Source: Spiribacter halobius (GTDB lineage Bacteria > Pseudomonadota > Gammaproteobacteria > Nitrococcales > Nitrococcaceae). From it: 64,000 nt of DNA. The DNA is taken from the NCBI RefSeq assembly GCF_020883455.1, contig NZ_CP086615.1:2542001-2606000 (forward strand). Direction: 5' to 3'. The notes below the pieces were generated by a model, which was given only the letters and a program-made list of their open reading frames with translations, was not told the origin of the DNA and searched no databases. Position numbers and translations under genes: made by a program. This document shows positions 1-64,000 of the stretch, piece after piece (the first letter of the stretch is position 1; each line of letters starts with the position of its first letter).

Positions 1-171
1 TCTGCGCGGATGCTGGCGATGACTAGGGAGCAAAGGCCGAAGGCGGTAACCACGTGGGCCCTGTCGGCGCACCCTTCGCCGTGGCATGGCAGCAGACCGC
101 CGCAACCACGGACACCCGCCGAACGCGGCTGCATTCGATCGTGCTAGCCGAGCTCGGCCTCACCACCGGGA

Positions 172-477
172 GTGCCCGCACTGCCGGCGATGCTTCTCTC
201 GCGCGGATTGCCTCACAACAACCCGGCCCTCAAGGCAAGGACGCCCGGACGGCTCAGACGCTTCCAGCACCTGCTGCGCCACTGCGTCGCTGCACCGGCG
301 CGTGCCGGCGAGCTTGAGGTATTCCACCCAGACATCACCGCCTGGCTGGTGGACGCGGTCATCCAGGACGTGGCCGTGCGCTGATCCCTCAGCAACCGTG
401 GATTCGACCGTGTCACCGACGGAATGTGGCTCCCGCACGTCGCCCTCGCCCGTCCCGCCTGCAGGCGAAGCAATTGA
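172..477 (+). pseudogene. TetR/AcrR-family regulator, C-terminal relic
   Basis: The reading frame resembles the ligand-binding C-terminus of TetR repressors of efflux pumps: a leucine-rich stretch around LLSRGLP, then RLRRFQHLLRHCVAA and a helix ending VIQDVAVR. A TGA at 382-384 falls where these proteins often have Trp (VR-W-SLS), and the frame continues with SLSNRGFDRV to a second stop at 475. No DNA-binding domain is visible upstream. RND-pump relics follow on the same strand, the usual partners of such a regulator. I read it as the tail of a dead efflux regulator; the family call rests on pattern only. Confidence 0.5.
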
Positions 478-520
478 CGGAGGCTTCCGATGAGGACGGG
501 GGCGCCGACGGCTGCCATGA

Positions 521-667
521 TTGCTCCTGCGGCTGCTAGGCGCGGCGCTGGCCGTGTGGCCCGCGTGCGCCAGCACGCCGCCAACACGCCCGGAGGCCAC
601 TGCGGCGCTGCGCGCGGTGCGGATAGTCACGGTCGAAGCGCTGGCGGTGTGCCCGCGGGCTGACGGC
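521..667 (+). pseudogene. RND periplasmic adaptor, N-terminal relic
   Basis: The frame shows a short hydrophobic leader ending in a lipobox-like ACAS, then a low-complexity Pro/Thr stretch and RAVRIVTVEA. That matches the start of membrane-fusion proteins of RND pumps, which usually read R-P-V-R-T-V-T-V-E-A. The similarity ends after about 50 residues. It lies between the TetR relic and the RND permease relic, the expected order regulator, adaptor, pump. The evidence is short, so the call is tentative. Confidence 0.35.
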
Positions 668-687
668 TTTGGGGTCGCCCCGTCCGC

Positions 688-1080
688 AGCTACATAGAAC
701 CGCTCATCGTCATGGGGGTGATTCCACTGGCTCTGCCGGTGCCCTTTGGGACCACGTGGCCATGGCCTACCAAATCTCCATACCGTCCCTCGTGAGCACG
801 GCTTCGCTCCCCGGCGTCATCGTCATCCTGCTTGTGCACTTCATCAAGGTCCACGTCGCCGCCGGGCAGGCCAGCCGCGGCCGCTTCCGCGCCAGCCTTG
901 TGCCCTCCTCCACCACGGTCGCTGGGCTGCTGCCGCTGATCTCGGAGACCGGCACCCAGGCCCAGGTGCTCAAGTCACTGATGCTCTTCGTGGGCTTCGC
1001 CTGGTCACCGGCAGCCTGCTGGTACTAGTCGCGATCCCGGCGCTCTACGGTATCCTCGCCGACTTGGGAGGAGCACGCCC
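688..1080 (+). pseudogene. RND efflux permease, C-terminal relic with frameshifts
   Basis: Three consecutive pieces of an AcrB-like permease C-terminus are readable in different frames: SYIEPLIVMGVIPLAL near 688-735, then GVIVILLVHFIKVHVAAGQ and TTVAGLLPLISETGTQAQVL near 745-985, then LVTGSLLVLVAIPALYG near 1005-1065. The order matches the last transmembrane helices of RND pumps (the family has VNDSILLV where this copy reads V-ILLV, a small deletion). At least two frameshifts are needed to connect the pieces, so it cannot make a working pump. It completes the decayed tetR-adaptor-pump set at the left edge. Confidence 0.7.
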
Positions 1081-1271
1081 GACAGCCCAGCACCAAGCGT
1101 GTGCGAGACCTCTAACCGGTAGCGACGGGCGTGTCAGTCGGCCGAAGAGGGCCGTCGTTCAGCGCTGGGAGGCGCTCGGCATCGCGACCCGAGCGTGTTG
1201 CCCACCCGTGTCCTCAGGACCGCCGCGTGCGCCTCGGGGAGTTGCCTGCGAGGGGGGGCGCATCCGGGCCA

Positions 1272-2027
1272 CTACCGCCATTGTCGGGCGGACACACCCA
1301 GGCGCTCGAACACGCGCCCCACGAGCCGGTCGCAGCGCGCCCCGTCGAAGGCGAACGTGCGCGGCAGCAGGCTGACCACCTCCGCGGTCATGTTCCGCTG
1401 CAGCAGCAGCCGCGCCCGGTGCACCCGGGTCTTCACGGTGGCGGGTTCGACGCCCAGGCAGGCTGCAGTCTCTGCAACCGAGAGCTGCTCCACCTCGCGC
1501 AGGACGAAGGCGCTGCGGAACGGCTCGGGCAGCTCGTCGATAGCGGCTTCCAGCAGACGCTGCAGTTGCGCCTCATGCAGCGCCGCCTCCGGATTCGCCG
1601 TGGGCGAGCATGGGTCAGCCGTGGCGGCCTCCCGGTGCGCGGGCCGCTCAAGGGCGGACAGCGGGTCCGAAGCGGGCGCGCGCCGGCGCAAGCGCATCAG
1701 GGCCTCGTTGCGCACAATGCGGCAGAGCCAGCTCGCGAAGCCCTCGGGGCCGCGGAACTGCGCGAGCTGGAAGTACGCGCGGATGTAGCCATCTTGGACG
1801 GCGTCCTCCGCCTCCGCGTCGTCGGGCAGGATGCTGCGGGCGATGCGGAACAGCCGCCGGTTGTAGCGCCGCATGATGAGCTCGAAGAGCGCCACCTCGC
1901 CCGCGCGCACGCGGGCGACGACACGCTCGTCCGGCAGCTGCGCCGGGCCGGGTAGCCCTGTCGGCTGCCTCACGGTGCGGGTGGCCGCCGCCTCCCGCGC
2001 CGGCTGTGCCGGGATATGCGCGGTCAT
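1272..2027 (-). CDS. RNA polymerase sigma factor, ECF type
   Basis: This is a 251-residue sigma-70 family factor. Region 2 runs through YNRRLFRIARSILPDDAEAEDAVQ and GYIRAYFQLAQF to a region 2.4-like SWLCRIVRNEALMRLRR. Region 4 is ELPEPFRSAFVLREVEQLS followed by the helix-turn-helix ETAACLGVEPATVKTRVHRAR. The roughly 45-residue N-terminal tail is Ala/Pro-rich. Its start codon overlaps the stop of the upstream cupredoxin gene by four bases, so it is the third gene of a minus-strand operon. No anti-sigma factor gene is adjacent, unlike many ECF loci. In Thermus thermophilus a TTHB210-type protein is likewise encoded beside an ECF sigma factor, so this pairing recurs. Confidence 0.9.
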   Translation of the reverse strand: MTAHIPAQPAREAAATRTVRQPTGLPGPAQLPDERVVARVRAGEVALFELIMRRYNRRLFRIARSILPDDAEAEDAVQDGYIRAYFQLAQFRGPEGFASWLCRIVRNEALMRLRRRAPASDPLSALERPAHREAATADPCSPTANPEAALHEAQLQRLLEAAIDELPEPFRSAFVLREVEQLSVAETAACLGVEPATVKTRVHRARLLLQRNMTAEVVSLLPRTFAFDGARCDRLVGRVFERLGVSARQWR

Positions 2028-2554
2028 GATGATCCCTCCGGTTGCACGCGCCCGGCGGCGAGGATCGCAGCCACCGGCGGCAGGTTACTGGCCGCTGCCG
2101 GGGGCAGGCCCTCATGGCCCTCGGCCGCCTCCTGCCAGCCGACGTCGCCCGGTCTGCCGACCACGATGCGGCCGACCATCCCGGCCCGCTCGTGGGGCAG
2201 GCAGTAGTAATCGTAGACACCAGGGCGGGTGAGCGTGACCTCGAAGCGCTCCCCGGGCAGCAGGTAGCCGCTGTGCCAGGGCTCCGCCCCTGCCGGGATG
2301 CGCAGCGGCCGGCCGAACACCCCCGGGTGATAGGCGCTCGCAGTGTGGCTGTTGACGCGGTCGCGGTTGGCGAAGCAGAGCGTCGTGCCGGGCGCCACCG
2401 CCAGCCCCAGCGGCGCGAACCACACCCGCTCCCCGCGGGGGGTGCCGCGCATCTCGACCAGCTCGGCCGTCGCTGCATGCAGCAGCCCCGAGGGCACGAG
2501 GGCGGCCAGGCCGCCGCCCGCGAGCCCCAGGAGGAAGCGCCGGCGGCTCGGCAT
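2024..2554 (-). CDS. Tat-exported cupredoxin/plastocyanin-like protein
   Basis: This is a 176-residue protein whose N-terminus, MPSRRRFLLGLAGGGL, is a twin-arginine-type signal. The mature part is one cupredoxin-like beta-sandwich: a His in SHTASAYHPGVF, then GVYDYYCLPHERAGMVGRI, which carries the Cys-x2-His-x4-Met spacing of a type 1 copper site. It probably binds copper in the periplasm and may carry electrons or sense copper. The start at 2554 overlaps the upstream stop by one base (TGATG), and the stop overlaps the sigma-factor start. I infer that the sigma factor responds to envelope or copper/redox stress, but nothing here shows the signal. Confidence 0.8.
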   Translation of the reverse strand: MPSRRRFLLGLAGGGLAALVPSGLLHAATAELVEMRGTPRGERVWFAPLGLAVAPGTTLCFANRDRVNSHTASAYHPGVFGRPLRIPAGAEPWHSGYLLPGERFEVTLTRPGVYDYYCLPHERAGMVGRIVVGRPGDVGWQEAAEGHEGLPPAAASNLPPVAAILAAGRVQPEGSS

Positions 2555-2979
2555 CACTCGCCGAGCCGCGCCCGGGCGTCGTCGGCGTGATAGAGCACCA
2601 CGTGGGCGTGCGGCTCCTCCACGCCGGGATGCCCGGCGTTGTAGTAGACGTCCACCGACGCCACGTGGTGCGCCCCGACCGCCAGCTCGTCGAAGGACGC
2701 ACCGTTGCGGAGGTCCGCCATCGGAGTCATGTAGATGGTGGCGGCCAGGCGCCCGTCGCGGTCGTAGCCGAGGAATGGGCCCGCGGGCAGCGTATTCGGG
2801 TCGACGTAGAGCGTGCCGAGGCCGGGGATAAACTCGGGCAGGCTCACCAGCTCGCTTACCTGCGCGTAGGGCGCGGGCGGCGGCGCCTCCGCGAGTGCGA
2901 CCTCGTCGTGCGCCAGGGCGGCGCTGGCCGAGAGCGCGATGGCGGTGGCGATGCCGGTTAGGGTCAGTCTCCTGCTCAT
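2554..2979 (-). CDS. Secreted TTHB210-like (DUF5602-type) protein
   Basis: This is a 141-residue exported protein with a Sec signal peptide (MSRRLTLTGIATAIALSASAALA, likely cut after ALA). The mature part has the GYDRDGRLAATIYMTPMADL segment, then HHVASVDVYYNAGHPGVEEPHAHVVLYH. The clustered His residues suggest metal binding. It resembles TTHB210-type proteins of Thermus, whose gene accompanies an ECF sigma factor. It is the first gene of the three-gene operon, and the start has an AGGAC-type ribosome site. The biochemical role of the family is not known to me. Confidence 0.75.
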   Translation of the reverse strand: MSRRLTLTGIATAIALSASAALAHDEVALAEAPPPAPYAQVSELVSLPEFIPGLGTLYVDPNTLPAGPFLGYDRDGRLAATIYMTPMADLRNGASFDELAVGAHHVASVDVYYNAGHPGVEEPHAHVVLYHADDARARLGE

Positions 2980-3491
2980 GATGCGGTCCTCTTCGGTTGC
3001 GGTGGGATGGTGTTGCACTCCCCCAGAGTGATGCAGCAGCGCGTGAAGAGGTTCCCGCAGGCCAGGCGGCCCGGTGCCCGGGACGGCGCGGTGACCCTTC
3101 CGGCAGCGCGGGGGTGACCACCGAGTGGCGCCAGGTATCCTCCGATGGGATGAGGCCTGGTAAGGCCTGGAAAGAGGCGACCGACGCCTGGCATGCATCG
3201 GCTTCCCGCGCGATGCAGCTACACTACGGTAGCTACCCGCTCAACACTGTCGACGCAGTCGAGTCCTTCGCCCGCGAAGATCACGGCATGATCGAGATCG
3301 TTCTTCGCCACAACCGCCTTGTAGAAGGTCCGTTGAACCGAGCGATTCAGGTGCAGCGTCGACTGCTGACCGTGTCAGACCTCGATAAAATGGTTCCGCG
3401 GGGCCCGCCCCGTGCACTCTGGCAGCGAGGGAAGGCCACACACGATATCGGGCATGCGGTTGCGGAGCGTGTCCTCGATCAGCGCCGCGCG
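2980..3491. other. Intergenic, no gene seen
   Basis: About 500 bases between the sigma-factor operon and the left arm of the IS1634-type element. It should hold the promoter of the minus-strand operon. The open frames here have no recognisable family motifs and I do not call a gene. Confidence 0.5.
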
Positions 3492-5445
3492 GGCGCCCCC
3501 AAGTTCATCAGCCGCGGCCATAAGTAGTTGATGCCAGGGGCCTGGAGTTTCGAGTTGGCACAACTACACGGCGATATCGCGGCGCGGCGGCGTCACCTCC
3601 AGGCTCTTGAACAGATCACGCTGGGCGGCATCCATGGAGATCCCCTGGATCGACTCGCCATCCAGGGTGAGATGGTGCAGCTGCACCGTCTCCAGTCTCT
3701 CCAGCAGCCTCTCGACGCTGTGTACGTCTGCCGGGGGATTGGCCCGCAGCCGCATGCGCAGCACGCGGTAGACCACCAGCGCCAGGAAGCAGATCAGCGC
3801 ATGAGCGCGGATGCGCTCGGGCAGGCGGTGATGCACCGGCGCGATGTCGAGGGTGCCTTTCAGCGCCCGGAAGCCGCGCTCGATGTCGGCGAGGCTGCGG
3901 TAGCGCTCGACGATCTCGCCGGCCTCGCGGTCCTCGAGGCTGGTGACCAGCAGGAGCTTGCCATCGAGGCGCTCAGCCGCCGCCCAGGCCTCTTCGTCGA
4001 TCTCGTAGTGGAACGCCGGGGCGGTGAGGTCCGCTTTGATGATCCCGGAGAGGCGCTGCTCGACGACCGCCTTGTGGAAGCGCTGGTAGGCGCTACGATC
4101 CGAGGAGCGCCGCCCACGCCCGGGCTTGCCGGCGTCTTGGTTGTCCAGGCGCCGGGCGAGGCGCTGGCCAAGCTCATCAACACGCTCGATGCGCCGGCGC
4201 CGGTGGGCGCTCTGCTCGGCGGCGCGCTCAGGATTGTGCGCCACCACCAGCCGCCGCCCCGCCCAGGTGGTCTCGGTGACGGCCTCCCCGCCGCCGGCCT
4301 CGGCCTCAGCCTCGCGGGCGAGCTCGGGGTGCAGGCGCGCCATCAGCTCGGTGAACTCGCCGTAGCGCCGCCCGGGCACCGCGAGGATGTAGTCCACGGC
4401 CAGGCCCTGTTCGCGGCCGAGCGCCTCCAGGGTGTCGACGTTGTCGAGGCTCAGCAGCCCGCGGTCGGCGACCACCACCACGCGCTGCAGGCGGAAGCGC
4501 TCCAGCAGCCGGGTGATCATCGGTGCGAGCGTCCTGCTCTCGGCCACGTTGCCCTCGAACACCTCATGGGCGATGGGCAGCCCCTCGGCGGTCTGCACCA
4601 CCCCGAGCGCGAACTGCCGCGCGATGCCGCCGGTGTCCTTGCTCATCCCGGGCTGGCGCAGATCGGCCTCGAGGCGGTGCTCGCCGTGGATGCGCACCGT
4701 GGTCACATCGTAGAAGGTCACGGTGAGGTCCTGATCGAGCAGCGGGCGGATCTGCTCGGCGACCACCGCCTCGACCGCCTCACGGTGCTCGATCAGCGCA
4801 TCCATGGCGCGCAGCAGCTGATTGTGGTCGATACGGCGTTGATCGACGCCGGGCAGATGCACGCGCTCGAGCCAGCGCAGCACCCCGAGCTTGCTCTGCG
4901 GATCCAGCAGCCGGTTGAACACCATCGCGCGGATGACCGCCTCGAGGTCGAACTGGCGGTAGGAGGAGCGCAGCGCCCGTACGAGCCCCTCGTCGAGACC
5001 GAGCGCGCGCCAGATCTCGGTGAGCAGCCACGCGCCGCCCAACGAGCGGCTCGGCTCGAACTCCGCGCTCTCGCTGTCGACCAGCGGCAGGCCGGTGTGG
5101 CGCTTGAGCCCGCGGATGATGCTCTGGACCTTGTCCTCGGTGAGCTGATCGGCCCGTCCGAGCTGGGCGATCTGGCGATGCCGTGTCCGGCCCTGGGCGT
5201 CGCGATAGCCCTCGACCAGTCGCAGGTAGGTGCGGCCTTGGGAGCGCGAGGAGCGGATAAACATGGCGCAACGCTACAACGGCGACATTCGCCTTGCAAT
5301 GAGCGCTCTTGGCTAGACCCGGCAAACCCAAAGTTGGCACAACACGGCCCCCGCGGACAGTCCCGTGCAACTCGCTGATTTCCTAAGCCCCGACCGCTGC
5401 TATACCACCCGAATCCGCGGGTAGCCTGATGAACTTGGGGGCGCC
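3492..5445 (-). mobile_element. IS1634-family insertion sequence (ends provisional)
   Basis: The element carries one transposase gene. A perfect 20-bp inverted repeat beginning GGCGCCCCCAAG lies at 3492-3511 and at 5426-5445, and the right copy coincides with the point where acetyl-CoA synthetase similarity stops. These are my provisional ends, giving about 1.95 kb. No target-site duplication is visible outside them. A second pair, AGTTGGCACAAC in direct orientation, sits closer in at 3553-3564 and 5332-5343. It is nearly self-complementary, so it could instead mark the terminal repeats of a 1.79 kb element. The sequence does not decide between the two. Confidence 0.5.
3564..5264 (-). CDS. 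IS1634-family (IS4 superfamily) transposase
   Basis: The 566-residue protein opens MFIRSSRSQGRTYLRLVEGYR, the usual IS1634-group start. It has the DDE core: YDVTTVRIHGEH for the first Asp region, VVVADRGLLSLDN for the second, and Y-R-S-L-A-D-I-E-R-G-F-R-A-L-K near residue 450, matching the family Y-(2)-R-(3)-E-(6)-K signature with its catalytic Glu. The length is normal and the frame intact, so the element may still be active. It mobilises DNA by cut-and-paste. The 12-bp direct repeat at 3553 abuts its stop codon. Confidence 0.93.
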   Translation of the reverse strand: MFIRSSRSQGRTYLRLVEGYRDAQGRTRHRQIAQLGRADQLTEDKVQSIIRGLKRHTGLPLVDSESAEFEPSRSLGGAWLLTEIWRALGLDEGLVRALRSSYRQFDLEAVIRAMVFNRLLDPQSKLGVLRWLERVHLPGVDQRRIDHNQLLRAMDALIEHREAVEAVVAEQIRPLLDQDLTVTFYDVTTVRIHGEHRLEADLRQPGMSKDTGGIARQFALGVVQTAEGLPIAHEVFEGNVAESRTLAPMITRLLERFRLQRVVVVADRGLLSLDNVDTLEALGREQGLAVDYILAVPGRRYGEFTELMARLHPELAREAEAEAGGGEAVTETTWAGRRLVVAHNPERAAEQSAHRRRRIERVDELGQRLARRLDNQDAGKPGRGRRSSDRSAYQRFHKAVVEQRLSGIIKADLTAPAFHYEIDEEAWAAAERLDGKLLLVTSLEDREAGEIVERYRSLADIERGFRALKGTLDIAPVHHRLPERIRAHALICFLALVVYRVLRMRLRANPPADVHSVERLLERLETVQLHHLTLDGESIQGISMDAAQRDLFKSLEVTPPRRDIAV

Positions 5446-5709
5446 GTTCTTCTCAAGGTAACGGTCGAGGCAACTCTAGCTGACGTTGAGCTCGCCACCC
5501 TCGAACCAGCGGATCTGGCCCTGGGTCAGGTCGTTGTTGCTGACCCGGTCCAACTTGCGAAACCAGGTGAGGAACTCCTCCGCCTGCTCCGCCGAGAAGC
5601 TCTCCGGCTCCTCCAGGGAGCGGCGGTACATGCGCGCGTACTGCTCGCGGGTGAGCAGGGCGTAGTTCGCGACTTCTGCCGGAACGGAGTAGACCTTGGC
5701 TTTGGACAT
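5446..5709 (-). pseudogene. acs: Acetyl-CoA synthetase, truncated N-terminal fragment
   Basis: The start has a strong AGGAGGAG ribosome site and reads MSKAKVYSVPAEV, then YARMYRRSLEEPESFSAEQAEEFL and IRWFEGGELNVS, the standard N-terminus of AMP-forming acetyl-CoA/propionyl-CoA synthetases. A TAG at 5476-5478 sits where the family reads NVSYNCLDRHL. After it the frame continues SCLDRYLEKNG for ten codons, then similarity ends at the 20-bp inverted repeat of the insertion sequence. Adenylation motifs are all missing. So the gene carries an in-frame stop and has also lost its body. No matching remainder is visible left of the element. Confidence 0.85.
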
Positions 5710-6685
5710 ACTGGATCTCCTCCTGGTTGGCGGGCCGTCGGCGTTAGGCTACGGTCTCTCGGGTCTCGCCGGCGCGGCGGACTTTCCCGCGCTGTCCCTC
5801 CTTCCCGAATTCCGCCGTCCATGCTGGCGCGCGTCATTGCCATTCCGAACGCTTGCCATGCCCGCATCCATTGCCGACGGCACCGGAGCGCTCACGATAC
5901 GTTCGGCCCGCAGCGTGCAATGAGTTGGGTGTGCCCCGTCCGGGATTTGAGGACCGAGCCTGCTGGCGCACCCAGATATGGGACAAGCGGGAATTGTTGG
6001 CGCCTGATATCGATATCCTCAATATATATGTAGCCCATGCGCCGGTAGCTGATCCGGCAGGTACGCGCCGCCGCAGGTGTGCCACGTACGCCTCCCGTCT
6101 AGGCCTACCCGGCCACCAGACGCCGTGAGACCTGACAGGGATGCCGCAGGCCGGCTGCACTCATCTATCTACTTAATCGATAACAAGTCTCGAAATTCCT
6201 CGCTTGCCGATACAACGAACGGAATGCAGTCTCACTCGAGTGAAGCGACGCAGGCCGGTTTCCGGCCAAACCGGACGGTACCGGGGCCTTGCGGTGAACG
6301 CGAAGTCCCCTTGCCATGCGTACCGAGCTCCTGGTTGCCGAACGGTGGCACATGGAATTCGACGGGGTTCCGGAAATGCCTCATCAGGCGGAATCGTTCC
6401 AAAGAGTGATTTACACACCTCGCGGCCTCGCATTCTGGATACGGGTTTCACTCGCCGCGCCTGGCATGACCGCCGTCATCGCAGCCTCGGCACTTCGTAC
6501 CCGATGCATGGCGCGTCGCCCACTCCGTCGCCGTGCCCCACGCCCCACGGAGACGGTCTGGAGGACGCTCTCAGCTGTTGCGATTGCGGCGCGTTCGTTC
6601 TGGTCCTTTTCGTCGCGCTTCGCCCGTCAGCAGTGGGCGTCTGATCCGTATCGCGCGTCCCTTTGAGTCACACAAGGAGGGGACC
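5710..6685. other. Long leader region upstream of the oxidase gene
   Basis: About 975 bases without a supportable gene between the acs fragment and the oxidase subunit gene. It contains a GATATC-GATATC palindrome near 6005-6016 and a lone half-site-like AACAAGT near 6183, both of unknown meaning. A clear ribosome site AAGGAGG lies at 6674-6680 ahead of the oxidase start. The open frames look like chance frames. Confidence 0.4.
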
Positions 6686-8254
6686 ATGAGCACACAGGCC
6701 GCAAGCCATGAAGCTAAGACACCCCGCGGAGTCCTGCGCTGGCTCACGACCACCAACCACAAGGACATCGGCACTCTTTACCTGTGCTGCTCCCTTGCAA
6801 TGCTGTTCCTCGGCGGCTCGCTCGCCATGGTCATTCGTGCGGAGTTGTTCGCGCCGGGCCTGCAGCTAACCGACCCCTACCTCTTCAATCAACTCACCAC
6901 CATGCATGGGCTCATCATGATCTTCGGCGCGATCATGCCCGCGTTCGTGGGCCTGGCGAACTGGATGATCCCGCTGATGATCGGCGCCCCCGACATGGCG
7001 CTGCCGCGGTTGAACAACTGGAGCTTCTGGCTGCTCCCGTGCGGGCTCGGACTCCTCCTGATCACCGCATTCCTTCCCGGCGGCGCGCCTGCTAGCGGCT
7101 GGACGCTGTATCCACCTCTCTCCCTACAGCAGGGAATGGCCTTTCCATTCGTCATCTTCGCGGTTCACATCCTCGGGATCAGCTCAATCATGGGTGCGAT
7201 CAATGTGATCGCCACGGTCCTGAACATGCGTGCGCCGCAAATGGCCCTCATGCGTATGCCGCTGTTCGTGTGGACTTGGCTCATCACCGCTTTTCTCATC
7301 ATCGGCGTCATGCCCGTGCTCGCAGGCGTCGTCACCATGCTGCTCACGGATCAGTATTTCGGCACTACGTTCTTCAGCGCCGCTGGCGGCGGCGACCCGG
7401 TGCTCTACCAGCACATCTTCTGGTTCTTCGGACACCCGGAGGTGTACATCATGGTGCTCCCGGCGTTCGGCATTATCTCCACTATTATCCCGGTATTCGC
7501 GCGCAAACCGCTGTTCGGCTACAGCTCGATGGTTTACGCCACGGCCTCCATCGCGTTCCTGTCGTTCATCGTCTGGGCGCACCACATGTTCACGGTGGGC
7601 ATGCCACTCGCCGGGGAACTCTTCTTCATGTACGCCACTATGCTCATCGCCGTGCCCACGGGGGTGAAGGTGTTTAACTGGGTGGCCACCATGTGGCGCG
7701 GAGCGATGACGTTCGAGACGCCGATGCTGTTTGCGGTTGCCTTCGTCATCCTTTTTGCCATTGGAGGGTTCTCCGGATTGATGGTCGCCATCGTCCCCGC
7801 CGATTTTCAGTACCACGACACATATTTCGTCGTCGCACACTTCCATTACGTGCTCGTTACTGGGGCGCTTTTCTCCATCATTGCCGCCGTGTACTACTGG
7901 CTGCCGAAATGGACTGGGTATATGTACAATGAAGGCCTGGGGCGTACTCATTTCTGGCTGTCCACCATATTCGTGAATGTCCTCTTCTTTCCACAGCACT
8001 TTCTGGGCCTCGCTGGCATGCCCCGACGCATCCCGGACTATTCGGTGCAGTTCGCCGACTGGAATATCATTTCAAGCATCGGCGGGTTCGGGTTCGGCCT
8101 CTCCCAGCTCCTCTTCCTGTGGTTGATCATCCAGTGTGCCCGTGGCGGAAAGAAGGCGCCCGCCCGTGCGTGGGAAGGCGCTCATGGTCTGGAGTGGACC
8201 GTACCCTCCCCTGCCCCCCGGCACACGTTTACGACGCCGCCTGCGGTTGCCTAG
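6686..8254 (+). CDS. ctaD: Cytochrome c oxidase subunit I (A-type heme-copper oxidase)
   Basis: This is a 522-residue, roughly twelve-helix integral membrane protein, the catalytic subunit of an aa3-type oxidase. Visible landmarks are TMHGLIM (heme a ligand, about residue 73), GAPDMALPRLNN (D-channel Asp about 103 and its Asn), FFGHPEVYIM (CuB His about 250, proton-gating Glu about 252 and the Tyr cross-linked to His), WAHHMFTVGMP (CuB His pair about 299-300) and HFHYVL (hemes a3 and a, about 385-387). All are intact, so it should be catalytic. The ATG has an AAGGAGG site. Subunits II, III and the assembly factor Cox11 are missing from the neighbourhood; only a small membrane protein follows. 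Partners must lie elsewhere, or the gene is a left-over copy. Confidence 0.92.
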   Translation: MSTQAASHEAKTPRGVLRWLTTTNHKDIGTLYLCCSLAMLFLGGSLAMVIRAELFAPGLQLTDPYLFNQLTTMHGLIMIFGAIMPAFVGLANWMIPLMIGAPDMALPRLNNWSFWLLPCGLGLLLITAFLPGGAPASGWTLYPPLSLQQGMAFPFVIFAVHILGISSIMGAINVIATVLNMRAPQMALMRMPLFVWTWLITAFLIIGVMPVLAGVVTMLLTDQYFGTTFFSAAGGGDPVLYQHIFWFFGHPEVYIMVLPAFGIISTIIPVFARKPLFGYSSMVYATASIAFLSFIVWAHHMFTVGMPLAGELFFMYATMLIAVPTGVKVFNWVATMWRGAMTFETPMLFAVAFVILFAIGGFSGLMVAIVPADFQYHDTYFVVAHFHYVLVTGALFSIIAAVYYWLPKWTGYMYNEGLGRTHFWLSTIFVNVLFFPQHFLGLAGMPRRIPDYSVQFADWNIISSIGGFGFGLSQLLFLWLIIQCARGGKKAPARAWEGAHGLEWTVPSPAPRHTFTTPPAVA

Positions 8255-8421
8255 GCCGCTCCCGCCGGGCTTCGCTAGGACGCGCGCGGAAGAGCAGCGC
8301 TGGCCTCGGAAGGAGTCTCCCCGGTAAACGCCCAGTCTCGGGGCAGTTGGCGTCTGCCTTCAATATTCGCACTCGGGACCCGGGGAACTCGGAAATCGTC
8401 GCACAGAGGGGGAAGATCGAA

Positions 8422-8745
8422 ATGGGCCAGCATCGAGCTGCACTGGTAACATCGCTATTGTTGGTGGTCTTGCTAGCCCTCCTGCTCGGGGGGCTGTCAC
8501 CTGCTGTCCTTTATCTCGGCGTGGCCGGGGGCGGAGAGACAACCCTTTCGCTTGTGTTCATCCTCATTGCGATATTTCTTCTAATTAACTTGGGTGGGGC
8601 GGCATGCGTATTCCGGATTGCCACCGATTTGGATGCCGAATGCTGGCGGGTGGCCGCGCGAATGCTCAGCACCGCATGGGTCATGAACACGCTGCTCCTT
8701 GCCCTGTTCTTGGCCTTGGATTCGGTGGCTGTACTGCTAAAATAG
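8422..8745 (+). CDS. Small three-helix membrane protein, oxidase-associated
   Basis: This is a 107-residue protein with three predicted membrane helices: VTSLLLVVLLALLLGG, LVFILIAIFLLINLGG and AWVMNTLLLALFLALD. Its last 35 residues (ARMLSTAWVMNTLLLALFLALD) resemble the tail of the 29058-29375 protein (ARWLTVAWALNTILFLGFLLVD) and of the relic at 17950-18030. I treat the three as one small family that sits beside heme-copper oxidase and NO-response genes. It lies 170 bases downstream of the oxidase subunit and may be co-transcribed. The function is unknown; an accessory subunit is possible. Confidence 0.6.
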   Translation: MGQHRAALVTSLLLVVLLALLLGGLSPAVLYLGVAGGGETTLSLVFILIAIFLLINLGGAACVFRIATDLDAECWRVAARMLSTAWVMNTLLLALFLALDSVAVLLK

Positions 8746-9013
8746 GAGCGCTTGGCAGGCGTTCGGTGACTGACGCCGCGCCACGACGGCCGCCAGCACC
8801 GACTCGGGCGCGGCCACTCAGCCACTCACCGCGCGCGTAGGCGCAACGGCCGCATCCAGCTGCCAGGCGCTCCCTGTCACGCGGATACTCCAAGGATACC
8901 GAGCGGTCGAACAAGGGGGGTCAGATGCAGCCAGAGACTCCGATGGGCCAGACGGCGGGAGACAATAGTTTCGCCGACCGGGCTCGATTTGCCCAAGCGC
9001 GACTACCACCAAG

Positions 9014-9143
9014 CTAGGCAGCCACTTCCGCCGAACGCCAGTCAAAGCGGGTGCGGGAGCGCTCAAACACATGCTGGTTGCCGCTCGAGACAGCGGCCGG
9101 TGCGCTGCCACCACGCCCGGCCAGCATTCGGTGCCAGTAGAAC
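9014..9143 (-). pseudogene. 3' part of gene split by the IS66 element
   Basis: If the IS66-family element and one 8-bp duplication are removed, the minus-strand frame from 11924 onward runs straight into this segment and continues through HRMLAGRGGSAPAAVSS and FERSRTRFDWRSAEVAA to a TAG at 9014-9016. The clean read-through shows that the element landed in an open frame. I do not recognise the protein. It is basic and lacks obvious membrane or signal features. Confidence 0.5.
9136..9143. repeat. Target-site duplication, left (AGTAGAAC)
   Basis: The eight bases AGTAGAAC directly precede the left IS66 terminal repeat and recur exactly after the right end at 11916-11923. Eight bases is the normal duplication for this family. 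Confidence 0.95.
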
Positions 9144-9186
9144 GTAAGCGTACGACGACCACCCCTTGCGCAGGCCGGCGGATGGT

Positions 9187-9435
9187 CTAACGCGGCGGGT
9201 TGATCTCGTCGGTGCGCTCGCCTTCCTCGAGCGCGAGGTGGACGGCGGCGTCGAGCCGGCGCAGCAGCGCGGCGAGGTTCTCACCCCGGCGACGCCGCAG
9301 CATGGCCAGGGCGTTGTGCTCGTCGTTGGCGATGGCGACGACGCCGACCGGGTCGAGGTGGCCGACCGTGATCTGGCCATCCTCCTCGATCAGGGCCTCG
9401 ATGTTCGGCAGTGCCGGTGGCGGGGGCTCGGTCAT
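9187..9435 (-). CDS. Small passenger protein of the IS66 element
   Basis: This is an 82-residue protein, MTEPPPPALPNIEALIEEDG then VGVVAIANDEHNALAMLRRRRGENL, without a known domain. It follows tnpC by 11 bases and ends 43 bases inside the left terminus, so it belongs to the element. Frames of this size and position recur after tnpC in some IS66 elements. The role is unknown; it is acidic at both ends with a basic centre. Confidence 0.7.
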   Translation of the reverse strand: MTEPPPPALPNIEALIEEDGQITVGHLDPVGVVAIANDEHNALAMLRRRRGENLAALLRRLDAAVHLALEEGERTDEINPPR

Positions 9436-9446
9436 GGGATCTTCGC

Positions 9447-11024
9447 TCAGGCAGCCTGACGGCGATGGTCGCCCAGCTCGGCGGCCAGGTTCCAGGGCAG
9501 CAGCGCGTCGATCTCCCGGATCGGATGCTCGGCGATGCGCTCGAGCACCGTACGCAGGTAGGCGAAGGGGTCGAGCCCATTGAGTCGGGCGCTGCCGATG
9601 AGGCTGTAGATCAGTGCGGCGCGCTCCCCGCCGTGGTCGGAGCCCATGAACAGGTAGTTCTTGCGCCCGAGGGCGACCGTGCGCAGCGCCCGCTCGGCGG
9701 CGTTGTTGTCGATCTCAAGCCGCCCGTCGCCGAGGTAGCGCGCAAGCGCCTCCCAGCGGCCAAGGGCATAGCCCGCTGCCGCGGCGAGCGCGGATTTTGC
9801 CGAGAGCGTGCGCAGGATCTCCTCGAGCCAGGTTCTGAGCCCGGCAACGAGCGGGCCGGCGCGGGCCTCGCGGGCAGCGCGGCGCACCTCGGCCGGGCGG
9901 CCACGGATCTCGGCCTCCAGCGCGTAGAGCGCGCCGATGCGCGCGAGCGCCTCGCGCGCGAGCGGCGAGTCGGTGGCCGCGGCCACGTCGTGGAACTTGC
10001 GGCGCACGTGCGCCCAGCACGCCGCCTCCTCGATGCGCCCGCTGGCGTACAGCGCCCCGAAGCCGGCATAGCCGTCGGCCTGGAGCGTGCCGCGGTAGCC
10101 GGCCAGGTGGCGCTGGGGGTGGATGCCCTTGCGGTCGGCGCTGTAGCGGAAGACCACCGCGGGGGCGGCCGCGCCGCCCCAGCCGCGCTCCTCGCGCACG
10201 TAGGTCCACAGGCGCGCGGTGCGCGTGCGCCCGCGCCCGGGATCGAGCACCGGCACCGGCGTGTCGTCGGCGTGCAGGCTCGCGCCACCGAGGACGTGGC
10301 GCTCCAGCGCCTCGCCGAGCGGGGCGAGCAGCGCGCTCGCCGCGCCCACCCAGTCGGCGAGCGTGGAGCGCTCGATGGCAACGCCCTCGCGGGCATAGAT
10401 CTGCGCCTGGCGGTAGAGCGGCAGGTGATCGCAGTACTTCGCCACGAGCACGTGGGCGAGCAGCCCCGGGCCGGCGAGCCCTCGGGCGATGGGCCGCTCC
10501 GCAGCCGGCGCCTGCACCACCGCCGCGCAGGCGCGGCAGCGCTGCTTGGGGCGCACGTGGCGGATCACCCGGAAGGAGGCCGGTACGTACTCGAGCACCT
10601 CCGAGACGTCCTCACCGAAGGTGACCAGCACCCCGCCGCAGCTCGGGCAGGCGCAGGGGCCCTCATGGCGCTGGGTCTCACGCGGCAGGTGCGCCGGCAG
10701 CGCCCGCGGGGTGCGCGGCGCGCTCTGCCGTGCCGGCTTGGTGGCAGGGGGAGCCGCCACCGCTTCCCCGGCCGGCTCCCCGCCAAGCGCCTCGATGGCG
10801 AGCTCGAGCTGCGCGATCTGCGCCTGCAGCCGCTCCGAGGAGCGCCCGAACTGCATCCGGCGCAGCTTCGCGAGCTGCAGGCGCAGCCGCTCGAGCTCCT
10901 CGGCCTGGCGGCGCACCGTCGCCTGCGAGGCGGCAAGCTCCGCGCGGCTCGCGAGCAGCAGCTCGCGCAGCGCCGCGGCGTCGACGGGCAGGGCGTCAGG
11001 CGGATGGGGAGTGGTGGATTGCAC
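9447..11024 (-). CDS. tnpC: IS66 transposase TnpC
   Basis: The 525-residue protein starts with a leucine-zipper-like coiled coil (about residues 20-75). A zinc-binding segment follows, CPSCGGVLVTFGEDV and CRACAAVV (about 135-180), then the DDE domain: SLHADDTPVPVLDPG (Asp), LQADGYAGFGALY (Asp) and LGDGRLEIDNNAAERALR with the catalytic Glu. It is the transposase proper of IS66 elements and is complete. It lies downstream of tnpB by 51 bases. Confidence 0.95.
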   Translation of the reverse strand: MQSTTPHPPDALPVDAAALRELLLASRAELAASQATVRRQAEELERLRLQLAKLRRMQFGRSSERLQAQIAQLELAIEALGGEPAGEAVAAPPATKPARQSAPRTPRALPAHLPRETQRHEGPCACPSCGGVLVTFGEDVSEVLEYVPASFRVIRHVRPKQRCRACAAVVQAPAAERPIARGLAGPGLLAHVLVAKYCDHLPLYRQAQIYAREGVAIERSTLADWVGAASALLAPLGEALERHVLGGASLHADDTPVPVLDPGRGRTRTARLWTYVREERGWGGAAAPAVVFRYSADRKGIHPQRHLAGYRGTLQADGYAGFGALYASGRIEEAACWAHVRRKFHDVAAATDSPLAREALARIGALYALEAEIRGRPAEVRRAAREARAGPLVAGLRTWLEEILRTLSAKSALAAAAGYALGRWEALARYLGDGRLEIDNNAAERALRTVALGRKNYLFMGSDHGGERAALIYSLIGSARLNGLDPFAYLRTVLERIAEHPIREIDALLPWNLAAELGDHRRQAA

Positions 11025-11075
11025 CGGCTAATTATACCCGGGCAGATCGGCCAAGTCGCTCTTTTTCGGATCGAT

Positions 11076-11423
11076 TCAGGCCGCGCATTGCGGGTCGAAG
11101 GTGCGCTGCGGGAGGCGCCAGTCGATGCCCTCGAGCAGCATCGAGAGCTGTGCGGCGGTGAGGTGCACCGCCCCCTCGCGCACCTGCGGCCAGATGAACC
11201 GGCCCCGCTCGAGGCGCTTGGCATAGAGGCACAGCCCCTGGCCGTCCCACCAGAGCACCTTGATCCGATCCCCGCGCCGGCCGCGGAAGACGAACAGCTG
11301 CCCCGAGAAGGCGTTCTTCGCCAGCGCCTGCTGCACCAGCGCCGCGAGCCCGTCGAAGCCCTTGCGCATGTCGGTCACGCCGGCCACCAGGTAGATGCGC
11401 ACCCCCGAGGGCAGCGCGATCAT
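11076..11423 (-). CDS. tnpB: IS66 accessory protein TnpB (Orf2)
   Basis: The 115-residue protein reads MIALPSGVRIYLVAGVTDMRKGFDGLAALVQ, then LFVFRGRRGDRIKVLWWDGQGLCLYAKRLERGRF, the hallmark of the IS66 Orf2 family. It is required for transposition of full IS66 elements. Its start overlaps the tnpA stop (ATGA), so translation is coupled. Confidence 0.96.
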   Translation of the reverse strand: MIALPSGVRIYLVAGVTDMRKGFDGLAALVQQALAKNAFSGQLFVFRGRRGDRIKVLWWDGQGLCLYAKRLERGRFIWPQVREGAVHLTAAQLSMLLEGIDWRLPQRTFDPQCAA

Positions 11424-11836
11424 CGCCCGAGCACCTCGAGCGCGACGCGCAGGGCCGCGGCGTCCGCCGCGCCGCGCACCACCAGGCGGTGGCCGGCGGC
11501 GAGCACGATCTCCAGGCTGCCCGACGGCGCCGCGCTCTTCACCTCCGGCGGCACCGGCGGCGGCTCGGAGGCGGCCAGGCGCACCGGCAGCAGGCTCAGC
11601 GCCGAACCCTCACTCGGCGCCCCAAGTTCCCCGAGGCGGTAGAGCCGGCGCCAGCGGAAGAGCTGGTTGGCGTTGACGTCGTGGCGGCGCGCGACCACCG
11701 AGACCGAGTCCGGGCCCTCGAGGCTCTCCTCAACGAGGCGGCGCTTGTATTCAATGCTGAAGCGCCGCCGGCGCTGGCGGCTCAGCGTCTGATCCCCATC
11801 GATGGTGTCCACCTCGCCTCCAAGTGGGCACCTCAC
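11420..11836 (-). CDS. tnpA: IS66 accessory protein TnpA (Orf1)
   Basis: The 138-residue protein has an N-terminal helix-turn-helix: RRRFSIEYKRRLVEESLEG, then VSVVARRHDVNANQLFRWRRLY, typical of IS66/IS3 Orf1. It should bind the element ends. It is the first gene of the element, about 80 bases inside the right terminus. Confidence 0.95.
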   Translation of the reverse strand: MRCPLGGEVDTIDGDQTLSRQRRRRFSIEYKRRLVEESLEGPDSVSVVARRHDVNANQLFRWRRLYRLGELGAPSEGSALSLLPVRLAASEPPPVPPEVKSAAPSGSLEIVLAAGHRLVVRGAADAAALRVALEVLGR

Positions 11837-11923
11837 AAGTGCCCGCCTATGCGTGAGCGCTGATCATCGGCGAGGCGACGTCACAACGAGAAGTGGGTGC
11901 TGGCCGGACGCTTACAGTAGAAC

Positions 11924-12459
11924 CACTGTAGAAAGTACCTCTTCACGTGCCCGTTGCTGCGCCACTCCCGTAGCGGATCCAGCGGGAGAAAGGTCGTAGC
12001 CCGCCACCGTAGGCAAACTTCGCTAACATCACCCGCCCGCGGGCCATGGTTGGCAGGCAGCATCGTAGCCGGCGCGCGAGGCCTCGTCGGACGGGTGCGC
12101 GAGCTGGTGCTCGCGCATCGCAGGGACTTGTGCCCGCACTGCGGCGGTCTTCGAGTTTGACGTGCCGGTGGCGTCAGTTGGCGCGAACACCTCCGGCTAG
12201 ATAGAGCTAGGTCCGCCGTGTGGCCGGATCCAGCTCGAACCAGCCGGCGGCATCGACAAGTACGCATGCGCGCACGAATGCGGGGGGTGCACTGCCGCGG
12301 CACCGCATGCAGCAGATCGAACGCCCGCGCCTTCCGGTGCGCCCTGCTATTGGCCGCTGTCATCTCGAACCACGCTCGAAGCGCGTCGCCATCAAGCGCC
12401 GCGAGACCGATGCGGTAGCGCAATGTGGCGTCCTGTCGGTACGCCTCGAGGCGCTGCAT
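11924..12459 (-). pseudogene. 5' part of gene split by the IS66 element
   Basis: The minus-strand frame begins MQRLEAYRQDATLRYRIGLAALDGDALRAWFEM and ends PLDPLREWRSNGHVKRYFLQWFY at the insertion point, then continues at 9143. The middle is rich in Arg, Ser and Pro and looks unlike protein, so there may be frameshifts between the two convincing ends. I cannot name the family. Confidence 0.4.
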
Positions 12460-12746
12460 AGCAGCGGCGAGGCTACTGGTTAGCCAAACGAGGAATGATC
12501 GACCTACTCCTATCTTCGTTTAACCCAGAACTCCGAACGAATATTTCTTCTGACGATAACGTCTCGGGGCGGCCGGAAGATCGACCGAGAGCCGGCGCCG
12601 GCCCCGTTTCTGATCGCTGCGCCCGCCCGTCGATACCCCGCGGGTGGCGATGGGTTTCGGGAAACGCGTCTGAACGGGACCGTATTCCCCCTGGCACTCC
12701 GTGGGACGGGTCGGAGCTCGGACCGTGATTGCATGGGCGTCCGTAT

Positions 12747-12771
12747 AAAGATATATTTCCAATACTGGTTC
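12747..12771. promoter_or_regulatory. NsrR-like operator upstream of ccoN
   Basis: AAGATATA-TTTCCAA-TACTGGTT: two 8-bp half-sites with a 7-base spacer, ending 23 bases before the ccoN start. The right half read backwards is AACCAGTA, identical to the left half of the site at the nsrR promoter. It fits the shared palindrome of this region. Confidence 0.55.
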
Positions 12772-12793
12772 AAGTCAGCTCTTGGAGATATGC

Positions 12794-14413
12794 GTGACAC
12801 CCACCATCGCCTTGCTCCTTGTCCTGACCTTCATCGTTTCGATCATTGGGCTGCTCGCCCTGGTCTGGTCGATTGCGACTGACCAGTTCGGTCAGGGTCA
12901 GTCCGCCGCTCGGACGATCTTCGCCCCGGGTGAGATCGGCCGGCCGGAGGACCCTGCCCGTGGACCCGACGAGCCGGCCTTCCGGCCACGGGACGACGAG
13001 GAGGTTGAAGCCGTCGCGGAGCGTCGGCGGGCCGACCAATCTGCGCGCGTGCCGGTGCTGACCTTGCTGGGCTCCGCCGTCGCCTGGCTCGTCGTCGGTT
13101 CGGCCTACGGGCTGATCAGCTCGCTGAAGATGCACATGCCCGAGCTGCTAGCGGACACGGCGACCCTCACCTTCGGGCGAATCCGGCCGATGCACCTGAA
13201 CGCCGTCGCCTACGGCTGGACATCCATGGCCGGGCTCGGGGTCGCGGTCTGGCTGATTCCGCGCCTGTTCAAGACGCCGCTGGTAGGCGCCGGCTTCGCC
13301 ACCGCCGGCGCCTGGCTGTGGAACCTGGGCATGGCGCTCGGGCTCATCGCCATCGGCGCCGGCTTCTCCGACGGCGAGGAGTGGCTGGAGATCCCCTGGC
13401 AGATCGATCTGCTGTTCGTCGTCGGCGGCGGGCTATGCGCCGTGCCCCTGCTGCTGACGGTGCGCAACCGGCAGGTGCGGCACCTCTACGTCACCAGCTG
13501 GTACCTGATGGCGGCGCTGATCTGGTTCCCGGTGCTGTTCCTCATCGCGAATCTGCCCTACGTCTTCCCCGGGGCCTCCGGGGCGACGGTCAACTGGTGG
13601 TTCGCCCACAACGTGCTCGGCCTCTGGGTGACCCCCATCGGCGTCGGCATCGCCTACTACATGATCCCGAAGATCCTGGGCAGACCGGTGATCTCGTATC
13701 AGCTGTCGCTGCTCGGCTTCTGGTCGCTCGCCCTGTTCTATAGCCAGGTGGGCGTGCACCACCTGATCGGCGGCCCAGTGCCCACCTGGCTGGTCACGCT
13801 CTCCATCGTGCACAGCGTGATGATGGTGGTGCCGGTGGTGACGGTGGCGATCAATCACCACGGCACCATGTTCGGGCACTTCGGCATGCTGCGTGTCTCC
13901 CCGACGCTGCGCTTCGTGTGGATCGGCTCGCTGATGTACACCGCCTCCTCCCTACAGGGCTCGATGGAAGCGCTGCGCTCGGTCAATCTGATCACGCACT
14001 TCACGCACTACACCGTCGGCCACGCCCATCTCGGACTCTACGGTTTCCTCGCATTCATCCTGTTTGGCGCCATCTACTTCATCATGCCCCGGCTCACCGC
14101 CTGGGAATGGCCCTCGCGGCGGCTGATCAGCCTGCACTTCTGGCTCGCCGCCGGCGGCGGCCTGCTCTATGTGGTGGCGCTCACCATCGGCGGCTGGCTG
14201 CAGGGGCTCGCCCTCATCGACCCCGAGACGCCGTTCATGGAGTCCGTACGGCTGACCCTCCCGTACCTCGAGGCGCGCTCGCTGGGCGGCACGCTGATGA
14301 CGCTGAGCCACCTCGTCTTCGCCGGGCATTTCTTCACCATGCTGCTCCGCAGCGGCCGCCCGGCCACCGCGCCAACCCTGTTCCGCGCCGCAACCCGGGA
14401 GTCCTCCGCATGA
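12794..14413 (+). CDS. ccoN: cbb3-type oxidase subunit I with CcoS-like N-terminus
   Basis: I choose the GTG at 12794, six bases after GGAG; a TTG at 12782 is possible. The 539-residue protein begins with one helix and ALVWSIATDQFGQGQSAARTIF, resembling the maturation protein CcoS (WAVxSGQFDDLEGPAxR). A charged 60-residue linker follows, then a C-family heme-copper oxidase core. Landmarks are RPMHLNAVAYGW (heme b His), WWFAHNVLGLW (CuB His about 272), FYSQVGVHHLIGG (the Tyr six residues before the CuB His pair, about 314 and 320-321) and HFTHYTVGHAHLG (heme ligands). The catalytic Tyr is kept, so oxygen reduction is likely. It heads a tightly overlapping operon with ccoO, ccoP and ccoI. Confidence 0.88.
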   Translation: MTPTIALLLVLTFIVSIIGLLALVWSIATDQFGQGQSAARTIFAPGEIGRPEDPARGPDEPAFRPRDDEEVEAVAERRRADQSARVPVLTLLGSAVAWLVVGSAYGLISSLKMHMPELLADTATLTFGRIRPMHLNAVAYGWTSMAGLGVAVWLIPRLFKTPLVGAGFATAGAWLWNLGMALGLIAIGAGFSDGEEWLEIPWQIDLLFVVGGGLCAVPLLLTVRNRQVRHLYVTSWYLMAALIWFPVLFLIANLPYVFPGASGATVNWWFAHNVLGLWVTPIGVGIAYYMIPKILGRPVISYQLSLLGFWSLALFYSQVGVHHLIGGPVPTWLVTLSIVHSVMMVVPVVTVAINHHGTMFGHFGMLRVSPTLRFVWIGSLMYTASSLQGSMEALRSVNLITHFTHYTVGHAHLGLYGFLAFILFGAIYFIMPRLTAWEWPSRRLISLHFWLAAGGGLLYVVALTIGGWLQGLALIDPETPFMESVRLTLPYLEARSLGGTLMTLSHLVFAGHFFTMLLRSGRPATAPTLFRAATRESSA

Positions 14414-15030
14414 AGCGCACCGTCGCCATCATGGCCGGCGCCGCCCTGATCCTGCTGTTCGCGACCCTGATGCTGGTGGTCATGCCGTATGTGCAGATGG
14501 CGAGCGAACCGGTACCGAAGGACCTCGAACCCTACACCGAAGCGGAGTTGCGTGGCCGCCAGCTCTATATCAGCGAGGGCTGCATGTACTGCCACAGCCA
14601 GCAGCCCCGCGACCCGGGCTACTCGGCGGCCGACAGCCGTCGCGGCTGGGGGCGCGCCGCCGTGCCCGGGGACTACGCCTACGATCAGCCCCACCTGATG
14701 GGCACCATGCGCACGGGGCCGGACCTGCTCAACATCGGTGCCCGCCAGCCGAGCCAGCAGTGGCATTTGATCCACCTCTACAACCCCCGAGCAGTGTCAC
14801 CAGACAGCACCATGCCTCCCTACCGCTACCTGTTCGAGGTGGTCGGCAATCCCCTCGACGGGGAAACCGTGGTGGAGATTCCCGCCCCCTATGGCCCGGA
14901 CGAGGGCGTGGTCGTAACCACCCAGGCGGTGGAGGACCTGGTCGCCTACCTGAAGGCCCTGGACCGCACCTATCCGGCCGACGCACTGCCAAGGGAGCAG
15001 ACCGGCAACGAGGGCGAGGGGGAGCCATGA
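14410..15030 (+). CDS. ccoO: cbb3-type oxidase monoheme subunit II (CcoO)
   Basis: This is a 206-residue membrane-anchored cytochrome c. It has one N-terminal helix (TVAIMAGAALILLFATLMLVV), then TEAELRGRQLYISEGCMYCHSQQPR with the heme motif C58-x2-C61-H62 and the CcoO-typical RAAVPGDYAYDQPHLMGTMRTGPDL. Met ligand candidates lie in DSTMPPYRYLF. It passes electrons to the heme-copper site of subunit I. Its ATG overlaps the ccoN stop (ATGA). Confidence 0.92.
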   Translation: MKRTVAIMAGAALILLFATLMLVVMPYVQMASEPVPKDLEPYTEAELRGRQLYISEGCMYCHSQQPRDPGYSAADSRRGWGRAAVPGDYAYDQPHLMGTMRTGPDLLNIGARQPSQQWHLIHLYNPRAVSPDSTMPPYRYLFEVVGNPLDGETVVEIPAPYGPDEGVVVTTQAVEDLVAYLKALDRTYPADALPREQTGNEGEGEP

Positions 15031-15602
15031 ACCAAGAGAAAGACCGTGCGCGCCGCCGGGAGCAGCCGGAGCCGGAGGAAGGCACCCGCCCGGTGCCGAA
15101 GGTGGTCTCCGCTCTGCTCGCGGGACTCGTCCTCTGGGGGAGTGGTTACATCCTCTGGCACGCCGGCTGGCCCCTCACCGGCGGCGACAGCCGCACGCCG
15201 GTGGTGCTGCAGGCGGACGAGGGCGTGAACGGCGCGAACCTCTATGCGAACGTCTGCGCGAGCTGCCACCAGGGCAACGGCCGGGGCGTGCCCGGCGCAT
15301 TCCCGCCGCTCGCCGACAGCGCGTGGGTGACCGGCGATCCGCGCATCCCGGTGGCCATTGTCCACGACGGCCTGCAGGGGCCGATCGAGGTGGCCGGGGA
15401 GCGCTATCAGGGCGCGATGCCGGCCTTCGGCGGCCAGCTCTCGGCGGCAGAGATTGCCGCGGTGGTCAGCCACGTGCGCAACGCCTGGAGCAACGGCGCA
15501 GCCGAGGTGAGCACCGACGTGGTGGCCGGGTATCGCGAGCGCTTCGCCGAGCGCGGACCGTGGACGGTGGACGCGCTGCGCACGGAGCTGGGCGGCCCGT
15601 GA
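15027..15602 (+). CDS. ccoP: Membrane-anchored cytochrome c, CcoP-like but monoheme
   Basis: This is a 191-residue protein with a charged cytoplasmic tail, one helix (VVSALLAGLVLWGSGYILWHAGWPL) and a single cytochrome c domain: NLYANVCASCHQGNGRGVPG (heme motif about residues 77-81) and GAMPAFGGQLSAAEIAAVVSHVR with the axial Met. Ordinary CcoP has two hemes; here one domain is missing. It overlaps ccoO by four bases (ATGA). I infer that it delivers electrons from a soluble donor to CcoO. Confidence 0.85.
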   Translation: MNQEKDRARRREQPEPEEGTRPVPKVVSALLAGLVLWGSGYILWHAGWPLTGGDSRTPVVLQADEGVNGANLYANVCASCHQGNGRGVPGAFPPLADSAWVTGDPRIPVAIVHDGLQGPIEVAGERYQGAMPAFGGQLSAAEIAAVVSHVRNAWSNGAAEVSTDVVAGYRERFAERGPWTVDALRTELGGP

Positions 15603-17830
15603 GCACCGCCGACGCGGCAGACGCCGGGGCCTGCGAGGAGACGGCCCTGACGGTCGAGGGCATGATGTGCGGCAGCTGTGCCGCGGCCGTGGCCGCGGTG
15701 CTGCAGCGCCAGCCGGGTGTGCTCGGCGCAGGTGTGAACTTCGCCGCCGATGCCGCCTCGGTGCGCTGGAATCCGGCCCGCACCAGCCTGGAGGCGATCT
15801 GCGGCGCGGTGACGCGGCTCGGCTACCCCGCCCGGCCGCTCGGTGACGGGGACAGCGGCACACCGCACGCCGCCCTGCGCCGCGCCTTGCAGCTGCGTCT
15901 GGCGGTGGCCGTTTGCTTCGGCATGTGGAGCATGATGGCGGCCGTGCTCCTCTATCTGGGGCCACTTGGCCCGGTGGAGCCCTGGGCCCGCTGGTACCTG
16001 GCGCTGGCTTCCGGGGTGCTGGCCCTTCCGGTGCTCGGCTACTCGGCCCACGCCTTCTACCTCGCCGGCTGGCGCACCTTGCGCGCTGGCGTGCCGGGCC
16101 TCGACAGCCTCATAACGCTGGCTGTCGTCGCAGCCGTGCTGATCTCCGGCTGGCGGCTCGCCCAGGGCTCCGCCGAGGTCTACTTCGACGCGGCCGTCAT
16201 GCTGGTGACCTTCCAGCTGGTGGCCCGGCTGATCGACCACCGCGTCCGCCGGCAGGCAGCCGGGGCCGTGCAGGCCTATCTCCGGGCCCTGCCGGAGCAG
16301 GCCTTGCGCTTGGATAGCATGGGACAGGCCGAGACCGTCCCGGTGGCTGCCCTTACTGTGGGCGATCGGGTGCGGATCCCACCGGGGGAGCGCATCGCCG
16401 TGGATGGCACCGTCGTCACAGGACGCTCGGCCGTCGACTGCTCGATGCTCACGGGCGAGTCGACGCCCCGCCGCTGCACGACCGGGCGGGCCGTACTCGC
16501 CGGCAGCCGCAACGGCGAGGGAACGCTCGAAGTGCGCGTCGACAACGCCGCCGGCCGGCGGCGCATCGACCGGCTGGCGCGCTCGGTGCGCCACCTGCTT
16601 GGACACAAGAGCGCCCTGCAGCGGATCACCGACCGCATGGCGCGGGCCCTGCTGCCTGTGGTGATCGTCGCGGCGACGCTGGCTGCGGCACTGGTACTTG
16701 CGAACGGAGGGCCGGTCACCGAGGCGGCGGCCCGCGCGCTCGCCGTACTGGTAATCACCTGCCCCTGCGCGCTCAGCCTCGCGGTACCGCTTGTGGCAGT
16801 GATGGCCATCTCCCAGGCCGGCCGACAAGCCCTGCTGTTCCGCGACCCGGCCGTGCTCGAGGCCGCTGCAGGGGGACGCACGGTGGTCTTTGACAAGACG
16901 GGCACGCTGACCGAGTCGACGCCGGCGGTCGGCCGCGTCGACCCGGCACCGGGTACCGACCGGGACGAGCTGCTGCGCCTGGCGGCGAGCGCCAGCGCCG
17001 GCAGCCATCACCCCCTCGGGAAGGCCCTGCAAGGAGTCGGAACTGGTGTCGACACGGCCGGGGCGCGTCGGGTGGACGCCGGTGACGGGATCACCTGGGA
17101 CGGCCCGCACGGACGCGTCCGGGTCGGCCGTGCGGACTGGCTGTGGAGGCACGGCATCGACGTACCTTCGGCTCGCGACCGCGGCACCGAAGTCTGCGTG
17201 GCGCGTGGAAGCAGCTTTCTCGGACGCATTCACTTCCACGAACGGCTGCGGCCAGAAGCCCGTGCCGTAATCGCTTCACTCCGGAATCTCGGCTGCGGGA
17301 TCCGCATCCTGAGCGGCGACTCGCCGCGCGCCTGCCGGCGGATCGCCGACCAGCTAGGCCTTGCCCCGCAGGCGGTGCTGGCGCGGCGGACCCCGGAGGC
17401 AAAGCGCGCCGAGATTGAGGCACTTCAGCGGCACGATCGGGTGATTTTCGTCGGTGACGGCCAGAATGACGGGCTAGCCCTGGCGGCCGCCGAGTTGGGA
17501 CTCGCCGTTGGCGAGGCCGAACCCACGGCACGCGCGGCGGCCGCCGCCATTCTGCCGCGAGGCATTAGCGCCGTGCCCGACGCACTCGGCCTTGCCCGCC
17601 ATGCCCGCAACGCTATGCATCGCAACCTCGCCTGGGCACTCGCCTACAACGCACTGGCCTTACCCGCTGCGCTAATGGGCTACGTCCCACCCGTGATTGC
17701 CGCGATCACCATGGGGTCAAGCACGCTATGCGTACTCGTAAACTCCGGTCTCTTCGTCCTCAGCGAACGCCGCCGAGACGCCGAGGCTGATCGCAACCTA
17801 AGCAACCGGTACGAGCCCGCGCTCTCGTGA
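15599..17830 (+). CDS. ccoI: Copper-exporting P1B-type ATPase, CcoI-like
   Basis: The start is a GTG whose GTGA overlaps the ccoP stop. The 743-residue pump has an N-terminal heavy-metal domain with GMMCGSC (C24, C27), eight predicted helices, the actuator TGES, ion-pathway ITCPCALS (CPC about 388-390), phosphorylation site DKTGT (Asp about 432), HP motif SHHPLGK and GDGQND. In cbb3 gene clusters this type (CcoI/FixI) moves copper outward for assembly of the CuB site, and its place here as fourth gene supports that. All catalytic motifs are intact. Confidence 0.93.
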   Translation: MSTADAADAGACEETALTVEGMMCGSCAAAVAAVLQRQPGVLGAGVNFAADAASVRWNPARTSLEAICGAVTRLGYPARPLGDGDSGTPHAALRRALQLRLAVAVCFGMWSMMAAVLLYLGPLGPVEPWARWYLALASGVLALPVLGYSAHAFYLAGWRTLRAGVPGLDSLITLAVVAAVLISGWRLAQGSAEVYFDAAVMLVTFQLVARLIDHRVRRQAAGAVQAYLRALPEQALRLDSMGQAETVPVAALTVGDRVRIPPGERIAVDGTVVTGRSAVDCSMLTGESTPRRCTTGRAVLAGSRNGEGTLEVRVDNAAGRRRIDRLARSVRHLLGHKSALQRITDRMARALLPVVIVAATLAAALVLANGGPVTEAAARALAVLVITCPCALSLAVPLVAVMAISQAGRQALLFRDPAVLEAAAGGRTVVFDKTGTLTESTPAVGRVDPAPGTDRDELLRLAASASAGSHHPLGKALQGVGTGVDTAGARRVDAGDGITWDGPHGRVRVGRADWLWRHGIDVPSARDRGTEVCVARGSSFLGRIHFHERLRPEARAVIASLRNLGCGIRILSGDSPRACRRIADQLGLAPQAVLARRTPEAKRAEIEALQRHDRVIFVGDGQNDGLALAAAELGLAVGEAEPTARAAAAAILPRGISAVPDALGLARHARNAMHRNLAWALAYNALALPAALMGYVPPVIAAITMGSSTLCVLVNSGLFVLSERRRDAEADRNLSNRYEPALS

Positions 17831-17949
17831 TCGCCCTGAGAACAGTCTCACGAGGTTACGGCGGAGGCACAATACACCGTGTTGGCACCTCACTGGGGCG
17901 GGCATCGCGGCCCACACTGATACGCGACCTCCAACCACCGCACTAGACC

Positions 17950-18030
17950 TCAGGCCCCGAGATCGATGAGCAAGAATCCTAGAAACAGAATCGTGTTCAG
18001 GGCCCACGCAACAGTCAGCCAACGGGCTAG
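17950..18030 (-). pseudogene. Relic of small membrane protein, C-terminal 26 codons
   Basis: The minus strand reads LARWLTVAWALNTILFLGFL then LIDLGA and a stop, nearly identical to the end of the intact 29058-29375 gene. An in-frame stop lies directly upstream at the junction with the next gene, so only the tail remains. It is probably the remnant of a duplicated copy that once followed the cbb3 operon. Confidence 0.8.
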
Positions 18031-18336
18031 CTAGCCCGCGTATCTCATCGATTCGCGGCGGGGGCGCCGCTCCCGCGGGCCTTCGGCCAGCGCTTCGCCA
18101 GATGCCGAGCGGCGATTCCTCGTACACGGAACCAAGGCGACAAACTCCTCGGCCAGGGCTTCGTCGCTCATCCCCTCCAGGGTCTGCGCCGCCTCGATCT
18201 GCGAGTCGGCACCCAGGGCGGTCTTGCGCACCTCGCTCCCGCCCTGCAGGGCGAAGATCAGCACATGGGTGCCGTAGGAACCGAAGGTCACGTCCACGCT
18301 CCAGCGCCGGCCCCGGTCATCGGTCAGAGTTCGCAT
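18031..18336 (-). CDS. Conserved-looking hypothetical protein
   Basis: This is a 101-residue soluble protein, MRTLTDDRGRRWSVDVTFGS with YGTHVLIFALQGGSEVRKTAL and an acidic helix EALAEEFVALV, then a basic tail. I do not recognise the family. It follows the DUF488 gene by 26 bases on the same strand and is probably co-transcribed. Its last codons abut the membrane-protein relic, so the tail may be altered by that junction. Confidence 0.65.
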   Translation of the reverse strand: MRTLTDDRGRRWSVDVTFGSYGTHVLIFALQGGSEVRKTALGADSQIEAAQTLEGMSDEALAEEFVALVPCTRNRRSASGEALAEGPRERRPRRESMRYAG

Positions 18337-18362
18337 GGCACCTCCCAGCCGCTCCGGCCGGC

Positions 18363-18785
18363 TCATCGCTGCGGAAACTGGTCCGCGTAGCAGACCGGCG
18401 ACGCCGGCTCCCGGGGCTCGTCCTCGGCCGCGAGCTCCTCGCGCAGCACCTCGCGCAGCACCACCGCCTGGTTGTGCTCGCGGTCGCGGGCGCCGAACAG
18501 CAGCGTCACCGGCCCGCGGCGACACAAGGCCATGAGCTCGCGCAGCGCCTCCGGCACGTCGGCAAGCTCCCGTCGGTAGCGCCGGCGGAACTCCGCCCAG
18601 CGCTCCGGGTCGTGGCCGAACCACTTGCGCAGCTCGGTGGAGGGCGCGACCTCCTTCAGCCAGCGGTCCACCGCGGCATCGGCCTTGCGCACGCCGCGCG
18701 GCCAGACCCGGTCCACAAGCACACGCGTACCGTCACCCTCCTCCACCGGGTCACGCACGCGCTTGAGCAAGACACCTGCGGACAT
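18363..18785 (-). CDS. DUF488 (YeaO-like) family protein
   Basis: This is a 140-residue protein with the YeaO-type DUF488 start: VLLKRVRDPVEEGDGTRVLV then DRVWPRGVRK, WLKEVAPSTELRKWFGHDPERWAEFRRRY and VTLLFGARDREHNQAVVLREVL. Family members are small cytosolic proteins; some carry a heme- or metal-related annotation, but no firm activity is known to me. The ATG follows GAGAGG. It runs away from the 18992 gene, and the palindrome at 18904-18928 lies between the two. Confidence 0.88.
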   Translation of the reverse strand: MSAGVLLKRVRDPVEEGDGTRVLVDRVWPRGVRKADAAVDRWLKEVAPSTELRKWFGHDPERWAEFRRRYRRELADVPEALRELMALCRRGPVTLLFGARDREHNQAVVLREVLREELAAEDEPREPASPVCYADQFPQR

Positions 18786-18903
18786 GACCGCCTCTCTCAC
18801 CACGTTGATCACTGGGTCAGTGGACCATTCCCGGTCTCCCGACCGCACCCATTGCGACGACACGAGCCGATTCGGTGTCCACGCCGTCGAATGTCTCCCA
18901 TAT

Positions 18904-18928
18904 TAACATGTATTCCGTGTATATGTTA
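18904..18928. promoter_or_regulatory. NsrR-like operator between DUF488 and 18992 genes
   Basis: TAACATGTA-TTCCGTG-TATATGTTA. The half AACATGTA fits the classical NsrR half-site AAnATGyA exactly, and the 7-base spacer also fits. It is 63 bases upstream of the 18992 start and 118 bases from the DUF488 start, so it could serve either. Confidence 0.6.
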
Positions 18929-18991
18929 TGTTTTGTTGGCCGCTGCCTCATGGCACGGACCGATAATCGACAACGCGAGAGGGAGAGGATC

Positions 18992-19321
18992 ATGGATACC
19001 AGCAACCGCTACCGCCACCCCGCCGTGTTAGCGCTGCACGCTGTGGTGGCGGCAACGCTGCTCGCGCTCACCCCGCTGGGCACGGTGTTCGCGCAGGATG
19101 ACTCGCTGAGCCTCATCACCGAGACTCCGGCAGAGGGCTTCGAGCTCGCGGTCACCCTATCGCAGCGCGGGGTTGCCACCACCCAGACCGACCCCGAGGT
19201 GCGGAAGTCGCTGCGGGGTGCCTATGCACAGGACGCGGATAGCCTGATCAACGTCTCCCAAGTGATTGCCATCCATTTCCAGACCATCGCCGCCGCGAAT
19301 GATTACTGGAGGGAGGACTGA
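18992..19321 (+). CDS. Small exported hypothetical protein
   Basis: This is a 109-residue protein with a Sec signal peptide (AVVAATLLALTPLGTVFA, likely cut at VFA-QD). The mature part, about 72 residues, has no Cys and reads LITETPAEGFELAVTLSQRG and INVSQVIAIHFQTIAAANDYW. I do not know the family. The start follows GAGAGG. Its promoter region carries the NsrR-like palindrome, so I infer induction by nitric oxide. Confidence 0.65.
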   Translation: MDTSNRYRHPAVLALHAVVAATLLALTPLGTVFAQDDSLSLITETPAEGFELAVTLSQRGVATTQTDPEVRKSLRGAYAQDADSLINVSQVIAIHFQTIAAANDYWRED

Positions 19322-19454
19322 CCTTCTCCCGACCAGCGTCGGGTCCCGATGGGCCACTTCGCCAGCCCGCCCGGGGCCCAGGCCAACGTGGGCACGACTA
19401 ATACTCATATCGTATCGGCTCGCAGCCCCCGGTGTGCCCTCGCGAAGCGGCAGG

Positions 19455-19973
19455 TCAGGAGCGCGCAGACAGCACGAGCCCGACGATTGCGCCCGCGAGC
19501 AGGATGCCGGCAATCGTGCGATAGGCCAGCAGCAGCGGGCGGTGCGTCGCCGCGCGCGTGCCGGCGAGAAAGCATCCCAGCGCCACCGCGAACAGGGCTT
19601 CTCCCGCCGCCACAACGATGAAGCGCTCGGAGAGGACCCCAGCGATGACGCCGGCATTGCCCGCGTTGAGCACGACACACTCGAGGGCTACCCGCGCCCT
19701 CGACGGCGCCTCGGCCGCAAGCAGGGCCTGCCCCAGTCCGAGCACCAGTTGCCCCGCACCCACCACCAGCACCAAGTACGCCACCATCCAGACGATGGCG
19801 CGGCTCGGCGCATGCGCGATGGCCGCCGCGCAGAGGCCGCCGGCGACGATGGCCGTGAACGCCACAATGACGAACGGTTGCGCTGCCGTCGCGCGCGCAC
19901 CCGGCAGATCCGCCCACGCCGCGGACGGCTTCCGACCAGCATCGGCCTGGGAGTTCAGGCTGTAACTGAACAT
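19455..19973 (-). CDS. Integral membrane protein, about five helices
   Basis: The ATG at 19973 follows GGAG by eight bases; a GTG at 19991 is an alternative. The 172-residue protein has hydrophobic segments at FVIVAFTAIVAGGLCAAAIA, WMVAYLVLVVGAGQLVLGLG, VLNAGNAGVIAGVL, IVVAAGEALFAVALGCFLAG and LLLAYRTIAGILLAGAIVGL. I do not recognise it. It overlaps the end of the BioC-like gene by 19 bases, making it the last gene of the operon that starts at 22691. Confidence 0.7.
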   Translation of the reverse strand: MFSYSLNSQADAGRKPSAAWADLPGARATAAQPFVIVAFTAIVAGGLCAAAIAHAPSRAIVWMVAYLVLVVGAGQLVLGLGQALLAAEAPSRARVALECVVLNAGNAGVIAGVLSERFIVVAAGEALFAVALGCFLAGTRAATHRPLLLAYRTIAGILLAGAIVGLVLSARS

Positions 19974-20959
19974 GGGCGCAACTCCACGCACCCGTTGAAT
20001 ATTCGACTGCCCGGTGACTGCGGGGCCTGATTGCGCGCATCAACGGAGCAGCGGCCACACCCATCATCGGATTGCACCCCGGGGCCCTGGCCAACAAAGA
20101 AATCCAGATAGAAGTCCGTCCCACCGCCATCCGCTCGCTTCTGGGGAACCACGCCGGTGGCCCGGGCGTGACCATAGATCACCTCGCAGGTGGCCGGTAA
20201 CCGACCCTTCGGGTCCCGATAGCGCTCGTAGGCTGAGGCCATGCGCTGCCAGCGCCCGCGCCCAGTCAGACCCGGCGCGCGTCCGCCTTGGATCGTCTGC
20301 TCCCCCATGGCCTTCAGATCCCGCATGACATCGACGGGAGTCGCGTAGGTGAGGCGAAAGTGCTCCACGTCCACCACCGGATCGCCGAACCAGGCGGATA
20401 CCAGGGCATCGCCGATATCGTGCATATCCACGAAGTCGTTCACGTGGCGATGATCGTCGGCAGCGGTCCAGCTCTCCCGCAGCTCTCGCAGGGTATCCGG
20501 GCCAAAGGTGGTGAACATCAGCAGGCCACCGGGGCGCAGCACCCGCTGACACTCCCGGAACAGGGCGCTCAGATCGCGACAGAGGTGAAACACGGCATTG
20601 GCGAACAGCAGGTCCACGCTGCGGTCGGCCAGCGGCAGGCTGCGGACATCCCCACGGATGACCGGCAGCGACCGTAGCCAGCTCCCGCGGCTGCGGGCTC
20701 GCTGCAGCATCCCGCGGGAGCGGTCGAGGGCAATGACCCGGGCCTTGCGGAAGCGCCGGCGCAGATCCACGGTGCGCTCGCCCGTGCCCGCCCCCAGATC
20801 CACCACCCGCTCCGGCGCGAGGCGGATGAACTCCATTCGCTGGAGCATCCGGCGACCGATCTCCCGTTGCAGGACGGCCGCCCGGTCGTAGGTCGCGGCC
20901 GCGCGATCGAACGCCCGCTCGAGTGCGTGGGGATCAGGCTCGTCGCTCGATTCGCGCAT
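19955..20959 (-). CDS. BioC-like SAM-dependent methyltransferase
   Basis: This is a 334-residue protein with a class I methyltransferase fold. DLGAGTGERTVDLRRRF is the SAM-binding loop (about residue 50), then VIALDRSRGMLQ, SLPLADRSVDLLFANAVFH and RVLRPGGLLMFTTFGPDTLRELRE. The last motif and YDRAAVLQREIGRRM are typical of BioC, which methylates malonyl-ACP in biotin synthesis. No other bio gene is nearby, so either a second BioC or a diverged enzyme with another substrate is possible. About 45 extra C-terminal residues have no match I know. It follows the flavodoxin gene by 31 bases. Confidence 0.8.
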   Translation of the reverse strand: MRESSDEPDPHALERAFDRAAATYDRAAVLQREIGRRMLQRMEFIRLAPERVVDLGAGTGERTVDLRRRFRKARVIALDRSRGMLQRARSRGSWLRSLPVIRGDVRSLPLADRSVDLLFANAVFHLCRDLSALFRECQRVLRPGGLLMFTTFGPDTLRELRESWTAADDHRHVNDFVDMHDIGDALVSAWFGDPVVDVEHFRLTYATPVDVMRDLKAMGEQTIQGGRAPGLTGRGRWQRMASAYERYRDPKGRLPATCEVIYGHARATGVVPQKRADGGGTDFYLDFFVGQGPGVQSDDGCGRCSVDARNQAPQSPGSRIFNGCVELRPCSVTA

Positions 20960-20990
20960 GTCTTCCGCAGGCTCCCGTTGGCGGCCGCGA

Positions 20991-21608
20991 TCAGGTGCAT
21001 CTCGCGGGCGCGGCGACACCGGCATGCTCCGCGAAGCGCTCCAGGGCGCTGTCGATCCAGTGCTCGGCGTTCTCCTCGAAGTCCGCCTCGCTGTCCGCGT
21101 CACAGTCCATGCGTGGGACGAGGCGCGCAGCGCCCAGCTCCGCAAGGCGTGCGTCGAAGTCCCGGCCCGCCTGGCAGAATTGCCGATAGCAGGAATCACC
21201 GAGCGCGAGCACGGCGAACCTGACCCCGTCGAGCCGCGGGGCGTCCGGCTCGTGCAGGCGCTCATGCAGGTCGGTGGCGGCATTCGGCGGCTCGCCATCG
21301 CCATAGGTGGCGGTGATCACCATGAGAAAGGGCTCGGCGCGCAGCGACTCCACGCCGCAGTCGGCCATGTCCCGCACCCGCACGAACAGGCCCCATGCGG
21401 TGGCGAGCTCACCCGCGCGCTCGGCGAGCTCCTCGGCCGTTCCGGTCTCCGAGCCGTAGACAATGGTCAGGCGCCGAGGCGGCGGGTCTGCCTCCGGCCC
21501 GGCGTCGGTAGCGGGCAGTCGCTGGCCCGGTAGGCCGGCGAGGACGACCTGGAGGATGTCGCCCTTGGTGTTACGCTCCGCCGGCGCGTGCGAACCCCTT
21601 GCCGTCAC
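20991..21608 (-). CDS. Flavodoxin-domain protein
   Basis: This is a 205-residue protein starting at GTG after GAGGGGCGGAAC. Its FMN-binding motifs match the flavodoxin domain of diflavin reductases: IVYGSETGTAEELAERAGEL, ITATYGDGEPPNAA and FAVLALGDSCYRQFCQAGRDFD. It is longer than simple flavodoxins and resembles the CysJ/P450-reductase FMN domain. The FAD/NAD(P)H-binding partner is encoded by the gene just upstream (10-base gap), so the two look like a split diflavin reductase. Confidence 0.9.
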   Translation of the reverse strand: MTARGSHAPAERNTKGDILQVVLAGLPGQRLPATDAGPEADPPPRRLTIVYGSETGTAEELAERAGELATAWGLFVRVRDMADCGVESLRAEPFLMVITATYGDGEPPNAATDLHERLHEPDAPRLDGVRFAVLALGDSCYRQFCQAGRDFDARLAELGAARLVPRMDCDADSEADFEENAEHWIDSALERFAEHAGVAAPARCT

Positions 21609-21618
21609 GTTCCGCCCC

Positions 21619-22434
21619 TCAACCTGCTGTGGGGCGCGACTGGTACTTCTCGCGCACGACGCGGCGGCGAGGGAACCCCGCCGCGCCCAGCCAGCCGGCC
21701 GCGGCGTCGATCATGCCCGGGTTGCCGCAGAGGTAGGCCAGCGTGGTGGCCGGCAGGAGGCCGAGGAACGGCAGGCCCTGCTGCACGTAGCCGGCGGCCT
21801 CATCCGCCGCGGGCGTCTCCGGGAGCTCGCGGCTGTAGTGCACCCACAGACGGCGGTGCTGCGGGTCCCGGGCGACGAAGCCGCGGAACTCGTCCAGGTA
21901 GAGCGCCGCAGCGGGCGAGCGTACGCCCATGACGACGGTCACCCGCAGCGCCCGGCCGGCGGCACGCTGCTCGATCTCCGGCAGCATGGCCCGATAGGGG
22001 GCGAGCCCGGTGCCCGTGCCCATGAGCAGGTAGTACTCCGGATCCTCGCCGGGCAGCAGCAGGCGCCCGAACGGGCCGCTGGCCCGCAGCCGGTCCCCCG
22101 GGCGGCGCGCGAACAGGTACTCGGTGGCGAGCCCGCCCGGCACGGCCGCCGCCACCACCTCGATCCGCTCGCGGGCCTCGCCGGAACGCAGCGGTGTCGC
22201 CACGCTGTAGCTGCGCCAGACCTCGCCCTGCGGGCCGGGAATGGCGAGATTGCAGAAATGCCCCGGCTCGTAGCGCACCGGGGCACCGTCCACCCGGGCA
22301 AGGCCGAGGCGCAGGGTGTCCGGGGCGATCAGCGCGGTATCGAGTACCTGGAGCTCACAGGGCTCGCGTCGCGTGCCGAGCCCCGTGGCGTCCGGGGCGT
22401 CCGTGGGTGCCGGCACGGGGGCGGCCGTGGTCAT
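21619..22434 (-). CDS. Ferredoxin--NAD(P)H reductase-type flavoprotein
   Basis: This is a 271-residue FNR-superfamily enzyme. It has an FAD-binding beta barrel with WRSYSVATPL (RxYS), LFARRPGDRLRASGPFG, and an NAD(P)-binding domain with YYLLMGTGTGLAPYRAML and LAYLCGNPGMIDAA. The C-terminal VVREKYQS is family-typical. It shuttles electrons between NAD(P)H and a flavodoxin or ferredoxin, here probably the next gene. The ATG at 22434 overlaps the upstream stop (ATGA); an ATG at 22443 is also possible. Confidence 0.92.
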   Translation of the reverse strand: MTTAAPVPAPTDAPDATGLGTRREPCELQVLDTALIAPDTLRLGLARVDGAPVRYEPGHFCNLAIPGPQGEVWRSYSVATPLRSGEARERIEVVAAAVPGGLATEYLFARRPGDRLRASGPFGRLLLPGEDPEYYLLMGTGTGLAPYRAMLPEIEQRAAGRALRVTVVMGVRSPAAALYLDEFRGFVARDPQHRRLWVHYSRELPETPAADEAAGYVQQGLPFLGLLPATTLAYLCGNPGMIDAAAGWLGAAGFPRRRVVREKYQSRPTAG

Positions 22435-22691
22435 GCGTCCCATGCGGCCTCCCGGCGCGCGCCGGCAGCCTGCAGCGCCTCGCGCTCGAGCACCCCGCTG
22501 AGCCTGTCCGCGAGCTGCGGCGCCCCGGCAAGGCAGGGGCAGACGCGCCCGCGCAGTGCCGCCCGGGCGCAGCATCGCCGCTGCTCGGGAGTCGCCGCCG
22601 CGCAGTCCGGGCCGCAGGCCCTCGCCACGGCCTCGAGCTCGCCCGCCGGGATCGCAAGCGTATAGGCATCGGCATAGCCCGGTACTTGCAT
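22431..22691 (-). CDS. Small cysteine-rich hypothetical protein
   Basis: This is an 86-residue protein with two closely spaced Cys groups: ACGPDCAAATPEQRRCCARA and RVCPCLAG. Seven Cys in this span could hold a metal or an Fe-S cluster. I know no family. A strong AGGGAGG lies ahead of the ATG, and the NsrR-like palindrome ends 16 bases upstream. It is the first gene of a five-gene operon with the reductase, flavodoxin, methyltransferase and membrane protein. Confidence 0.7.
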   Translation of the reverse strand: MQVPGYADAYTLAIPAGELEAVARACGPDCAAATPEQRRCCARAALRGRVCPCLAGAPQLADRLSGVLEREALQAAGARREAAWDA

Positions 22692-22706
22692 GACGCACCT
22701 CCCTTG

Positions 22707-22731
22707 GAAGAAGTATTTGTATTATTACTTA
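22707..22731. promoter_or_regulatory. NsrR-like operator of the flavoprotein operon
   Basis: GAAGAAGTA-TTTGTAT-TATTACTTA. Half-sites AAGAAGTA and, reversed, AAGTAATA flank a 7-base spacer. It is the most diverged of the seven sites, but lies directly upstream of the 22691 start in an AT-rich pocket. Confidence 0.4.
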
Positions 22732-22778
22732 TAGCCGGTGCGCTGCACAACCCAGACACCCGGGAGGGGGTTGATGGC

Positions 22779-23165
22779 TCAGCGACCGAAGGCCACGTAC
22801 AGCACGGCGTAACCGCCGACTGCCAACAGCCCGAGGCAGCCCGCCGTCACCAGCCCCCGCAGCGCGACCGCGGCCGCCTTGCGGTGCACGTAGTCCTCCA
22901 CGATCACCTGCAGGCCGAGCGCCAGGTGAAGCCCGGCCACCGCCAGCAGCAGCAGCATCGCGATGGCGTTCCAGGGTGCCGCCAGCCACGCTTGGACGGT
23001 CGCGTGCGGCGCGCCGCTGAGGCGCACCAGCGCGACCGCGAGCCACAGCCCGAGCGGCACGAGCGCCGCGGCCGTCAGTCGCTGCCGCCACCAGTGGCCG
23101 ACGCCGGCATGGGCGCTGCCGAGCCCGCGGGCACGGGCGAGGGGCGTCCGGCGGTCAGTACTCAT
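22779..23165 (-). CDS. sdhD: Succinate dehydrogenase membrane anchor SdhD
   Basis: This is a 128-residue, three-helix protein with the SdhD pattern: VGHWWRQRLTAAALVPLGLWL with the quinone-site region, AMLLLLAVAGLHLALGLQVIVEDYVH (a His for heme b lies in GLHLALG), and a last helix GCLGLLAVGGYAVLYVAFG. It anchors the iron-sulfur subunit and takes part in quinone reduction. The start overlaps the sdhC stop (ATGA). Confidence 0.88.
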   Translation of the reverse strand: MSTDRRTPLARARGLGSAHAGVGHWWRQRLTAAALVPLGLWLAVALVRLSGAPHATVQAWLAAPWNAIAMLLLLAVAGLHLALGLQVIVEDYVHRKAAAVALRGLVTAGCLGLLAVGGYAVLYVAFGR

Positions 23166-23563
23166 GACGAGGCTCCCCACGGCAGCAGGGCGAGCAGCGC
23201 GGTGAGCGCGGTGAGGAGCAGGCTCGCCAGCACCACCGTCCAGCCTGAGGCGTAGATGCGCCGCAGCTCGAAGCCGTAGCCGGCGTCCCAGGCCAGATGC
23301 CGGACACCGTTGCAGAGGTGATAGAAGAAGGCGAACACGACCACCAGCAGCGCGACGCGCCCCACCGGCCCCGACAGCAGGGCGCGCGCGGTCGCATACC
23401 AGAACGGCCCGGCGGCCACCGCCGCCAGCCAGAGCACGAACGCCGGCGCCGCGAGACCCAGCAGCAGGCCGCTCAGGCGATGGAGGATGGACAGCACCGA
23501 GGTGAGCTGCGGCCGGTAGACCTGCACGTGGGGCGAGAGCGGGCGGCGGCGGTCAGCGGCCAT
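23162..23563 (-). CDS. sdhC: Succinate dehydrogenase cytochrome b556 subunit SdhC
   Basis: This is a 133-residue, three-helix protein. SPHVQVYRPQLTSVLSILHR is the classic SdhC N-terminus with quinone-site Ser and Arg, and FAFFYHLCNGVRHLAWDAGY carries the heme b His. It pairs with SdhD. The gap to sdhB is 19 bases. Confidence 0.93.
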   Translation of the reverse strand: MAADRRRPLSPHVQVYRPQLTSVLSILHRLSGLLLGLAAPAFVLWLAAVAAGPFWYATARALLSGPVGRVALLVVVFAFFYHLCNGVRHLAWDAGYGFELRRIYASGWTVVLASLLLTALTALLALLPWGASS

Positions 23564-23582
23564 GCGATCGACCCTCCGGGGT

Positions 23583-24431
23583 TCAGAGGTTGCGCTCCAG
23601 CAGCATCCGCTTGATCTCGGCGATGGCCCACCCCGGGTTCAGGCCCTTGGGGCAGGTGCGGGTGCAGTTGAGGATGGTATGGCAGCGGTAGAGCCGGAAG
23701 GGGTCCTCGAGCTCGTCGAGGCGCTCGCCGGTGGCCTCGTCACGGCTGTCCGCAAGCCAGCGGTAGGCCTGCAGCAGGACCGCTGGGCCGAGGAAGCGGT
23801 CGCCGTTCCACCAGTGGCTCGGGCAGCCGGAGGTGCAGCAGAAGCAGAGGATGCACTCGTAGGCCCCGTCCAGACGGGCCCGCTCCTCCGGCGACTGCAG
23901 CCGCTCGTGCGCATCCGGGGCCGGCGTGTCCGCGCGCAGCCAGGGCCGGATCAGCTCGTACTGCGCGAACGCGTGCCGCTGGTCGCCGACGAGATCCTTG
24001 ATGATCGGGAGGTTGTTGAGCGGATAGACCTGAACCGGCTCGTCGGTCTCGGTGAGCGCCCGGGTGCAGGCCAGCCAGTTGGTGCCGTCGATGTTCATGG
24101 CGCAGGAGCCGCAGACGCCCTCGCGGCAGGAGCGCCGGAAGGTGAGGGTGGGATCCACCGTGTTCTTGATGTGGATGAGGGCATCGAGCAGCATCGGCCC
24201 GCAGGCCTCGGCATCCACCCGGTAGGTGTCGAGGCGCGGCCCCTCGTCACCCTCCGGATCGTAGCGGTAGACCTGGAGCGTGCGCAGGCGCCGGGCGTTG
24301 GCGGGCGCCGGCCACTCGCGCCCGGCGCGCACCCGGGAGCCCGGCGATAGCCCCTGGCTGCGGGGCACCGGGAAGCGCTTGAGCAGGGTGCCTCGCGGGC
24401 GCTCGCTGGAGTCGCGTATCAGCATCGTCAC
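23583..24431 (-). CDS. sdhB: Succinate dehydrogenase iron-sulfur subunit SdhB
   Basis: This is a 282-residue protein with all three cluster motifs: the 2Fe-2S site [15 protein letters not shown] and later LACT, the 4Fe-4S site [16 protein letters not shown], and the 3Fe-4S site [17 protein letters not shown]. It is about 40 residues longer at the N-terminus than typical SdhB. I use the GTG at 24431, whose GTGA overlaps the stop of the AhpD-like gene; an ATG at 24425 is close. The flavoprotein gene sdhA, normally adjacent, is absent on both sides. Confidence 0.93.
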
Positions 24432-24748
24432 TGTCCTCCCGCACCCTCGTCGTAGGCATCGAAGGCGCGGCGCGAATGCGCCACCGCACCACCGGCCCGC
24501 ATTTCCGCCGCCACCCAGATGGCCTCCAGCAGCTCCGCCTCGTCGGCGCCTTCACGGCGGGCGGCGTGGGTGTGCCCGCGGATGCAGTCGGGGCACTGGG
24601 TCACGTGGGCAGCGGCCACCGCGATCAGCTGCTTCGTCTTCGCGTCCAGCGCGCCGGAAGCGAAGACGGCGCGGCTGAAGGCCCGCCAGGCGGTCTCCAC
24701 CTCCGGCGTCAGGTCCTTGCGGCGCGCCCCGGGTCGTTGTCCGGTCAT
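24428..24748 (-). CDS. Carboxymuconolactone decarboxylase/AhpD-like protein
   Basis: This is a 106-residue all-helical protein with [41 protein letters not shown], the CxxC-x-x-x-H signature of AhpD-type alkylhydroperoxidases. The pair CPDC should cycle as a disulfide. It is the first gene of the sdhB-sdhC-sdhD operon, starting 123 bases from the operator at 24871 and running away from nsrR. I infer a peroxide or nitrosative protection role. Confidence 0.88.
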
Positions 24749-24870
24749 GGGCTTACCCTCCCAGAGGTATGGCGCTGCGGACCGCGTGGATCAGCTCGGA
24801 AGGGCCGCGGTACCGCGTCACCAACAGCATGGCAGACGGGGCGGGGCTCCACCCCACCGTGCATTCCATT

Positions 24871-24895
24871 TAACCAGTAATGGCTATACTGTTTA
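24871..24895. promoter_or_regulatory. NsrR-like operator between nsrR and the AhpD-sdh operon
   Basis: TAACCAGTA-ATGGCTA-TACTGTTTA, halves AACCAGTA and, reversed, AAACAGTA with a 7-base spacer. An overlapping palindrome GGCTATA-CTGTT-TATAGCC lies at 24882-24900. It sits between divergent nsrR and AhpD-like genes and could control both, including nsrR itself. Confidence 0.65.
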
Positions 24896-25047
24896 TAGCC
24901 CATGGGCAAGCGCGCTCCACCTCCCCGCTCTTCCAGTGGTCGCTAGCGACGCGTCTAACCATTATCCTGAATGAACCATTAAAGGGCTCAGTTGCGGGGC
25001 GAGAAACTCTCCACCCCGCTGCGGCCCACTGCGAGGAACCGGTTCCC

Positions 25048-25488
25048 ATTAAGCTCACGCGCTACAGCGACTACTCCCTGCGCGTGCTGATGTACCTGGG
25101 GGTGCGCGGCGAGGGGCTCGCGACCATCAGCGAGATCGCCGAGGCCTACGGCATTTCGCGCAACCATGTCATGAAGGTGGTCTTCGATCTCGGGCGCATC
25201 GGCTACATCGAAACGGTGCGCGGCAAGCGCGGCGGCATCCGGCTGCGGCGGGCACCGGAGGAGATCAATGTCGGCGAGCTGGTGCGGCGCACGGAGACGA
25301 GCCTCGAGCTGGTGGAGTGCTTCGGCAGCGACAACACCTGCTGCCTGGCCCCGGTGTGCGTGCTGCGCGGCGCCCTCGACGAGGCCCTGCGCGCCTTTCT
25401 CGAGGTGCTTGACCGCTACACGCTGGCCGATCTCATCGCACCCCGGCACCAGCTGGCAGACCAGCTGCGCACCGTCACGTTCGGGTAA
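25048..25488 (+). CDS. nsrR: Nitric-oxide-sensing Rrf2-family repressor NsrR
   Basis: This is a 146-residue protein reading KLTRYSDYSLRVLMYLGV, a winged helix with ISEIAEAYGISRNHVMKVVFDL and GKRGGIRL, and the cluster-binding loop C91-x6-CC-x4-C (CFGSDNTCCLAPVC). NsrR holds an Fe-S cluster, represses NO-detoxification genes and releases DNA when NO attacks the cluster. The family begins MKLTRxxDYSLR, so the natural start is an ATT at 25048, preceded by GAGGA; this puts the first cluster Cys at 91 as in E. coli NsrR. The only in-frame ATG, 24880, would add 56 foreign residues and lies inside the operator. Confidence 0.93.
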   Translation: MKLTRYSDYSLRVLMYLGVRGEGLATISEIAEAYGISRNHVMKVVFDLGRIGYIETVRGKRGGIRLRRAPEEINVGELVRRTETSLELVECFGSDNTCCLAPVCVLRGALDEALRAFLEVLDRYTLADLIAPRHQLADQLRTVTFG

Positions 25489-25528
25489 TCCCCTGCCGTC
25501 CGCGCTTCCAGATGAACGCCTTCCATTT

Positions 25529-25553
25529 AAAGCCGTAGATCGTATACTGCTTT
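25529..25553. promoter_or_regulatory. NsrR-like operator of the hemerythrin gene
   Basis: AAAGCCGTA-GATCGTA-TACTGCTTT: nine-base arms match at eight positions around a 7-base spacer, and a further T/A pair extends the symmetry. It is 25 bases upstream of the 25579 start. Confidence 0.6.
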
Positions 25554-25578
25554 ACACTTCATATGAGGAGGACCCGCC

Positions 25579-26187
25579 ATGAGCCAGCACCCCTTGGACG
25601 TGCTGCACGAGGAGCACCGCCAGCTGCGCGGGCTCCTCGCCATCCTCGAGCGCCAGCTCTTCAGCACCCACGACGGCGGCTCGCCGGATTTCGAGGTGAT
25701 GGCGGAGCTGCTGGACTACCTCGCTGATGAGCCCGAGCACCTTCACCACCGCTTCGAGGCGCGCCTGCTCGAAGCCCTGGCGCAGCGCAGGCCCGAGCTC
25801 ACCGGCCTGAGTGCCGAGCTGGGCCGCGCTCGGGGCCGCATCGCCACCGGCGGGCGCAAGCTGCAGCGCCTGGTCAGCGAGGTCATCGACGGACTGCTGG
25901 TTCCGCGGCAACGACTCGCCCGGCTCGGCCTGCGTTACGTGCGCAGCTACCAGGCGCTCATGGCGCGTGAGGAGGCAGAGGCATTCCCCGCCCTGGAACG
26001 GGACCTCCGCCCCGCCGACTGGATCGAGCTCATCACGGCCTGCCACTGGCGTTGCGGGCTCAGTTCTCCACCGCTGGACGAGCCCGGATACGACGCATTG
26101 CGGCGCCGCATTGAGCACGAAGCGGGTGGATTCTGGCCAGCCGGCACGGCGACGGACCTGCGCTGCCCGGTCTGCGACGACACCTGA
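25579..26187 (+). CDS. Hemerythrin HHE-domain protein
   Basis: This is a 202-residue protein with hemerythrin-type iron ligands: DVLHEEHRQLRGLLAILE, DEPEHLHHRFEARLLEAL and MAREEAEAFPALERDL. A C-terminal RCPVCDD could bind a metal. Di-iron hemerythrin proteins such as YtfE/RIC and relatives in NsrR regulons repair Fe-S clusters or bind NO and oxygen. It lies directly downstream of nsrR with its own palindrome and an AGGAGG ribosome site, which supports a role in nitrosative stress. Confidence 0.88.
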   Translation: MSQHPLDVLHEEHRQLRGLLAILERQLFSTHDGGSPDFEVMAELLDYLADEPEHLHHRFEARLLEALAQRRPELTGLSAELGRARGRIATGGRKLQRLVSEVIDGLLVPRQRLARLGLRYVRSYQALMAREEAEAFPALERDLRPADWIELITACHWRCGLSSPPLDEPGYDALRRRIEHEAGGFWPAGTATDLRCPVCDDT

Positions 26188-26434
26188 GCTACCGGGCCAT
26201 ACGCGCGGCACCCGCCTTCCGCCCTGCCGGCGGTAACAGCAGCGCCTACCTGCCCCTGCCCGACCAACGAGCCGACCCCGCATAACACCTGGTCCCCATA
26301 CGCAACGCGCAATCCGTGACGCGCCCCTCGTGCAACGGTACCGTACGCCGCGCAGGAAGAGGCATTTCATCGACTGCTTCGGGCGCCGGCAGGCCGCATG
26401 CCACGCCCGTGCCGCGAAAGCGGGGAGCCACATC

Positions 26435-27547
26435 GTGAGCCAGCACTGCCCATGCAACTCGGACCCACGCAGAGCGGAGGTCACGCGGGATCCGCTCGCC
26501 GCCTACGACGGCCTGCGCGCGCGCTGCCCGGTGGCAGGCAGCGGGCTGCTCGGTTGGACCCTGACGGACAACGCCGGCATCCGCGCGGTGCTGCACGACC
26601 CCGAGACCTTCAGCAACTCGGTCTCGCGGCACCTGTCGGTGCCGAACGGCATGGATCCGCCCCAGCACACGCCCTTCCGGCGCCTCGTCGAGCGCTACTT
26701 CGAGCCCGCCGAGGTGGCCGGACTGGAGCCCGAGCTCGACGGCATCGCCCGCGAGCTGGCCGAGGCTGCACGCGGCGCGGGGGATGTGGACCTCGTCAGT
26801 GCCTTCTGCGAACCCTTCGCAGTCCGCGCCCAGTGCGCCTTCCTCGGCTGGCCGCGCTCGGTGGAGGCGCGGCTTGCGGAATGAGCGCGGCGCAACGAGG
26901 CGGCTACCCGGGAGCAGGACCGCCAGGCCCTGGCCGAGATCGCCGCCGAGCTGGATGCCCTGGTGGTGGCGCTGCTCGACGAGCGCCGCGCCCTTGGGGA
27001 CGACGCACCGCCGGACCGCACGACACGGCTCCTCCATGAGCAGGTGGACGGACGGCGGCTCACGGACGCGGAGATCGTCAGCATCCTGCGCAACTGGACC
27101 ATGGGGGAGGTCGGCACCCTGGCGGCCTCCCTCGGCATCATCGGCGCCTTCCTTGCCGGACACCCGGCGGAGCAGGAACGCCTGCGCGCAGACCCGGCCG
27201 CGGTCCCCGACGCCATCGAGGAGGTCCTGCGCCTGCACGGGCCGCTGCTCGCCAACCGCCGCCGCGTCACCCGGGACACGACCATCGCCGGCCAGCCGGT
27301 CGCCGCCGGGGATCGCGTGACGCTGCTCTGGGTGCCCGCCAACCGGGATCCGGCGGCCTTCAGCGGCCCCCTCGCCTACCGCCCGGCGCGGGATCAGTCC
27401 CGCAACCTGCTCTGGGGTGAGGGCCTGCACGTCTGTCCCGGCGCGCCGCTGGACGTCGCCGGGCTGGCGCCGCAACCGCAGGCGACGCCCCAGCCTGCTG
27501 TCTATCCGGCCAGCGGCTTCGCGTCCGTCCCCCTGCGGCTGGAATGA
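26435..27547 (+). pseudogene. Cytochrome P450 gene with one in-frame TGA
   Basis: The GTG start follows GGAG. The frame shows P450 marks throughout: NGMDPPQHTPFRRLVERYF, the I-helix region NWTMGEVGTLAASLG, E-x-x-R in EEVLRLHGP, and the heme loop LLWGEGLHVCPGAPL with the cysteine ligand (Trp where most have Phe). A single TGA at 26882-26884 splits it in frame, between RLAE and ARRNEAATREQD; relatives often have Trp here (W-x-R-R-N). The C-terminus diverges after the heme loop. With only one change it is either a very recent pseudogene, a sequencing error, or a read-through case. It stands alone without a redoxin. Confidence 0.85.
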
Positions 27548-27603
27548 CGCCACCCACCGCCGCTGCGGGCGCCGGCACGCGGCGACCGCAGCGGCGGGCG
27601 GGG

Positions 27604-28017
27604 TTAGAGGTCAAAGCGCCCTGCCGCCTCCGGCTGGAACACGAGCGCCTCCACCCGGTACCGGCAGCTTCCCCCCGGAGTGGCCACGTTCAGCGTGTCG
27701 CCCACACGCGAGCCCAGCAGCGCAGCCCCCAGCGGGGCCAGCACGGAGATCGCCCCGGCGCTCGAATCCGCCGCATGCGGGAACACGAGCGTGCACTGGA
27801 ACCGCTTTCCCGTCATGACGTTGTCGAGGGCCACCGTGCTGTTCATCGTCACCACGTCGCGCGGCATGGCCAGCGGATCCGCCTGATCGCAGGTCTGGAT
27901 GCGGACCGCGAGATCGGCCACGTGATCGGCGCCGGCGGAAGGGCCGGACTGCCGGCCAAGCAGCGATTCCAGACGCTCGACGTCGAACCTGGACAACGGA
28001 GAGAAGCTTTCGGCCAT
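27604..28017 (-). CDS. rnk: Rnk/GreA C-terminal-domain protein
   Basis: This is a 137-residue protein. The N-terminal helical part (SRFDVERLESLLG) is short, and the C-terminal FKBP-like GreA/GreB domain reads NSTVALDNVMTGKRFQCTLVFP, ISVLAPLGAALLGSRVGDTL and YRVEALVFQPEAAG. Rnk proteins bind RNA polymerase near the secondary channel and modulate nucleotide-pool genes. It is convergent with the P450 gene. Confidence 0.9.
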   Translation of the reverse strand: MAESFSPLSRFDVERLESLLGRQSGPSAGADHVADLAVRIQTCDQADPLAMPRDVVTMNSTVALDNVMTGKRFQCTLVFPHAADSSAGAISVLAPLGAALLGSRVGDTLNVATPGGSCRYRVEALVFQPEAAGRFDL

Positions 28018-28599
28018 CGGACTGCCTCCCGAAAACGACCCCGGGGACGACGCCACGGATCGGGGCGTCCGGGGTGGGGGATACAACGGCAAACGCCCGG
28101 AAAGCGGGAGCCGGACGGTGTCTGTCCCGCCGCGGTCCGCAATCCGGGATCGGAGGGCCCACAATATTCGGGGCGCCCATTCACGGCAGTTCCCCGGTGG
28201 CGAGCATCGCCACGCTGCGGCGCCATTACCAATATATGGCCCCTCACTGCCGTTTTCGAGCCCCATGCTGCCCCCGACCCGGAAACCCGCGGGACCGGAC
28301 GGTCTCGTCCATCAATACCACAGATATTACTCCTCGAAATTCTTCGCTATGTTCCCCCGGGACACGGCATGCAGTTTTATTCGCAGGCATGCGGGACGGA
28401 CGGCCGCCCCAGGTCTCGGTGCTACGTGGGTTCGGAGGGAAGTGTCGGGATTGTCAGAGCAGATCGAGTCGCTCCGGCCGATCGTTGCCGCGCTCCGCGA
28501 GCTGACCCTTTGGGTAGCCATTGCCCTGGCCACCTTGTCCACCGCCGCCATTGCCACAGCACCCCTGGTTCACGCCCGGCGCGGCGCTCGACCCCGTGG
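28018..28599. other. Intergenic, no convincing gene
   Basis: Open frames exist on the plus strand, one with a single hydrophobic stretch near 28500-28560, but it overlaps the oxidoreductase relic and has no clear start. AT-rich pockets at 28200-28240 and 28320-28350 may hold promoters. I saw no palindrome of the NsrR-like type. Confidence 0.4.
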
Positions 28600-28810
28600 C
28601 GACCGCGATATCCTGGATGGCAGCCCACCCCCCGACGAGCGTGAGCGCGGGCTAATAGCAGTGCGTCTGTGCCAGCTCGACGAGAGTGAATTCGAGGGAG
28701 CGCTCGAAGCTGCGCAGAGCCGCGGCTAGACCTATGCCGGCGACCCCACCGCCGACGATGGCGACCCGATGGTGGTCCGGATGCGGGTCGATGGTGCTGC
28801 CGCTGTCCAT
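28600..28810 (-). pseudogene. Sulfide:quinone reductase-like flavoprotein, N-terminal relic
   Basis: The minus strand starts ATG at 28810 and reads HRVAIVGGGVAGIGLAAALR, the FAD-binding Rossmann motif, then FTLVELAQTHCY and a TAG at 28652. The family has T-H-Y-Y-Q-P-A-W-T-L-V-G here; after the stop the frame continues PALTLVGG, so the TAG replaces the Gln codon CAG. Similarity then fades. Only the first 60 or so residues of about 400 remain. Confidence 0.75.
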
Positions 28811-29057
28811 GTGCTCGATTGATCTAAGAATCGCGACGAACGGATCGGGAGGACAGGGACTTGCTGGGACGTGGGGCATTGACGGGGAGCAAGCGCAGCA
28901 ATCATCGCGCGAAACCGGAGAACCGCGGAACACTTCGCGCGGGCATCCGACCTTACCGATCCTATCGGGAGTATTGCTACACGGGTCAGCGTGTCGACTG
29001 ATCCCACGGGATCGCAGATACCTCCACCATTACCGCGCTTTCCGCAGGCGCCACGCC

Positions 29058-29375
29058 TCACGCGCTCAGATCCACCAGCAGGAAGCCCAGGAAGAGGATG
29101 GTGTTCAACGCCCAGGCCACCGTCAGCCAGCGGGCGAGCACGCCGTAGAGCTCCTTGTTCACATTGTCGGCCGCGGCCCACACGGCCACGACGATCCACC
29201 CGGTGTACACCAGCAGAACGGCGCCCAGCGTCGCGATAAGCGCCGCCGATGAACGACTCCAGAGCATGGCCAGCAGCGCGATCCAGAGCACGTTGCTGGG
29301 AATGACCCCATACAGCCAGAACACCCGCGCCAGGGGGGCGGTTTCGGGGATGAAGCGGGGAAAGCTGCGATCCAT
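29058..29375 (-). CDS. Small three-helix membrane protein (family copy 2)
   Basis: This is a 105-residue protein with helices VFWLYGVIPSNVLWIALLAML, ALIATLGAVLLVYTGWIVVAVW and TVAWALNTILFLGFLLVDL. Its tail is nearly identical to the relic at 17950-18030 and similar to the 8422-8745 protein. It is divergent from the TDT transporter gene and shares the palindrome at 29423-29447, 48 bases upstream of its start. The function is unknown. Confidence 0.75.
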   Translation of the reverse strand: MDRSFPRFIPETAPLARVFWLYGVIPSNVLWIALLAMLWSRSSAALIATLGAVLLVYTGWIVVAVWAAADNVNKELYGVLARWLTVAWALNTILFLGFLLVDLSA

Positions 29376-29422
29376 GACGGAGTCCTCCGTGCGCCTGCGG
29401 GCATGGCCTCGGACACACCCAT

Positions 29423-29447
29423 ATATTAGTACTAAGTTTACTAGTTA
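29423..29447. promoter_or_regulatory. NsrR-like operator between divergent membrane genes
   Basis: ATATTAGTA-CTAAGTT-TACTAGTTA, halves ATATTAGTA and, reversed, TAACTAGTA with a 7-base spacer. It lies between the 29375 start on the minus strand and the 29574 start on the plus strand and could serve both. Confidence 0.6.
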
Positions 29448-29573
29448 CCGAGCGCCCTGCCACCCTGCCGAAGGAACATGCCCAGGGGGCCGGGCTGCAT
29501 GCACTCCGGGGGAGCACCGCAGGTGGGCCTCCGGAAGCGGCGCCCCCGATGCGGGGAACGGAGAACAGAGTTC

Positions 29574-30635
29574 ATGCCGGCGTCATCACAGATCACGGCT
29601 GCGGTGCGCGATCTCTCCCCGGCCTACTTTGCCCTGGTAATGGCCACCGGGGTGATTTCCATCGCCGCGCAGATGCTCGGCTTCGGCCCGCTCGCCCACG
29701 CGCTCTTCTACCTCAACGGCCTGTTCTACGTGTTGCTGCTGATCCTGCATGGCCTGCGCCTGTGCTGGTTCCCTGGTCGCTTCGTCAGCGACCTGACCGA
29801 TCATGCACGCGGGCCAGGGTACTTCACATGGGTGGCGAGCACCGCCGTGCTCGGCAGCCAGTTCGTACTGCTGGCCGGTGCACAGAGGGTCGCCCTCGCC
29901 CTGTGGGCCCTGGCCTGCCTGCTCTGGCTCGGCATCACCTACAGCGTGTTCACGATCTTCGTCGCCAAGGAGGACAAGCCACCCCTGGAGCGGGGCATCA
30001 ATGGTGCCTGGCTGCTTGCCGTAGTGGCGACGCAGTCCATCGCGGTGCTGAGCGCCCATCTCGCGCCGCACTGGGCGCAGCCATACCGGCTCGAGCTGAA
30101 CTTTCTCGCCCTGTCCATGTGGCTATGGGGCGGAATGCTTTACATCTGGATGATCGCGCTGATCTTCTACCGGTACTACTTCTTCGCCTTCTCGCCTGGA
30201 GACCTCGCGCCGCCCTACTGGATCAGCATGGGCGCGATGGCCATATCGACCCTCGCCGGGTCGCTGCTCATCGTCAACAGCCCCGATGCCCCCTACCTCG
30301 AGTCTTTGCAGCCCTTCATCAAGGGCTTCACGGTGTTCTACTGGGCCACTGGAACGTGGTGGATACCAATGCTGCTCCTCCTGGGCATCTGGCGGCATTT
30401 CATTCGGCGGTTTCCGTTCGTCTACGACCCGCTGTACTGGGGTCTGGTGTTCCCCCTTGGCATGTACACCGCGGCCACGACGCAAATGGTGGAGGCCATG
30501 GAGCTCTCCTTTCTCCAACCGCTGCCGACGGCATGCTTCTATGTCGCGCTCGCAGCCTGGCTGGTCACGTTTTTCGGCCTGCTGCGCAGCGTCGCCCGCC
30601 GGATGCGGGCGCCGCAAGCGAATCCCTATGGATAG
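29574..30635 (+). CDS. TDT/TehA-family (SLAC1-like) transporter
   Basis: This is a 353-residue, ten-helix protein with the family start RDLSPAYFALVMATGVISIAA and later FLALSMWLWGGMLYIWMIAL, DPLYWGLVFPLGMYTAATTQM. TDT proteins (TehA, Mae1, SLAC1 relatives) move dicarboxylates, sulfite or anions. The substrate cannot be told from the sequence. It faces the small membrane protein across a shared palindrome, so I infer co-regulation with the NO-response set. Confidence 0.9.
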   Translation: MPASSQITAAVRDLSPAYFALVMATGVISIAAQMLGFGPLAHALFYLNGLFYVLLLILHGLRLCWFPGRFVSDLTDHARGPGYFTWVASTAVLGSQFVLLAGAQRVALALWALACLLWLGITYSVFTIFVAKEDKPPLERGINGAWLLAVVATQSIAVLSAHLAPHWAQPYRLELNFLALSMWLWGGMLYIWMIALIFYRYYFFAFSPGDLAPPYWISMGAMAISTLAGSLLIVNSPDAPYLESLQPFIKGFTVFYWATGTWWIPMLLLLGIWRHFIRRFPFVYDPLYWGLVFPLGMYTAATTQMVEAMELSFLQPLPTACFYVALAAWLVTFFGLLRSVARRMRAPQANPYG

Positions 30636-30668
30636 CCGCGCGTGCACAGGCGTTCCCACTCAAGCTCA

Positions 30669-30693
30669 TAACAAGTACCCACGCTAGTTGTTA
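30669..30693. promoter_or_regulatory. NsrR-like operator of the nnrS operon
   Basis: TAACAAGTA-CCCACGC-TAGTTGTTA, halves AACAAGTA and, reversed, AACAACTA with a 7-base spacer, 60 bases upstream of the 30754 start. The downstream gene includes NnrS, a classic NO-regulated gene. Confidence 0.65.
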
Positions 30694-30753
30694 TACTTTG
30701 CTCGCTGGCTCGATCCCATGGTAATCGGCTGCCCGTGCGCCGAGGGGCATCCA

Positions 30754-31032
30754 ATGGACGTCCGGCAGGAACTCGCGAGGAGTCAGGAGCTAGAGGCCGA
30801 GCGTGTCCGCTTTCTCGAGCGCACGCGCAGTCCTGGGGAGGCGCAGGCGTTCGCGCGGCGCACCCGCGGGATCTACCGCCGGGCAGTGCTCAACCGCTCG
30901 GCCCCGGCCGCCGAGCCGGTGTATCGCCTGCGCCTGATCGGCTCCTACTGCTACCTCAGACACTACCTGAATCCCGGGCCGGAAAACGGGTCCGGATCGC
31001 CGCCGCCGGCGCGCCGGGGCGGGCATGACTGA
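30754..31032 (+). CDS. Small basic protein encoded with NnrS
   Basis: This is a 92-residue, Arg-rich, mostly helical protein (QELARSQELEAERVRFLERT, FARRTRGIYRRAVLNRS, YRLRLIGSYCYLRHYLNP). The ATG at 30754 follows GAGGGG; an upstream ATG at 30688 would start inside the operator. It ends directly before the nnrS start. No family is known to me. Confidence 0.7.
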   Translation: MDVRQELARSQELEAERVRFLERTRSPGEAQAFARRTRGIYRRAVLNRSAPAAEPVYRLRLIGSYCYLRHYLNPGPENGSGSPPPARRGGHD

Positions 31033-32202
31033 ATGGGCAAGCTGACAGGCGGCTCGCGGCGGCACCCGGCCTACCCGGTGTTCTTTCCGGTCGCCGCGGC
31101 CTATGGGGCCATTGCGCTGCCGGTCTCCGTACTGGCCCTGCACGGCATGGCGCCCCTGCCCCCTCTGGCGACGCCGTGGGGGCACGCCCAGGAGCTGCTC
31201 TTCGGCTTCGGCCTCCTGGTGGCGGCCGGATTCCTGCTGAGTCGCGAGCGGCCGGCTGTGCTCGCGCTGCTGCTCGGCCTCTGGCTGCTGGCGCGCACCG
31301 CCACCCTGGTGGCTCCCGCGGGGCCCGTTGCCGCTCTCGCCGGCAGCGGCTTCGCGCTGCTCGTCGCCGCGGTGGCCGCGCCACGGTTCCTGAGCGCGGC
31401 GAAGAAGCTCCGCAACCAGGCCTTCGCCCCCATCCTGATCGCCATCAGCCTGGCCGCAACGGCCTTCCACGCCGCCGGAGCCAGCCTTGGCACACCGGCG
31501 CGCTATGCGGCCGTGCATGCCGGCGTGCTGCTATTCGCGGTGCTCATGCTTTTCATGGCGGGACGCATCATCGCGCCGGCCGCGGCCGGTGCCGCCCGGC
31601 AGGCCGGGCATCACCTGGAGGCGCGCGTGCAGCCGCGTCTGGAGGCTGCCCTGCTGCTGCTCATGGCCATCGCCCTGGTGGCCATGCTGATACCTGGCGC
31701 GAGGGTCGCGGGCGGCACCGCGCTGGTGCTCGCGGGCGTGGTCGCGGCTGTGCGCCTCGCACGCTGGCGTCTGTGGTGGAGTCGCCACCGCCCGGACCTG
31801 CTCTGCCTCGGCGCCGGCTACGCGTGGCTCGCTGTCGGCCTGCTGCTCTGGGGCGCGAGCGCCCTGCTCGGGGTACCCGGCCGCGGCGAGGCCGTGCACG
31901 CGATCACCGTCGGCGCCATGGGCACGCTCACCGTATCGGTGATGGCGCGCATCTGGCTCGTCAAGGCCGGCGCCGATCCCGCGGCGGCACCCGAACCGGT
32001 CATCGGCACGCTGCTGCTCGCAGGCGCAGCGGCGCTGCGGCTGCTGCAGCCCGGCAGCGAGCCGGCGCTACTCGCGGCCGCGGCCCTCTGGGCGCTGGCC
32101 TACCTGGTGCTGCTCGGACTTTTCCTGCGCGTTCCCCACGGTCGGAGGCGCGCGGCCCGCGCCAGCGGGGAGGCCCGAAGACGGGCGCCGGGACGTCCCT
32201 GA
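31033..32202 (+). CDS. nnrS: NnrS-family heme-copper membrane protein
   Basis: This is a 389-residue, roughly eleven-helix protein. NnrS landmarks are YPVFFPVAAAYGAIALPVSV, WGHAQELLFGFGLLVAAGFLL (His of WxHAHE-type motif), ARYAAVHAGVLLFAVLMLFMAGRIIAPAA split by residues, and HAITVGAMGTLTVSVMARIW. NnrS is linked to denitrification and to relief from iron-nitrosyl stress. It is translationally adjacent to the small basic protein (ATG right after the TGA). Confidence 0.9.
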   Translation: MGKLTGGSRRHPAYPVFFPVAAAYGAIALPVSVLALHGMAPLPPLATPWGHAQELLFGFGLLVAAGFLLSRERPAVLALLLGLWLLARTATLVAPAGPVAALAGSGFALLVAAVAAPRFLSAAKKLRNQAFAPILIAISLAATAFHAAGASLGTPARYAAVHAGVLLFAVLMLFMAGRIIAPAAAGAARQAGHHLEARVQPRLEAALLLLMAIALVAMLIPGARVAGGTALVLAGVVAAVRLARWRLWWSRHRPDLLCLGAGYAWLAVGLLLWGASALLGVPGRGEAVHAITVGAMGTLTVSVMARIWLVKAGADPAAAPEPVIGTLLLAGAAALRLLQPGSEPALLAAAALWALAYLVLLGLFLRVPHGRRRAARASGEARRRAPGRP

Positions 32203-32242
32203 TCGCGCCGTGCAGTTCGGAGGGGGCGCCGGGGAGCCGGGC

Positions 32243-32917
32243 TCACAACGGCTGGCGGATGCGGCGCACATAGGGCTTGCTCACCGCGCGCTCCCCAGGG
32301 CGATTCAACCCCCGTGTGCCCGGCGCCGGTACCGGACTGGCGAGCACGGGCTCGCCCGGCACCCAGTCGGCCGGTGTCGCCACCGGATGCCGGTCCGTGA
32401 GCTGGAGTGCGTCCAGCAGGCGCAGGACCTCGTGGAAGTTGCGCCCGCAGGCGAGCGGATAGGAGAGCATGGCGGCCACCCGGTGTCCCGGCGTGACGAT
32501 GACCACCGAGCGCCCGGCTACACGGTCCAGGGCCGGACCGCAGCCGGGAGCGCTGACGTCGGCGGCGGGCAGCATGTCGTAGGCGCGGGCGATCTCGAGC
32601 TCAGGGTCGGAGATCATCGGGAAGTTGGGGGCGATACCGTCGCTCGCGGCGATCTCGCGCGACCACTGGCGGTGGCTTGCCAGGGCATCCGCCGAGAGCG
32701 AAATCACCCGGGTGCGACGACGTTCGAACTCCGGTGCCAGGCGCGCGACAGCCGCCAGCTCGGTGGTGCAGACGGGCGTGAAATCCCCCGGGTGCGAGAA
32801 CAGCATGCCCCAGTGGTGTCCCAGCCAGTCGTGAAAGGCCAGCTCGCCCACGGTGGTCTCAGCGGTGAAGTCGGGTGTCTCGTCACCGACGCGTAACGTT
32901 GCCGCACCCAGACGCAG
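32243..32917 (-). CDS. 1-Cys peroxiredoxin (Prx6-type)
   Basis: The core reads VGDETPDFTAETTVGELAFHDW, then LFSHPGDFTPVCTTELAAVARL with the peroxidatic Cys, then ISLSADALASHRQWSREI and PMISDPELEIARAYDML. The C-terminal dimer extension (VATPADWVPGEPVL) is of the Prx6 group. The start is unclear: no ATG is in frame near TLRLGAATLRVGDE, and I place it at a CTG (32917); GTG codons lie further up near 33000. An ATG with GAAGAA in the next frame at about 32936 hints at a frameshift. The enzyme should reduce peroxides in the cytosol. Confidence 0.85.
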   Translation of the reverse strand: MRLGAATLRVGDETPDFTAETTVGELAFHDWLGHHWGMLFSHPGDFTPVCTTELAAVARLAPEFERRRTRVISLSADALASHRQWSREIAASDGIAPNFPMISDPELEIARAYDMLPAADVSAPGCGPALDRVAGRSVVIVTPGHRVAAMLSYPLACGRNFHEVLRLLDALQLTDRHPVATPADWVPGEPVLASPVPAPGTRGLNRPGERAVSKPYVRRIRQPL

Positions 32918-33088
32918 TGTTGTGGAACCATTTCTTCGCGCTCTGCAACATCCATCACGGCGGCGGCAGTTGCGCCTAGTGACCGCCACAGGCGTAGCCA
33001 CACGGGATCGGGGAACCTTTCCAGGCGACCTGCTCGATGGCGCAATCCCCCGGCTCGCCCGCGTCATTCTGGGCCCAATCCATCGGCC

Positions 33089-33111
33089 GAAACGTTATTA
33101 TAGTATTGTTT
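33089..33111. promoter_or_regulatory. Weak NsrR-like site upstream of peroxiredoxin
   Basis: GAAACGTT-ATTATAG-TATTGTTT. Only the right half (reversed AAACAATA) fits the shared motif; the left half is poor. It lies in an AT-rich patch about 170 bases upstream of the peroxiredoxin and may simply be its promoter. Confidence 0.2.
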
Positions 33112-33577
33112 TGGCTTCTTCTACCCTGCCATGCCGCACAGCGCGGAGTTTGAGCTAGGTCGTGGTCTGCGCTAAAAGCGTTGCAACTTTTGGGGCCGGA
33201 AACTGGTTCCCCGGTCAAGGCAGGACGACATGCACCACTATCGTGCGCTCCCGCAACGGGCGGACACGACCCACGGGCATCGCATCCCGATAGCAAGGTG
33301 TTCTACGATGAAACAGTCCGATGACCTAACGTCGTCATCACCTAGAACTGAGCCTGGCCTCTGTCCCCAGCCCGAGTAACCATCCCCCTCACGTGGTTGC
33401 CACCTCACGTCCACCCGCAGCCCGCTCCGCTGCCGGTCGCCTCCTTCCCTTGAACACACCAGTACTCGCTTTCGGCAACAACCAGGCGTATCGCCGCCGG
33501 ATTCGCTCTTTTGGGCCCCGACCGGCGCTTTCCGAACCGCGTTTTGACCGCCTTTTACGTACTGATGGCCGTCGTCG
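33112..33577. other. Intergenic, nothing seen
   Basis: About 465 bases between the peroxiredoxin promoter and the left intron relic. No supported gene; it marks the left border of the accessory island. Confidence 0.4.
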
Positions 33578-33878
33578 ATAGAGTCGGGATGTGGCGCGGT
33601 GGCTTTAGGTCCGTCTGATCTGTTGCGGCACCTTTCGTTCCGGCGGTGCCTAAAGGGGCCGCGCCGTGCCTCCGTTTCCACATCCCGCTCATCGAACCGG
33701 ACGTGCGCCTCTACTGCATCCCGCTCTCGGACGAGACTTCACGCCTTCACCCACGGCTCGCCGCGTCCAAGCTGCATCAGCCGCACGAACCTGAAGTACC
33801 CGTAGTGGTGCGAGAGGGGATAGCTCTCGCCCCGGCGTCGCCTAACCTTGTGCTTATGGCGCAGCCACCGGCGTAACT
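33578..33878 (-). repeat. Decayed 3' end of group II intron (left copy)
   Basis: This stretch aligns closely with 38936-39236, the 3' end of the complete group II intron, in the same orientation. It includes the terminal AGTCGGG region, domain VI, a mutated domain V at about 33694-33726 (its paired stems no longer match), and the last 45 codons of the reverse transcriptase frame. The catalytic RNA should be dead. Confidence 0.9.
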
Positions 33879-34026
33879 TGGTTGGCTCCAGCGCGCACTC
33901 GAGCGGGCGCAGCAGCGTGAATGGCAGGACCACCCGCCCGTACTGGGATTGCTTGAGATCACCGCGCAGCAAGTCCGCGACGGACCAGATGAAGGCGACC
34001 CTCTGGGAGTGGTTCTCGGTGTTCAA
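33739..34026 (-). pseudogene. hsdM N-terminal stub fused to intron RT C-terminus
   Basis: This is a 95-residue open frame. Residues 1-50 ([36 protein letters not shown]) are the start of a type I restriction-modification methyltransferase subunit HsdM. Residues 51-95 ([20 protein letters not shown] to GRGEPWVKA) are the end of the neighbouring group II intron reverse transcriptase. The join is in frame at about 33880. The start is TTG at 34026. No hsdS or hsdR is nearby. I read it as a recombination scar, with no active methylase or RT. Confidence 0.85.
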
Positions 34027-34979
34027 GGCGCCCGTTCCATCGTTTCTGTGATCTGCGTTTGCCGTGAGGGCCTCCTAGGGCTCATCCGCGATGGTCGTAT
34101 GGCGCTCCAAGCACTGGTGCAATGCCGGTTCGCGCCCGGCAGTGGCACCACGGCCATGCGCGATCCTTGGAGTCCAAGCTCCTGAGCCGAGTGTGACCGT
34201 GGTTTAACGATCTCGACCAGTCGCGTGCCTCAGGACCTCCTCGCGCATGCCTCGGAGGCGGCGTGACGGTCAGTCCGCCGCGGCCGCCCCCAACGTGCTT
34301 GTCGGTCTGTCGCGGTACCGCCGGAGTTCATTACAGCGGCACAAACGAATCGCATCGGGTCGAATTAAGAGCATCCCTCTTTCCCCCGAATCAGTCCCTC
34401 CGGGGGAATGCCCCTCGCTTTGTGATAGCCACGAAAGCCGGCTTACGGATCGTCACCCCGGCGCAGCCAACGCCGCCGCGGCTCCGTCTCGTCCCGAATA
34501 CCATGCGGGATGGCGATATCCGTAGGTACCGTGAATGCCTTGGCACACATCAGCGGAACCGAGGAAGCGACATGGCGAATCAGTCACTGCAATGCAATCT
34601 TGATGATGCGCCGCGCCGCGCCGCGCCGCGCCATAGCCAGCTTTGGTTGCCGGAACCTGATCGGGCGGTTTGTATTCCAATAGCCTGAGCGGAATGCGTG
34701 GAGGGTGGCCGTGAGTATCGGACGGCTTGGGGACAAATGCAGGCTTGGTGCTGCCTGGACTATTGAGCTCATCGCGCGCCAAACACGCAGCGGATTGCGG
34801 AAATGTGGTTCACATGCGCGCATGTATTTCTATCCTCCCCAGTGACGTATCCTTGGCCCTCCCCAACACGCGGTCTCTAGGGAACACGTTGCGCACCACG
34901 TAAACGCCTACTATCAAGTTCCACGGTATTCGCGGTACATTGCAGTCTCGCAGCACTTTCAACGTGAGGAAAGCGACCA
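34027..34979. other. Long intergenic region with GCCGC tandem repeat
   Basis: About 950 bases with no supported gene. Around 34609-34632 there is a short tandem array of the 5-mer GCCGC (about four to five units). A 38-codon frame from ATG 34572, with GAGGAAG ahead, is possible but unsupported. The H-NS promoter should be near the right end. Confidence 0.4.
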
Positions 34980-35312
34980 ATGACGCAGAGCAACGTGGAT
35001 CTCTCGAAGTACAACATCGAAGAGCTCGCAACTCTCAAGAAGGACATTGACAAAGAGATTCAGGGCCGGCGCAAGCAGGACCAGAAAAAGGCACTCCGGG
35101 AGGCGAAGAAGGTAGCCGAGCGCTATGGTTTCTCCTTGACGGACTTGGTCGGTGCGCCCGCCAAGGCTGGGAAGTCTTCCGGAAAGGGCACCGTTCGATT
35201 TCGGCACCCGGAGGATCCGAGCAAGACCTGGTCGGGACGCGGCCGCAAACCCGGCTGGGTCAAGGACTGGGAAGCCAAGGGCCGTGACCTTGACGAGTTG
35301 CGAGCGGCCTGA
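34980..35312 (+). CDS. H-NS family nucleoid/xenogeneic silencing protein
   Basis: This is a 110-residue protein. The N-terminal oligomerising helix is ELATLKKDIDKEIQGRRKQD, then KKVAERYGFSLTDLVG, and the C-terminal DNA-binding motif is TWSGRGRKPGWVKDW. H-NS proteins bind AT-rich, often foreign, DNA and silence it. Its place at the edge of an accessory island suggests a mobile-element-borne silencer. The ATG follows GAGGAAAGCG. Confidence 0.93.
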   Translation: MTQSNVDLSKYNIEELATLKKDIDKEIQGRRKQDQKKALREAKKVAERYGFSLTDLVGAPAKAGKSSGKGTVRFRHPEDPSKTWSGRGRKPGWVKDWEAKGRDLDELRAA

Positions 35313-35550
35313 GTCGGCAGCGTTCGCCGGCGCGGTTACTTCACGGCCCGTGCTTCTTATCAGTGCCCTCGCCGCGCCGGCTTCGCGCCTGTTCAATTGG
35401 AGGTGATTCGGCGCTCAACCTGACCCTACTAACCGGCCAAATCCTCCCGCTGCCGGTGCGCTGTGACCTAAGGGCGAGCCTCGACTACGCCACCCTTCGT
35501 GTAGCTGGTACCGGGGCGACCCACTCCGAAACCCTTGCCGGCAAGCGCCT

Positions 35551-35796
35551 TTATTCCAACTCAAGGCGCTTTAATAGCGCCGACATGCTGCTGCCGCACG
35601 CGGTGCAAATCGCGTGCACCTCAAAAAGGTCTAGTCGGCGCTCCCCGCGCTCGTATCGCGATACGAAACTTTGGTGGGCACCCAGCTTCATCGCCAGCTC
35701 TTCTTGGTGAAGTCCGGCCGACAGCCGTAGCGCCCGCAGCTCCTTACACAGGCGCAATCGCTGACTATTCCATGGGCTGTTGCGCGTTCTCCCCAT
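35551..35796 (-). CDS. XRE-family helix-turn-helix regulator
   Basis: This is an 81-residue protein, almost entirely one HTH_3 domain: LCKELRALRLSAGLHQEELAMKLGAHQSFVSRYERGERRLDLFE. Such small Cro/C1-like proteins act as local repressors, including restriction-modification controllers and antitoxins. The low-GC stretch upstream (35800-35870) is a likely promoter shared with the divergent 35908 gene. Confidence 0.88.
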   Translation of the reverse strand: MGRTRNSPWNSQRLRLCKELRALRLSAGLHQEELAMKLGAHQSFVSRYERGERRLDLFEVHAICTACGSSMSALLKRLELE

Positions 35797-35907
35797 TAGA
35801 TAGCAAGAATAAATGCGAAATTGACATATGCAGTTTTGGCATATACTCTCCCCTGCCTACGCGGCGACTCGCGGATACGGCTTGCCCGAACCCTTGGGTA
35901 GCACCAC

Positions 35908-37083
35908 ATGCTCGTTCTGTGTTTTCTAACCTCTGATTCCAGCGCGATCGAGATCTGTCAGCAGTACTGGGCGCTCGACGATGGGGGCGCCTTCCGCCTG
36001 AAGGTCGCCACACTGGAGCACACGCACCGGATGGCTGCCGCTCAGCTTCGCCACGTTATCCGCGAGAGCTGTATCGCGGTTGATCCGGATCTCCGCTGTG
36101 CCGCGTGCGGGTCAATGGCCGTTGCCACTACTCGAGCGGAACACCTGGAAGCGCGTCGGCGCCCTACCTGGTACTGTCCGGAGTGCGCGGAGAGGCGTCG
36201 GCAGCAGCAACGTGAGGCGGAGCGGCGCCGTGCAGAAGAACTCATGGCCGAGCGACGGGCCGAAGAGGAACGACTGCGCGCACTGGTCCGCACATCGTTC
36301 CCCGTTGCCCCACTCAAGCCAGTCGATCCCGAAGCGCTCTCCCTCAGTGAGGGCGTATACCTGCTTGCTGTCACCCGGGCTGCTGCAACCGAAGACTATG
36401 AGCGCATCAAGCCGATCGCTGACTCCCCGACCCTGCTCAGCCCCCGAGCGGAATTCGATCGCATCATCCTCGAGCGCCTCTCTCGGAACGCTCTGCTATG
36501 CGTGGATCCTGACTCAATACTTGACGCATTTGATTTCCGGAATGGCGCTGTTCACCTTCGGCGCCCGCGCCGGGTCGCGTATAAATGCGCCTTTGCCCCG
36601 ACCACAGAGGCGCGAGGGTGGTTGATCGACCAGTTGGAGGCAGTTTTCGCTAGCGGTCACTGGCCTGAGCACTGGAGGAGCGAGCTACCCGAGGTTGTCA
36701 GCCTTATTGGCATTGAGCAGTGCATCGCCTATCTCGAGCTTCAACAGGCCGAGCGCGATCTCCCCTTCCGGGCTGGAACAAAGACGCGGGCGATGTTCCA
36801 GCGCATGCTCGAACACCATTCTCTGGCTCAAGCGTTCAATCACATTTGGGTCGCCGCCCGTTACGCGGCTGACCACCTGGTACGTTCCCGGATTTCGCGT
36901 TCGCACGCCGCCAACTCCGCCGTCAGTTTCCTGAATACCCGCATGGAACGTGCACGTCACGAGCACTGGAACCTCAAACCATTCCGCCCCGACCCGCGGT
37001 GCTGCCGATGTACCGTTGTGGACGTCCTGAACAACACCGTTCTTAACCTTGGAGATCTTGCATTCACGCGGTCCCCTTTGTAG
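35908..37083 (+). CDS. Zinc-ribbon/coiled-coil protein of unknown function
   Basis: This is a 391-residue protein. Residues about 62-93 hold C-x2-C and C-x2-C pairs (RCAACGSM and WYCPECAERR), then a highly charged coiled coil RRQQQREAERRRAEELMAERRAEEERL (read in two halves) to about 125. A folded C-terminal part follows with YLLAVTRAAATEDY and VSLIGIEQCIAYLELQQAERD, and a second Cys cluster near 375. The first 10-15 residues look unlike protein, so the true start may be later. I do not know the family. It is divergent from the XRE gene, which may control it. Confidence 0.7.
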   Translation: MLVLCFLTSDSSAIEICQQYWALDDGGAFRLKVATLEHTHRMAAAQLRHVIRESCIAVDPDLRCAACGSMAVATTRAEHLEARRRPTWYCPECAERRRQQQREAERRRAEELMAERRAEEERLRALVRTSFPVAPLKPVDPEALSLSEGVYLLAVTRAAATEDYERIKPIADSPTLLSPRAEFDRIILERLSRNALLCVDPDSILDAFDFRNGAVHLRRPRRVAYKCAFAPTTEARGWLIDQLEAVFASGHWPEHWRSELPEVVSLIGIEQCIAYLELQQAERDLPFRAGTKTRAMFQRMLEHHSLAQAFNHIWVAARYAADHLVRSRISRSHAANSAVSFLNTRMERARHEHWNLKPFRPDPRCCRCTVVDVLNNTVLNLGDLAFTRSPL

Positions 37084-37386
37084 CTGCTCACTTGTCGTGC
37101 CGCCAATTTCTTCGGCCTGTGCTTCTATCGCGCGACCGCTATCGGCTCACTCCCCGCTGCGCAGCGATCGAGTACAGCCAGTACCGCGCAACGCGGCGCG
37201 CGCCAAGTGGGTACGCCCAGTTCGATGCCGCGGCATCGCGGGCGGGCGTCTCGAGTGATTCCCACCGGCATGGCAGGAGTCAGGGCCGCAAAACGGCTGA
37301 CGTTGGCGGCGTAGGCACAGTGACGTGGGCGCGCCACCGGGTGTTCCAGGCTGATGGCCGCTAGGCGCAGTGCAGGAGGTTTCGCG
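37084..37386. other. Intergenic, nothing seen
   Basis: About 300 bases separating the zinc-ribbon gene from the two-gene metallophosphoesterase unit. The strong GGAGG before 37387 is the only clear signal. Confidence 0.4.
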
Positions 37387-38010
37387 ATGGCCGTGGAAAA
37401 AGACGACGATCAGGATGGCGGGCCCGAAGGCGGAAAGGACAGGCAATGGCGGGAGTTGCGCCGGCGTGCCGATGAGTCTCCGCCCAATACCCTTGAAGTT
37501 CGTGGCTTCAGACTTGCCCCGTCCGTGCAAGAGCAGCCATGCGCGACGCTGAGCGAGTGGCGAATCTATCAGATCGGGAAATCCGGCACGAGCCATCTGG
37601 TGGGCTATTGTCTCGAGCAGGACAAATGGCGGCGCACGACTGCGATCACCGAATTCTCCCTGGAGGACATGACGGCTCGCACTGAGAGCGGTCGCAAGTA
37701 TGCCCTGAGCGGCCCTCCGGATCACAAGCAGGGGCGAGCCTTGGGCGTCTGGCTGGCTGAGTGCCAACGGACCGGCATCAAGTCCTACCGCGATGTGACC
37801 GACCTCCTGCTGATGGACGTCTCGAGCCCGGACCTGCGTGCATGGGAAACAAACATCGCCCGCATTCGGCAGCACCCCGACTCGATCGACCCGGAGGCGG
37901 AGCGGCGGCGAGCGGAGATCCGCCGCGAACTCGAGGCGCATTTTGCCGAGCACCCGGAAGAGCTCGACCGGCTGTGCGCGTTCCTCAATCCGCCTAACCG
38001 CAAATCATGA
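37387..38010 (+). CDS. Unknown protein overlapping the metallophosphoesterase
   Basis: This is a 207-residue soluble protein with ATG after a strong GCAGGAGG. Readable features are a charged N-terminus, a beta-rich middle (EWRIYQIGKSGTSHLVGYCL, WRRTTAITEFSLEDM, SGRKYALSGPP) and a helical C-terminus (RRRAEIRRELEAHFAEHPEEL). I know no family. The stop overlaps the next start by four bases (ATGA), so the two products are probably made together and may interact. Confidence 0.8.
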   Translation: MAVEKDDDQDGGPEGGKDRQWRELRRRADESPPNTLEVRGFRLAPSVQEQPCATLSEWRIYQIGKSGTSHLVGYCLEQDKWRRTTAITEFSLEDMTARTESGRKYALSGPPDHKQGRALGVWLAECQRTGIKSYRDVTDLLLMDVSSPDLRAWETNIARIRQHPDSIDPEAERRRAEIRRELEAHFAEHPEELDRLCAFLNPPNRKS

Positions 38011-38846
38011 AGCGCGAGGTGCCTGAGGATCAAAGCGGAGAGAGGCACGTGCTTGATCGCATCTATATTGCCGGTGATCCACATGGGCGGTTCGATCCGC
38101 TGAACGCGGCAGCCGCTGATCGTCCCGCTGCGATGCTGATGCTCGGGGACTTCGATCTCGATACCGCCCTGGAAGTCGCCGTTGCTGATGCTCGACGCAA
38201 GTGTGATCTGTGGTGGATTCATGGCAACCACGATGTCGACCGACCTGCGTACTACCGCAATCTGTTCGAATCCAGCCTGCGCGAGCGCTGCTTCTCTGCT
38301 CGTGTGATCGAGATCGGCGGCGTGCGCTTCGCCGGGCTGGGTGGCGTCTTCCAGGCACGGATCTGGCACCCGCACAATGATGGGGGCAGGCCACGCTATC
38401 TCACGCGCGCCGAGTACCTGGCGGCCGTACCTCCGCACGAGCGCTGGCTCGGCGGCCTCCCCAGGAAGGCCCGCGCCGCGATCTTCTGGGAGGACTACGA
38501 GGCTCTCTGGCAGCAACAGGCTGATGTCCTCGTTACCCACGAGGCTCCGGCATGTCATCCATACGGATTTGCGGTGCTCGACGACTTGGCGGAGGCGATG
38601 GGGGCGCACACGATTATCCATGGCCATCACCACGTCACATACACGTACCGTTACCGGAACCGGCCCCTCACCGTGCATGGAGTCGGGCTTGCAGGCGTTC
38701 GCACCGCCGCCGGGCGCGTGCTGACTCCGGGGCTTGATGAGGAGCGTGGGACATTCGAACTAGAGCTTCAACTACCTCAGAGAGACGATCGGCCTGCCGG
38801 CGAACTGCTTACCATCAACGACCTAATGCCGCATGCGGCTAGCTAG
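38007..38846 (+). CDS. Calcineurin-like metallophosphoesterase
   Basis: This is a 279-residue enzyme with all metal-binding motifs: YIAGDPHGRFD, MLGDFDLD, WIHGNHDVD, LVTHEAPA and IIHGHHHVTY. It may act on phosphomonoesters, phosphodiesters or nucleic acid. It is translationally coupled to the unknown 37387 gene. Together they look like a two-gene cargo unit between the intron copies; a defence or toxin-antitoxin-like role is possible but unproven. Confidence 0.88.
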   Translation: MKREVPEDQSGERHVLDRIYIAGDPHGRFDPLNAAAADRPAAMLMLGDFDLDTALEVAVADARRKCDLWWIHGNHDVDRPAYYRNLFESSLRERCFSARVIEIGGVRFAGLGGVFQARIWHPHNDGGRPRYLTRAEYLAAVPPHERWLGGLPRKARAAIFWEDYEALWQQQADVLVTHEAPACHPYGFAVLDDLAEAMGAHTIIHGHHHVTYTYRYRNRPLTVHGVGLAGVRTAAGRVLTPGLDEERGTFELELQLPQRDDRPAGELLTINDLMPHAAS

Positions 38847-38935
38847 AGCTGGGAGGCGGGCCTCACGCACAACGTGAGCCCCGAGGCAGTCTCTACGCAA
38901 TGGCGCGCATCGGGATGCGCGAACGCCTCCCATCG

Positions 38936-39236
38936 GTAGAGTCGGGATGTGGCGCGGTGGCTTTAGGTCCGGCTGATCTGTTGCCGCCGCTTTCGTTTCG
39001 GCGGTGCCTAAAGGGCCGCGACCCTGACTCCGTTTCCACACCCCGCTCATCGAACCGGACGTGCGGCTCTCCCGCATCCGGCTCTCGGACAAGACTTCAC
39101 GCCTTCACCCACGGCTCGCCGCGTCCAAGCTGGGTCAGCCGCACGAGTCCGAAGTGCCCGTAGAGGTGCGAGAGGGGATAGCTCCCGCCCCGGCGTCGTC
39201 TGACCTTGTGCTTGTGGCGCAGCCACCGGCGTAACC
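38936..39236 (-). repeat. Group II intron 3' end (right copy of 300-bp direct repeat)
   Basis: This is the intact counterpart of the decayed copy at 33578-33878, same orientation, about 5.4 kb apart. The pair brackets the H-NS, XRE, zinc-ribbon and metallophosphoesterase genes and could recombine to delete them. Confidence 0.9.
39052..39084 (-). ncRNA. Group II intron domain V
   Basis: The minus strand reads GAGCCGGATGCGGGAG then AGCCGCACGTCCGGTTC, a 33-nt hairpin with the AGC/CGC-type catalytic stem and GNRA-like loop expected of domain V. It is the ribozyme's active-site helix. Confidence 0.9.
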
Positions 39237-40428
39237 GCGTCGCGGTGTAGCTGTCGAGCGCACGGTATGCTCGGACACGGGTGCCTACCTGGAAGTAGTT
39301 CGCCCAGCCGCGCAGCGTGCGATTCAACCGCCTCACCTGCTCCGTGGTCTCTAGGCACGTCGTGGAAGTCGCAGTCAGCGCACGGATCTTCTCCACCGCG
39401 CGCCGGATGCTCTTCTTCGACGGCCGCATGCCCAGCCACGGCTTGCCCGTGCTGCGCGAGTACAGCCGCCCGAACGTGTATCCCAGAAAGTCGAAGTGCT
39501 CTGCCGGCACGCGACAGACACGTGTCTTCTCCTCGTTGACCGTCAGATCCAGCCTGCCCATGATCGCGCGCATCCACTGCAAAGCCTCGTCGGCCTTGCC
39601 GCGGCGGCACAGGATCACCAGGTCATCGGCGTAGATCACCAGCTCGCTGCCCAAACGCCGGTCCAGGCCCCGCTGCTTCCACGCCAACACAAACCGGCGC
39701 ATGTACAGATTCGCCAGCAGTGGTGAGATGGGAGAACCTTGCGGGATGCCCCGCCGGCGGTGACGCGCCTCGGTGGTGCGGATCGTCCGGCCTCGTCGGT
39801 CGCTCTCCTCGACAGCACACTCCAGCCATTGCTTGATGAGGTGCAGCACACGCCGATCAACGATCCGGCGCGCCAGCGACCGCATCAGCGGGCCATGGGG
39901 AATGCTGCCGAAGTAGTCCGAGAGGTCGGCATCGACCACCTCCGGGTGGCCCCGGAACATCCGCTCTTCCACCTCCACCACCGCCTGCTGCGCGTTGCGC
40001 TTGGGTCGGTAGGCATAGAGCTCCGGCGGAAGGTCGGCCTCGAAGATCGGTTCCAGCACCAGCATTGCTGCGGTCATGCAGACCCGATCCCGAAGCGTCG
40101 AAATGCCCAGGGGCCGTCGCTTGCCGTTGGCCTTCGGGATATACACGCGCCGTATGGGCGCCGGTCGATACGTCTCCTCTCTGAGTTGGCTCGCCAGTTC
40201 CCCCAGCCACCTCTCCACCCCATAGGCCGCCACGCCCGCGAACTCCTGGCCGTCCACACCCGGCGCGCCCCGGTTGGAGCGGCACTGGGCGTAGGCATGC
40301 GCCAGGACGTCATCGCGAAAGATCTTGTCGTACAGGGCGTAGAAGCGGTAGCCGGGCTCAGCCTTCGCTTTCGCGTGCAATGCCCTTCGCAGCTTCTGAA
40401 CGCTTGCCGGAGTTGATAGGTTGCCCAA
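39097..40428 (-). CDS. ltrA: Group II intron reverse transcriptase/maturase
   Basis: The 443-residue protein, TTG start after AGGAGA, has RT blocks [53 protein letters not shown] and [11 protein letters not shown] (catalytic YADD), then a maturase X domain ([22 protein letters not shown]) and a basic DNA-binding tail. No HNH endonuclease domain is present. It splices and retro-homes the intron. The frame is intact, so mobility is possible. Confidence 0.95.
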
Positions 40429-41064
40429 TCTCCTGGTCCCTCACCGCGTCAGTGCATTCATCTTGAACCAAGGCCCCTTCCCTCCGCCGGCATTACCCGG
40501 CTTCCTCGGTACTACGAGCCTCTCCGCCACCCCAAGGTGCCCGTCCTCTCCCTCACGGGCGGGCGGTTGGTCATCCCCTCGACCACACCCAGGGGCTTCC
40601 CGTGTTGCGCGCGCTTCCCTTGTGTACATGCTGTCGCCACTACCCCGGCGCAGCGGCTGGGTGCCCTTCGCTCGCTTCCCCAGCCGTATCAGCCTTCCCC
40701 GGTATGGCTGCCAGGTCGGCCTGCGCAACGACCTTTTCGAGGCTTGCTCGGCGTTCACTCGCGTTACGGCCTGCACACTCGCGCCGTCACCGTATGTCGT
40801 GACGCACTTCACCGGAGGCTTCAGCCGTTTCGTTACCTCCACAACTGTTCCGGTTGCTTCCGGCTGGAGCGGTAGCCGGGTGGGGCTTTCACCCACTGGG
40901 AAAGCGCCGCCTTATCACGGCGCACGCCAAGAGCGGTCATTGGGCCCGATTAGCAGCAGTTGCGGCTCCAACTTGAAGTGGCGCTTTCGGCCTTTGCTGC
41001 GCCCCGCAAGCAGCCACGTACAGCGCTCTTCTAATTTCAGACTAGACGTCAAAGCGCGACCCCA

Positions 41065-42339
41065 CTAAGGCCGCGGCCGATAGATGAAATAGCGATAGTT
41101 AAGTAAACACTTGACCAGATGATGCAACCTATGCATTTCACGAAACGCTTCAAGAACTTTGCGTACAAACTCTATGAAATACATCGCTTCCGCCCTATCC
41201 TTCCGGATACCTTCGCGATATGGGTAATACGTAATTAGCTGTGAAATTTCATCGTAGTCAGTTTTATGATGAGCAATCGCGTTCCTTAGCTGGTTGTCCA
41301 ATGCATTCTCGTTCAGCGGGAACCAGCAATTATCGAGATGAGAAATTTTCAGTCCATATGGCAGATCCGCGAATGCATCCAAGTCCCTCGGTGTTTTGTT
41401 GCCGACGTCCTTGAACTTGCGGTGGTCCCCGCGATGCAGTAAATTGTTTACCCCCGCCACCAAGATCAGCTCCCTCGACAGCACCTCGGAAATGTTCTTA
41501 TAGAGCTCTCGATGAGAGTGGAAATCATCTACAGAAACACGAAGTGCGACTTTCTCGCTTTCGCTTTCATCTCTGGAATCGAGGAGATCGAGGAATAGCG
41601 CAGGCCTGAGTGCAAGCTCCGCTTGAAGAACATCCGGATAGACATCTAAGCAGTCCCTCTGGACATTCTTTAAGAAGCCCGATTCTAATGTCTGCTCAAT
41701 GAACTGATCAAGCTCTTGTTTGTGGTCAGATGCAATGCTTCGGATGACCCTAAGGTGTAGTTCTACAGCGTTCGCATTGTCGTTTGGAAGAGAGAAGGGG
41801 AAAAACACCTTCGCCAAAACGTTATAGAGAGCGAGATTCAGGTCCTGAGGTTCCTGAGAAATGACCTCTTCATTGAAGTGGCTTTTGCAAAGACGGGCGA
41901 ACAGATCTTTATTCTTGTAATAGAGGCGCAGAACTCTCTGCAGATCGTTCCGCTTCTGGTGTAGCGAGTTAAGCGCGTTCAGTCGCTGGTTGTGAAACAA
42001 ATAGCGATCATGCCCGACACGTGCTACCGCTTCCATGAAGGGCGTTCTCCCCATGACGTACTTGCCGAATGTCACCGGAAAGTCAATGTGCAGGTCAACG
42101 AAGGGGCGTGACCCGTCAAACGGCCCTTCGGTCTGAGCGAGCTCTGCGCCCCTGACCTTCATCGAAGAGCCCCAGCTAACAAATATATCAATCGCCTCGC
42201 CGCATTCAGGGCAAGCGAAGCGGAGGGGGTGTTCGTCACGGTTGGACACACCAATTCGAGTATCAATAAGGCATTGGCAGGTAGAGCACTCGAAGGTTTG
42301 GCAAAAATTCAATTCGCTGTATCTCTCTCGTTTAGCCAA
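41065..42339 (-). CDS. Zinc-ribbon protein with HEPN-like C-terminal motif
   Basis: This is a 424-residue protein. The N-terminus has a zinc ribbon, FECSTCQCLIDT then FACPECGEAID (about residues 17-50). The long middle is helical. Near residue 355 it reads LDNQLRNAIAHHKTDYDE, the R-x4-H pattern of HEPN RNases and of related HEPN/Abi proteins. I infer a possible abortive-infection or RNase role. Its base composition is clearly AT-richer than its neighbours, pointing to transfer. The start is a TTG without an obvious ribosome site, so the N-terminus is uncertain. Confidence 0.7.
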   Translation of the reverse strand: MAKRERYSELNFCQTFECSTCQCLIDTRIGVSNRDEHPLRFACPECGEAIDIFVSWGSSMKVRGAELAQTEGPFDGSRPFVDLHIDFPVTFGKYVMGRTPFMEAVARVGHDRYLFHNQRLNALNSLHQKRNDLQRVLRLYYKNKDLFARLCKSHFNEEVISQEPQDLNLALYNVLAKVFFPFSLPNDNANAVELHLRVIRSIASDHKQELDQFIEQTLESGFLKNVQRDCLDVYPDVLQAELALRPALFLDLLDSRDESESEKVALRVSVDDFHSHRELYKNISEVLSRELILVAGVNNLLHRGDHRKFKDVGNKTPRDLDAFADLPYGLKISHLDNCWFPLNENALDNQLRNAIAHHKTDYDEISQLITYYPYREGIRKDRAEAMYFIEFVRKVLEAFREMHRLHHLVKCLLNYRYFIYRPRP

Positions 42340-42555
42340 TACACTGATGGCATGGTAGCACCCAATTCGTGTGGGTTGAGAGTCGGGTGTTGAAAGCCAG
42401 CCGACCTACGTTCGGCTGCGCGATACCGCGAGCGGCATTGGGTCGTTCTGCGCCATTCGAGGGCAGTTTCCGGCCGCTCTGAGGAAAGCCCGCCGCCGCA
42501 GGGAATAGTGCATGTGTCCTACTCAGCGTCGATGGATACCACAGAGCACGTTTGG

Positions 42556-43740
42556 CTACCCCGCGCCGATACCGTCAAAAACTTCGTCGCCGCGACGGAG
42601 GGCGTCGTCCTTCGATTGGCCGGTCGCGTGGCTATAAATGTCGAGACTCGTGTCATGACTGTGTCTGAGCAGTCGGCGGATGACGACCCGCGGGAGCACA
42701 CCGTCAAGTAGGTGGCTGGCACGGCTGTGACGGAGCCAGTGCGGCGATGCGCGTTCGAGGCTTACGGAGATGTGTGTTGGCGCATACTCGTCACGCGCTA
42801 GCCGGGCACCCTCCCTAAAGAGCTCGGTGAGCACCCGGTAGATTTGCCGCGTCGAGAGTGCGCGGCGCTGCTCCCCAACAGAGGGAACCAACGCGAGCGT
42901 CTCCTTCGGGTGTGGCTGCGGGTGGCGCTGCAAAGAGACACGAAATCGGATGAGCGCCTCAACAAGCCGCGCCGAGCAGTCGATAGCGGCGGGTTTGGCA
43001 CCCTTGCCGAGGATCTGAAGCCGCCAGGTCTCGCCGCCGTCCGCCGAACGAAAGGACCCCATGGTGTGGGTTGCCATCTCCTCGGTGCGAAGCGCGGCGA
43101 TGTAGGCGAGCGTGAGGAGCCAGCGGTCACGTTCATAGGCAGCAACCGCCCGCTCTGTCCTCAGGGGCCTCATCTGGAGTGCTCTCCACACGTACGCAAG
43201 TGCCGCGCGCTCGAGGAAGCGCTCGCCTTGGATCTCGAAATCACCCTTGTGTGCACGTGACGTCTCAGCGCTGGGGAGATAATCGAGCGCGAAGCTCTCA
43301 AGATCGAACGGGTTCACTCGGAGATACCCGCTGCGCCGGAGGTAGGCGAAGAAACGCCGAAGCATTCCGAGCTCCCGGCGGATGCCTTCGCGGGAAAGCG
43401 GCGCGGTGAAGGGTCGCCAGCGAGGGTCGGTCCGGCGGTGACGCTGCGGTGACGTCCAGCGCTCCGGCGGTGAAGGTGCCGCGAGAAAGTCACGGTAGCC
43501 AAGGGCCTCCTCGCGGCGTAGCCCCTGAAAGTCCCCGTGCCCCATGTGCTCCAGCCATAGCAGAAACCGGTTCAGCACGGTGCCATATGCGCGAGCGGTA
43601 TGTGGTGAGCGCCCCCGCAGCTCCCGGAGGAAGGACTCGACAATCTCAGCGTCCGTCCGGGCACGCGTGAGTGGCTGCGCGGTGTCCGGTGCCGCGGCAC
43701 GCCCAGCGCTCTGATCAGGTCGTAGCGAACGATCGGTCAT
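42556..43740 (-). CDS. Tyrosine recombinase (phage/XerC-type integrase)
   Basis: I use the ATG at 43740; a TTG at 43764 is the longest option. The 394-residue protein has a SAM-like N-terminal domain (FLRELRGRSPHTARAYGTVL, FLLWLEHMGHG) and the catalytic residues: Arg in AYIAALRTEEM, HWLRHSRASHLL (H-x-x-R), LLRHSHDTSLDIYSH with the second His and the nucleophilic Tyr. It can integrate or excise mobile DNA. It lies between the HEPN-like and KfrA-like genes and no att repeat was found. Confidence 0.9.
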   Translation of the reverse strand: MTDRSLRPDQSAGRAAAPDTAQPLTRARTDAEIVESFLRELRGRSPHTARAYGTVLNRFLLWLEHMGHGDFQGLRREEALGYRDFLAAPSPPERWTSPQRHRRTDPRWRPFTAPLSREGIRRELGMLRRFFAYLRRSGYLRVNPFDLESFALDYLPSAETSRAHKGDFEIQGERFLERAALAYVWRALQMRPLRTERAVAAYERDRWLLTLAYIAALRTEEMATHTMGSFRSADGGETWRLQILGKGAKPAAIDCSARLVEALIRFRVSLQRHPQPHPKETLALVPSVGEQRRALSTRQIYRVLTELFREGARLARDEYAPTHISVSLERASPHWLRHSRASHLLDGVLPRVVIRRLLRHSHDTSLDIYSHATGQSKDDALRRGDEVFDGIGAG

Positions 43741-44305
43741 CACTGTCGCCCATTCCCCTGGCAACTCGCGGCCTAGCCCCTATGAGGCCACATGAGGGAA
43801 CGGGTGAACAGACCAACCGTCGATGCCCAGAACGAGGCGGTGAGCGAAGGCGCCGACGAATCTCGACACCCCTTTCCCGCGCGGATGCCGGGCGGGCGAT
43901 AGCCCGGCGTAGCGTTCGTCACCAAGCAACGGCCACAGCGACTCGACTGGAAGCGTCCCAACTCGAGGCTTCCAGCTCTTCCGGGGCCTCAAATCTCTGG
44001 GTCAGCATTGAGCTCGGTACGGACCGTAGACCCATGGATCTTGGCGAGGAACGGTGCCGTCACATCCTGCCTGCGAGGCCATACTCCAGTGCGTCTGATA
44101 AGAGCAAGTATCAGCCGTACACACCGCATTACGGATTACGAAATACTACGCTACGATGTCGTATATGCCCGCGTCCCACCCTACGGCCGACGCACTTCGG
44201 CGCCCCCAATCGAATACAGTGCGTTCCCGGGTTCACATTCCGGGCGATTGCAGGCAACCCGACGCAAGCGGCAGGCTCGCCTCGCCTGCCGCCAGGAGAT
44301 GACCG
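43741..44305. other. Intergenic, nothing seen
   Basis: About 565 bases between divergent integrase and KfrA-like genes. No supported gene. An AT-rich patch near 44100-44165 may be a promoter; AGGAGATG precedes the KfrA-like start. Confidence 0.4.
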
Positions 44306-45373
44306 ATGCCCCGCACGCCAACTATCGGGTACGAACAGTTCTGCCGCGTAGCCTCGGCGCTTCTTGCGCTGAACGGCCACCGGCTTGATGACCTGACCTT
44401 TGCGCGTGTCTACGAGCAGCTTGGGCGGCGTGGCAGCTCGCAACGGATCAACGACTTTCTCAAGCGGTTCAAGGACGAGTACCGCAGCGGCGAGCGGCCG
44501 GGCGGGCTCAGCGGCGAACTCGAGGCGGAGATGCGGGCTTCCGCCCAACGCATCACGGAAACGCTGCAGCGCGAAGCGCAGGCCATGATCGAGGCGGAGC
44601 GCGCAAGTATTCAGGCGCCACTGGATGAGGCACGTCAGGAGGCCGAGGCGGCGCAGACCGCAAGCGCGGCCGTCCGCCAGCAGTACCGCGACCTTGAGGA
44701 CACGTTGCAACGCGAGCAGGAGGTCCGCGCGCAAGTCGAGCGCCGACTAAGCGAACTCCAGCGCCAGCATGACACCCTCACCAACGAACACCATGCAATT
44801 GCCAAGGAGTCCACAAGGCTAGAGTCGGAGCTCTCCCATCACGCAGAGCAACTGACGCAGCGAAACGCCGACAATGAGGCGCTCCAACAGGAGGTAAAGG
44901 AGCTACGGACGGGACGTGAGCGGCTCATGGCACAAGTACGGGATTTGGAGCGCGACCTCGCTGAGGCCTTTCGAGAAACTGCACGCCTCACGGCGACAAT
45001 GAAGGAACGGGACGCTGTCATCACCCAGCTAGAAACCCGAGTCGACCACGAGCATAGGCGGACAGCGGAAGCCAACAGGCAACACCAAGCGGAAGAGCAG
45101 CGTCGTATCGCGTCCGAGACACGCGAGCAATGCGGCAAGCAACAAAGTGAAGCGCTCATAGCGCAGCTCGAACAGATGGAACAGAAGCACGCTCGGGAGA
45201 TTGACGAAATGCGAAGTGCTTTGGCCGCCGCAGCTTCGAAGCGCCACGAGACCGACCGTAAAATGCATCAGCTAATCGAGTATGTTGAGCGTCTAAGTAA
45301 TCAGCTGGCCGCAGCACCGAAGAAAACACGCGCCGGTAAGCGTAGCAGGCGCCCGCCTCAATCCGAGCGTTGA
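44306..45373 (+). CDS. KfrA-like DNA-binding coiled-coil protein
   Basis: This is a 355-residue protein. The N-terminal 60 residues (YEQFCRVASALLALNGHRL, TFARVYEQLGRRGSSQRIND then FLKRF) form the KfrA_N helix-turn-helix domain. The rest, about 75-335, is an almost unbroken coiled coil rich in Glu, Arg and Gln, with a basic tail. KfrA proteins are plasmid-borne DNA-binding and partition-related filaments. A chromosomal copy beside the Wadjet operon may be plasmid-derived or may serve the island. Confidence 0.85.
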   Translation: MPRTPTIGYEQFCRVASALLALNGHRLDDLTFARVYEQLGRRGSSQRINDFLKRFKDEYRSGERPGGLSGELEAEMRASAQRITETLQREAQAMIEAERASIQAPLDEARQEAEAAQTASAAVRQQYRDLEDTLQREQEVRAQVERRLSELQRQHDTLTNEHHAIAKESTRLESELSHHAEQLTQRNADNEALQQEVKELRTGRERLMAQVRDLERDLAEAFRETARLTATMKERDAVITQLETRVDHEHRRTAEANRQHQAEEQRRIASETREQCGKQQSEALIAQLEQMEQKHAREIDEMRSALAAAASKRHETDRKMHQLIEYVERLSNQLAAAPKKTRAGKRSRRPPQSER

Positions 45374-45586
45374 TCCAGCTGGCCCGACGACCGAGCAGAA
45401 TCGCGCTTGGTTGCCGGAACTGCGCGCTACAGGTTTCCGCGAGTCGGGTTCAACCTGCGAAAAGCTAGGGCAGCACAGACGTTCGTTACCCACCGCCTCT
45501 CTCGAGGGCCCTGTATTCCACGCTGTGGCGGCTCATCGAAGCAGCCGCCAGCAGCCAATCGAAACGACTGACTCAAGAACCTCCTT

Positions 45587-46756
45587 CTAATTCAAAAATG
45601 AGAGAACCAATTCTTGGTCAACAAATTTTGGCTCTCTTTTCATCGCGGCGGCGATGTGGTCAAGCCATATGCTGCCGGTGTCACTGACCGGGGTCTGATC
45701 GCATTTGCTCGCCATTTCAGGTGAGTGCGCGCACCCCTCCTGCTGTGCCAATAACAGTGCCTCGTATCCAGGTCGCCACGGCGTCAAATCCGAAAACACC
45801 GCCTTCAGTCGCGCGTAGATTGCGAGACCGGCCCAGTCTAGGTCGCCAAAGAAAAATACCGGCCAAGGGAGAGATTCTTGGCTCATCCAAGATTCCACAA
45901 ACTCACTGATCAGCGGGCGGTTTAGCGCTCCGGACCCGTGGAGGTGAAAACAGGCCTGGCGAGCGTTCCGAATTCGCTGTGCGGCACCCCGAAATCCGGC
46001 CGTGTAAACAAAGGCCCATCCCTCTGTGCCGGGCCACATCCCCTCTGCGGCCTCCAGGTAGCTTTCCAAGTTCTCAATGAGGAGCACAGCGCGTGGAGGG
46101 GCTTCTGGGTGATAGACCTCGATCAGAACCGGGCGATACCGGAGATCGCCGGCATGCAGTCCGAAGACGATCTCAAGCCACTCCTCGCGCCCAGCCAGGG
46201 CCTTGGAGTCCCCTCCAAAGAGTTCCGCGCCGAGACGATAGGCAGTTAACGCCCCCCGCGTCAGCCGGTCCGGGATCCGGCTTAGGCGTGCCACCATGGC
46301 GTCGGCCGTCAGCCCATGGATCTGGGGCAGGGGGTGTGCAGCAGCATAGTCCGGATCGGCGAATGCGCCTGATGCCAAAACCGCCTCGCGCCATCTCTGG
46401 CCCCAGGCGCTACGCACGGGCCGCTGCAGCACTGCGCGCGCGATCGCCTCTCCCTCCGGGAGGAACTCGATCTCACCATGCCGCCAGGGCTCGTCGTGCG
46501 CCCGGTGCTTGCGTCGGAAGCGCAGCGCAATCACGCCATGGCGGGCCAGCGCCTCAAGGTGGCGCCAGAGGTTCACGTCGTCGCCAGGGTGCGTCTCGCC
46601 GTTGAGAGCCGGGAGTTCCGGAGAGGTTACCGGTGCCGTGAGGCGCCGGTCGCGCGCCTCGAACGGGCGCTGGTCGAGGCGGTCGACGAAGCGCGAAAGC
46701 AGCGCCCGGATCTGCGGGTGTGCTAGTGCCCGATCGATCCCGTCAGACGGCGCCAT
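45587..46756 (-). CDS. jetD: Wadjet protein JetD (TOPRIM nuclease subunit)
   Basis: The 389-residue protein is the DUF2220/DUF3322-type JetD. Its C-terminal TOPRIM-like fold shows VLLIENLESYLEAAEG (Glu) and VFFFGDLDWAGLAIYARLK (DxD). JetD cleaves circular plasmid DNA once the JetABC motor has extruded it. The start overlaps the jetC stop by 14 bases. The family residues I can see are intact, so the system should be functional. Confidence 0.93.
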   Translation of the reverse strand: MAPSDGIDRALAHPQIRALLSRFVDRLDQRPFEARDRRLTAPVTSPELPALNGETHPGDDVNLWRHLEALARHGVIALRFRRKHRAHDEPWRHGEIEFLPEGEAIARAVLQRPVRSAWGQRWREAVLASGAFADPDYAAAHPLPQIHGLTADAMVARLSRIPDRLTRGALTAYRLGAELFGGDSKALAGREEWLEIVFGLHAGDLRYRPVLIEVYHPEAPPRAVLLIENLESYLEAAEGMWPGTEGWAFVYTAGFRGAAQRIRNARQACFHLHGSGALNRPLISEFVESWMSQESLPWPVFFFGDLDWAGLAIYARLKAVFSDLTPWRPGYEALLLAQQEGCAHSPEMASKCDQTPVSDTGSIWLDHIAAAMKREPKFVDQELVLSFLN

Positions 46757-49700
46757 CGTTCACCCTGCGCACGGGCGCCTGCTCATCGAGCCCTTCCGCG
46801 AACTTCAGGTCGAGGTTGTAGGAGACCCGCTCGCGAGCCCTCGCACGCTCCTCTCGGAACAGCGCCTCGACCCGCTCGCGATTGAGAATGCTCTTCTGCA
46901 GGTAGACTTTCTCCTTCAACTCACCGATGCCTTCGGGCGCCGGGATCTTGCTGACATCGATCAACATGTCGACGCTGTCGTGCAGCGGCCCCGAGCGCCC
47001 ATCCGGCAGCGCGAACACCATCTGCACGCCGAGCACCTCCGTGAGGTATTGGATAACTTCCTTGCTCCGGCTCACATCCACCTTCTCGAAGGTCTCATCG
47101 ATCATCACAAAGCGCAGATGGGTATCGCCCTGTGACCAGCCAAGCGCAGTCGCCAGGGCCGCAGATCGCACGATGTAGGAGGGCGTCTCCAGCTGCCCGC
47201 CGGAGCCGGTGCCATAGGTCTTCAGCGAGATGGGCTTGCGCTCCGAGTGGACAAAGCACTTCTCGATGTCGTAGGTCCGGTACTCGCGATAATCGGTCAG
47301 CCGCCGTAGCTCCTTCATGCCGCGATTGCGGTCCTGGTCGAGGAGCATCCCCTTCAGGCGATCGAAGATTGCCTCATCCTCCGGACTCATGCCTTCCTCG
47401 TCGAACAACAGGAGATTGCCCATCATCTGGCCCGGCTCGGCAAGGCGCTCGAAGAACTCGGCATAGCGGCGGTAGTCGCTGCGCCAGTTCCAGCTGAACT
47501 GGTAATACTCATCCCCGAACGTCTGCCTGCGAAGCTCTTGGTTCAGGGTGGTCAGCACGTCCTTGCCGCGGTTGATGCAGTTGTTCATCTTCAGGCAGAC
47601 GTCCCGAATGAACGTCTCGTTGAACCGACGGCTCGCGTCCTCAAGCTGCTCGTGGTTTTCGGCGAGGATGTGGTCGCGCAGGCTGGTGAGCGTAGCGCCG
47701 ATCTCCCGGTGCACCAGCGTTAGCTCGCGAAAAGCCTCAATTGCGCTAGCCTGGCTCGTCGCGCGCGGCAGGGCGACGCGCTTATCGTAGAGTCCGCAGC
47801 CGTTGAAGTGGGTGACTGACGAGGAGAGATTCGCGTAGAGCTGGGGCAAGCGCTGATCGGGCGGCACGGCAATCGCCCGTGTCGTGTCGTCGAGGGACTG
47901 GGCGATGCGCGCGAGGGCGCCTTCCCAGTCTCCTCCTTCGGCATTGATCCGGCGCATGGCCTCGATCTGCTCGCGGCACTCATCACGCCGGGTGGTGAGC
48001 TCCCGCAGCTTGTTGCCAGCCGCTGTCCGGCTATCGGCGTTCGTCTGCCGCTCCTGCCGGATTTCACCTCGGCGCCCCATGGCCTCACCGTGACGCTCGC
48101 GCGCGGCCGCGATCTCTTGATCAAGCGAATCGATCTCCCCCAGGATCTCCTCGACCCCCGAGAGGTCGAGCGCCTTCAGCTGTTGCTCGGTCTCCTCGAG
48201 CCCCATCTGCTCCTGGATGACCTCCTCGAACGGCTCGATCAGCTTCGGGCGCTGAACACTGTCAAGGGCCTGATTCCATAGCCGCGCACTTCGCATCCGC
48301 ACCTCGGCCTCGCGCTCCTCGCGCTCAATCTCCTTCAGGCGCCGGCGCTTGGCCTCGATCGAGCGCCGCCGAGCACCCTCGCCGAAGACGAGGTCGGATT
48401 CCTCCACGCGCGTAACGAACATGCGAAGGCTCGAGGAGGCGTTACCTTCGAGGGTAAGCCCGCGGGGCGTCTGCGTTAGCGCCTGACTGTCGGCCACCTG
48501 CACCACGTCGCCGAAATTCGCCCGAACCACCGCCTCGACCACCGGGTCGCTGAAGCGCATCAGGTGCACGATGGAGTCGGGCTTGGGCTCCCGCCCGGGG
48601 CGCTCGGCGAGCTCGCGCGCCCGCTTGCCCTGAATGATGCTCACACCCGGGCCAACACGGCGACGCTCGCGGTTGATCAGATCGATCGCCGCGGCCTCGA
48701 AGCGCTCCCCGACGATGATGTCGAAGCGGCGATTGCCGAAAAGGCCCTCGATAGCAAGCTGCCAATGTTCATCGCTCACCTCGATGTAGTCGCAGAGCAC
48801 CCTCGGCTCACACTCGGGCAAATTCTGCGACAGCAGTTCCAGCGCGCGCTGTGTCGAGGGGCGATAGCGCACACGGCCGCTTTGCTCGATCTGCTCAATT
48901 GCCGCCTCATGCTCGCCCGCCTCGCGCTTCAGGCCCTCGAGCGTGTCTTTGCACTCGAAGTAGCGCCGGCGGATCCCTTCCTGGTGATGAGCAAAGGCCT
49001 CCGCAACCCGCCCGTAGCGCTCCTCGATGGCCCGCACGCTCGACTCCTGGTCGAGCAGCGCCTCGTAGCTCTGCGACTCAATCAGGTCGCTGAGGGCAAA
49101 GCCACGCCAGCTATCCCCCTGGACCGCGCGGCTAAAGAGGCGTTGCCAGTCCGGCGGCTCCCCCTCCGCGGGGGGCAGCCAAGACTCAGGGCGGTCAACC
49201 TCCTTCGCCAGCGGGGCCAGGGCATCGTAAGCGCGATCACGGTGCTGATTACCGTCCTTCAGCCGTGCCACGGCGCGGTCAAGATTGGCCGCTTGCGTCT
49301 CCTGCTGGTTTGTGAGCCGGAGTTTCTGCTGAACGACCTCGGAGCCCCGGCTCTGCTGTGCCAGCGCCTCGCGGCGGTTGCCGAGCTGACGGAGCTGCGC
49401 GTCAAGCCCCCGAATCTCATGCTCGGTCTCCTGCATCGATTGCTCAAGGCGCTCGGCCTCCTCGCCGAGCATCAGGGCCCGGCGCTCGACGCAGCGCCAC
49501 TCACGCCAGGCATCCTCGAGCCTCACAAGCTCGCGATCGGCAACCGTTTCGATGGTTCTTCTCGCCGCGCCATCCGCAGCCTCGAGATAGCCAACTCCCT
49601 CCTTGATGCGCGCGGCCTCGTCGCGCATACGCTGGATGCTCTGCATCAGCTCCGAGACATCCTCAATCTGCTCCGAGAGGTCCATGGGCTCCAGGATCTC

Positions 49701-50414
49701 CTCGCGCACGAACTGATCGAGGTGCTGGATCGGCTTATAGACCATGAAGCGGGCGAACTGCTTGGCGGCATTCCTCGCCTTGGACTCGCTGATCGAGCGG
49801 AGCCCGCAGAGCGCTCCGTAGAGGCGTTGCAGGTACTCGGTCTTGCTCACCGCGGGTTCGATCGGGCGGTCGGGGTAGTTGAACCGCAGGTGAGCGGGCA
49901 GATCCTTGGTCGCCACGACCAGCCTCTCTCCCAATCGGCCCTCATCGGTCTGCGAGTCGGTCACATCCTCGAGCCCAAGCGGCTCGCCGCCCACGACCAG
50001 AAACAGCTCGTCCTCGGTGCGGGCAATGCGCTCGCCACCGTCCTGAACCAGCCGCGCGGTAAAGCCAGCAAGGGCGGTGAAGGGCTCACCCGCCTCGCCA
50101 GGCCCGGGCTCGAAGCGCCCGATGATGTAGGCATGCGCACCCTCCGGACGCGCGAAAGGCCCGTCATCGCAGCCGAGCACGTAGGAGGCTAGCGTGCGGG
50201 ACTTCTTCAGCCGGCTGCGCCCTTTCGCTTCGTCCTGGCCCGCATTGAACGTGCAGAGATCCTGGTGGCCAGCCGTCATCAGCGTCTGCATGGCATCGAG
50301 CATCGTCGTCTTACCGGCTCCGGTGCCGCCAGTCAGCATGACGCTTTGCGCGAGCTCATGGGTGCCATTGGGCAGGTTCGCCCAATTGAGGGTCGTGATG
50401 GTCCTAAGCCACAT
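46743..50414 (-). CDS. jetC: Wadjet protein JetC (SMC-like ATPase)
   Basis: The 1223-residue protein has Walker A GGTGAGKTT at residues 29-37, long coiled coils (about 280-480 and 680-860) around a hinge region, then the ABC signature region YGTGSGGQLETPSYIV and Walker B LRFVMIDETFEKVD near the end. It is the SMC motor that, with JetA and JetB, loops DNA. The ATG at 50414 overlaps the jetB stop by 11 bases. The size and motifs are normal for type I Wadjet. Confidence 0.95.
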   Translation of the reverse strand: MWLRTITTLNWANLPNGTHELAQSVMLTGGTGAGKTTMLDAMQTLMTAGHQDLCTFNAGQDEAKGRSRLKKSRTLASYVLGCDDGPFARPEGAHAYIIGRFEPGPGEAGEPFTALAGFTARLVQDGGERIARTEDELFLVVGGEPLGLEDVTDSQTDEGRLGERLVVATKDLPAHLRFNYPDRPIEPAVSKTEYLQRLYGALCGLRSISESKARNAAKQFARFMVYKPIQHLDQFVREEILEPMDLSEQIEDVSELMQSIQRMRDEAARIKEGVGYLEAADGAARRTIETVADRELVRLEDAWREWRCVERRALMLGEEAERLEQSMQETEHEIRGLDAQLRQLGNRREALAQQSRGSEVVQQKLRLTNQQETQAANLDRAVARLKDGNQHRDRAYDALAPLAKEVDRPESWLPPAEGEPPDWQRLFSRAVQGDSWRGFALSDLIESQSYEALLDQESSVRAIEERYGRVAEAFAHHQEGIRRRYFECKDTLEGLKREAGEHEAAIEQIEQSGRVRYRPSTQRALELLSQNLPECEPRVLCDYIEVSDEHWQLAIEGLFGNRRFDIIVGERFEAAAIDLINRERRRVGPGVSIIQGKRARELAERPGREPKPDSIVHLMRFSDPVVEAVVRANFGDVVQVADSQALTQTPRGLTLEGNASSSLRMFVTRVEESDLVFGEGARRRSIEAKRRRLKEIEREEREAEVRMRSARLWNQALDSVQRPKLIEPFEEVIQEQMGLEETEQQLKALDLSGVEEILGEIDSLDQEIAAARERHGEAMGRRGEIRQERQTNADSRTAAGNKLRELTTRRDECREQIEAMRRINAEGGDWEGALARIAQSLDDTTRAIAVPPDQRLPQLYANLSSSVTHFNGCGLYDKRVALPRATSQASAIEAFRELTLVHREIGATLTSLRDHILAENHEQLEDASRRFNETFIRDVCLKMNNCINRGKDVLTTLNQELRRQTFGDEYYQFSWNWRSDYRRYAEFFERLAEPGQMMGNLLLFDEEGMSPEDEAIFDRLKGMLLDQDRNRGMKELRRLTDYREYRTYDIEKCFVHSERKPISLKTYGTGSGGQLETPSYIVRSAALATALGWSQGDTHLRFVMIDETFEKVDVSRSKEVIQYLTEVLGVQMVFALPDGRSGPLHDSVDMLIDVSKIPAPEGIGELKEKVYLQKSILNRERVEALFREERARARERVSYNLDLKFAEGLDEQAPVRRVNDGAV

Positions 50415-51102
50415 CGTCGCCGCCTCCCTGCCCGTCTTCATCGCCGGTTGCCACCCAGGGGGCGTCTCTTGCGGCGTGGGGGGACGAGCCGTGTGCTTCC
50501 CGGGCGGCCTCGACAAACCCTTCCAGGGTGAGTGCGGTAATCGTGGGTCGAATGCGCACCAGCGCCTCACTCTCGAGTGAGTGGAACTCGATGACCCGGT
50601 AGTGCTGGATCGTCTTGAACAGCGCCTCGCGCTGCACCTTGCCCTCGGGCATACTCTCTCTCGCCACCATGCGGTAGCCGGTGTAGAGGTCCTCCAGGGA
50701 GACGAGGGCCTCGTCATTTTCGTCGGTCTCGCCGCCTCTCAAGGCCTCCTCGTAGCGCATTCGGCAAACCAGCAGCAGGGCGGTTGCATCCCGCGAAACG
50801 CGTTGCCGCAGGGCGGGCCGTCGCTCATCGGCCTCAGCCGCATAGGGGTTCTCCGCCCCCGGCGGATAGACGATCACGAACCTCTGATCCGTGCGGTGGA
50901 CTAGCGTCAGTCCCATGGCCTCGAAGAAGTCGGCTACCAGGTCGTCCATGCGCTCAAACGCGTCGTAGAGCTCACTCTCGCGGTGATTGTTCGGGTCCCG
51001 ATAGAGCACCTGGCGGCCTAGCAGGCGCTGGACGATGGCCTGGAAGCTCTCGAGGCTCAGACTCTCGCGGGCAAGCTCGCGCTTGAGGGTGTCGGTGATC
51101 AT
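50404..51102 (-). CDS. jetB: Wadjet protein JetB (KITE subunit)
   Basis: This is a 232-residue protein (DUF4194-type) with winged-helix repeats: LESFQAIVQRLLGRQVLYRD, FFEAMGLTLVHRTDQRFVIV and ALFKTIQHYRVIEFHS. KITE proteins bridge the kleisin JetA and the SMC heads. The start overlaps the jetA stop (ATGA). Confidence 0.93.
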   Translation of the reverse strand: MITDTLKRELARESLSLESFQAIVQRLLGRQVLYRDPNNHRESELYDAFERMDDLVADFFEAMGLTLVHRTDQRFVIVYPPGAENPYAAEADERRPALRQRVSRDATALLLVCRMRYEEALRGGETDENDEALVSLEDLYTGYRMVARESMPEGKVQREALFKTIQHYRVIEFHSLESEALVRIRPTITALTLEGFVEAAREAHGSSPHAARDAPWVATGDEDGQGGGDDVA

Positions 51103-52616
51103 CCAGGGCCTCCGCGTCGGGGTTCCACGACCTCGATCACGTAGTCACGCGTCTCGAAGTACTCGTTTGCCACGGTCGCATCGATCGGGCGGATCCGAAA
51201 GCGCCTGCCCCTTGCGCTGCTGCCCGCCACCTGACCCGCATGCAGGGCGGAGAGCAGTGAGGGCACATCGCCAATTTGCATCTCGCTGAGGCGGATACTC
51301 CGTCCGCCGGCAAGCTGCTCGACGACGAACTCCGATATGCTCTCGATATCTACCCGAAAGATCCGGGCAAGCTCTTGGCGCAGATCACGGTCGAGTATGG
51401 CCTCTCGGGTCGGCGCCTCGCTCGGGGCCATTCGATTACCGACCGGGGAGCGGGTGGCGCGTGGTCGAATGGCGATGGTTTGCGGGTCGATCAGCGCCAC
51501 CCGCATCAGGAGCACGCTGCTCCTCGGGTCATCGAGCACCCGTGTCACCGCCTCGTCCGGCAGCCGCGAGAGGCTGGCGACGTACTGCCCGACGCTCATG
51601 TCCTCGGTCTCGAAGGTAATCGCCCCCAGATGCCGCATCAGCGCGTCGGCACGGCGGACGAGGGTCCGCGTCTCACGGCGCAGTTCCGGGAGCTTGGCGT
51701 CGCAGGCCCGGTCGATGTGCTTCTCGATCCGATTGAGCACCCAGGCGAGTAGCACCTCGCGACCTTCCCTAAGCAGCATCGGGTAGTAGGCGCGAAGCTT
51801 TCGCTCGATATCCCGCTTGGTATCGTCGGGGAGGGTCCATACCCGCTCGATATAGCCCTTGATCTCCGAGCGATAGCGCTCCACGGAATCCTCATTGAAA
51901 CGCACCTCGATCTCCGGCACGAAGCGGTTGCCCATGTACTCGAAGAAGTCGAGCCCGGCCTCCCGCGCCTGCTCTGCGGTGTGCGTGACCGTTTCGGCGA
52001 AACGGCGCTTGCGCTCGGTCACCTCCTCGATGATGTCATTGAAGTCCCCGACGATATCGGAGGAGAGCTTGGCGGCGATCATCAAATCCGGAATCGAGAT
52101 TCGACCCTGATGCGCACCCTCGGTGAAGGTGCGCAAGTGCGCCAGCGTTGAGCGGGTGTTCTGTGTGCTCGTGATAATATCGTCGGCGTCCTGAGCAAAG
52201 AGAGCGGCGAACTGCCGCCCCCTAGGGGTGAAGCGATAGGCGTTGCGCATCGACCCGGGATCACTGTACTTCTCGATCCAGCCACAGTCCCTTAGCTCGC
52301 GCAGCATAGCGCTCGCCCTATCCTGCCGTGATATTGGCGCACCGACGCCTTCCTCGCACACCCCCTCGGGATCCAAAGTCACAGCATCTCTTAGGGCGAC
52401 GGTGAAACATTCAACTACGTCGCTCCGGCTTTGGTGATACTGATAGTCAGCTTCTGGCCCGTTAATGCGGAGATAGAGAGCCCGGATGCAGCGTGCCGCC
52501 CCATCACGGTTCCTACCCGAAAGCGGCCGAAAGAAATTTCCGTAGGGGTATTCGAAAAAAGACGTATCTGCGCTACGCAACTTCACTTCCCCGCCCTCTC
52601 TTTTACTCCCTGACAT
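51099..52616 (-). CDS. jetA: Wadjet protein JetA (kleisin-like subunit)
   Basis: I choose the ATG at 52616 after AGGAAG, giving 505 residues. The N-terminal part has winged-helix features (VVECFTVALRDAVTLD, MLRELRDCGWIEKYSDPGS), the middle is helical with the kleisin coiled coil (FNDIIEEVTERKRRFAETVT), and the C-terminus ends in a wing-like YFETRDYVIEVVEP. It matches JetA, the kleisin of the complex, and starts the four-gene jetABCD operon. Confidence 0.92.
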   Translation of the reverse strand: MSGSKREGGEVKLRSADTSFFEYPYGNFFRPLSGRNRDGAARCIRALYLRINGPEADYQYHQSRSDVVECFTVALRDAVTLDPEGVCEEGVGAPISRQDRASAMLRELRDCGWIEKYSDPGSMRNAYRFTPRGRQFAALFAQDADDIITSTQNTRSTLAHLRTFTEGAHQGRISIPDLMIAAKLSSDIVGDFNDIIEEVTERKRRFAETVTHTAEQAREAGLDFFEYMGNRFVPEIEVRFNEDSVERYRSEIKGYIERVWTLPDDTKRDIERKLRAYYPMLLREGREVLLAWVLNRIEKHIDRACDAKLPELRRETRTLVRRADALMRHLGAITFETEDMSVGQYVASLSRLPDEAVTRVLDDPRSSVLLMRVALIDPQTIAIRPRATRSPVGNRMAPSEAPTREAILDRDLRQELARIFRVDIESISEFVVEQLAGGRSIRLSEMQIGDVPSLLSALHAGQVAGSSARGRRFRIRPIDATVANEYFETRDYVIEVVEPRRGGPG

Positions 52617-52653
52617 GGGACTTCCTACGCTGGTTAGGAACTTTGTGCCCTTT

Positions 52654-52863
52654 CTAAACTTTAGGGAGCCGCAGCACAAAGGTGGTTACTACCAGGGAAA
52701 CCCAGAGAGCGCACGCGGCTGGCGCTAATGTTTCGCACCAAGTCAGCTGCGCTCCCGCCCTCAGGTCTGTCATCTCAACCATAGCGTGCAGGTAGAAGGA
52801 TCCCCCCAGGACAGGCAGGTTCTCCTGCCACGGCTTATCCGTACCTATCCTCGTCTCCGTCAT
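52654..52863 (-). CDS. Possible small membrane protein
   Basis: This is a 69-residue frame with one C-terminal hydrophobic stretch (APAACALWVSLVVTTFVLRL). It overlaps the end of the next frame upstream by 29 bases. The ribosome site is weak and no family is known, so it may be a chance frame. It precedes jetA on the same strand. Confidence 0.3.
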   Translation of the reverse strand: MTETRIGTDKPWQENLPVLGGSFYLHAMVEMTDLRAGAQLTWCETLAPAACALWVSLVVTTFVLRLPKV

Positions 52864-53047
52864 ACATCACTCTTATATCCAAGAACTTCGAGGGCACTAT
52901 CGGCTCGCACGCTGGAGGACCGGCGAACACCAGAACCCCGGTCAGCTCCCTTACCGAAGGGCGCCCACAGGCAGCAACATGTGAAGCCCAAGCGAGCTCC
53001 CGATAAACGAGCGTCCCGCATCCATCGCAAATAGCGGCCGATTCCAT
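52835..53047 (-). CDS. Possible small zinc-binding protein
   Basis: This is a 70-residue frame with ICDGCGTLVYRELAWASHVAACG, a C-x2-C and later Cys/His arrangement that could bind zinc, followed by a globular-looking tail. No relatives are known to me. It ends inside the 52863 frame, a coupled arrangement that favours both or neither being real. Confidence 0.3.
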   Translation of the reverse strand: MESAAICDGCGTLVYRELAWASHVAACGRPSVRELTGVLVFAGPPACEPIVPSKFLDIRVMYDGDEDRYG

Positions 53048-53404
53048 GCAGTTCCATCTTAGCCCCGTGTCCGACAGCCGCAGCTACTGCCAACCTGTGA
53101 GCCTACCGGGGTCCGGCGTGCATTGCGATCGGCCATTTACAGTGACTGGGTCTGTTACTTCTGCCGTAGGCTCAGCCTGTTGCACAGACATGGAACCGTT
53201 ATAGGACACGCATCGCCCTCCCCCAACCCACCAACCGGGGCGCGGGGCGCTGATACCTCAGTGCCCCCGTTACGATCCATTAGCCACTGATTCAGCCCAC
53301 TCTCGGGCACAATTTCACTGACACGGAGCGTACCTTGCTGACACCCACACTTTTCGGCAGTCGAAACAGCGGTGCAGCCTGTCGCGGTCACCTGTCTTAC
53401 CGAT
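53048..53404. other. Intergenic, nothing seen
   Basis: About 350 bases between the Wadjet-side small frames and the TniQ-like gene. No supported gene or repeat. Confidence 0.4.
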
Positions 53405-54865
53405 TCACCGCGCTCCCTGTCTCCGACCTCCCCGCCTTTCCGCCCTATTGGTCCCGTCCGGTCTTAACATTACACAATGAAGCAAAAGGCCGTTCCTCTC
53501 ACAGCCCTCAAGGGCAAAACACGGCGCGCATTCTGCCAGTCGATCCGCAGCGTGCGCTGACATCGACCTCTTTATCGTCGAATTTCTACACTCCACAGTA
53601 ATCGCTCTGAGAGTATTAATCGCGTAACCTCTGATGAGAACTTGGGTAATTCTTTCCAGCACTGCCGCCGTTTCCATCGCATCCCTCCTTCCTGAGGTGA
53701 ACGGATATAGAAGTGACGCCAAACGCGCCAGACTGGGGATTTCCGATGCTAAATGGTCACGTCTCCTTTCGTGAAGACTTACAATGGAGAAACCTTCAAC
53801 TACGAAGTTTATCCAATAGCGAAGCCATGTAGCGAGCGCAACATTTCCTTCTCCATCTTGACCGTCGTTCAACATCTTCTGCAAATTCCTAATTTGCTGG
53901 CACCACCACCCCAATGGCCACGCACTGTCATAGTCATCGCTGCCGATGAGCCGCTGGTACACTCGCGCAGCAGCTTGATGTGCGCTTTTTTCAGTACGTC
54001 TCGCTAACTGAGTAAAGACTTCGTCCTGTGACGCGCGCTTCAAATATTGCGATCCCTCCTCCTCCGTCGTAGCTAGCGTGCGGGTCGGCAACGTCCTATA
54101 CATCCCGACCCTTGTAACGGTATATCTGTACCGCCTGCCACTGAAACGTCGAAAATATTCGTAATCGCCGCTCATGCATGACCGCAAAGCTAAATCAGCT
54201 GTCTGACGTAGCTCGTCACGGCACGTGGGTAAATCGTCGAGAAAATACGTCATCGGGCGCGATATACAACGGGCGCCGAAATTTCTTGTGGCGTGCAGCC
54301 ACCCCAAGTACCTGTCGTTGCCTTGAGTAACGCTACCCCTCTCTGCAGTTGACTTCGAGAGTTGGACGTTCAAGATCCGATGCCCATCAGGGCAGCAACC
54401 GGGTTGCTGAACGGTGGTTGAGTTAATCGTGTACGGGATGGGTGCTTGACAAACGTGGCATGTGTGCCGCAACTCGATTTTATGCGCGGGACATTTTTTT
54501 ACCCAGTGCATTTGCATGACAGGAGAGTGATGCCCGTTGCGCGCGCAGATATCACAGAAGACAACGTTATCGCGGCAGAATCTCTTGGCCGAGATACGAT
54601 TATTTGAAATATCTTGCGGTAGGTATGCCGTGCAGAAAGCCCGCTCAAGTTGTTCTAGTCTGCGTCCTACGAGCCGTGAAAGCTTCTGCAGATCGAAAGG
54701 TTCCGGACTCCAGAGCTCGACTTCCGAGGACAGGGTGCTGCTATCCCGACGGACAATGCTATTCAGGTCACACAGGCTGGAGAGCCTGTTCCAGTAGGAA
54801 AGTTTTGCGCAAAGTGCCCAGAAGGAATCATCTGGGTAAGCGAGATTGTTACTCCATGCCAGCAT
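53405..54865 (-). CDS. TniQ-like zinc-finger protein
   Basis: This is a 486-residue protein. The N-terminus reads NLAYPDDSFWALCAKLSYWN, then Zn-finger pairs FCDICARNGHH, VKKCPAHKIELRHTCHVCQA and GCCPDGH, the layout of TniQ proteins that guide Tn7-like and Tn5053-like transposition. A Cys motif recurs at the C-terminus (ECAPCFALEGCERN). No tniA, tniB or Tn7 genes accompany it. The gene is AT-richer than its neighbours. It may be a transposon remnant or a TniQ-like protein used in another role. Confidence 0.8.
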   Translation of the reverse strand: MLAWSNNLAYPDDSFWALCAKLSYWNRLSSLCDLNSIVRRDSSTLSSEVELWSPEPFDLQKLSRLVGRRLEQLERAFCTAYLPQDISNNRISAKRFCRDNVVFCDICARNGHHSPVMQMHWVKKCPAHKIELRHTCHVCQAPIPYTINSTTVQQPGCCPDGHRILNVQLSKSTAERGSVTQGNDRYLGWLHATRNFGARCISRPMTYFLDDLPTCRDELRQTADLALRSCMSGDYEYFRRFSGRRYRYTVTRVGMYRTLPTRTLATTEEEGSQYLKRASQDEVFTQLARRTEKSAHQAAARVYQRLIGSDDYDSAWPLGWWCQQIRNLQKMLNDGQDGEGNVALATWLRYWINFVVEGFSIVSLHERRRDHLASEIPSLARLASLLYPFTSGRRDAMETAAVLERITQVLIRGYAINTLRAITVECRNSTIKRSMSAHAADRLAECAPCFALEGCERNGLLLHCVMLRPDGTNRAERRGGRRQGAR

Positions 54866-55464
54866 GATCGGACCTCACGCGCTCTCGAGCTGCCAGCCTC
54901 ACAAACGGAACAATAGGGCATGTATCTGAGTAAGGCGAGCGTTGGCGATAGTGGCGGTGGTCGAGGGTCCGAGGTAAAACCTGGCGCGGATGAGCAGCGT
55001 GACTTTTATTTTATCATTCAGTTGGTGGCGCCCCACCAATTATGATGTTTGGTTGTTTCAGACAACTAATTTTGAGGATTCGTTGTGCGCAATTGCGGCT
55101 TCGCAAATTGAATCACCGTGATGGCCGACGTAGAATCAGGTAGTTGAACGCTCGTAGGGTTATAATCTTCTCTTGGCTCCCCAGATGCCCCGCGCGGCTG
55201 CTCCGGATCGTCACCTCACGGTCAGCCCGAGCCGTTCGGTGCTTGCCTGACCGCGGTGTCGTGGCCGGCACGGTATGCCGCCGGCATGGCGCCTGCGGGT
55301 GACGCCAGCCTCTTCGTCGGGCGCCTGCGGCAACCATGCGTGAGAGGTCGTCAGCGGCTACACTTGCTGAGGACTCCACGGAAACCGCCGCCAGACGGGC
55401 ATCGCTGCCGCGCCGTGCGGGAGCGGGCATTGGCAACAGTCGGGCAAAGTCGACCGAGCCAGCG
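54866..55464. other. AT-rich intergenic border with inverted repeats
   Basis: About 600 bases without a supported gene, marking the right edge of the island. It contains the hairpin listed at 55022-55039 and the repeat TTGT-TTCAG-ACAA near 55052-55064. GC rises again near 55120. Confidence 0.45.
55022..55039. repeat. Perfect hairpin TTGGTGG-CGCC-CCACCAA
   Basis: Seven-base arms with a four-base loop in an AT-rich setting. No T-run follows on the plus strand; on the minus strand A/T-rich sequence follows, so a terminator or a transposon-end signal is possible. Confidence 0.45.
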
Positions 55465-57270
55465 ATGAGTGCTTGTGGACGAGATGGCGCACCTGGCAGC
55501 CGGAGCACGGCCGGGCGGGCCTCGGTGCTCCGGCACGGCCTGGCTGCCCTCGCCTGCGGCCTGTTGATTGGCGGCTGCGCGACCGACAGCCGCCAGCTCG
55601 AGGAAGCCAGCGCCGCCACCGAGGGCTACGAGGAGGTGGACGACCTCTTCATCGTCGACTGCCTGTTGCCCGGCCAGGTCCGCAAGCTCGGCACGCAGAC
55701 CTATTTCACCCCGCGTCGCCCGATCCGTACCACCGCCAAGGACTGCCGCATCCGCGGCGGAGAGTACGTCGCCTACGACCGCGCGGACTATCGCTCGGCG
55801 CTCAACGTGTGGCTGGGGCGCGCCGAGGCGGGTGACCCGGAGGCCCAGAACTACGTCGGCGAGATCTTCGAGAAGGGACTGGGCCGCGAGCCGGATTACG
55901 TATCCGCGGCGGAGTGGTACCGGAAGGCCGCCGAGCAGGGCTACGCAAGAGCACAGATCAATCTGGGCTTCCTCTTCGAGAAGGGGCTCGGGGTCGAGCA
56001 GGATCTCGCCACCGCCCTCAACTGGTACCGGCGCGCTTCGGGTGTCGCCGAAGATCAGCTGGTCTACCGCTCCGAGTACGACGACCGTCTGGACGAGCTG
56101 CGCGAGGAGCTGAGCACCGAGCTGGAGCGCTCCCGGCGGCAGGTGGATGCCCTCCAGGACCAGCTGGAGCGGCTGCGCGCCGAGCGCGACCAGCTGCAGC
56201 GCCGGCTTGAGGAAACCGCGGCGCGCAGCGCCGAGCCGGCACCGGAGGGTGACGTCGAGATCGGCGATATCGAGATCGTCGAGCCGACCTCCGACGAGGA
56301 GTCCGAGCAGCTGGCCGAGGAGCTCGCCGACGCGCGCGAGCGCATCGCGACCCTGGAAGAGTTGTTCACCCAGGTCCGCGAGGAGCGCGAGACCCTGGAA
56401 GCCAGGCTCTCGGAGCTCCCCCCGCGCCGCTCGGCGGAGGCACCGGACAGCGAGCCCGATCCGCTACGGCTGCCCGAGGGCACCACCGCGGAGGTCGACG
56501 GCATCGAGTTCGGTCGCTACTACGCGCTGATCATCGGCAACCAGGACTACCAGTACCTGGAGGACCTGATCTCCCCCATCAGTGACGCCGAGCGGGTGCG
56601 CGACGTCCTCGAGGAGAAATACGGCTTCAGCACCATCTTCCTGCCCAATGCGGACGAGGCGCGCATCCTGAACGCGCTCAACGACCTCTACGAGCAGGTC
56701 GGACCTAAGGATAATCTGCTGATCTACTATGCGGGCCACGGCAGCCTGAGCGAGCGCGAGCGACGCCAGCGAGGCTACTGGCTCCCTGTGAACGCGCGCA
56801 GGGAGCGCCTGGTTCACTGGATCAACAACTCGGTGATCAGTGATCATCTCGACCGCATCCGCGCACGCTCCATACTGGTCGTCGCCGATTCCTGCTACGC
56901 CGGCGCACTGGCGTCGGAGTCCAGCGCCCTGCTGCTGCCGAGCGGCGAAGGCGAGCTCGATCCGGAGACGATCCGCAACGGGCTGCAGCGCCGCTCGCGT
57001 ATCGTGATCTCTTCCGGCGGCGTCAAGCCCGTGCTCGACACCATCGATCAGGAGCATTCCCTGTTCGCGCGTTCTCTGCTGGAGGTGCTTCGCCGTAACG
57101 AGGGCATTCTGCGCGAGAACATGCTCTTCGCCCACGTGGCCGCCACGGTGCGACGCCGCTCCGAGGACCTGCCACTGCCCCAGACTCCCGAGATGCGGCC
57201 CATCCGTGCCGCGGGCCACGCTGGCGGGGACTTCTACTTCGTGCCGCTGTCGGATGCCCGGGAGTCCTGA
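55465..57270 (+). CDS. Caspase-fold (peptidase C14) lipoprotein with Sel1 repeats
   Basis: I use the ATG at 55465. The 601-residue protein starts with a lipoprotein signal ending LLIGGC, then two Sel1 repeats (AQNYVGEIFEKGLGREPDY and AQINLGFLFEKGLGVEQDL), a coiled coil (about 195-325), and a C-terminal caspase domain: YALIIGNQDYQYLEDLISP, LLIYYAGHGS (catalytic His) and LVVADSCYAGAL (catalytic Cys). The dyad is intact. It is probably anchored in the envelope, facing the periplasm. It leads a same-strand run with the 57280 gene and the ExbB/ExbD/TonB set. Confidence 0.92.
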   Translation: MSACGRDGAPGSRSTAGRASVLRHGLAALACGLLIGGCATDSRQLEEASAATEGYEEVDDLFIVDCLLPGQVRKLGTQTYFTPRRPIRTTAKDCRIRGGEYVAYDRADYRSALNVWLGRAEAGDPEAQNYVGEIFEKGLGREPDYVSAAEWYRKAAEQGYARAQINLGFLFEKGLGVEQDLATALNWYRRASGVAEDQLVYRSEYDDRLDELREELSTELERSRRQVDALQDQLERLRAERDQLQRRLEETAARSAEPAPEGDVEIGDIEIVEPTSDEESEQLAEELADARERIATLEELFTQVREERETLEARLSELPPRRSAEAPDSEPDPLRLPEGTTAEVDGIEFGRYYALIIGNQDYQYLEDLISPISDAERVRDVLEEKYGFSTIFLPNADEARILNALNDLYEQVGPKDNLLIYYAGHGSLSERERRQRGYWLPVNARRERLVHWINNSVISDHLDRIRARSILVVADSCYAGALASESSALLLPSGEGELDPETIRNGLQRRSRIVISSGGVKPVLDTIDQEHSLFARSLLEVLRRNEGILRENMLFAHVAATVRRRSEDLPLPQTPEMRPIRAAGHAGGDFYFVPLSDARES

Positions 57271-57279
57271 GCAGCGGCC

Positions 57280-57720
57280 ATGACAGCTCACGTGCGAAAG
57301 GCAACGGCCCGCCTGCTCGCCGCCTGTCTGGGGGCCCTGCTGGTCCTGACCGCGGCAGGTGCGCAGCCCGGAGAAGTCGCCGTGGAGCTGAACCGGCTGG
57401 ACAACCGGGACAACGGCAACTGCCGTGCCTACATGGTGTTCGAGAACGGCAGCGACCAGCACTTCTCCGTATTCCAGCTGGACCTCGTGCTGTTCGACGG
57501 GGACGGCATCATCGAGCAGCGCCTCGCGGTGGAGGCAGGGCCGCTCGATGCCGGCAAGACCGTGGTAAAGCTCTTCGACATCGAGGGGCTCGGCTGCGAT
57601 CGCATCGGCCGTATCCTGCTGAACGCGGTGATCGAATGTCGCACGGAGAACGGGCCGGCCGAAGGCTGCACCCGGCGGACCCGGGTCTCCGCCCGCACTG
57701 AGACCCCGTTCTTCAAGTGA
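57280..57720 (+). CDS. Small exported hypothetical protein
   Basis: This is a 146-residue protein with a Sec signal (LLAACLGALLVLTAAGAQ). The mature part is beta-rich (CRAYMVFENGSDQHFSVFQL, DLVLFDGDGIIEQRLAVEAG) with Cys pairs that could form disulfides. It looks like an immunoglobulin-like or C2-like fold, but I cannot name it. It starts nine bases after the caspase-fold gene. Confidence 0.8.
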   Translation: MTAHVRKATARLLAACLGALLVLTAAGAQPGEVAVELNRLDNRDNGNCRAYMVFENGSDQHFSVFQLDLVLFDGDGIIEQRLAVEAGPLDAGKTVVKLFDIEGLGCDRIGRILLNAVIECRTENGPAEGCTRRTRVSARTETPFFK

Positions 57721-57789
57721 CGCGCCCGGCGCCGCGGGCCGGCTCGATCCGACCAGCGGGGGGTGGCCGCCGATGCGGCAGGAGGCAGT

Positions 57790-58491
57790 ATGCCGGCACC
57801 TTCGCTCTCCGCCACCGCTGCACTGGACACCCTCCTCCGCCTGGTCGGCGCCGGCGGGACGGTGATCGTCCTGCTGTTGCTGGCATCGCTGGTGGCCGTG
57901 ACCATCGTGCTGCTCAAGCTCTGGCAGTTCCGCAGCGCGCGCATCGCAGACCACGCCACCCCGCGCGACGCAGCCGAGCTTTACGCGCGCGGGGAGCCCC
58001 GCGCGGCGCTCGAGCTGCTGGAAGGTTCGCCGCACCCCGCGGCACGCGTCCTGGAACGCACCATCACTGCCTGCCGTGATCCCCGTGTCCCTGCGGAGCA
58101 CGTACGGGAGGAGGCGGCCCGCCTCGGTGCGGACAGCCTGGAGAAACTTCGCAGCCATCTGCGGGCGCTCGAGGTGATTGCCACGCTGGCTCCCCTGCTC
58201 GGGCTGTTCGGCACCGTGCTCGGCATGATCGAGGCCTTTCGCGAGCTCGAGCTCGCCGGCAGCCAGGTGAGCCCTGCGCTGCTCTCCGGCGGCATCTGGA
58301 AGGCGCTGCTCACCACGGCCGTAGGCCTCGCCGTGGCGATGCCAGCCGTGGTCTTCCTCAACTGGTTCGAACGCCGCGTCGAGCGGGTCGCCCATGAGAT
58401 CGAGTTCACGGTCAGCCGTGTTCTCACCGCCCGGGCACCCGGTCGCACCCGCGAGGCGGGCGATGTCAGTTTCACGGCCACGGGCGCATAG
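57790..58491 (+). CDS. exbB: MotA/TolQ/ExbB proton channel protein
   Basis: The ATG at 57790 follows GGAGG. The 233-residue protein has a first helix (GGTVIVLLLLASLVAVTIVLL) and the ExbB core APLLGLFGTVLGMIEAFREL, then ALLTTAVGLAVAMPAVVFLNWF. It forms the pentameric channel that, with ExbD dimers, turns proton flow into work on TonB-type proteins. The three genes after it complete the motor. Confidence 0.93.
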   Translation: MPAPSLSATAALDTLLRLVGAGGTVIVLLLLASLVAVTIVLLKLWQFRSARIADHATPRDAAELYARGEPRAALELLEGSPHPAARVLERTITACRDPRVPAEHVREEAARLGADSLEKLRSHLRALEVIATLAPLLGLFGTVLGMIEAFRELELAGSQVSPALLSGGIWKALLTTAVGLAVAMPAVVFLNWFERRVERVAHEIEFTVSRVLTARAPGRTREAGDVSFTATGA

Positions 58492-58903
58492 GCCCTTCCG
58501 AATCGAACGACCGCAACGCCCGGCACGGGCGCTGATCAGCCTGACCCCGCTGATCGACGTCGTCTTCATACTGCTGGTCTTCTTCCTCCTGGCCTCCTCC
58601 TTCCTGGACTGGCGGGCGGTCACGCTCCAGCCGGCCGCTGGCGGCGGCAACGACAGCGCGGTCGCGGCGCTGCTGGTGGAGGTTCGGACCGGGGATCTGC
58701 GTCTGGGGGGACGCGTCGTCGACCGGCGCGCGCTGATCGCGACGGTGACTCGCCAGGTTGCCGGGAGCCCGGATCGCCGCATTCTCGTCCGGCCCGCAGC
58801 GGGCGTTCCGCTGCAACGCACCGTCGACGTCCTGGACGATCTGCGCCGGGCCGGCGCGCGGCGGCTCGCGCTGATCGACGGAGGGCAGGAGACGCCACCA
58901 TGA
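58463..58903 (+). CDS. exbD: ExbD/TolR biopolymer transport protein (active type)
   Basis: This is a 146-residue protein with one helix carrying the proton-accepting Asp: LTPLIDVVFILLVFFLLASS. A periplasmic domain follows (PAAGVPLQRTVDVLDDLRRAGARRLALI). The start overlaps exbB by 29 bases. Confidence 0.92.
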   Translation: MSVSRPRAHRPFRIERPQRPARALISLTPLIDVVFILLVFFLLASSFLDWRAVTLQPAAGGGNDSAVAALLVEVRTGDLRLGGRVVDRRALIATVTRQVAGSPDRRILVRPAAGVPLQRTVDVLDDLRRAGARRLALIDGGQETPP

Positions 58904-59310
58904 TCGGCCACCTGCGCACGGCACCGCCGCGCCGGCGGCAGGACAGTGGGCTGCTGCCGCTCATCAATGTCGTCTTCCTGCTGCTCGTGTTCGTGATGCT
59001 CGCCGGGCAACTGGCACCCCAGGACGTGTCCGGGATCCGGCCACCGGCATCCTCGCAGGGCACCCCGCCGGTGAGCGAGGCGGTGGAGGTCACCCTCGCG
59101 GCGAACGGTCGCCTGCAGCTGGCGGGAGAGCCCGTGACGGCGGACACACTCAGCGACCGCCTGGCGGCCCGTCTCGAGGCGCAGTCGACGCTGCGGGTCC
59201 GGCTCCGCGCCGACGCCCGCGTGGACAGCCAGCGCATCGTGTCCCTGCTCGATGTGGTGCGCGCCGCCGGCGCCCGGGAGCTCGAGCTGATGACGGTGCC
59301 GCGGCCATGA
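58900..59310 (+). CDS. Second ExbD/TolR protein with Asn in place of Asp
   Basis: This is a 136-residue protein of ExbD form: LLPLINVVFLLLVFVMLAG and a periplasmic domain ending VVRAAGARELELMTV. At the position of the conserved membrane Asp it has Asn (codon AAT). The start overlaps the first exbD stop by four bases (ATGA). It should pair with the Asp-bearing ExbD, giving an asymmetric dimer, or act as a structural partner. Confidence 0.9.
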   Translation: MIGHLRTAPPRRRQDSGLLPLINVVFLLLVFVMLAGQLAPQDVSGIRPPASSQGTPPVSEAVEVTLAANGRLQLAGEPVTADTLSDRLAARLEAQSTLRVRLRADARVDSQRIVSLLDVVRAAGARELELMTVPRP

Positions 59311-61064
59311 TCGAGCCCGCTCTGCGCCACTGGGTCGCCACTGGCCTGGTTGCCGTGGCCCTGCACGCGGCCCTGCTGCTCGCGCTCGGCGTGCTACCGG
59401 GCGGCCGGCCGGAGCGTCCGGCGGGAGAGCGGTCCACCCTGATCGAGCTCGGCGACCCGCTCGCCCGTGCACCGCCAGCCGCGTCCGAGCCCAGGGACCC
59501 TGCACCGGCTCCCCCGGCCGCTGCGCCCGCGGCGCAGCCGACAGTGGCTGCCGATACCGTGGCGCCCGAGGTCCCGGCGACACCGCCGATGCTGCCACCC
59601 TCGCCCGCAGGCGCGGCTGCCGACGCCGGGACCGCACCCACGGTGCCGGACACTGGCCCGGATCGCGCGCGCGTCAGCCCACCGGGATCCCCCACCGACA
59701 CCCCGCAGCCGCAGGCCGCGGAAGCCGTCACGCCCGATGACACGGCAGTCGCCAGTGCCACGGCAGCGCCACTCGCGGCGGCCGATCCGCCCGAGGGGGC
59801 GGCGACGGAAGTTTCCCCGCCGGCAGCGACCGCAACAACCGATGCCGGCGAGGCGCCTGCGACCCCCTCCCCGACGCCGAAGGCCGACAGGACTCCACCG
59901 CCCCAGCCGCTGCCTCCCGCGGCGGCCCCGGCGGGGGGCGTGACACGTCCGGCGCCGCCCCCGGATGCGGGCGCGGCCTCGAGTGTGGCCAACGCACGCG
60001 TTGCAGAACCGGACGTGGCTGCCCGGGATGCGACGCCGGCGGACACCGTGCGCGCGGCCGCCCCGGAGGCCAGAGCGGCGGCTTCGGTGGCCGCCCGGGC
60101 AGCGACCGCGCGCGCCGCGCCGCCCGAGGCCACGACGCCGGAGGTGACTCCGGAACCGAATGCGACGCCTGCTCGTGAAGGCCCTCCACCCGCGCCATCG
60201 GCGGCAGAGCGGGCGCCAGCGACCGTGAAGGCCACGACCAACGCGCTGCGGGCCAGGGACCCCGTCACGACCACGCCCCCACGCCCCGCGTCGGCGTCAG
60301 AGCCCGGGCGTGCAACCATCAGGGACGCTGGCAGCGGACCGGCGATCCGCGCTGCCGGTCCGAATACGCGCAGCCGCCAGCCGGATGCCAAGCCCGCGGA
60401 CACGCTCACGGGCCGTTTCACCGCCGCGCCGACCCCGAGCGTTGCCGGGAGCGAGCCGCTCGCGGCTGAAGATCCGGTGAGGTCCGCGAAGACCTCGACA
60501 ACGGCCGCAGCGCCTCGCGGCAATCCGCCGAGCGCCGCGACATCGCCCGGGGCGCCGCCCGCGCGCATTGCCGACATCCCACCGCCGGAGCCGGCAACCG
60601 CCGGACGAGCGGCCGACGTGCCGACTGAGCCGGCGCCCCCGGTGGCCGGCGACGGGATCACCCAACGGGCGGCGCTCGCCGCCACGCCGGAAAAGCGCGT
60701 GACCGCGCGCGGCCTCAGCGAGGGAGGATCCCGCCGGGATTCCGGCGAGGAGCGGGCAGCACGGCAATCGGCAGCGGAAACCTACCTCAGGCAGCTGCGG
60801 GAGCATCTGGCCGAGCATCGCGAGTACCCACAGGAAGCCCGGGCGAAGGGCGCGGAGGGCACGGTGATACTCGCGCTGGTGATCGGTCGCGGTGGCGAGG
60901 TGCTGAGCGCCCGGATCGACCGCAGCTCCGGCTACGCAGACCTCGACGGCGAGGTCCACGCAATGATCCACCGGGCCTCTCCCCTGCCGCCGATGCCCGA
61001 GGCACTGGCGCAGGAGCGCCTTTCCCTGCGCATTCCGGTACGCTTCCGCCTCGAGGATCGGTGA
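59307..61064 (+). CDS. tonB: TonB-like protein with very long Ala/Pro linker
   Basis: This is a 585-residue protein. One N-terminal helix (VATGLVAVALHAALLLALGV) lacks nothing obvious of the TonB His face (a His lies in ALHAALL). Then about 430 residues are dominated by Ala, Pro, Thr and Gly. The C-terminal TonB domain reads YLRQLREHLAEHREYPQEAR then GTVILALVIGRGGEVLSARI and GYADLDGEVHAMIHRASPLPPMPEAL. It would pull on an outer-membrane partner. The linker is far longer than in typical TonB (about 240 residues in total). Confidence 0.9.
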   Translation: MIEPALRHWVATGLVAVALHAALLLALGVLPGGRPERPAGERSTLIELGDPLARAPPAASEPRDPAPAPPAAAPAAQPTVAADTVAPEVPATPPMLPPSPAGAAADAGTAPTVPDTGPDRARVSPPGSPTDTPQPQAAEAVTPDDTAVASATAAPLAAADPPEGAATEVSPPAATATTDAGEAPATPSPTPKADRTPPPQPLPPAAAPAGGVTRPAPPPDAGAASSVANARVAEPDVAARDATPADTVRAAAPEARAAASVAARAATARAAPPEATTPEVTPEPNATPAREGPPPAPSAAERAPATVKATTNALRARDPVTTTPPRPASASEPGRATIRDAGSGPAIRAAGPNTRSRQPDAKPADTLTGRFTAAPTPSVAGSEPLAAEDPVRSAKTSTTAAAPRGNPPSAATSPGAPPARIADIPPPEPATAGRAADVPTEPAPPVAGDGITQRAALAATPEKRVTARGLSEGGSRRDSGEERAARQSAAETYLRQLREHLAEHREYPQEARAKGAEGTVILALVIGRGGEVLSARIDRSSGYADLDGEVHAMIHRASPLPPMPEALAQERLSLRIPVRFRLEDR

Positions 61065-61100
61065 ACCGTCACGGCCGGCGCGCCGCCAACAGCCAGGCGG

Positions 61101-62855
61101 CTACTGCCGGGCCTCCTGCTCCAGCCGCTGGTTGACGTGCTCCAGCGCATCGCGGATCGCCTCGTCACGGCTGCCGAGCTCGTGACGGCCAAGGGACTCG
61201 AGCGTCAGGCGCAGCAGCTCCAGCGAGTAGACGGTCGCCTCCGGATCGCGGGCGCGGGCGATGTAGCGGTCGATCACGTCGTTCATCCGCCGCTCCACGA
61301 GCGCCCGTAACCGTGACTGCTCGCGTCCCGGCACATCGGAGACCTGCTGCGCGCTCTCCCAGGCCTGCGCATAGGACTTGTGCGCCTGGGCCAGCTCGTC
61401 GTCGGCGAGATAGTCGTCGCCGCGCAGAATCAGGTCGCGGGAGTCCGACAGCGCGGGAGCAAGGTCATCGACACTCACGATGATGTTGCTCTCACGGATC
61501 GTGATCCACCAGGACGTAGCGGCAAATGCGGCCAGGAGCACCATTGCCGCCAGCACCGTACGCCGGATGCGGACCGGACGCTTGATGGCGTCCAGGAACT
61601 TACCGGCATCCGCGAAGCGTTCTTCCCGCCGCCAGGCCAACCCCCGAGCCAGCGCCCGGCTGACCCGCTTGGGCAGGCCGCGCGGCGGCGCCGGCCGCAG
61701 CCCCAGGCGCTCGGCCTCGTCGGCGGGCAGCTTGCGGCCACGCTCGTCCAGGAACGGATGCCGCCCGGTCAGCAGCTCATAGGCGACGCAGGCGAGCCCA
61801 TAGACGTCGTCCGCCGGCTCTGCCGCATTGCCGCGCAGCATCTCCGGACTGGCGTAGGCCGGAGTCACGGCACCGATGCTGCCCGGGTCGAATCGCGTGT
61901 GATCGCCCCTACCCTGCTCCGGGTCGCCGCGGTGGAGCGTCGCCGCGCGTGCGATGCCGAAGTCCAGGATCTTGACGTTGCCGCCCTCGTTCAGAAAGAC
62001 ATTGCCCGGCTTGAAATCGGCGTGGACGAAACCCTCCTGATGGGCATACGCGAGCCCCCGTGCCATGCGGTCGATGATGCGCAGCGCCTCCTTCGGCGGA
62101 AGGCCGAAGCCGCCACGGTCCCGGATGACCCCATCCAGCGGCCTGCCGCGGAGATACTCCATGCTGAGGAAGACCGTGCTCCCGTCGCGGTCGAAGTCAT
62201 GCACGGTGACCACGTTCGGATGCGCCAGCGTCTGCGCCTTTCTGGCCTCGCGCTGAAGCGCGATCAGTGCATCGGGATGCCGCCGGAAATCATCATTGAG
62301 CAGCTTGAGTGCCACGTAGGGATCGCTGTCCTGCGCTTCGACCTTGCGCAGATCACGCGCCCGGTAGACGGTGCCCATGCCGCCGTGACCGATCAGCTCC
62401 TCGAGCACGAAGCGCCCCTTCAGCACCCGTCCGGGCGCAACGCCCTCCTCCGCGTCCTCGGCCGCGCCGCTGGGCCCGGACGTTGGGGGCGCGCTGTCGG
62501 TGCCACCTGCGCCGTCCGGTCCCGACTCCGCTGCGGACGCGGTGCGAACCCGCGTGCGCTCCTCCCCCGTACCCCACGCCGCGGCCGTGACCCGGGTGCT
62601 CTCGGTGCCATCGGTGGACGACAACGGCGACGCCGATGGGCGCTCCGAATCGGCACCTTCGAGCAACGCCGCTCGCTGCTCCGCCGAGAGCGGGACGGTC
62701 CCGGCCAGCGCCGCCAGCAGATCGCTCCCGGACCGTCCGGTGGCGGCACTTGCGGATGCGAGCCGGTGGCGTGCCGCCGCGGTATCGAGCTCGCCGCGCC
62801 CGTACGCGGCGAGCGCCTCCTGCAGATGCGTGAGATCCGTCGCGGCTCCGCTCAC
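61101..62855 (-). CDS. Membrane Ser/Thr protein kinase (PpkA-like)
   Basis: The GTG start at 62855 follows GGAGG. The 584-residue protein has an acidic N-terminal segment, a kinase domain with the P-loop GHGGMGTVYRARD, catalytic Lys in VALKLLNDD, loop FVHADFKPGNVFL (HAD in place of HRD), ILDFGIARAA and YASPEML, then one helix (VLAAMVLLAAFAATSWWITI) and a periplasmic helical domain. It is paired with the PP2C gene upstream on the same strand, the usual kinase/phosphatase switch of T6SS post-translational control. Confidence 0.9.
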   Translation of the reverse strand: MSGAATDLTHLQEALAAYGRGELDTAAARHRLASASAATGRSGSDLLAALAGTVPLSAEQRAALLEGADSERPSASPLSSTDGTESTRVTAAAWGTGEERTRVRTASAAESGPDGAGGTDSAPPTSGPSGAAEDAEEGVAPGRVLKGRFVLEELIGHGGMGTVYRARDLRKVEAQDSDPYVALKLLNDDFRRHPDALIALQREARKAQTLAHPNVVTVHDFDRDGSTVFLSMEYLRGRPLDGVIRDRGGFGLPPKEALRIIDRMARGLAYAHQEGFVHADFKPGNVFLNEGGNVKILDFGIARAATLHRGDPEQGRGDHTRFDPGSIGAVTPAYASPEMLRGNAAEPADDVYGLACVAYELLTGRHPFLDERGRKLPADEAERLGLRPAPPRGLPKRVSRALARGLAWRREERFADAGKFLDAIKRPVRIRRTVLAAMVLLAAFAATSWWITIRESNIIVSVDDLAPALSDSRDLILRGDDYLADDELAQAHKSYAQAWESAQQVSDVPGREQSRLRALVERRMNDVIDRYIARARDPEATVYSLELLRLTLESLGRHELGSRDEAIRDALEHVNQRLEQEARQ

Positions 62856-62871
62856 GGCGCGGCCTCCGCCG

Positions 62872-64000
62872 TCATGCCGATCCGTCCAACACGTCCACGA
62901 CCACCGCGGTGGCGTTGTCCCGCGCTTCATTCGCAAGAACGCGGTCGAGGACGCGCCGGCAGGCCTCCGCACAGCTGTCGGCATCGAGCGCCGTGGCGAG
63001 ATCGGCATCGCTCAGCACACCGTGCACGCCATCGGAGCAGAGCAGGAAGCGGTCGCCCGGCAGGAGCTCCCCGAATCCCGTCTCGAGGGCGAGCGCCGAC
63101 CCGGATCCGACCGCGCGCGTGATCACGTTGGCCTGCGCGTGCCCCCGGGCGTCGTCCGCACTCACCTTGCCGCTGTCCACCAGGTCCTGCACGACACTGT
63201 GATCGCGGGTGCAGCGCTCCAGTGAACCGCCGCGCAGCCGGTAGATGCGGCTGTCCCCCGCCCACAGGTAGCCGCAGCCCGCCTCGCCGGCAAGCAGTGC
63301 CGCCACCGTGCTGGCGCTGTTGACGGCATCGAGGGGGCGCCCAGCCAGGTGCTGCAGGTGGGCGTGCACCTCGGCAAGCGCGTGCCGTGCACGATTGAGC
63401 CGCTCCTGGAGATCGTCGCCCGGCTCCACGGCGCGCAGCGCATCCACCACCATGCGGCTCGCCATTGCCCCCGCCTCCTGGCCTCCGACGCCATCGGCCA
63501 CCGCCCAGATGCCGTTTGCCGGCGACTCCAGGAACGCGTCCTCGTTGGCGTCGCGCACATGCCCCGGGTGGGTGAGCCCGCTCGAGCGCAGCCGTGGAGG
63601 CGATTTGAGGGCAGACGCGGTATCCGCCCGCGCAGCAGGCTGCCACCCAACCGAGAAGCACGACCAGCCATGGTGTTCCCACTGCCCGTCCAGGGCCGCG
63701 CTGAACAGCGCACCTTCCGGCAGTCCGGGGCACAGCGACCAGCATGGCCGCACCCGCCGGGAACCCTCCGACCACCAGAGACTGTATGGACCGCCGTGGG
63801 CGCGGGCGACGCCGCCCAGGACCCCCAGCATCGCGGGCAGCAGCCCCTCCAGGCCCTCCAGCTCACAGCACACCGCGCGCCCGTCGGCCGTCACCGGCCC
63901 CCCGTCGATCACCCCCGGCGCCAGCTCGGCACCCAGTGCCTCCACCTCGCGGTCGAACCGCTCCAGCTCGAAGGAATCCTCGCTGTCCAGTGCAGAGAGC
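62872..64000 (-). CDS. TagF-PP2C fusion phosphatase (partial, cut by window)
   Basis: The frame is open to the window end, so the N-terminus is missing. The first part (GPYSLWWSEGSRRV, CWSLCPGLPEGALFSAALDG) resembles TagF, a T6SS regulator. Then a full PP2C domain: THPGHVRDANEDAFLE, VADGVGGQEAG, WAGDSRIYRLRGG, LLCSDGVHGVLS and EARDNATAVVV, with the metal-binding Asp residues present. TagF-PppA fusions are known in other bacteria. It would reverse the neighbouring kinase. The kinase GTG starts 17 bases after its stop. Confidence 0.88.
   Translation of the reverse strand, partial: LSALDSEDSFELERFDREVEALGAELAPGVIDGGPVTADGRAVCCELEGLEGLLPAMLGVLGGVARAHGGPYSLWWSEGSRRVRPCWSLCPGLPEGALFSAALDGQWEHHGWSCFSVGWQPAARADTASALKSPPRLRSSGLTHPGHVRDANEDAFLESPANGIWAVADGVGGQEAGAMASRMVVDALRAVEPGDDLQERLNRARHALAEVHAHLQHLAGRPLDAVNSASTVAALLAGEAGCGYLWAGDSRIYRLRGGSLERCTRDHSVVQDLVDSGKVSADDARGHAQANVITRAVGSGSALALETGFGELLPGDRFLLCSDGVHGVLSDADLATALDADSCAEACRRVLDRVLANEARDNATAVVVDVLDGSA

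Follow-up and report, generated by a model that had tools for sequence, protein, structure and literature searches.

Described systems related to the locus

The locus analyzed here resembles several described systems in part. The threonine-phosphorylation pathway of T6SS acts through PpkA, with inputs from TagQRST, RtkS or TssW. As presented in the accessible text of the respective papers, periplasmic or outer-membrane inputs to PpkA have precedents (PMC6082577; PMC12607579), as does a TagF-PppA fusion (PMC5995506). Shared with this pathway are a transmembrane kinase, Fha, a TagF-PP2C fusion of the Agrobacterium type and, next to the kinase gene, a gene for an exported protein. The candidate input at the present locus is a Sel1-caspase protein, and no Ton-type motor appears in the described pathways as far as the available parts of their descriptions go.

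Prokaryotic metacaspases and orthocaspases have in common with the caspase of this locus a C14 domain and a His/Cys dyad. Sel1 is a known metacaspase partner domain (6.0% of sequences, in the available part of PMC3501461), and pseudo-orthocaspases without the dyad are already known (excerpted text of PMC6426788). The present family differs from metacaspases and orthocaspases in a conserved N-terminal block (VDCLLPGQ ... DC.IRGGEYVAYDRA) and in often having kinase and autotransporter neighbours. Whereas the pseudo-orthocaspases in that excerpt are of the Tyr/Ser form, members of this family that lack the catalytic Cys carry Leu, Val, Ser or Ala in its place.

For the motor, the closest described arrangement is the tonB-exbB-exbD1-exbD2 cluster of Xanthomonas campestris, likewise with a single ExbB, a single TonB and a pair of ExbDs; its ExbD2 is reported to be dispensable for iron uptake (accessible portion of PMC3551730). 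By that partial description, the present cassette differs in including a small beta-sandwich protein and an ExbD2 without the transmembrane Asp. The ZorAB motor of Zorya is also related, ZorA belonging likewise to the MotA/ExbB family, but the ExbB of this locus scores 15.1 against a ZorA2 cut-off of 700, and no other Zorya model matched among the 10 proteins scanned.

The sequence-only reading named no literature precedent for the combination of caspase and motor. Among titles and opening lines of abstracts in open-access literature, outside which subscription journals mostly lie, no caspase tied to PpkA or T6SS, to an autotransporter or to a Ton motor was found, nor was a description of a kinase-caspase-autotransporter module, which is weak evidence that none has been described.

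Organization of the locus

The window, meaning the whole stretch analyzed, comprises 64,000 nt of Spiribacter halobius (NZ_CP086615.1, positions 2,542,001-2,606,000, forward strand). The six open reading frames over 55465-61064 lie where they had originally been placed, and the genes for the caspase, the small exported protein, ExbB, both ExbDs and TonB share one strand, no gap between them exceeding 69 nt. The features are as follows.

55465..57270, plus strand: Sel1-coiled-coil-caspase (C14), predicted lipoprotein (Pfam, motifs, lipobox, AlphaFold2/Foldseek)
57280..57720, plus strand: small exported protein, predicted beta-sandwich (four invariant Cys, structure model)
57763..58491, plus strand: ExbB/TolQ/MotA family channel protein, 57790 being a possible start (Pfam)
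58463..58903, plus strand: ExbD1, transmembrane Asp present (Pfam, alignment)
58900..59310, plus strand: ExbD2, Asn at the transmembrane position (Pfam, alignment)
59307..61064, plus strand: TonB, N-terminal transmembrane segment and TonB_C domain (Pfam)
61101..63008, minus strand: Ser/Thr kinase with one transmembrane segment, PpkA-like (Pfam)
62872..64000, minus strand: TagF-PP2C fusion continuing past the window edge (501 aa, L034:1872-3377)

The caspase and small genes are separated by 9 nt, and the small gene and ExbB by 42 or 69 nt, depending on the ExbB start. The ExbB and ExbD1 frames overlap by 29 nt, and the ExbD1/ExbD2 and ExbD2/TonB junctions are 4-nt ATGA overlaps. The caspase-motor genes border the only T6SS cluster of the genome, at a distance of 36 bp from the transmembrane Ser/Thr kinase. 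A Wadjet JetC gene (46743-50717) is found upstream of the operon on the opposite strand, and a gene weakly resembling TniQ separates the two.

The caspase protein

Pfam matches in the caspase frame, which has a second in-frame ATG at 55336, upstream of the 55465 start, are Peptidase_C14 (73.3 bits against a cut-off of 21.4) and Sel1 (67.3 bits). The AlphaFold2 model (mean pLDDT 83.2) resembles MALT1 and metacaspases (Foldseek, best E 4.7e-10). The protein is probably anchored in the cell envelope, judging from its lipobox (LLIGGC-A), the Cys of which is invariant across eight close orthologs. The family as a whole does not share this lipid anchoring, since a lipobox-like motif occurs in only 43 of 81 aligned rows (by a crude pattern, whose match in the window protein is not its real lipobox).

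Both caspase motifs, YAGHG and DSCYAG, are present, so the dyad (His425/Cys477, numbered from 55465) is intact, as first proposed and as also indicated by alignment with relatives. It is kept in 73 of the 81 rows, one of which (L068) represents an ORF fragment only, suggesting that proteolysis probably matters across most of the family. Among relatives seen without a motor, 71 of 77 retain it. The complete dyad is absent from four of the eight close orthologs, and six rows of the clade containing the window caspase lack the Cys. Of the four motor-linked genomes, G029 and G053 have lost the catalytic Cys, and G053 the His as well.

The Ton-type motor and the small exported protein

ExbB, ExbD1, ExbD2 and TonB_C all score above their Pfam cut-offs. 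ExbB falls below the curated equivalog cut-offs for ExbB (65.2 against 206.2) and TolQ (81.3 against 221), and both ExbDs fall below the cut-off of the curated ExbD/TolR models; on these scores the motor is a relative of ExbBD or TolQR rather than a classical member of either. TonB has a transmembrane segment at 12-30 and a long middle part rich in Ala and Pro (the 585-aa protein contains 139 and 98 of these residues, respectively). The motor had been called complete, and one ExbB, two ExbDs and a TonB are indeed all present, but ExbD2 has Asn in place of the transmembrane Asp. Among 12 cassettes compared, this Asp is present in every ExbD1, and the corresponding ExbD2 position is Asn in nine and Ser in three (G154 among them). 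Because all 12 cassettes pair a live with a dead ExbD, they lend themselves to asking how many proton sites a motor of this kind requires.

The small protein (57280-57720) gave no match in sequence searches of Pfam, PADLOC, NCBIfam or PDB. It has four invariant Cys residues (48, 106, 120 and 130 in the window protein), and its predicted fold, with IrmA as the best structural match (TMq 0.54), is a generic beta-sandwich that tells little about function. A search in its own and other genomes returned 17 loci, eight of them without any motor gene match; the protein is no strict marker of the motor.

Genomic neighbourhood of the caspase

Neighbours were surveyed at 80 caspase loci, out of 357 relatives; 35 of the 80 loci have a flank shorter than 5 kb on at least one side. 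A motor lies beside the caspase at three loci (G004, G029 and G053) and none was seen at the other 77. The sequence-only reading had staked its proposal on the two being neighbours in some other genome, and they are, in three other genera, a recurrence that points to more than chance. Caspase and motor genes run in the same direction in the window and G004; in G029 they converge and in G053 they diverge.

A kinase is encoded within three genes of the caspase at 53 of 80 loci and is missing from this range at 27, many of them on short contigs; the background is one match among 484 genes further off and none among 230 genes in 17 control loci taken from the motor survey. At the 45 loci with 5 kb on both sides, a kinase lies within 5 kb in 38 and a kinase or hydrolase in 44. 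Nearly all caspase-neighbouring kinases (57 of 61) have a transmembrane segment. An alpha/beta hydrolase occurs within three genes at 34 of 80 loci, and 37 of the 80 have an autotransporter-like gene no more than 3 kb away; genes of the latter kind make up 28 of 144 adjacent genes versus 7 of 737 others (three matches being seeds of the model itself). Kinase, autotransporter and, in several lineages, T6SS are steadier neighbours of the caspase than the motor is, and the sequence-only reading had named none of them.

The window kinase has a single transmembrane segment (486-504), its C-terminal part being presumably periplasmic, and is the final gene of a convergent T6SS block; its true start may fall inside the open reading frame. 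It is followed by TagF-PP2C and TssM, and then by TssL, TssK, TssJ, Fha, ClpV, TssG, TssF, TssE and Hcp; the cluster also holds TssC, TssB, TssA and VgrG. The genome contains three Pkinase matches, the best being the kinase beside the operon, and one TssK. The set typical of T6SS threonine phosphorylation (transmembrane kinase, TagF-PP2C and Fha) is therefore present in the cluster, and a general scan of proteins from it named none as TagQRST. Kinase, TagF-PP2C and TssM adjoin the caspase in seven of eight close orthologs, the window included, with TagF-PP2C of G037 found by tblastn; in the eighth, G053, none of the three was found on its 12.2-kb contig. Twelve of 23 selected caspase-bearing genomes, of unstated completeness, have no TssK match, so the module can do without T6SS.

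Proposed function and alternative explanations

Tentatively, and with a probability of roughly 45%, the caspase may act in the envelope as partner of the transmembrane Ser/Thr kinase encoded next to it, here linked to the control of T6SS by threonine phosphorylation; the motor would be an accessory added later. This proposal takes gene content, order, homology, dyad status and clades as observed, and draws location, binding, T6SS control, co-transcription and any role of the motor from them. A gammaproteobacterial module of kinase and caspase, often extended by an outer-membrane autotransporter as well as an alpha/beta hydrolase, would have been placed within the T6SS cluster in the window lineage, its kinase most likely being the PpkA that, with TagF-PP2C and Fha, makes up the threonine-phosphorylation pathway. 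The Sel1 repeats or coiled coil of the lipoprotein could bind the periplasmic part of the kinase and modulate it, much as other systems use RtkS, TagR or TssW, an analogy of position only. Scaffolding would be the basic role of the caspase, while proteolysis, lost in two clades, would persist in the majority of members. The Ton-type motor would have originated as a separate cassette, acquired next to the caspase on a single occasion; it may be co-transcribed with it here and might apply proton-motive force to the same envelope complex. Were this correct, bacterial caspases would gain a role that can be tested, as partners of Ser/Thr kinases in the envelope, halophilic and marine Gammaproteobacteria would have a new type of PpkA input, and active and Cys-less members would form a natural set for separating scaffold from protease function.

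It is also quite possible that the motor, as an orphan Ton-type cassette of the ordinary kind, came to lie at the T6SS edge and works alone, its place behind the caspase being functionally meaningless. Nine cassettes have no caspase match on the stretch examined (for G384, a contig of only 3 kb), including a second one in the window genome (G000:C1:2083065-2086111). The small gene stands first or last in motor cassettes, and its product was not found in four caspase-bearing genomes (G002, G009, G037 and G049), so a link to the caspase is not required. Against a meaningless position, the caspase-linked motors form one clade (99/98, concatenated tree) across four genera and three arrangements, and its split, (window, G004) versus (G029, G053), does not conflict with the caspase tree; adjacency has outlasted rearrangement, and in the window the gap behind the caspase is only nine nt. 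The original proposal was a motor-linked proteolytic switch, in which a proton-driven motor activates the envelope caspase or brings substrate to it. The intact dyad and shared direction of caspase and motor in the window and G004 accord with it, but G029 and G053 keep the motor after loss of the Cys, orientation varies, and most motor-free relatives keep the dyad. Given motors at three of 80 loci, cassettes separate from caspases and Cys loss in two of four motor-linked genomes, a conserved switch of this kind is very improbable. As the motor is the rarer passenger, a so far unstudied control module seems to describe the region better than a motor-driven protease does.

The caspase might instead be a periplasmic processing protease for the adjoining autotransporter, with the kinase and T6SS links secondary. 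The enrichment of autotransporter-like genes beside the caspase speaks for this, as do the Pfam Autotransporter domain in three seeds of the model and the single PF03797 match in the window genome, which lies past the far side of the T6SS genes. However, Cys-less G029, G037 and G049 still have an autotransporter-like gene near the caspase or past the T6SS genes, and none was found in the searched stretches of G002, G004 and G009, where the dyad is intact, or of G053; such a protease is distinctly unlikely. Joint gating of PpkA, and hence of T6SS firing, by a unit spanning the envelope, made up of the outer-membrane autotransporter, the periplasmic caspase or pseudocaspase and the proton-driven Ton-type motor with its live and dead ExbDs, is likewise unlikely, if a little less so. 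To our knowledge, no earlier T6SS regulator has its own ion-driven motor; this one, if real, would be the first. A role of the operon in anti-phage defence was rejected, the PADLOC matches being weak for the caspase (31.5 bits) and ZorA (19.3 bits) and, for the kinase, numerous but generic.

Genomic context of the caspase operon

In Spiribacter halobius, whose genome is a single contig of 4.17 Mb with the window at G000:C1:2542001-2606000, the caspase-motor operon is at one border of a type VI secretion (T6SS) cluster, since a kinase gene, TagF-PP2C and Tss genes lie directly past TonB. The operon-like stretch comprises:

55465-61064, plus strand: lipobox-bearing Sel1-coiled-coil-caspase protein, small exported protein, ExbB, ExbD1, ExbD2 and TonB

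In order, the junctions are gaps of 9 nt and of 42 or 69 nt, and then overlaps of 29, 4 and 4 nt. The Ser/Thr kinase gene, encoding one transmembrane segment, is convergent with TonB and lies 36 bp past its end; upstream of it on the minus strand are TagF-PP2C, TssM, TssL with OmpA, TssK, TssJ, Fha, ClpV, TssG and TssF, with TssE, Hcp, TssC, TssB, TssA and VgrG beyond TssF. No other TssK match occurs in the genome, and of its three Pkinase matches the one beside the operon scores best. A 93-aa protein without a Pfam match is encoded between Fha and ClpV (L034:11651-11932) and shares 77-85% identity with counterparts in genomes G004 and G037. On the other side of the operon, a gene at 53405-54865 with a weak TniQ match and low third-position GC (0.56), possibly the trace of a mobile element, separates it from the neighbourhood of a Wadjet JetC gene (46743-50717, minus strand; PADLOC), which has neighbours at 45587-46756 and 50404-52679.

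The caspase domain passes the Pfam cut-off (73.3 bits) and retains the motifs YAGHG and DSCYAG, and the predicted model of the protein (mean pLDDT 83.2) matches MALT1 and metacaspases. The small protein is a predicted beta-sandwich (mean pLDDT 92.4); its best structural match, to IrmA, is weak. Four of its cysteines are invariant in an alignment of 16 homologs.

Conservation of the caspase protein and its catalytic dyad

Full-length orthologs with 61-73% identity were found in seven genomes (G002, G004, G009, G029, G037, G049 and G053) among 59 related genomes searched. Kinase, TagF-PP2C and TssM adjoin the caspase gene in the window and in six of the seven; none of the three was found on the 12.2-kb contig of the seventh, G053. 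The motor is arranged in G004 as in the window, is convergent with the caspase gene in G029 and divergent from it in G053, where the contig end cuts ExbB. G002, G009, G037 and G049 gave no match to the small protein in any part of their genomes.

A scan of the contig database genome_contigs, described as covering 84,980 species, yielded 357 caspase relatives, from which the best 80 loci, not a random sample, were retained. Of the 81 rows compared, the 80 loci plus the window's own protein, 73 retain both His and Cys of the dyad, and losses are confined to two clades. The one near the window has six rows (L046, L047, L049, L051, L052 and G037, the last taken from the close-ortholog comparison), with Cys replaced by Leu or Val and, in L049, His also by Tyr; in the second (L120, L122 and L124) Cys is replaced by Ser or Ala, and in two cases His by Trp. 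The Cys has been lost twice, separately, in proteins otherwise well conserved. The first clade includes G029 (L046) and G053 (L049), two of the four genomes in which the motor is linked to the caspase. Because the caspase proteins of these two retain 58-66% identity to that of the window despite the Cys loss, the caspase protein probably does something without its catalytic Cys. Localisation was assigned from motifs in the sequence; only 43 of the 81 rows match a lipobox-like pattern.

Neighbours across the wider family

With simple, crude in-house gene calling outside the window and often short contigs, a kinase was called within three genes of the caspase in 53 of the 80 loci and an alpha/beta hydrolase in 34. 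Where both flanks extend 5 kb or more (45 loci), a kinase lies within 5 kb in 38, a hydrolase in 19 and either in 44. In 13 of 80 loci, which belong to several branches, gene calling recovered two or more T6SS genes. A TssK match is absent from 12 of 23 caspase-bearing genomes in a hand-picked set, and therefore the kinase-caspase module also occurs without a T6SS. The motor was seen beside three of the 80 best relatives, in the same genomes as among the close orthologs (G029, G053 and G004), and ExbB falls within three genes of the caspase in one locus.

In 37 of 80 loci (e.g. L071:11688-12998, L109:11573-13045 and L102:7468-9894) the caspase has an autotransporter-like gene no more than 3 kb away. 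Such genes make up 28 of 144 genes adjacent to the caspase and 7 of 737 others (p = 2e-17, overstated because the rows are related and three matches are seeds of the model). The sole Autotransporter match in the window genome lies past the T6SS genes, at their far end (L164:14965-17154). G029 and G037 likewise have one beyond Hcp, and in G049 one is next to the caspase; none was found in the stretches searched of G002, G004, G009 and G053. G049 also encodes a caspase paralog (L045:9861-12614) that is longer and has its dyad motifs intact; an autotransporter-like gene directly precedes it.

Given that its most constant neighbour is a kinase whose C-terminal part presumably faces outward, the exported caspase protein would most simply be the envelope partner of that kinase. 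Precedents are Serratia RtkS, a periplasmic protein that binds PpkA and stabilises it (PMC6082577), Acidovorax TssW, which interacts with the periplasmic part of PpkA (PMC12607579), and Pseudomonas TagQRST, which acts upstream of PpkA (PMC5995506). By position alone, the caspase protein would be the equivalent of RtkS, TssW or TagQRST in this lineage. In its domain order, the TagF-PP2C fusion agrees with the one described in Agrobacterium (PMC5995506). The autotransporter could form the outer-membrane end, and the alpha/beta hydrolase could be a further envelope enzyme.

History of the motor cassette

Matches to the small protein came from 11 of 369 sampled genomes of the class and from 10 of 59 relatives. 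Among 17 loci from these matches, nine carry ExbB, ExbD1 and ExbD2 alongside without a caspase match, and in eight (L151, L152, L154, L160, L161 and three more) the small protein stands alone, with no motor gene nearby. One of the nine is in the window genome, as its second cassette, ExbB-ExbD1-ExbD2-TonB-small protein, with the small gene last (L147:6065-9111; G000:C1:2083065-2086111), and no caspase or T6SS match in the 18 kb searched around it. In a tree built from concatenated ExbB, ExbD1, ExbD2 and small-protein sequences, the four caspase-linked motors form one clade (support 99/98), and the split inside it is compatible with the caspase tree. Motor presence on the caspase tree takes a minimum of two changes: either a gain and a loss or two gains would account for it. 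The best reading is that the motor was added later and may act on the proposed envelope complex of caspase protein and kinase.

Each of 12 cassettes pairs a live and a dead ExbD: the transmembrane Asp is always present in ExbD1, and the same position in ExbD2 (58900-59310 in the window) is Asn in nine and Ser in three. From these residues we infer an ExbB ring enclosing an ExbD1/ExbD2 pair with a single predicted proton site.
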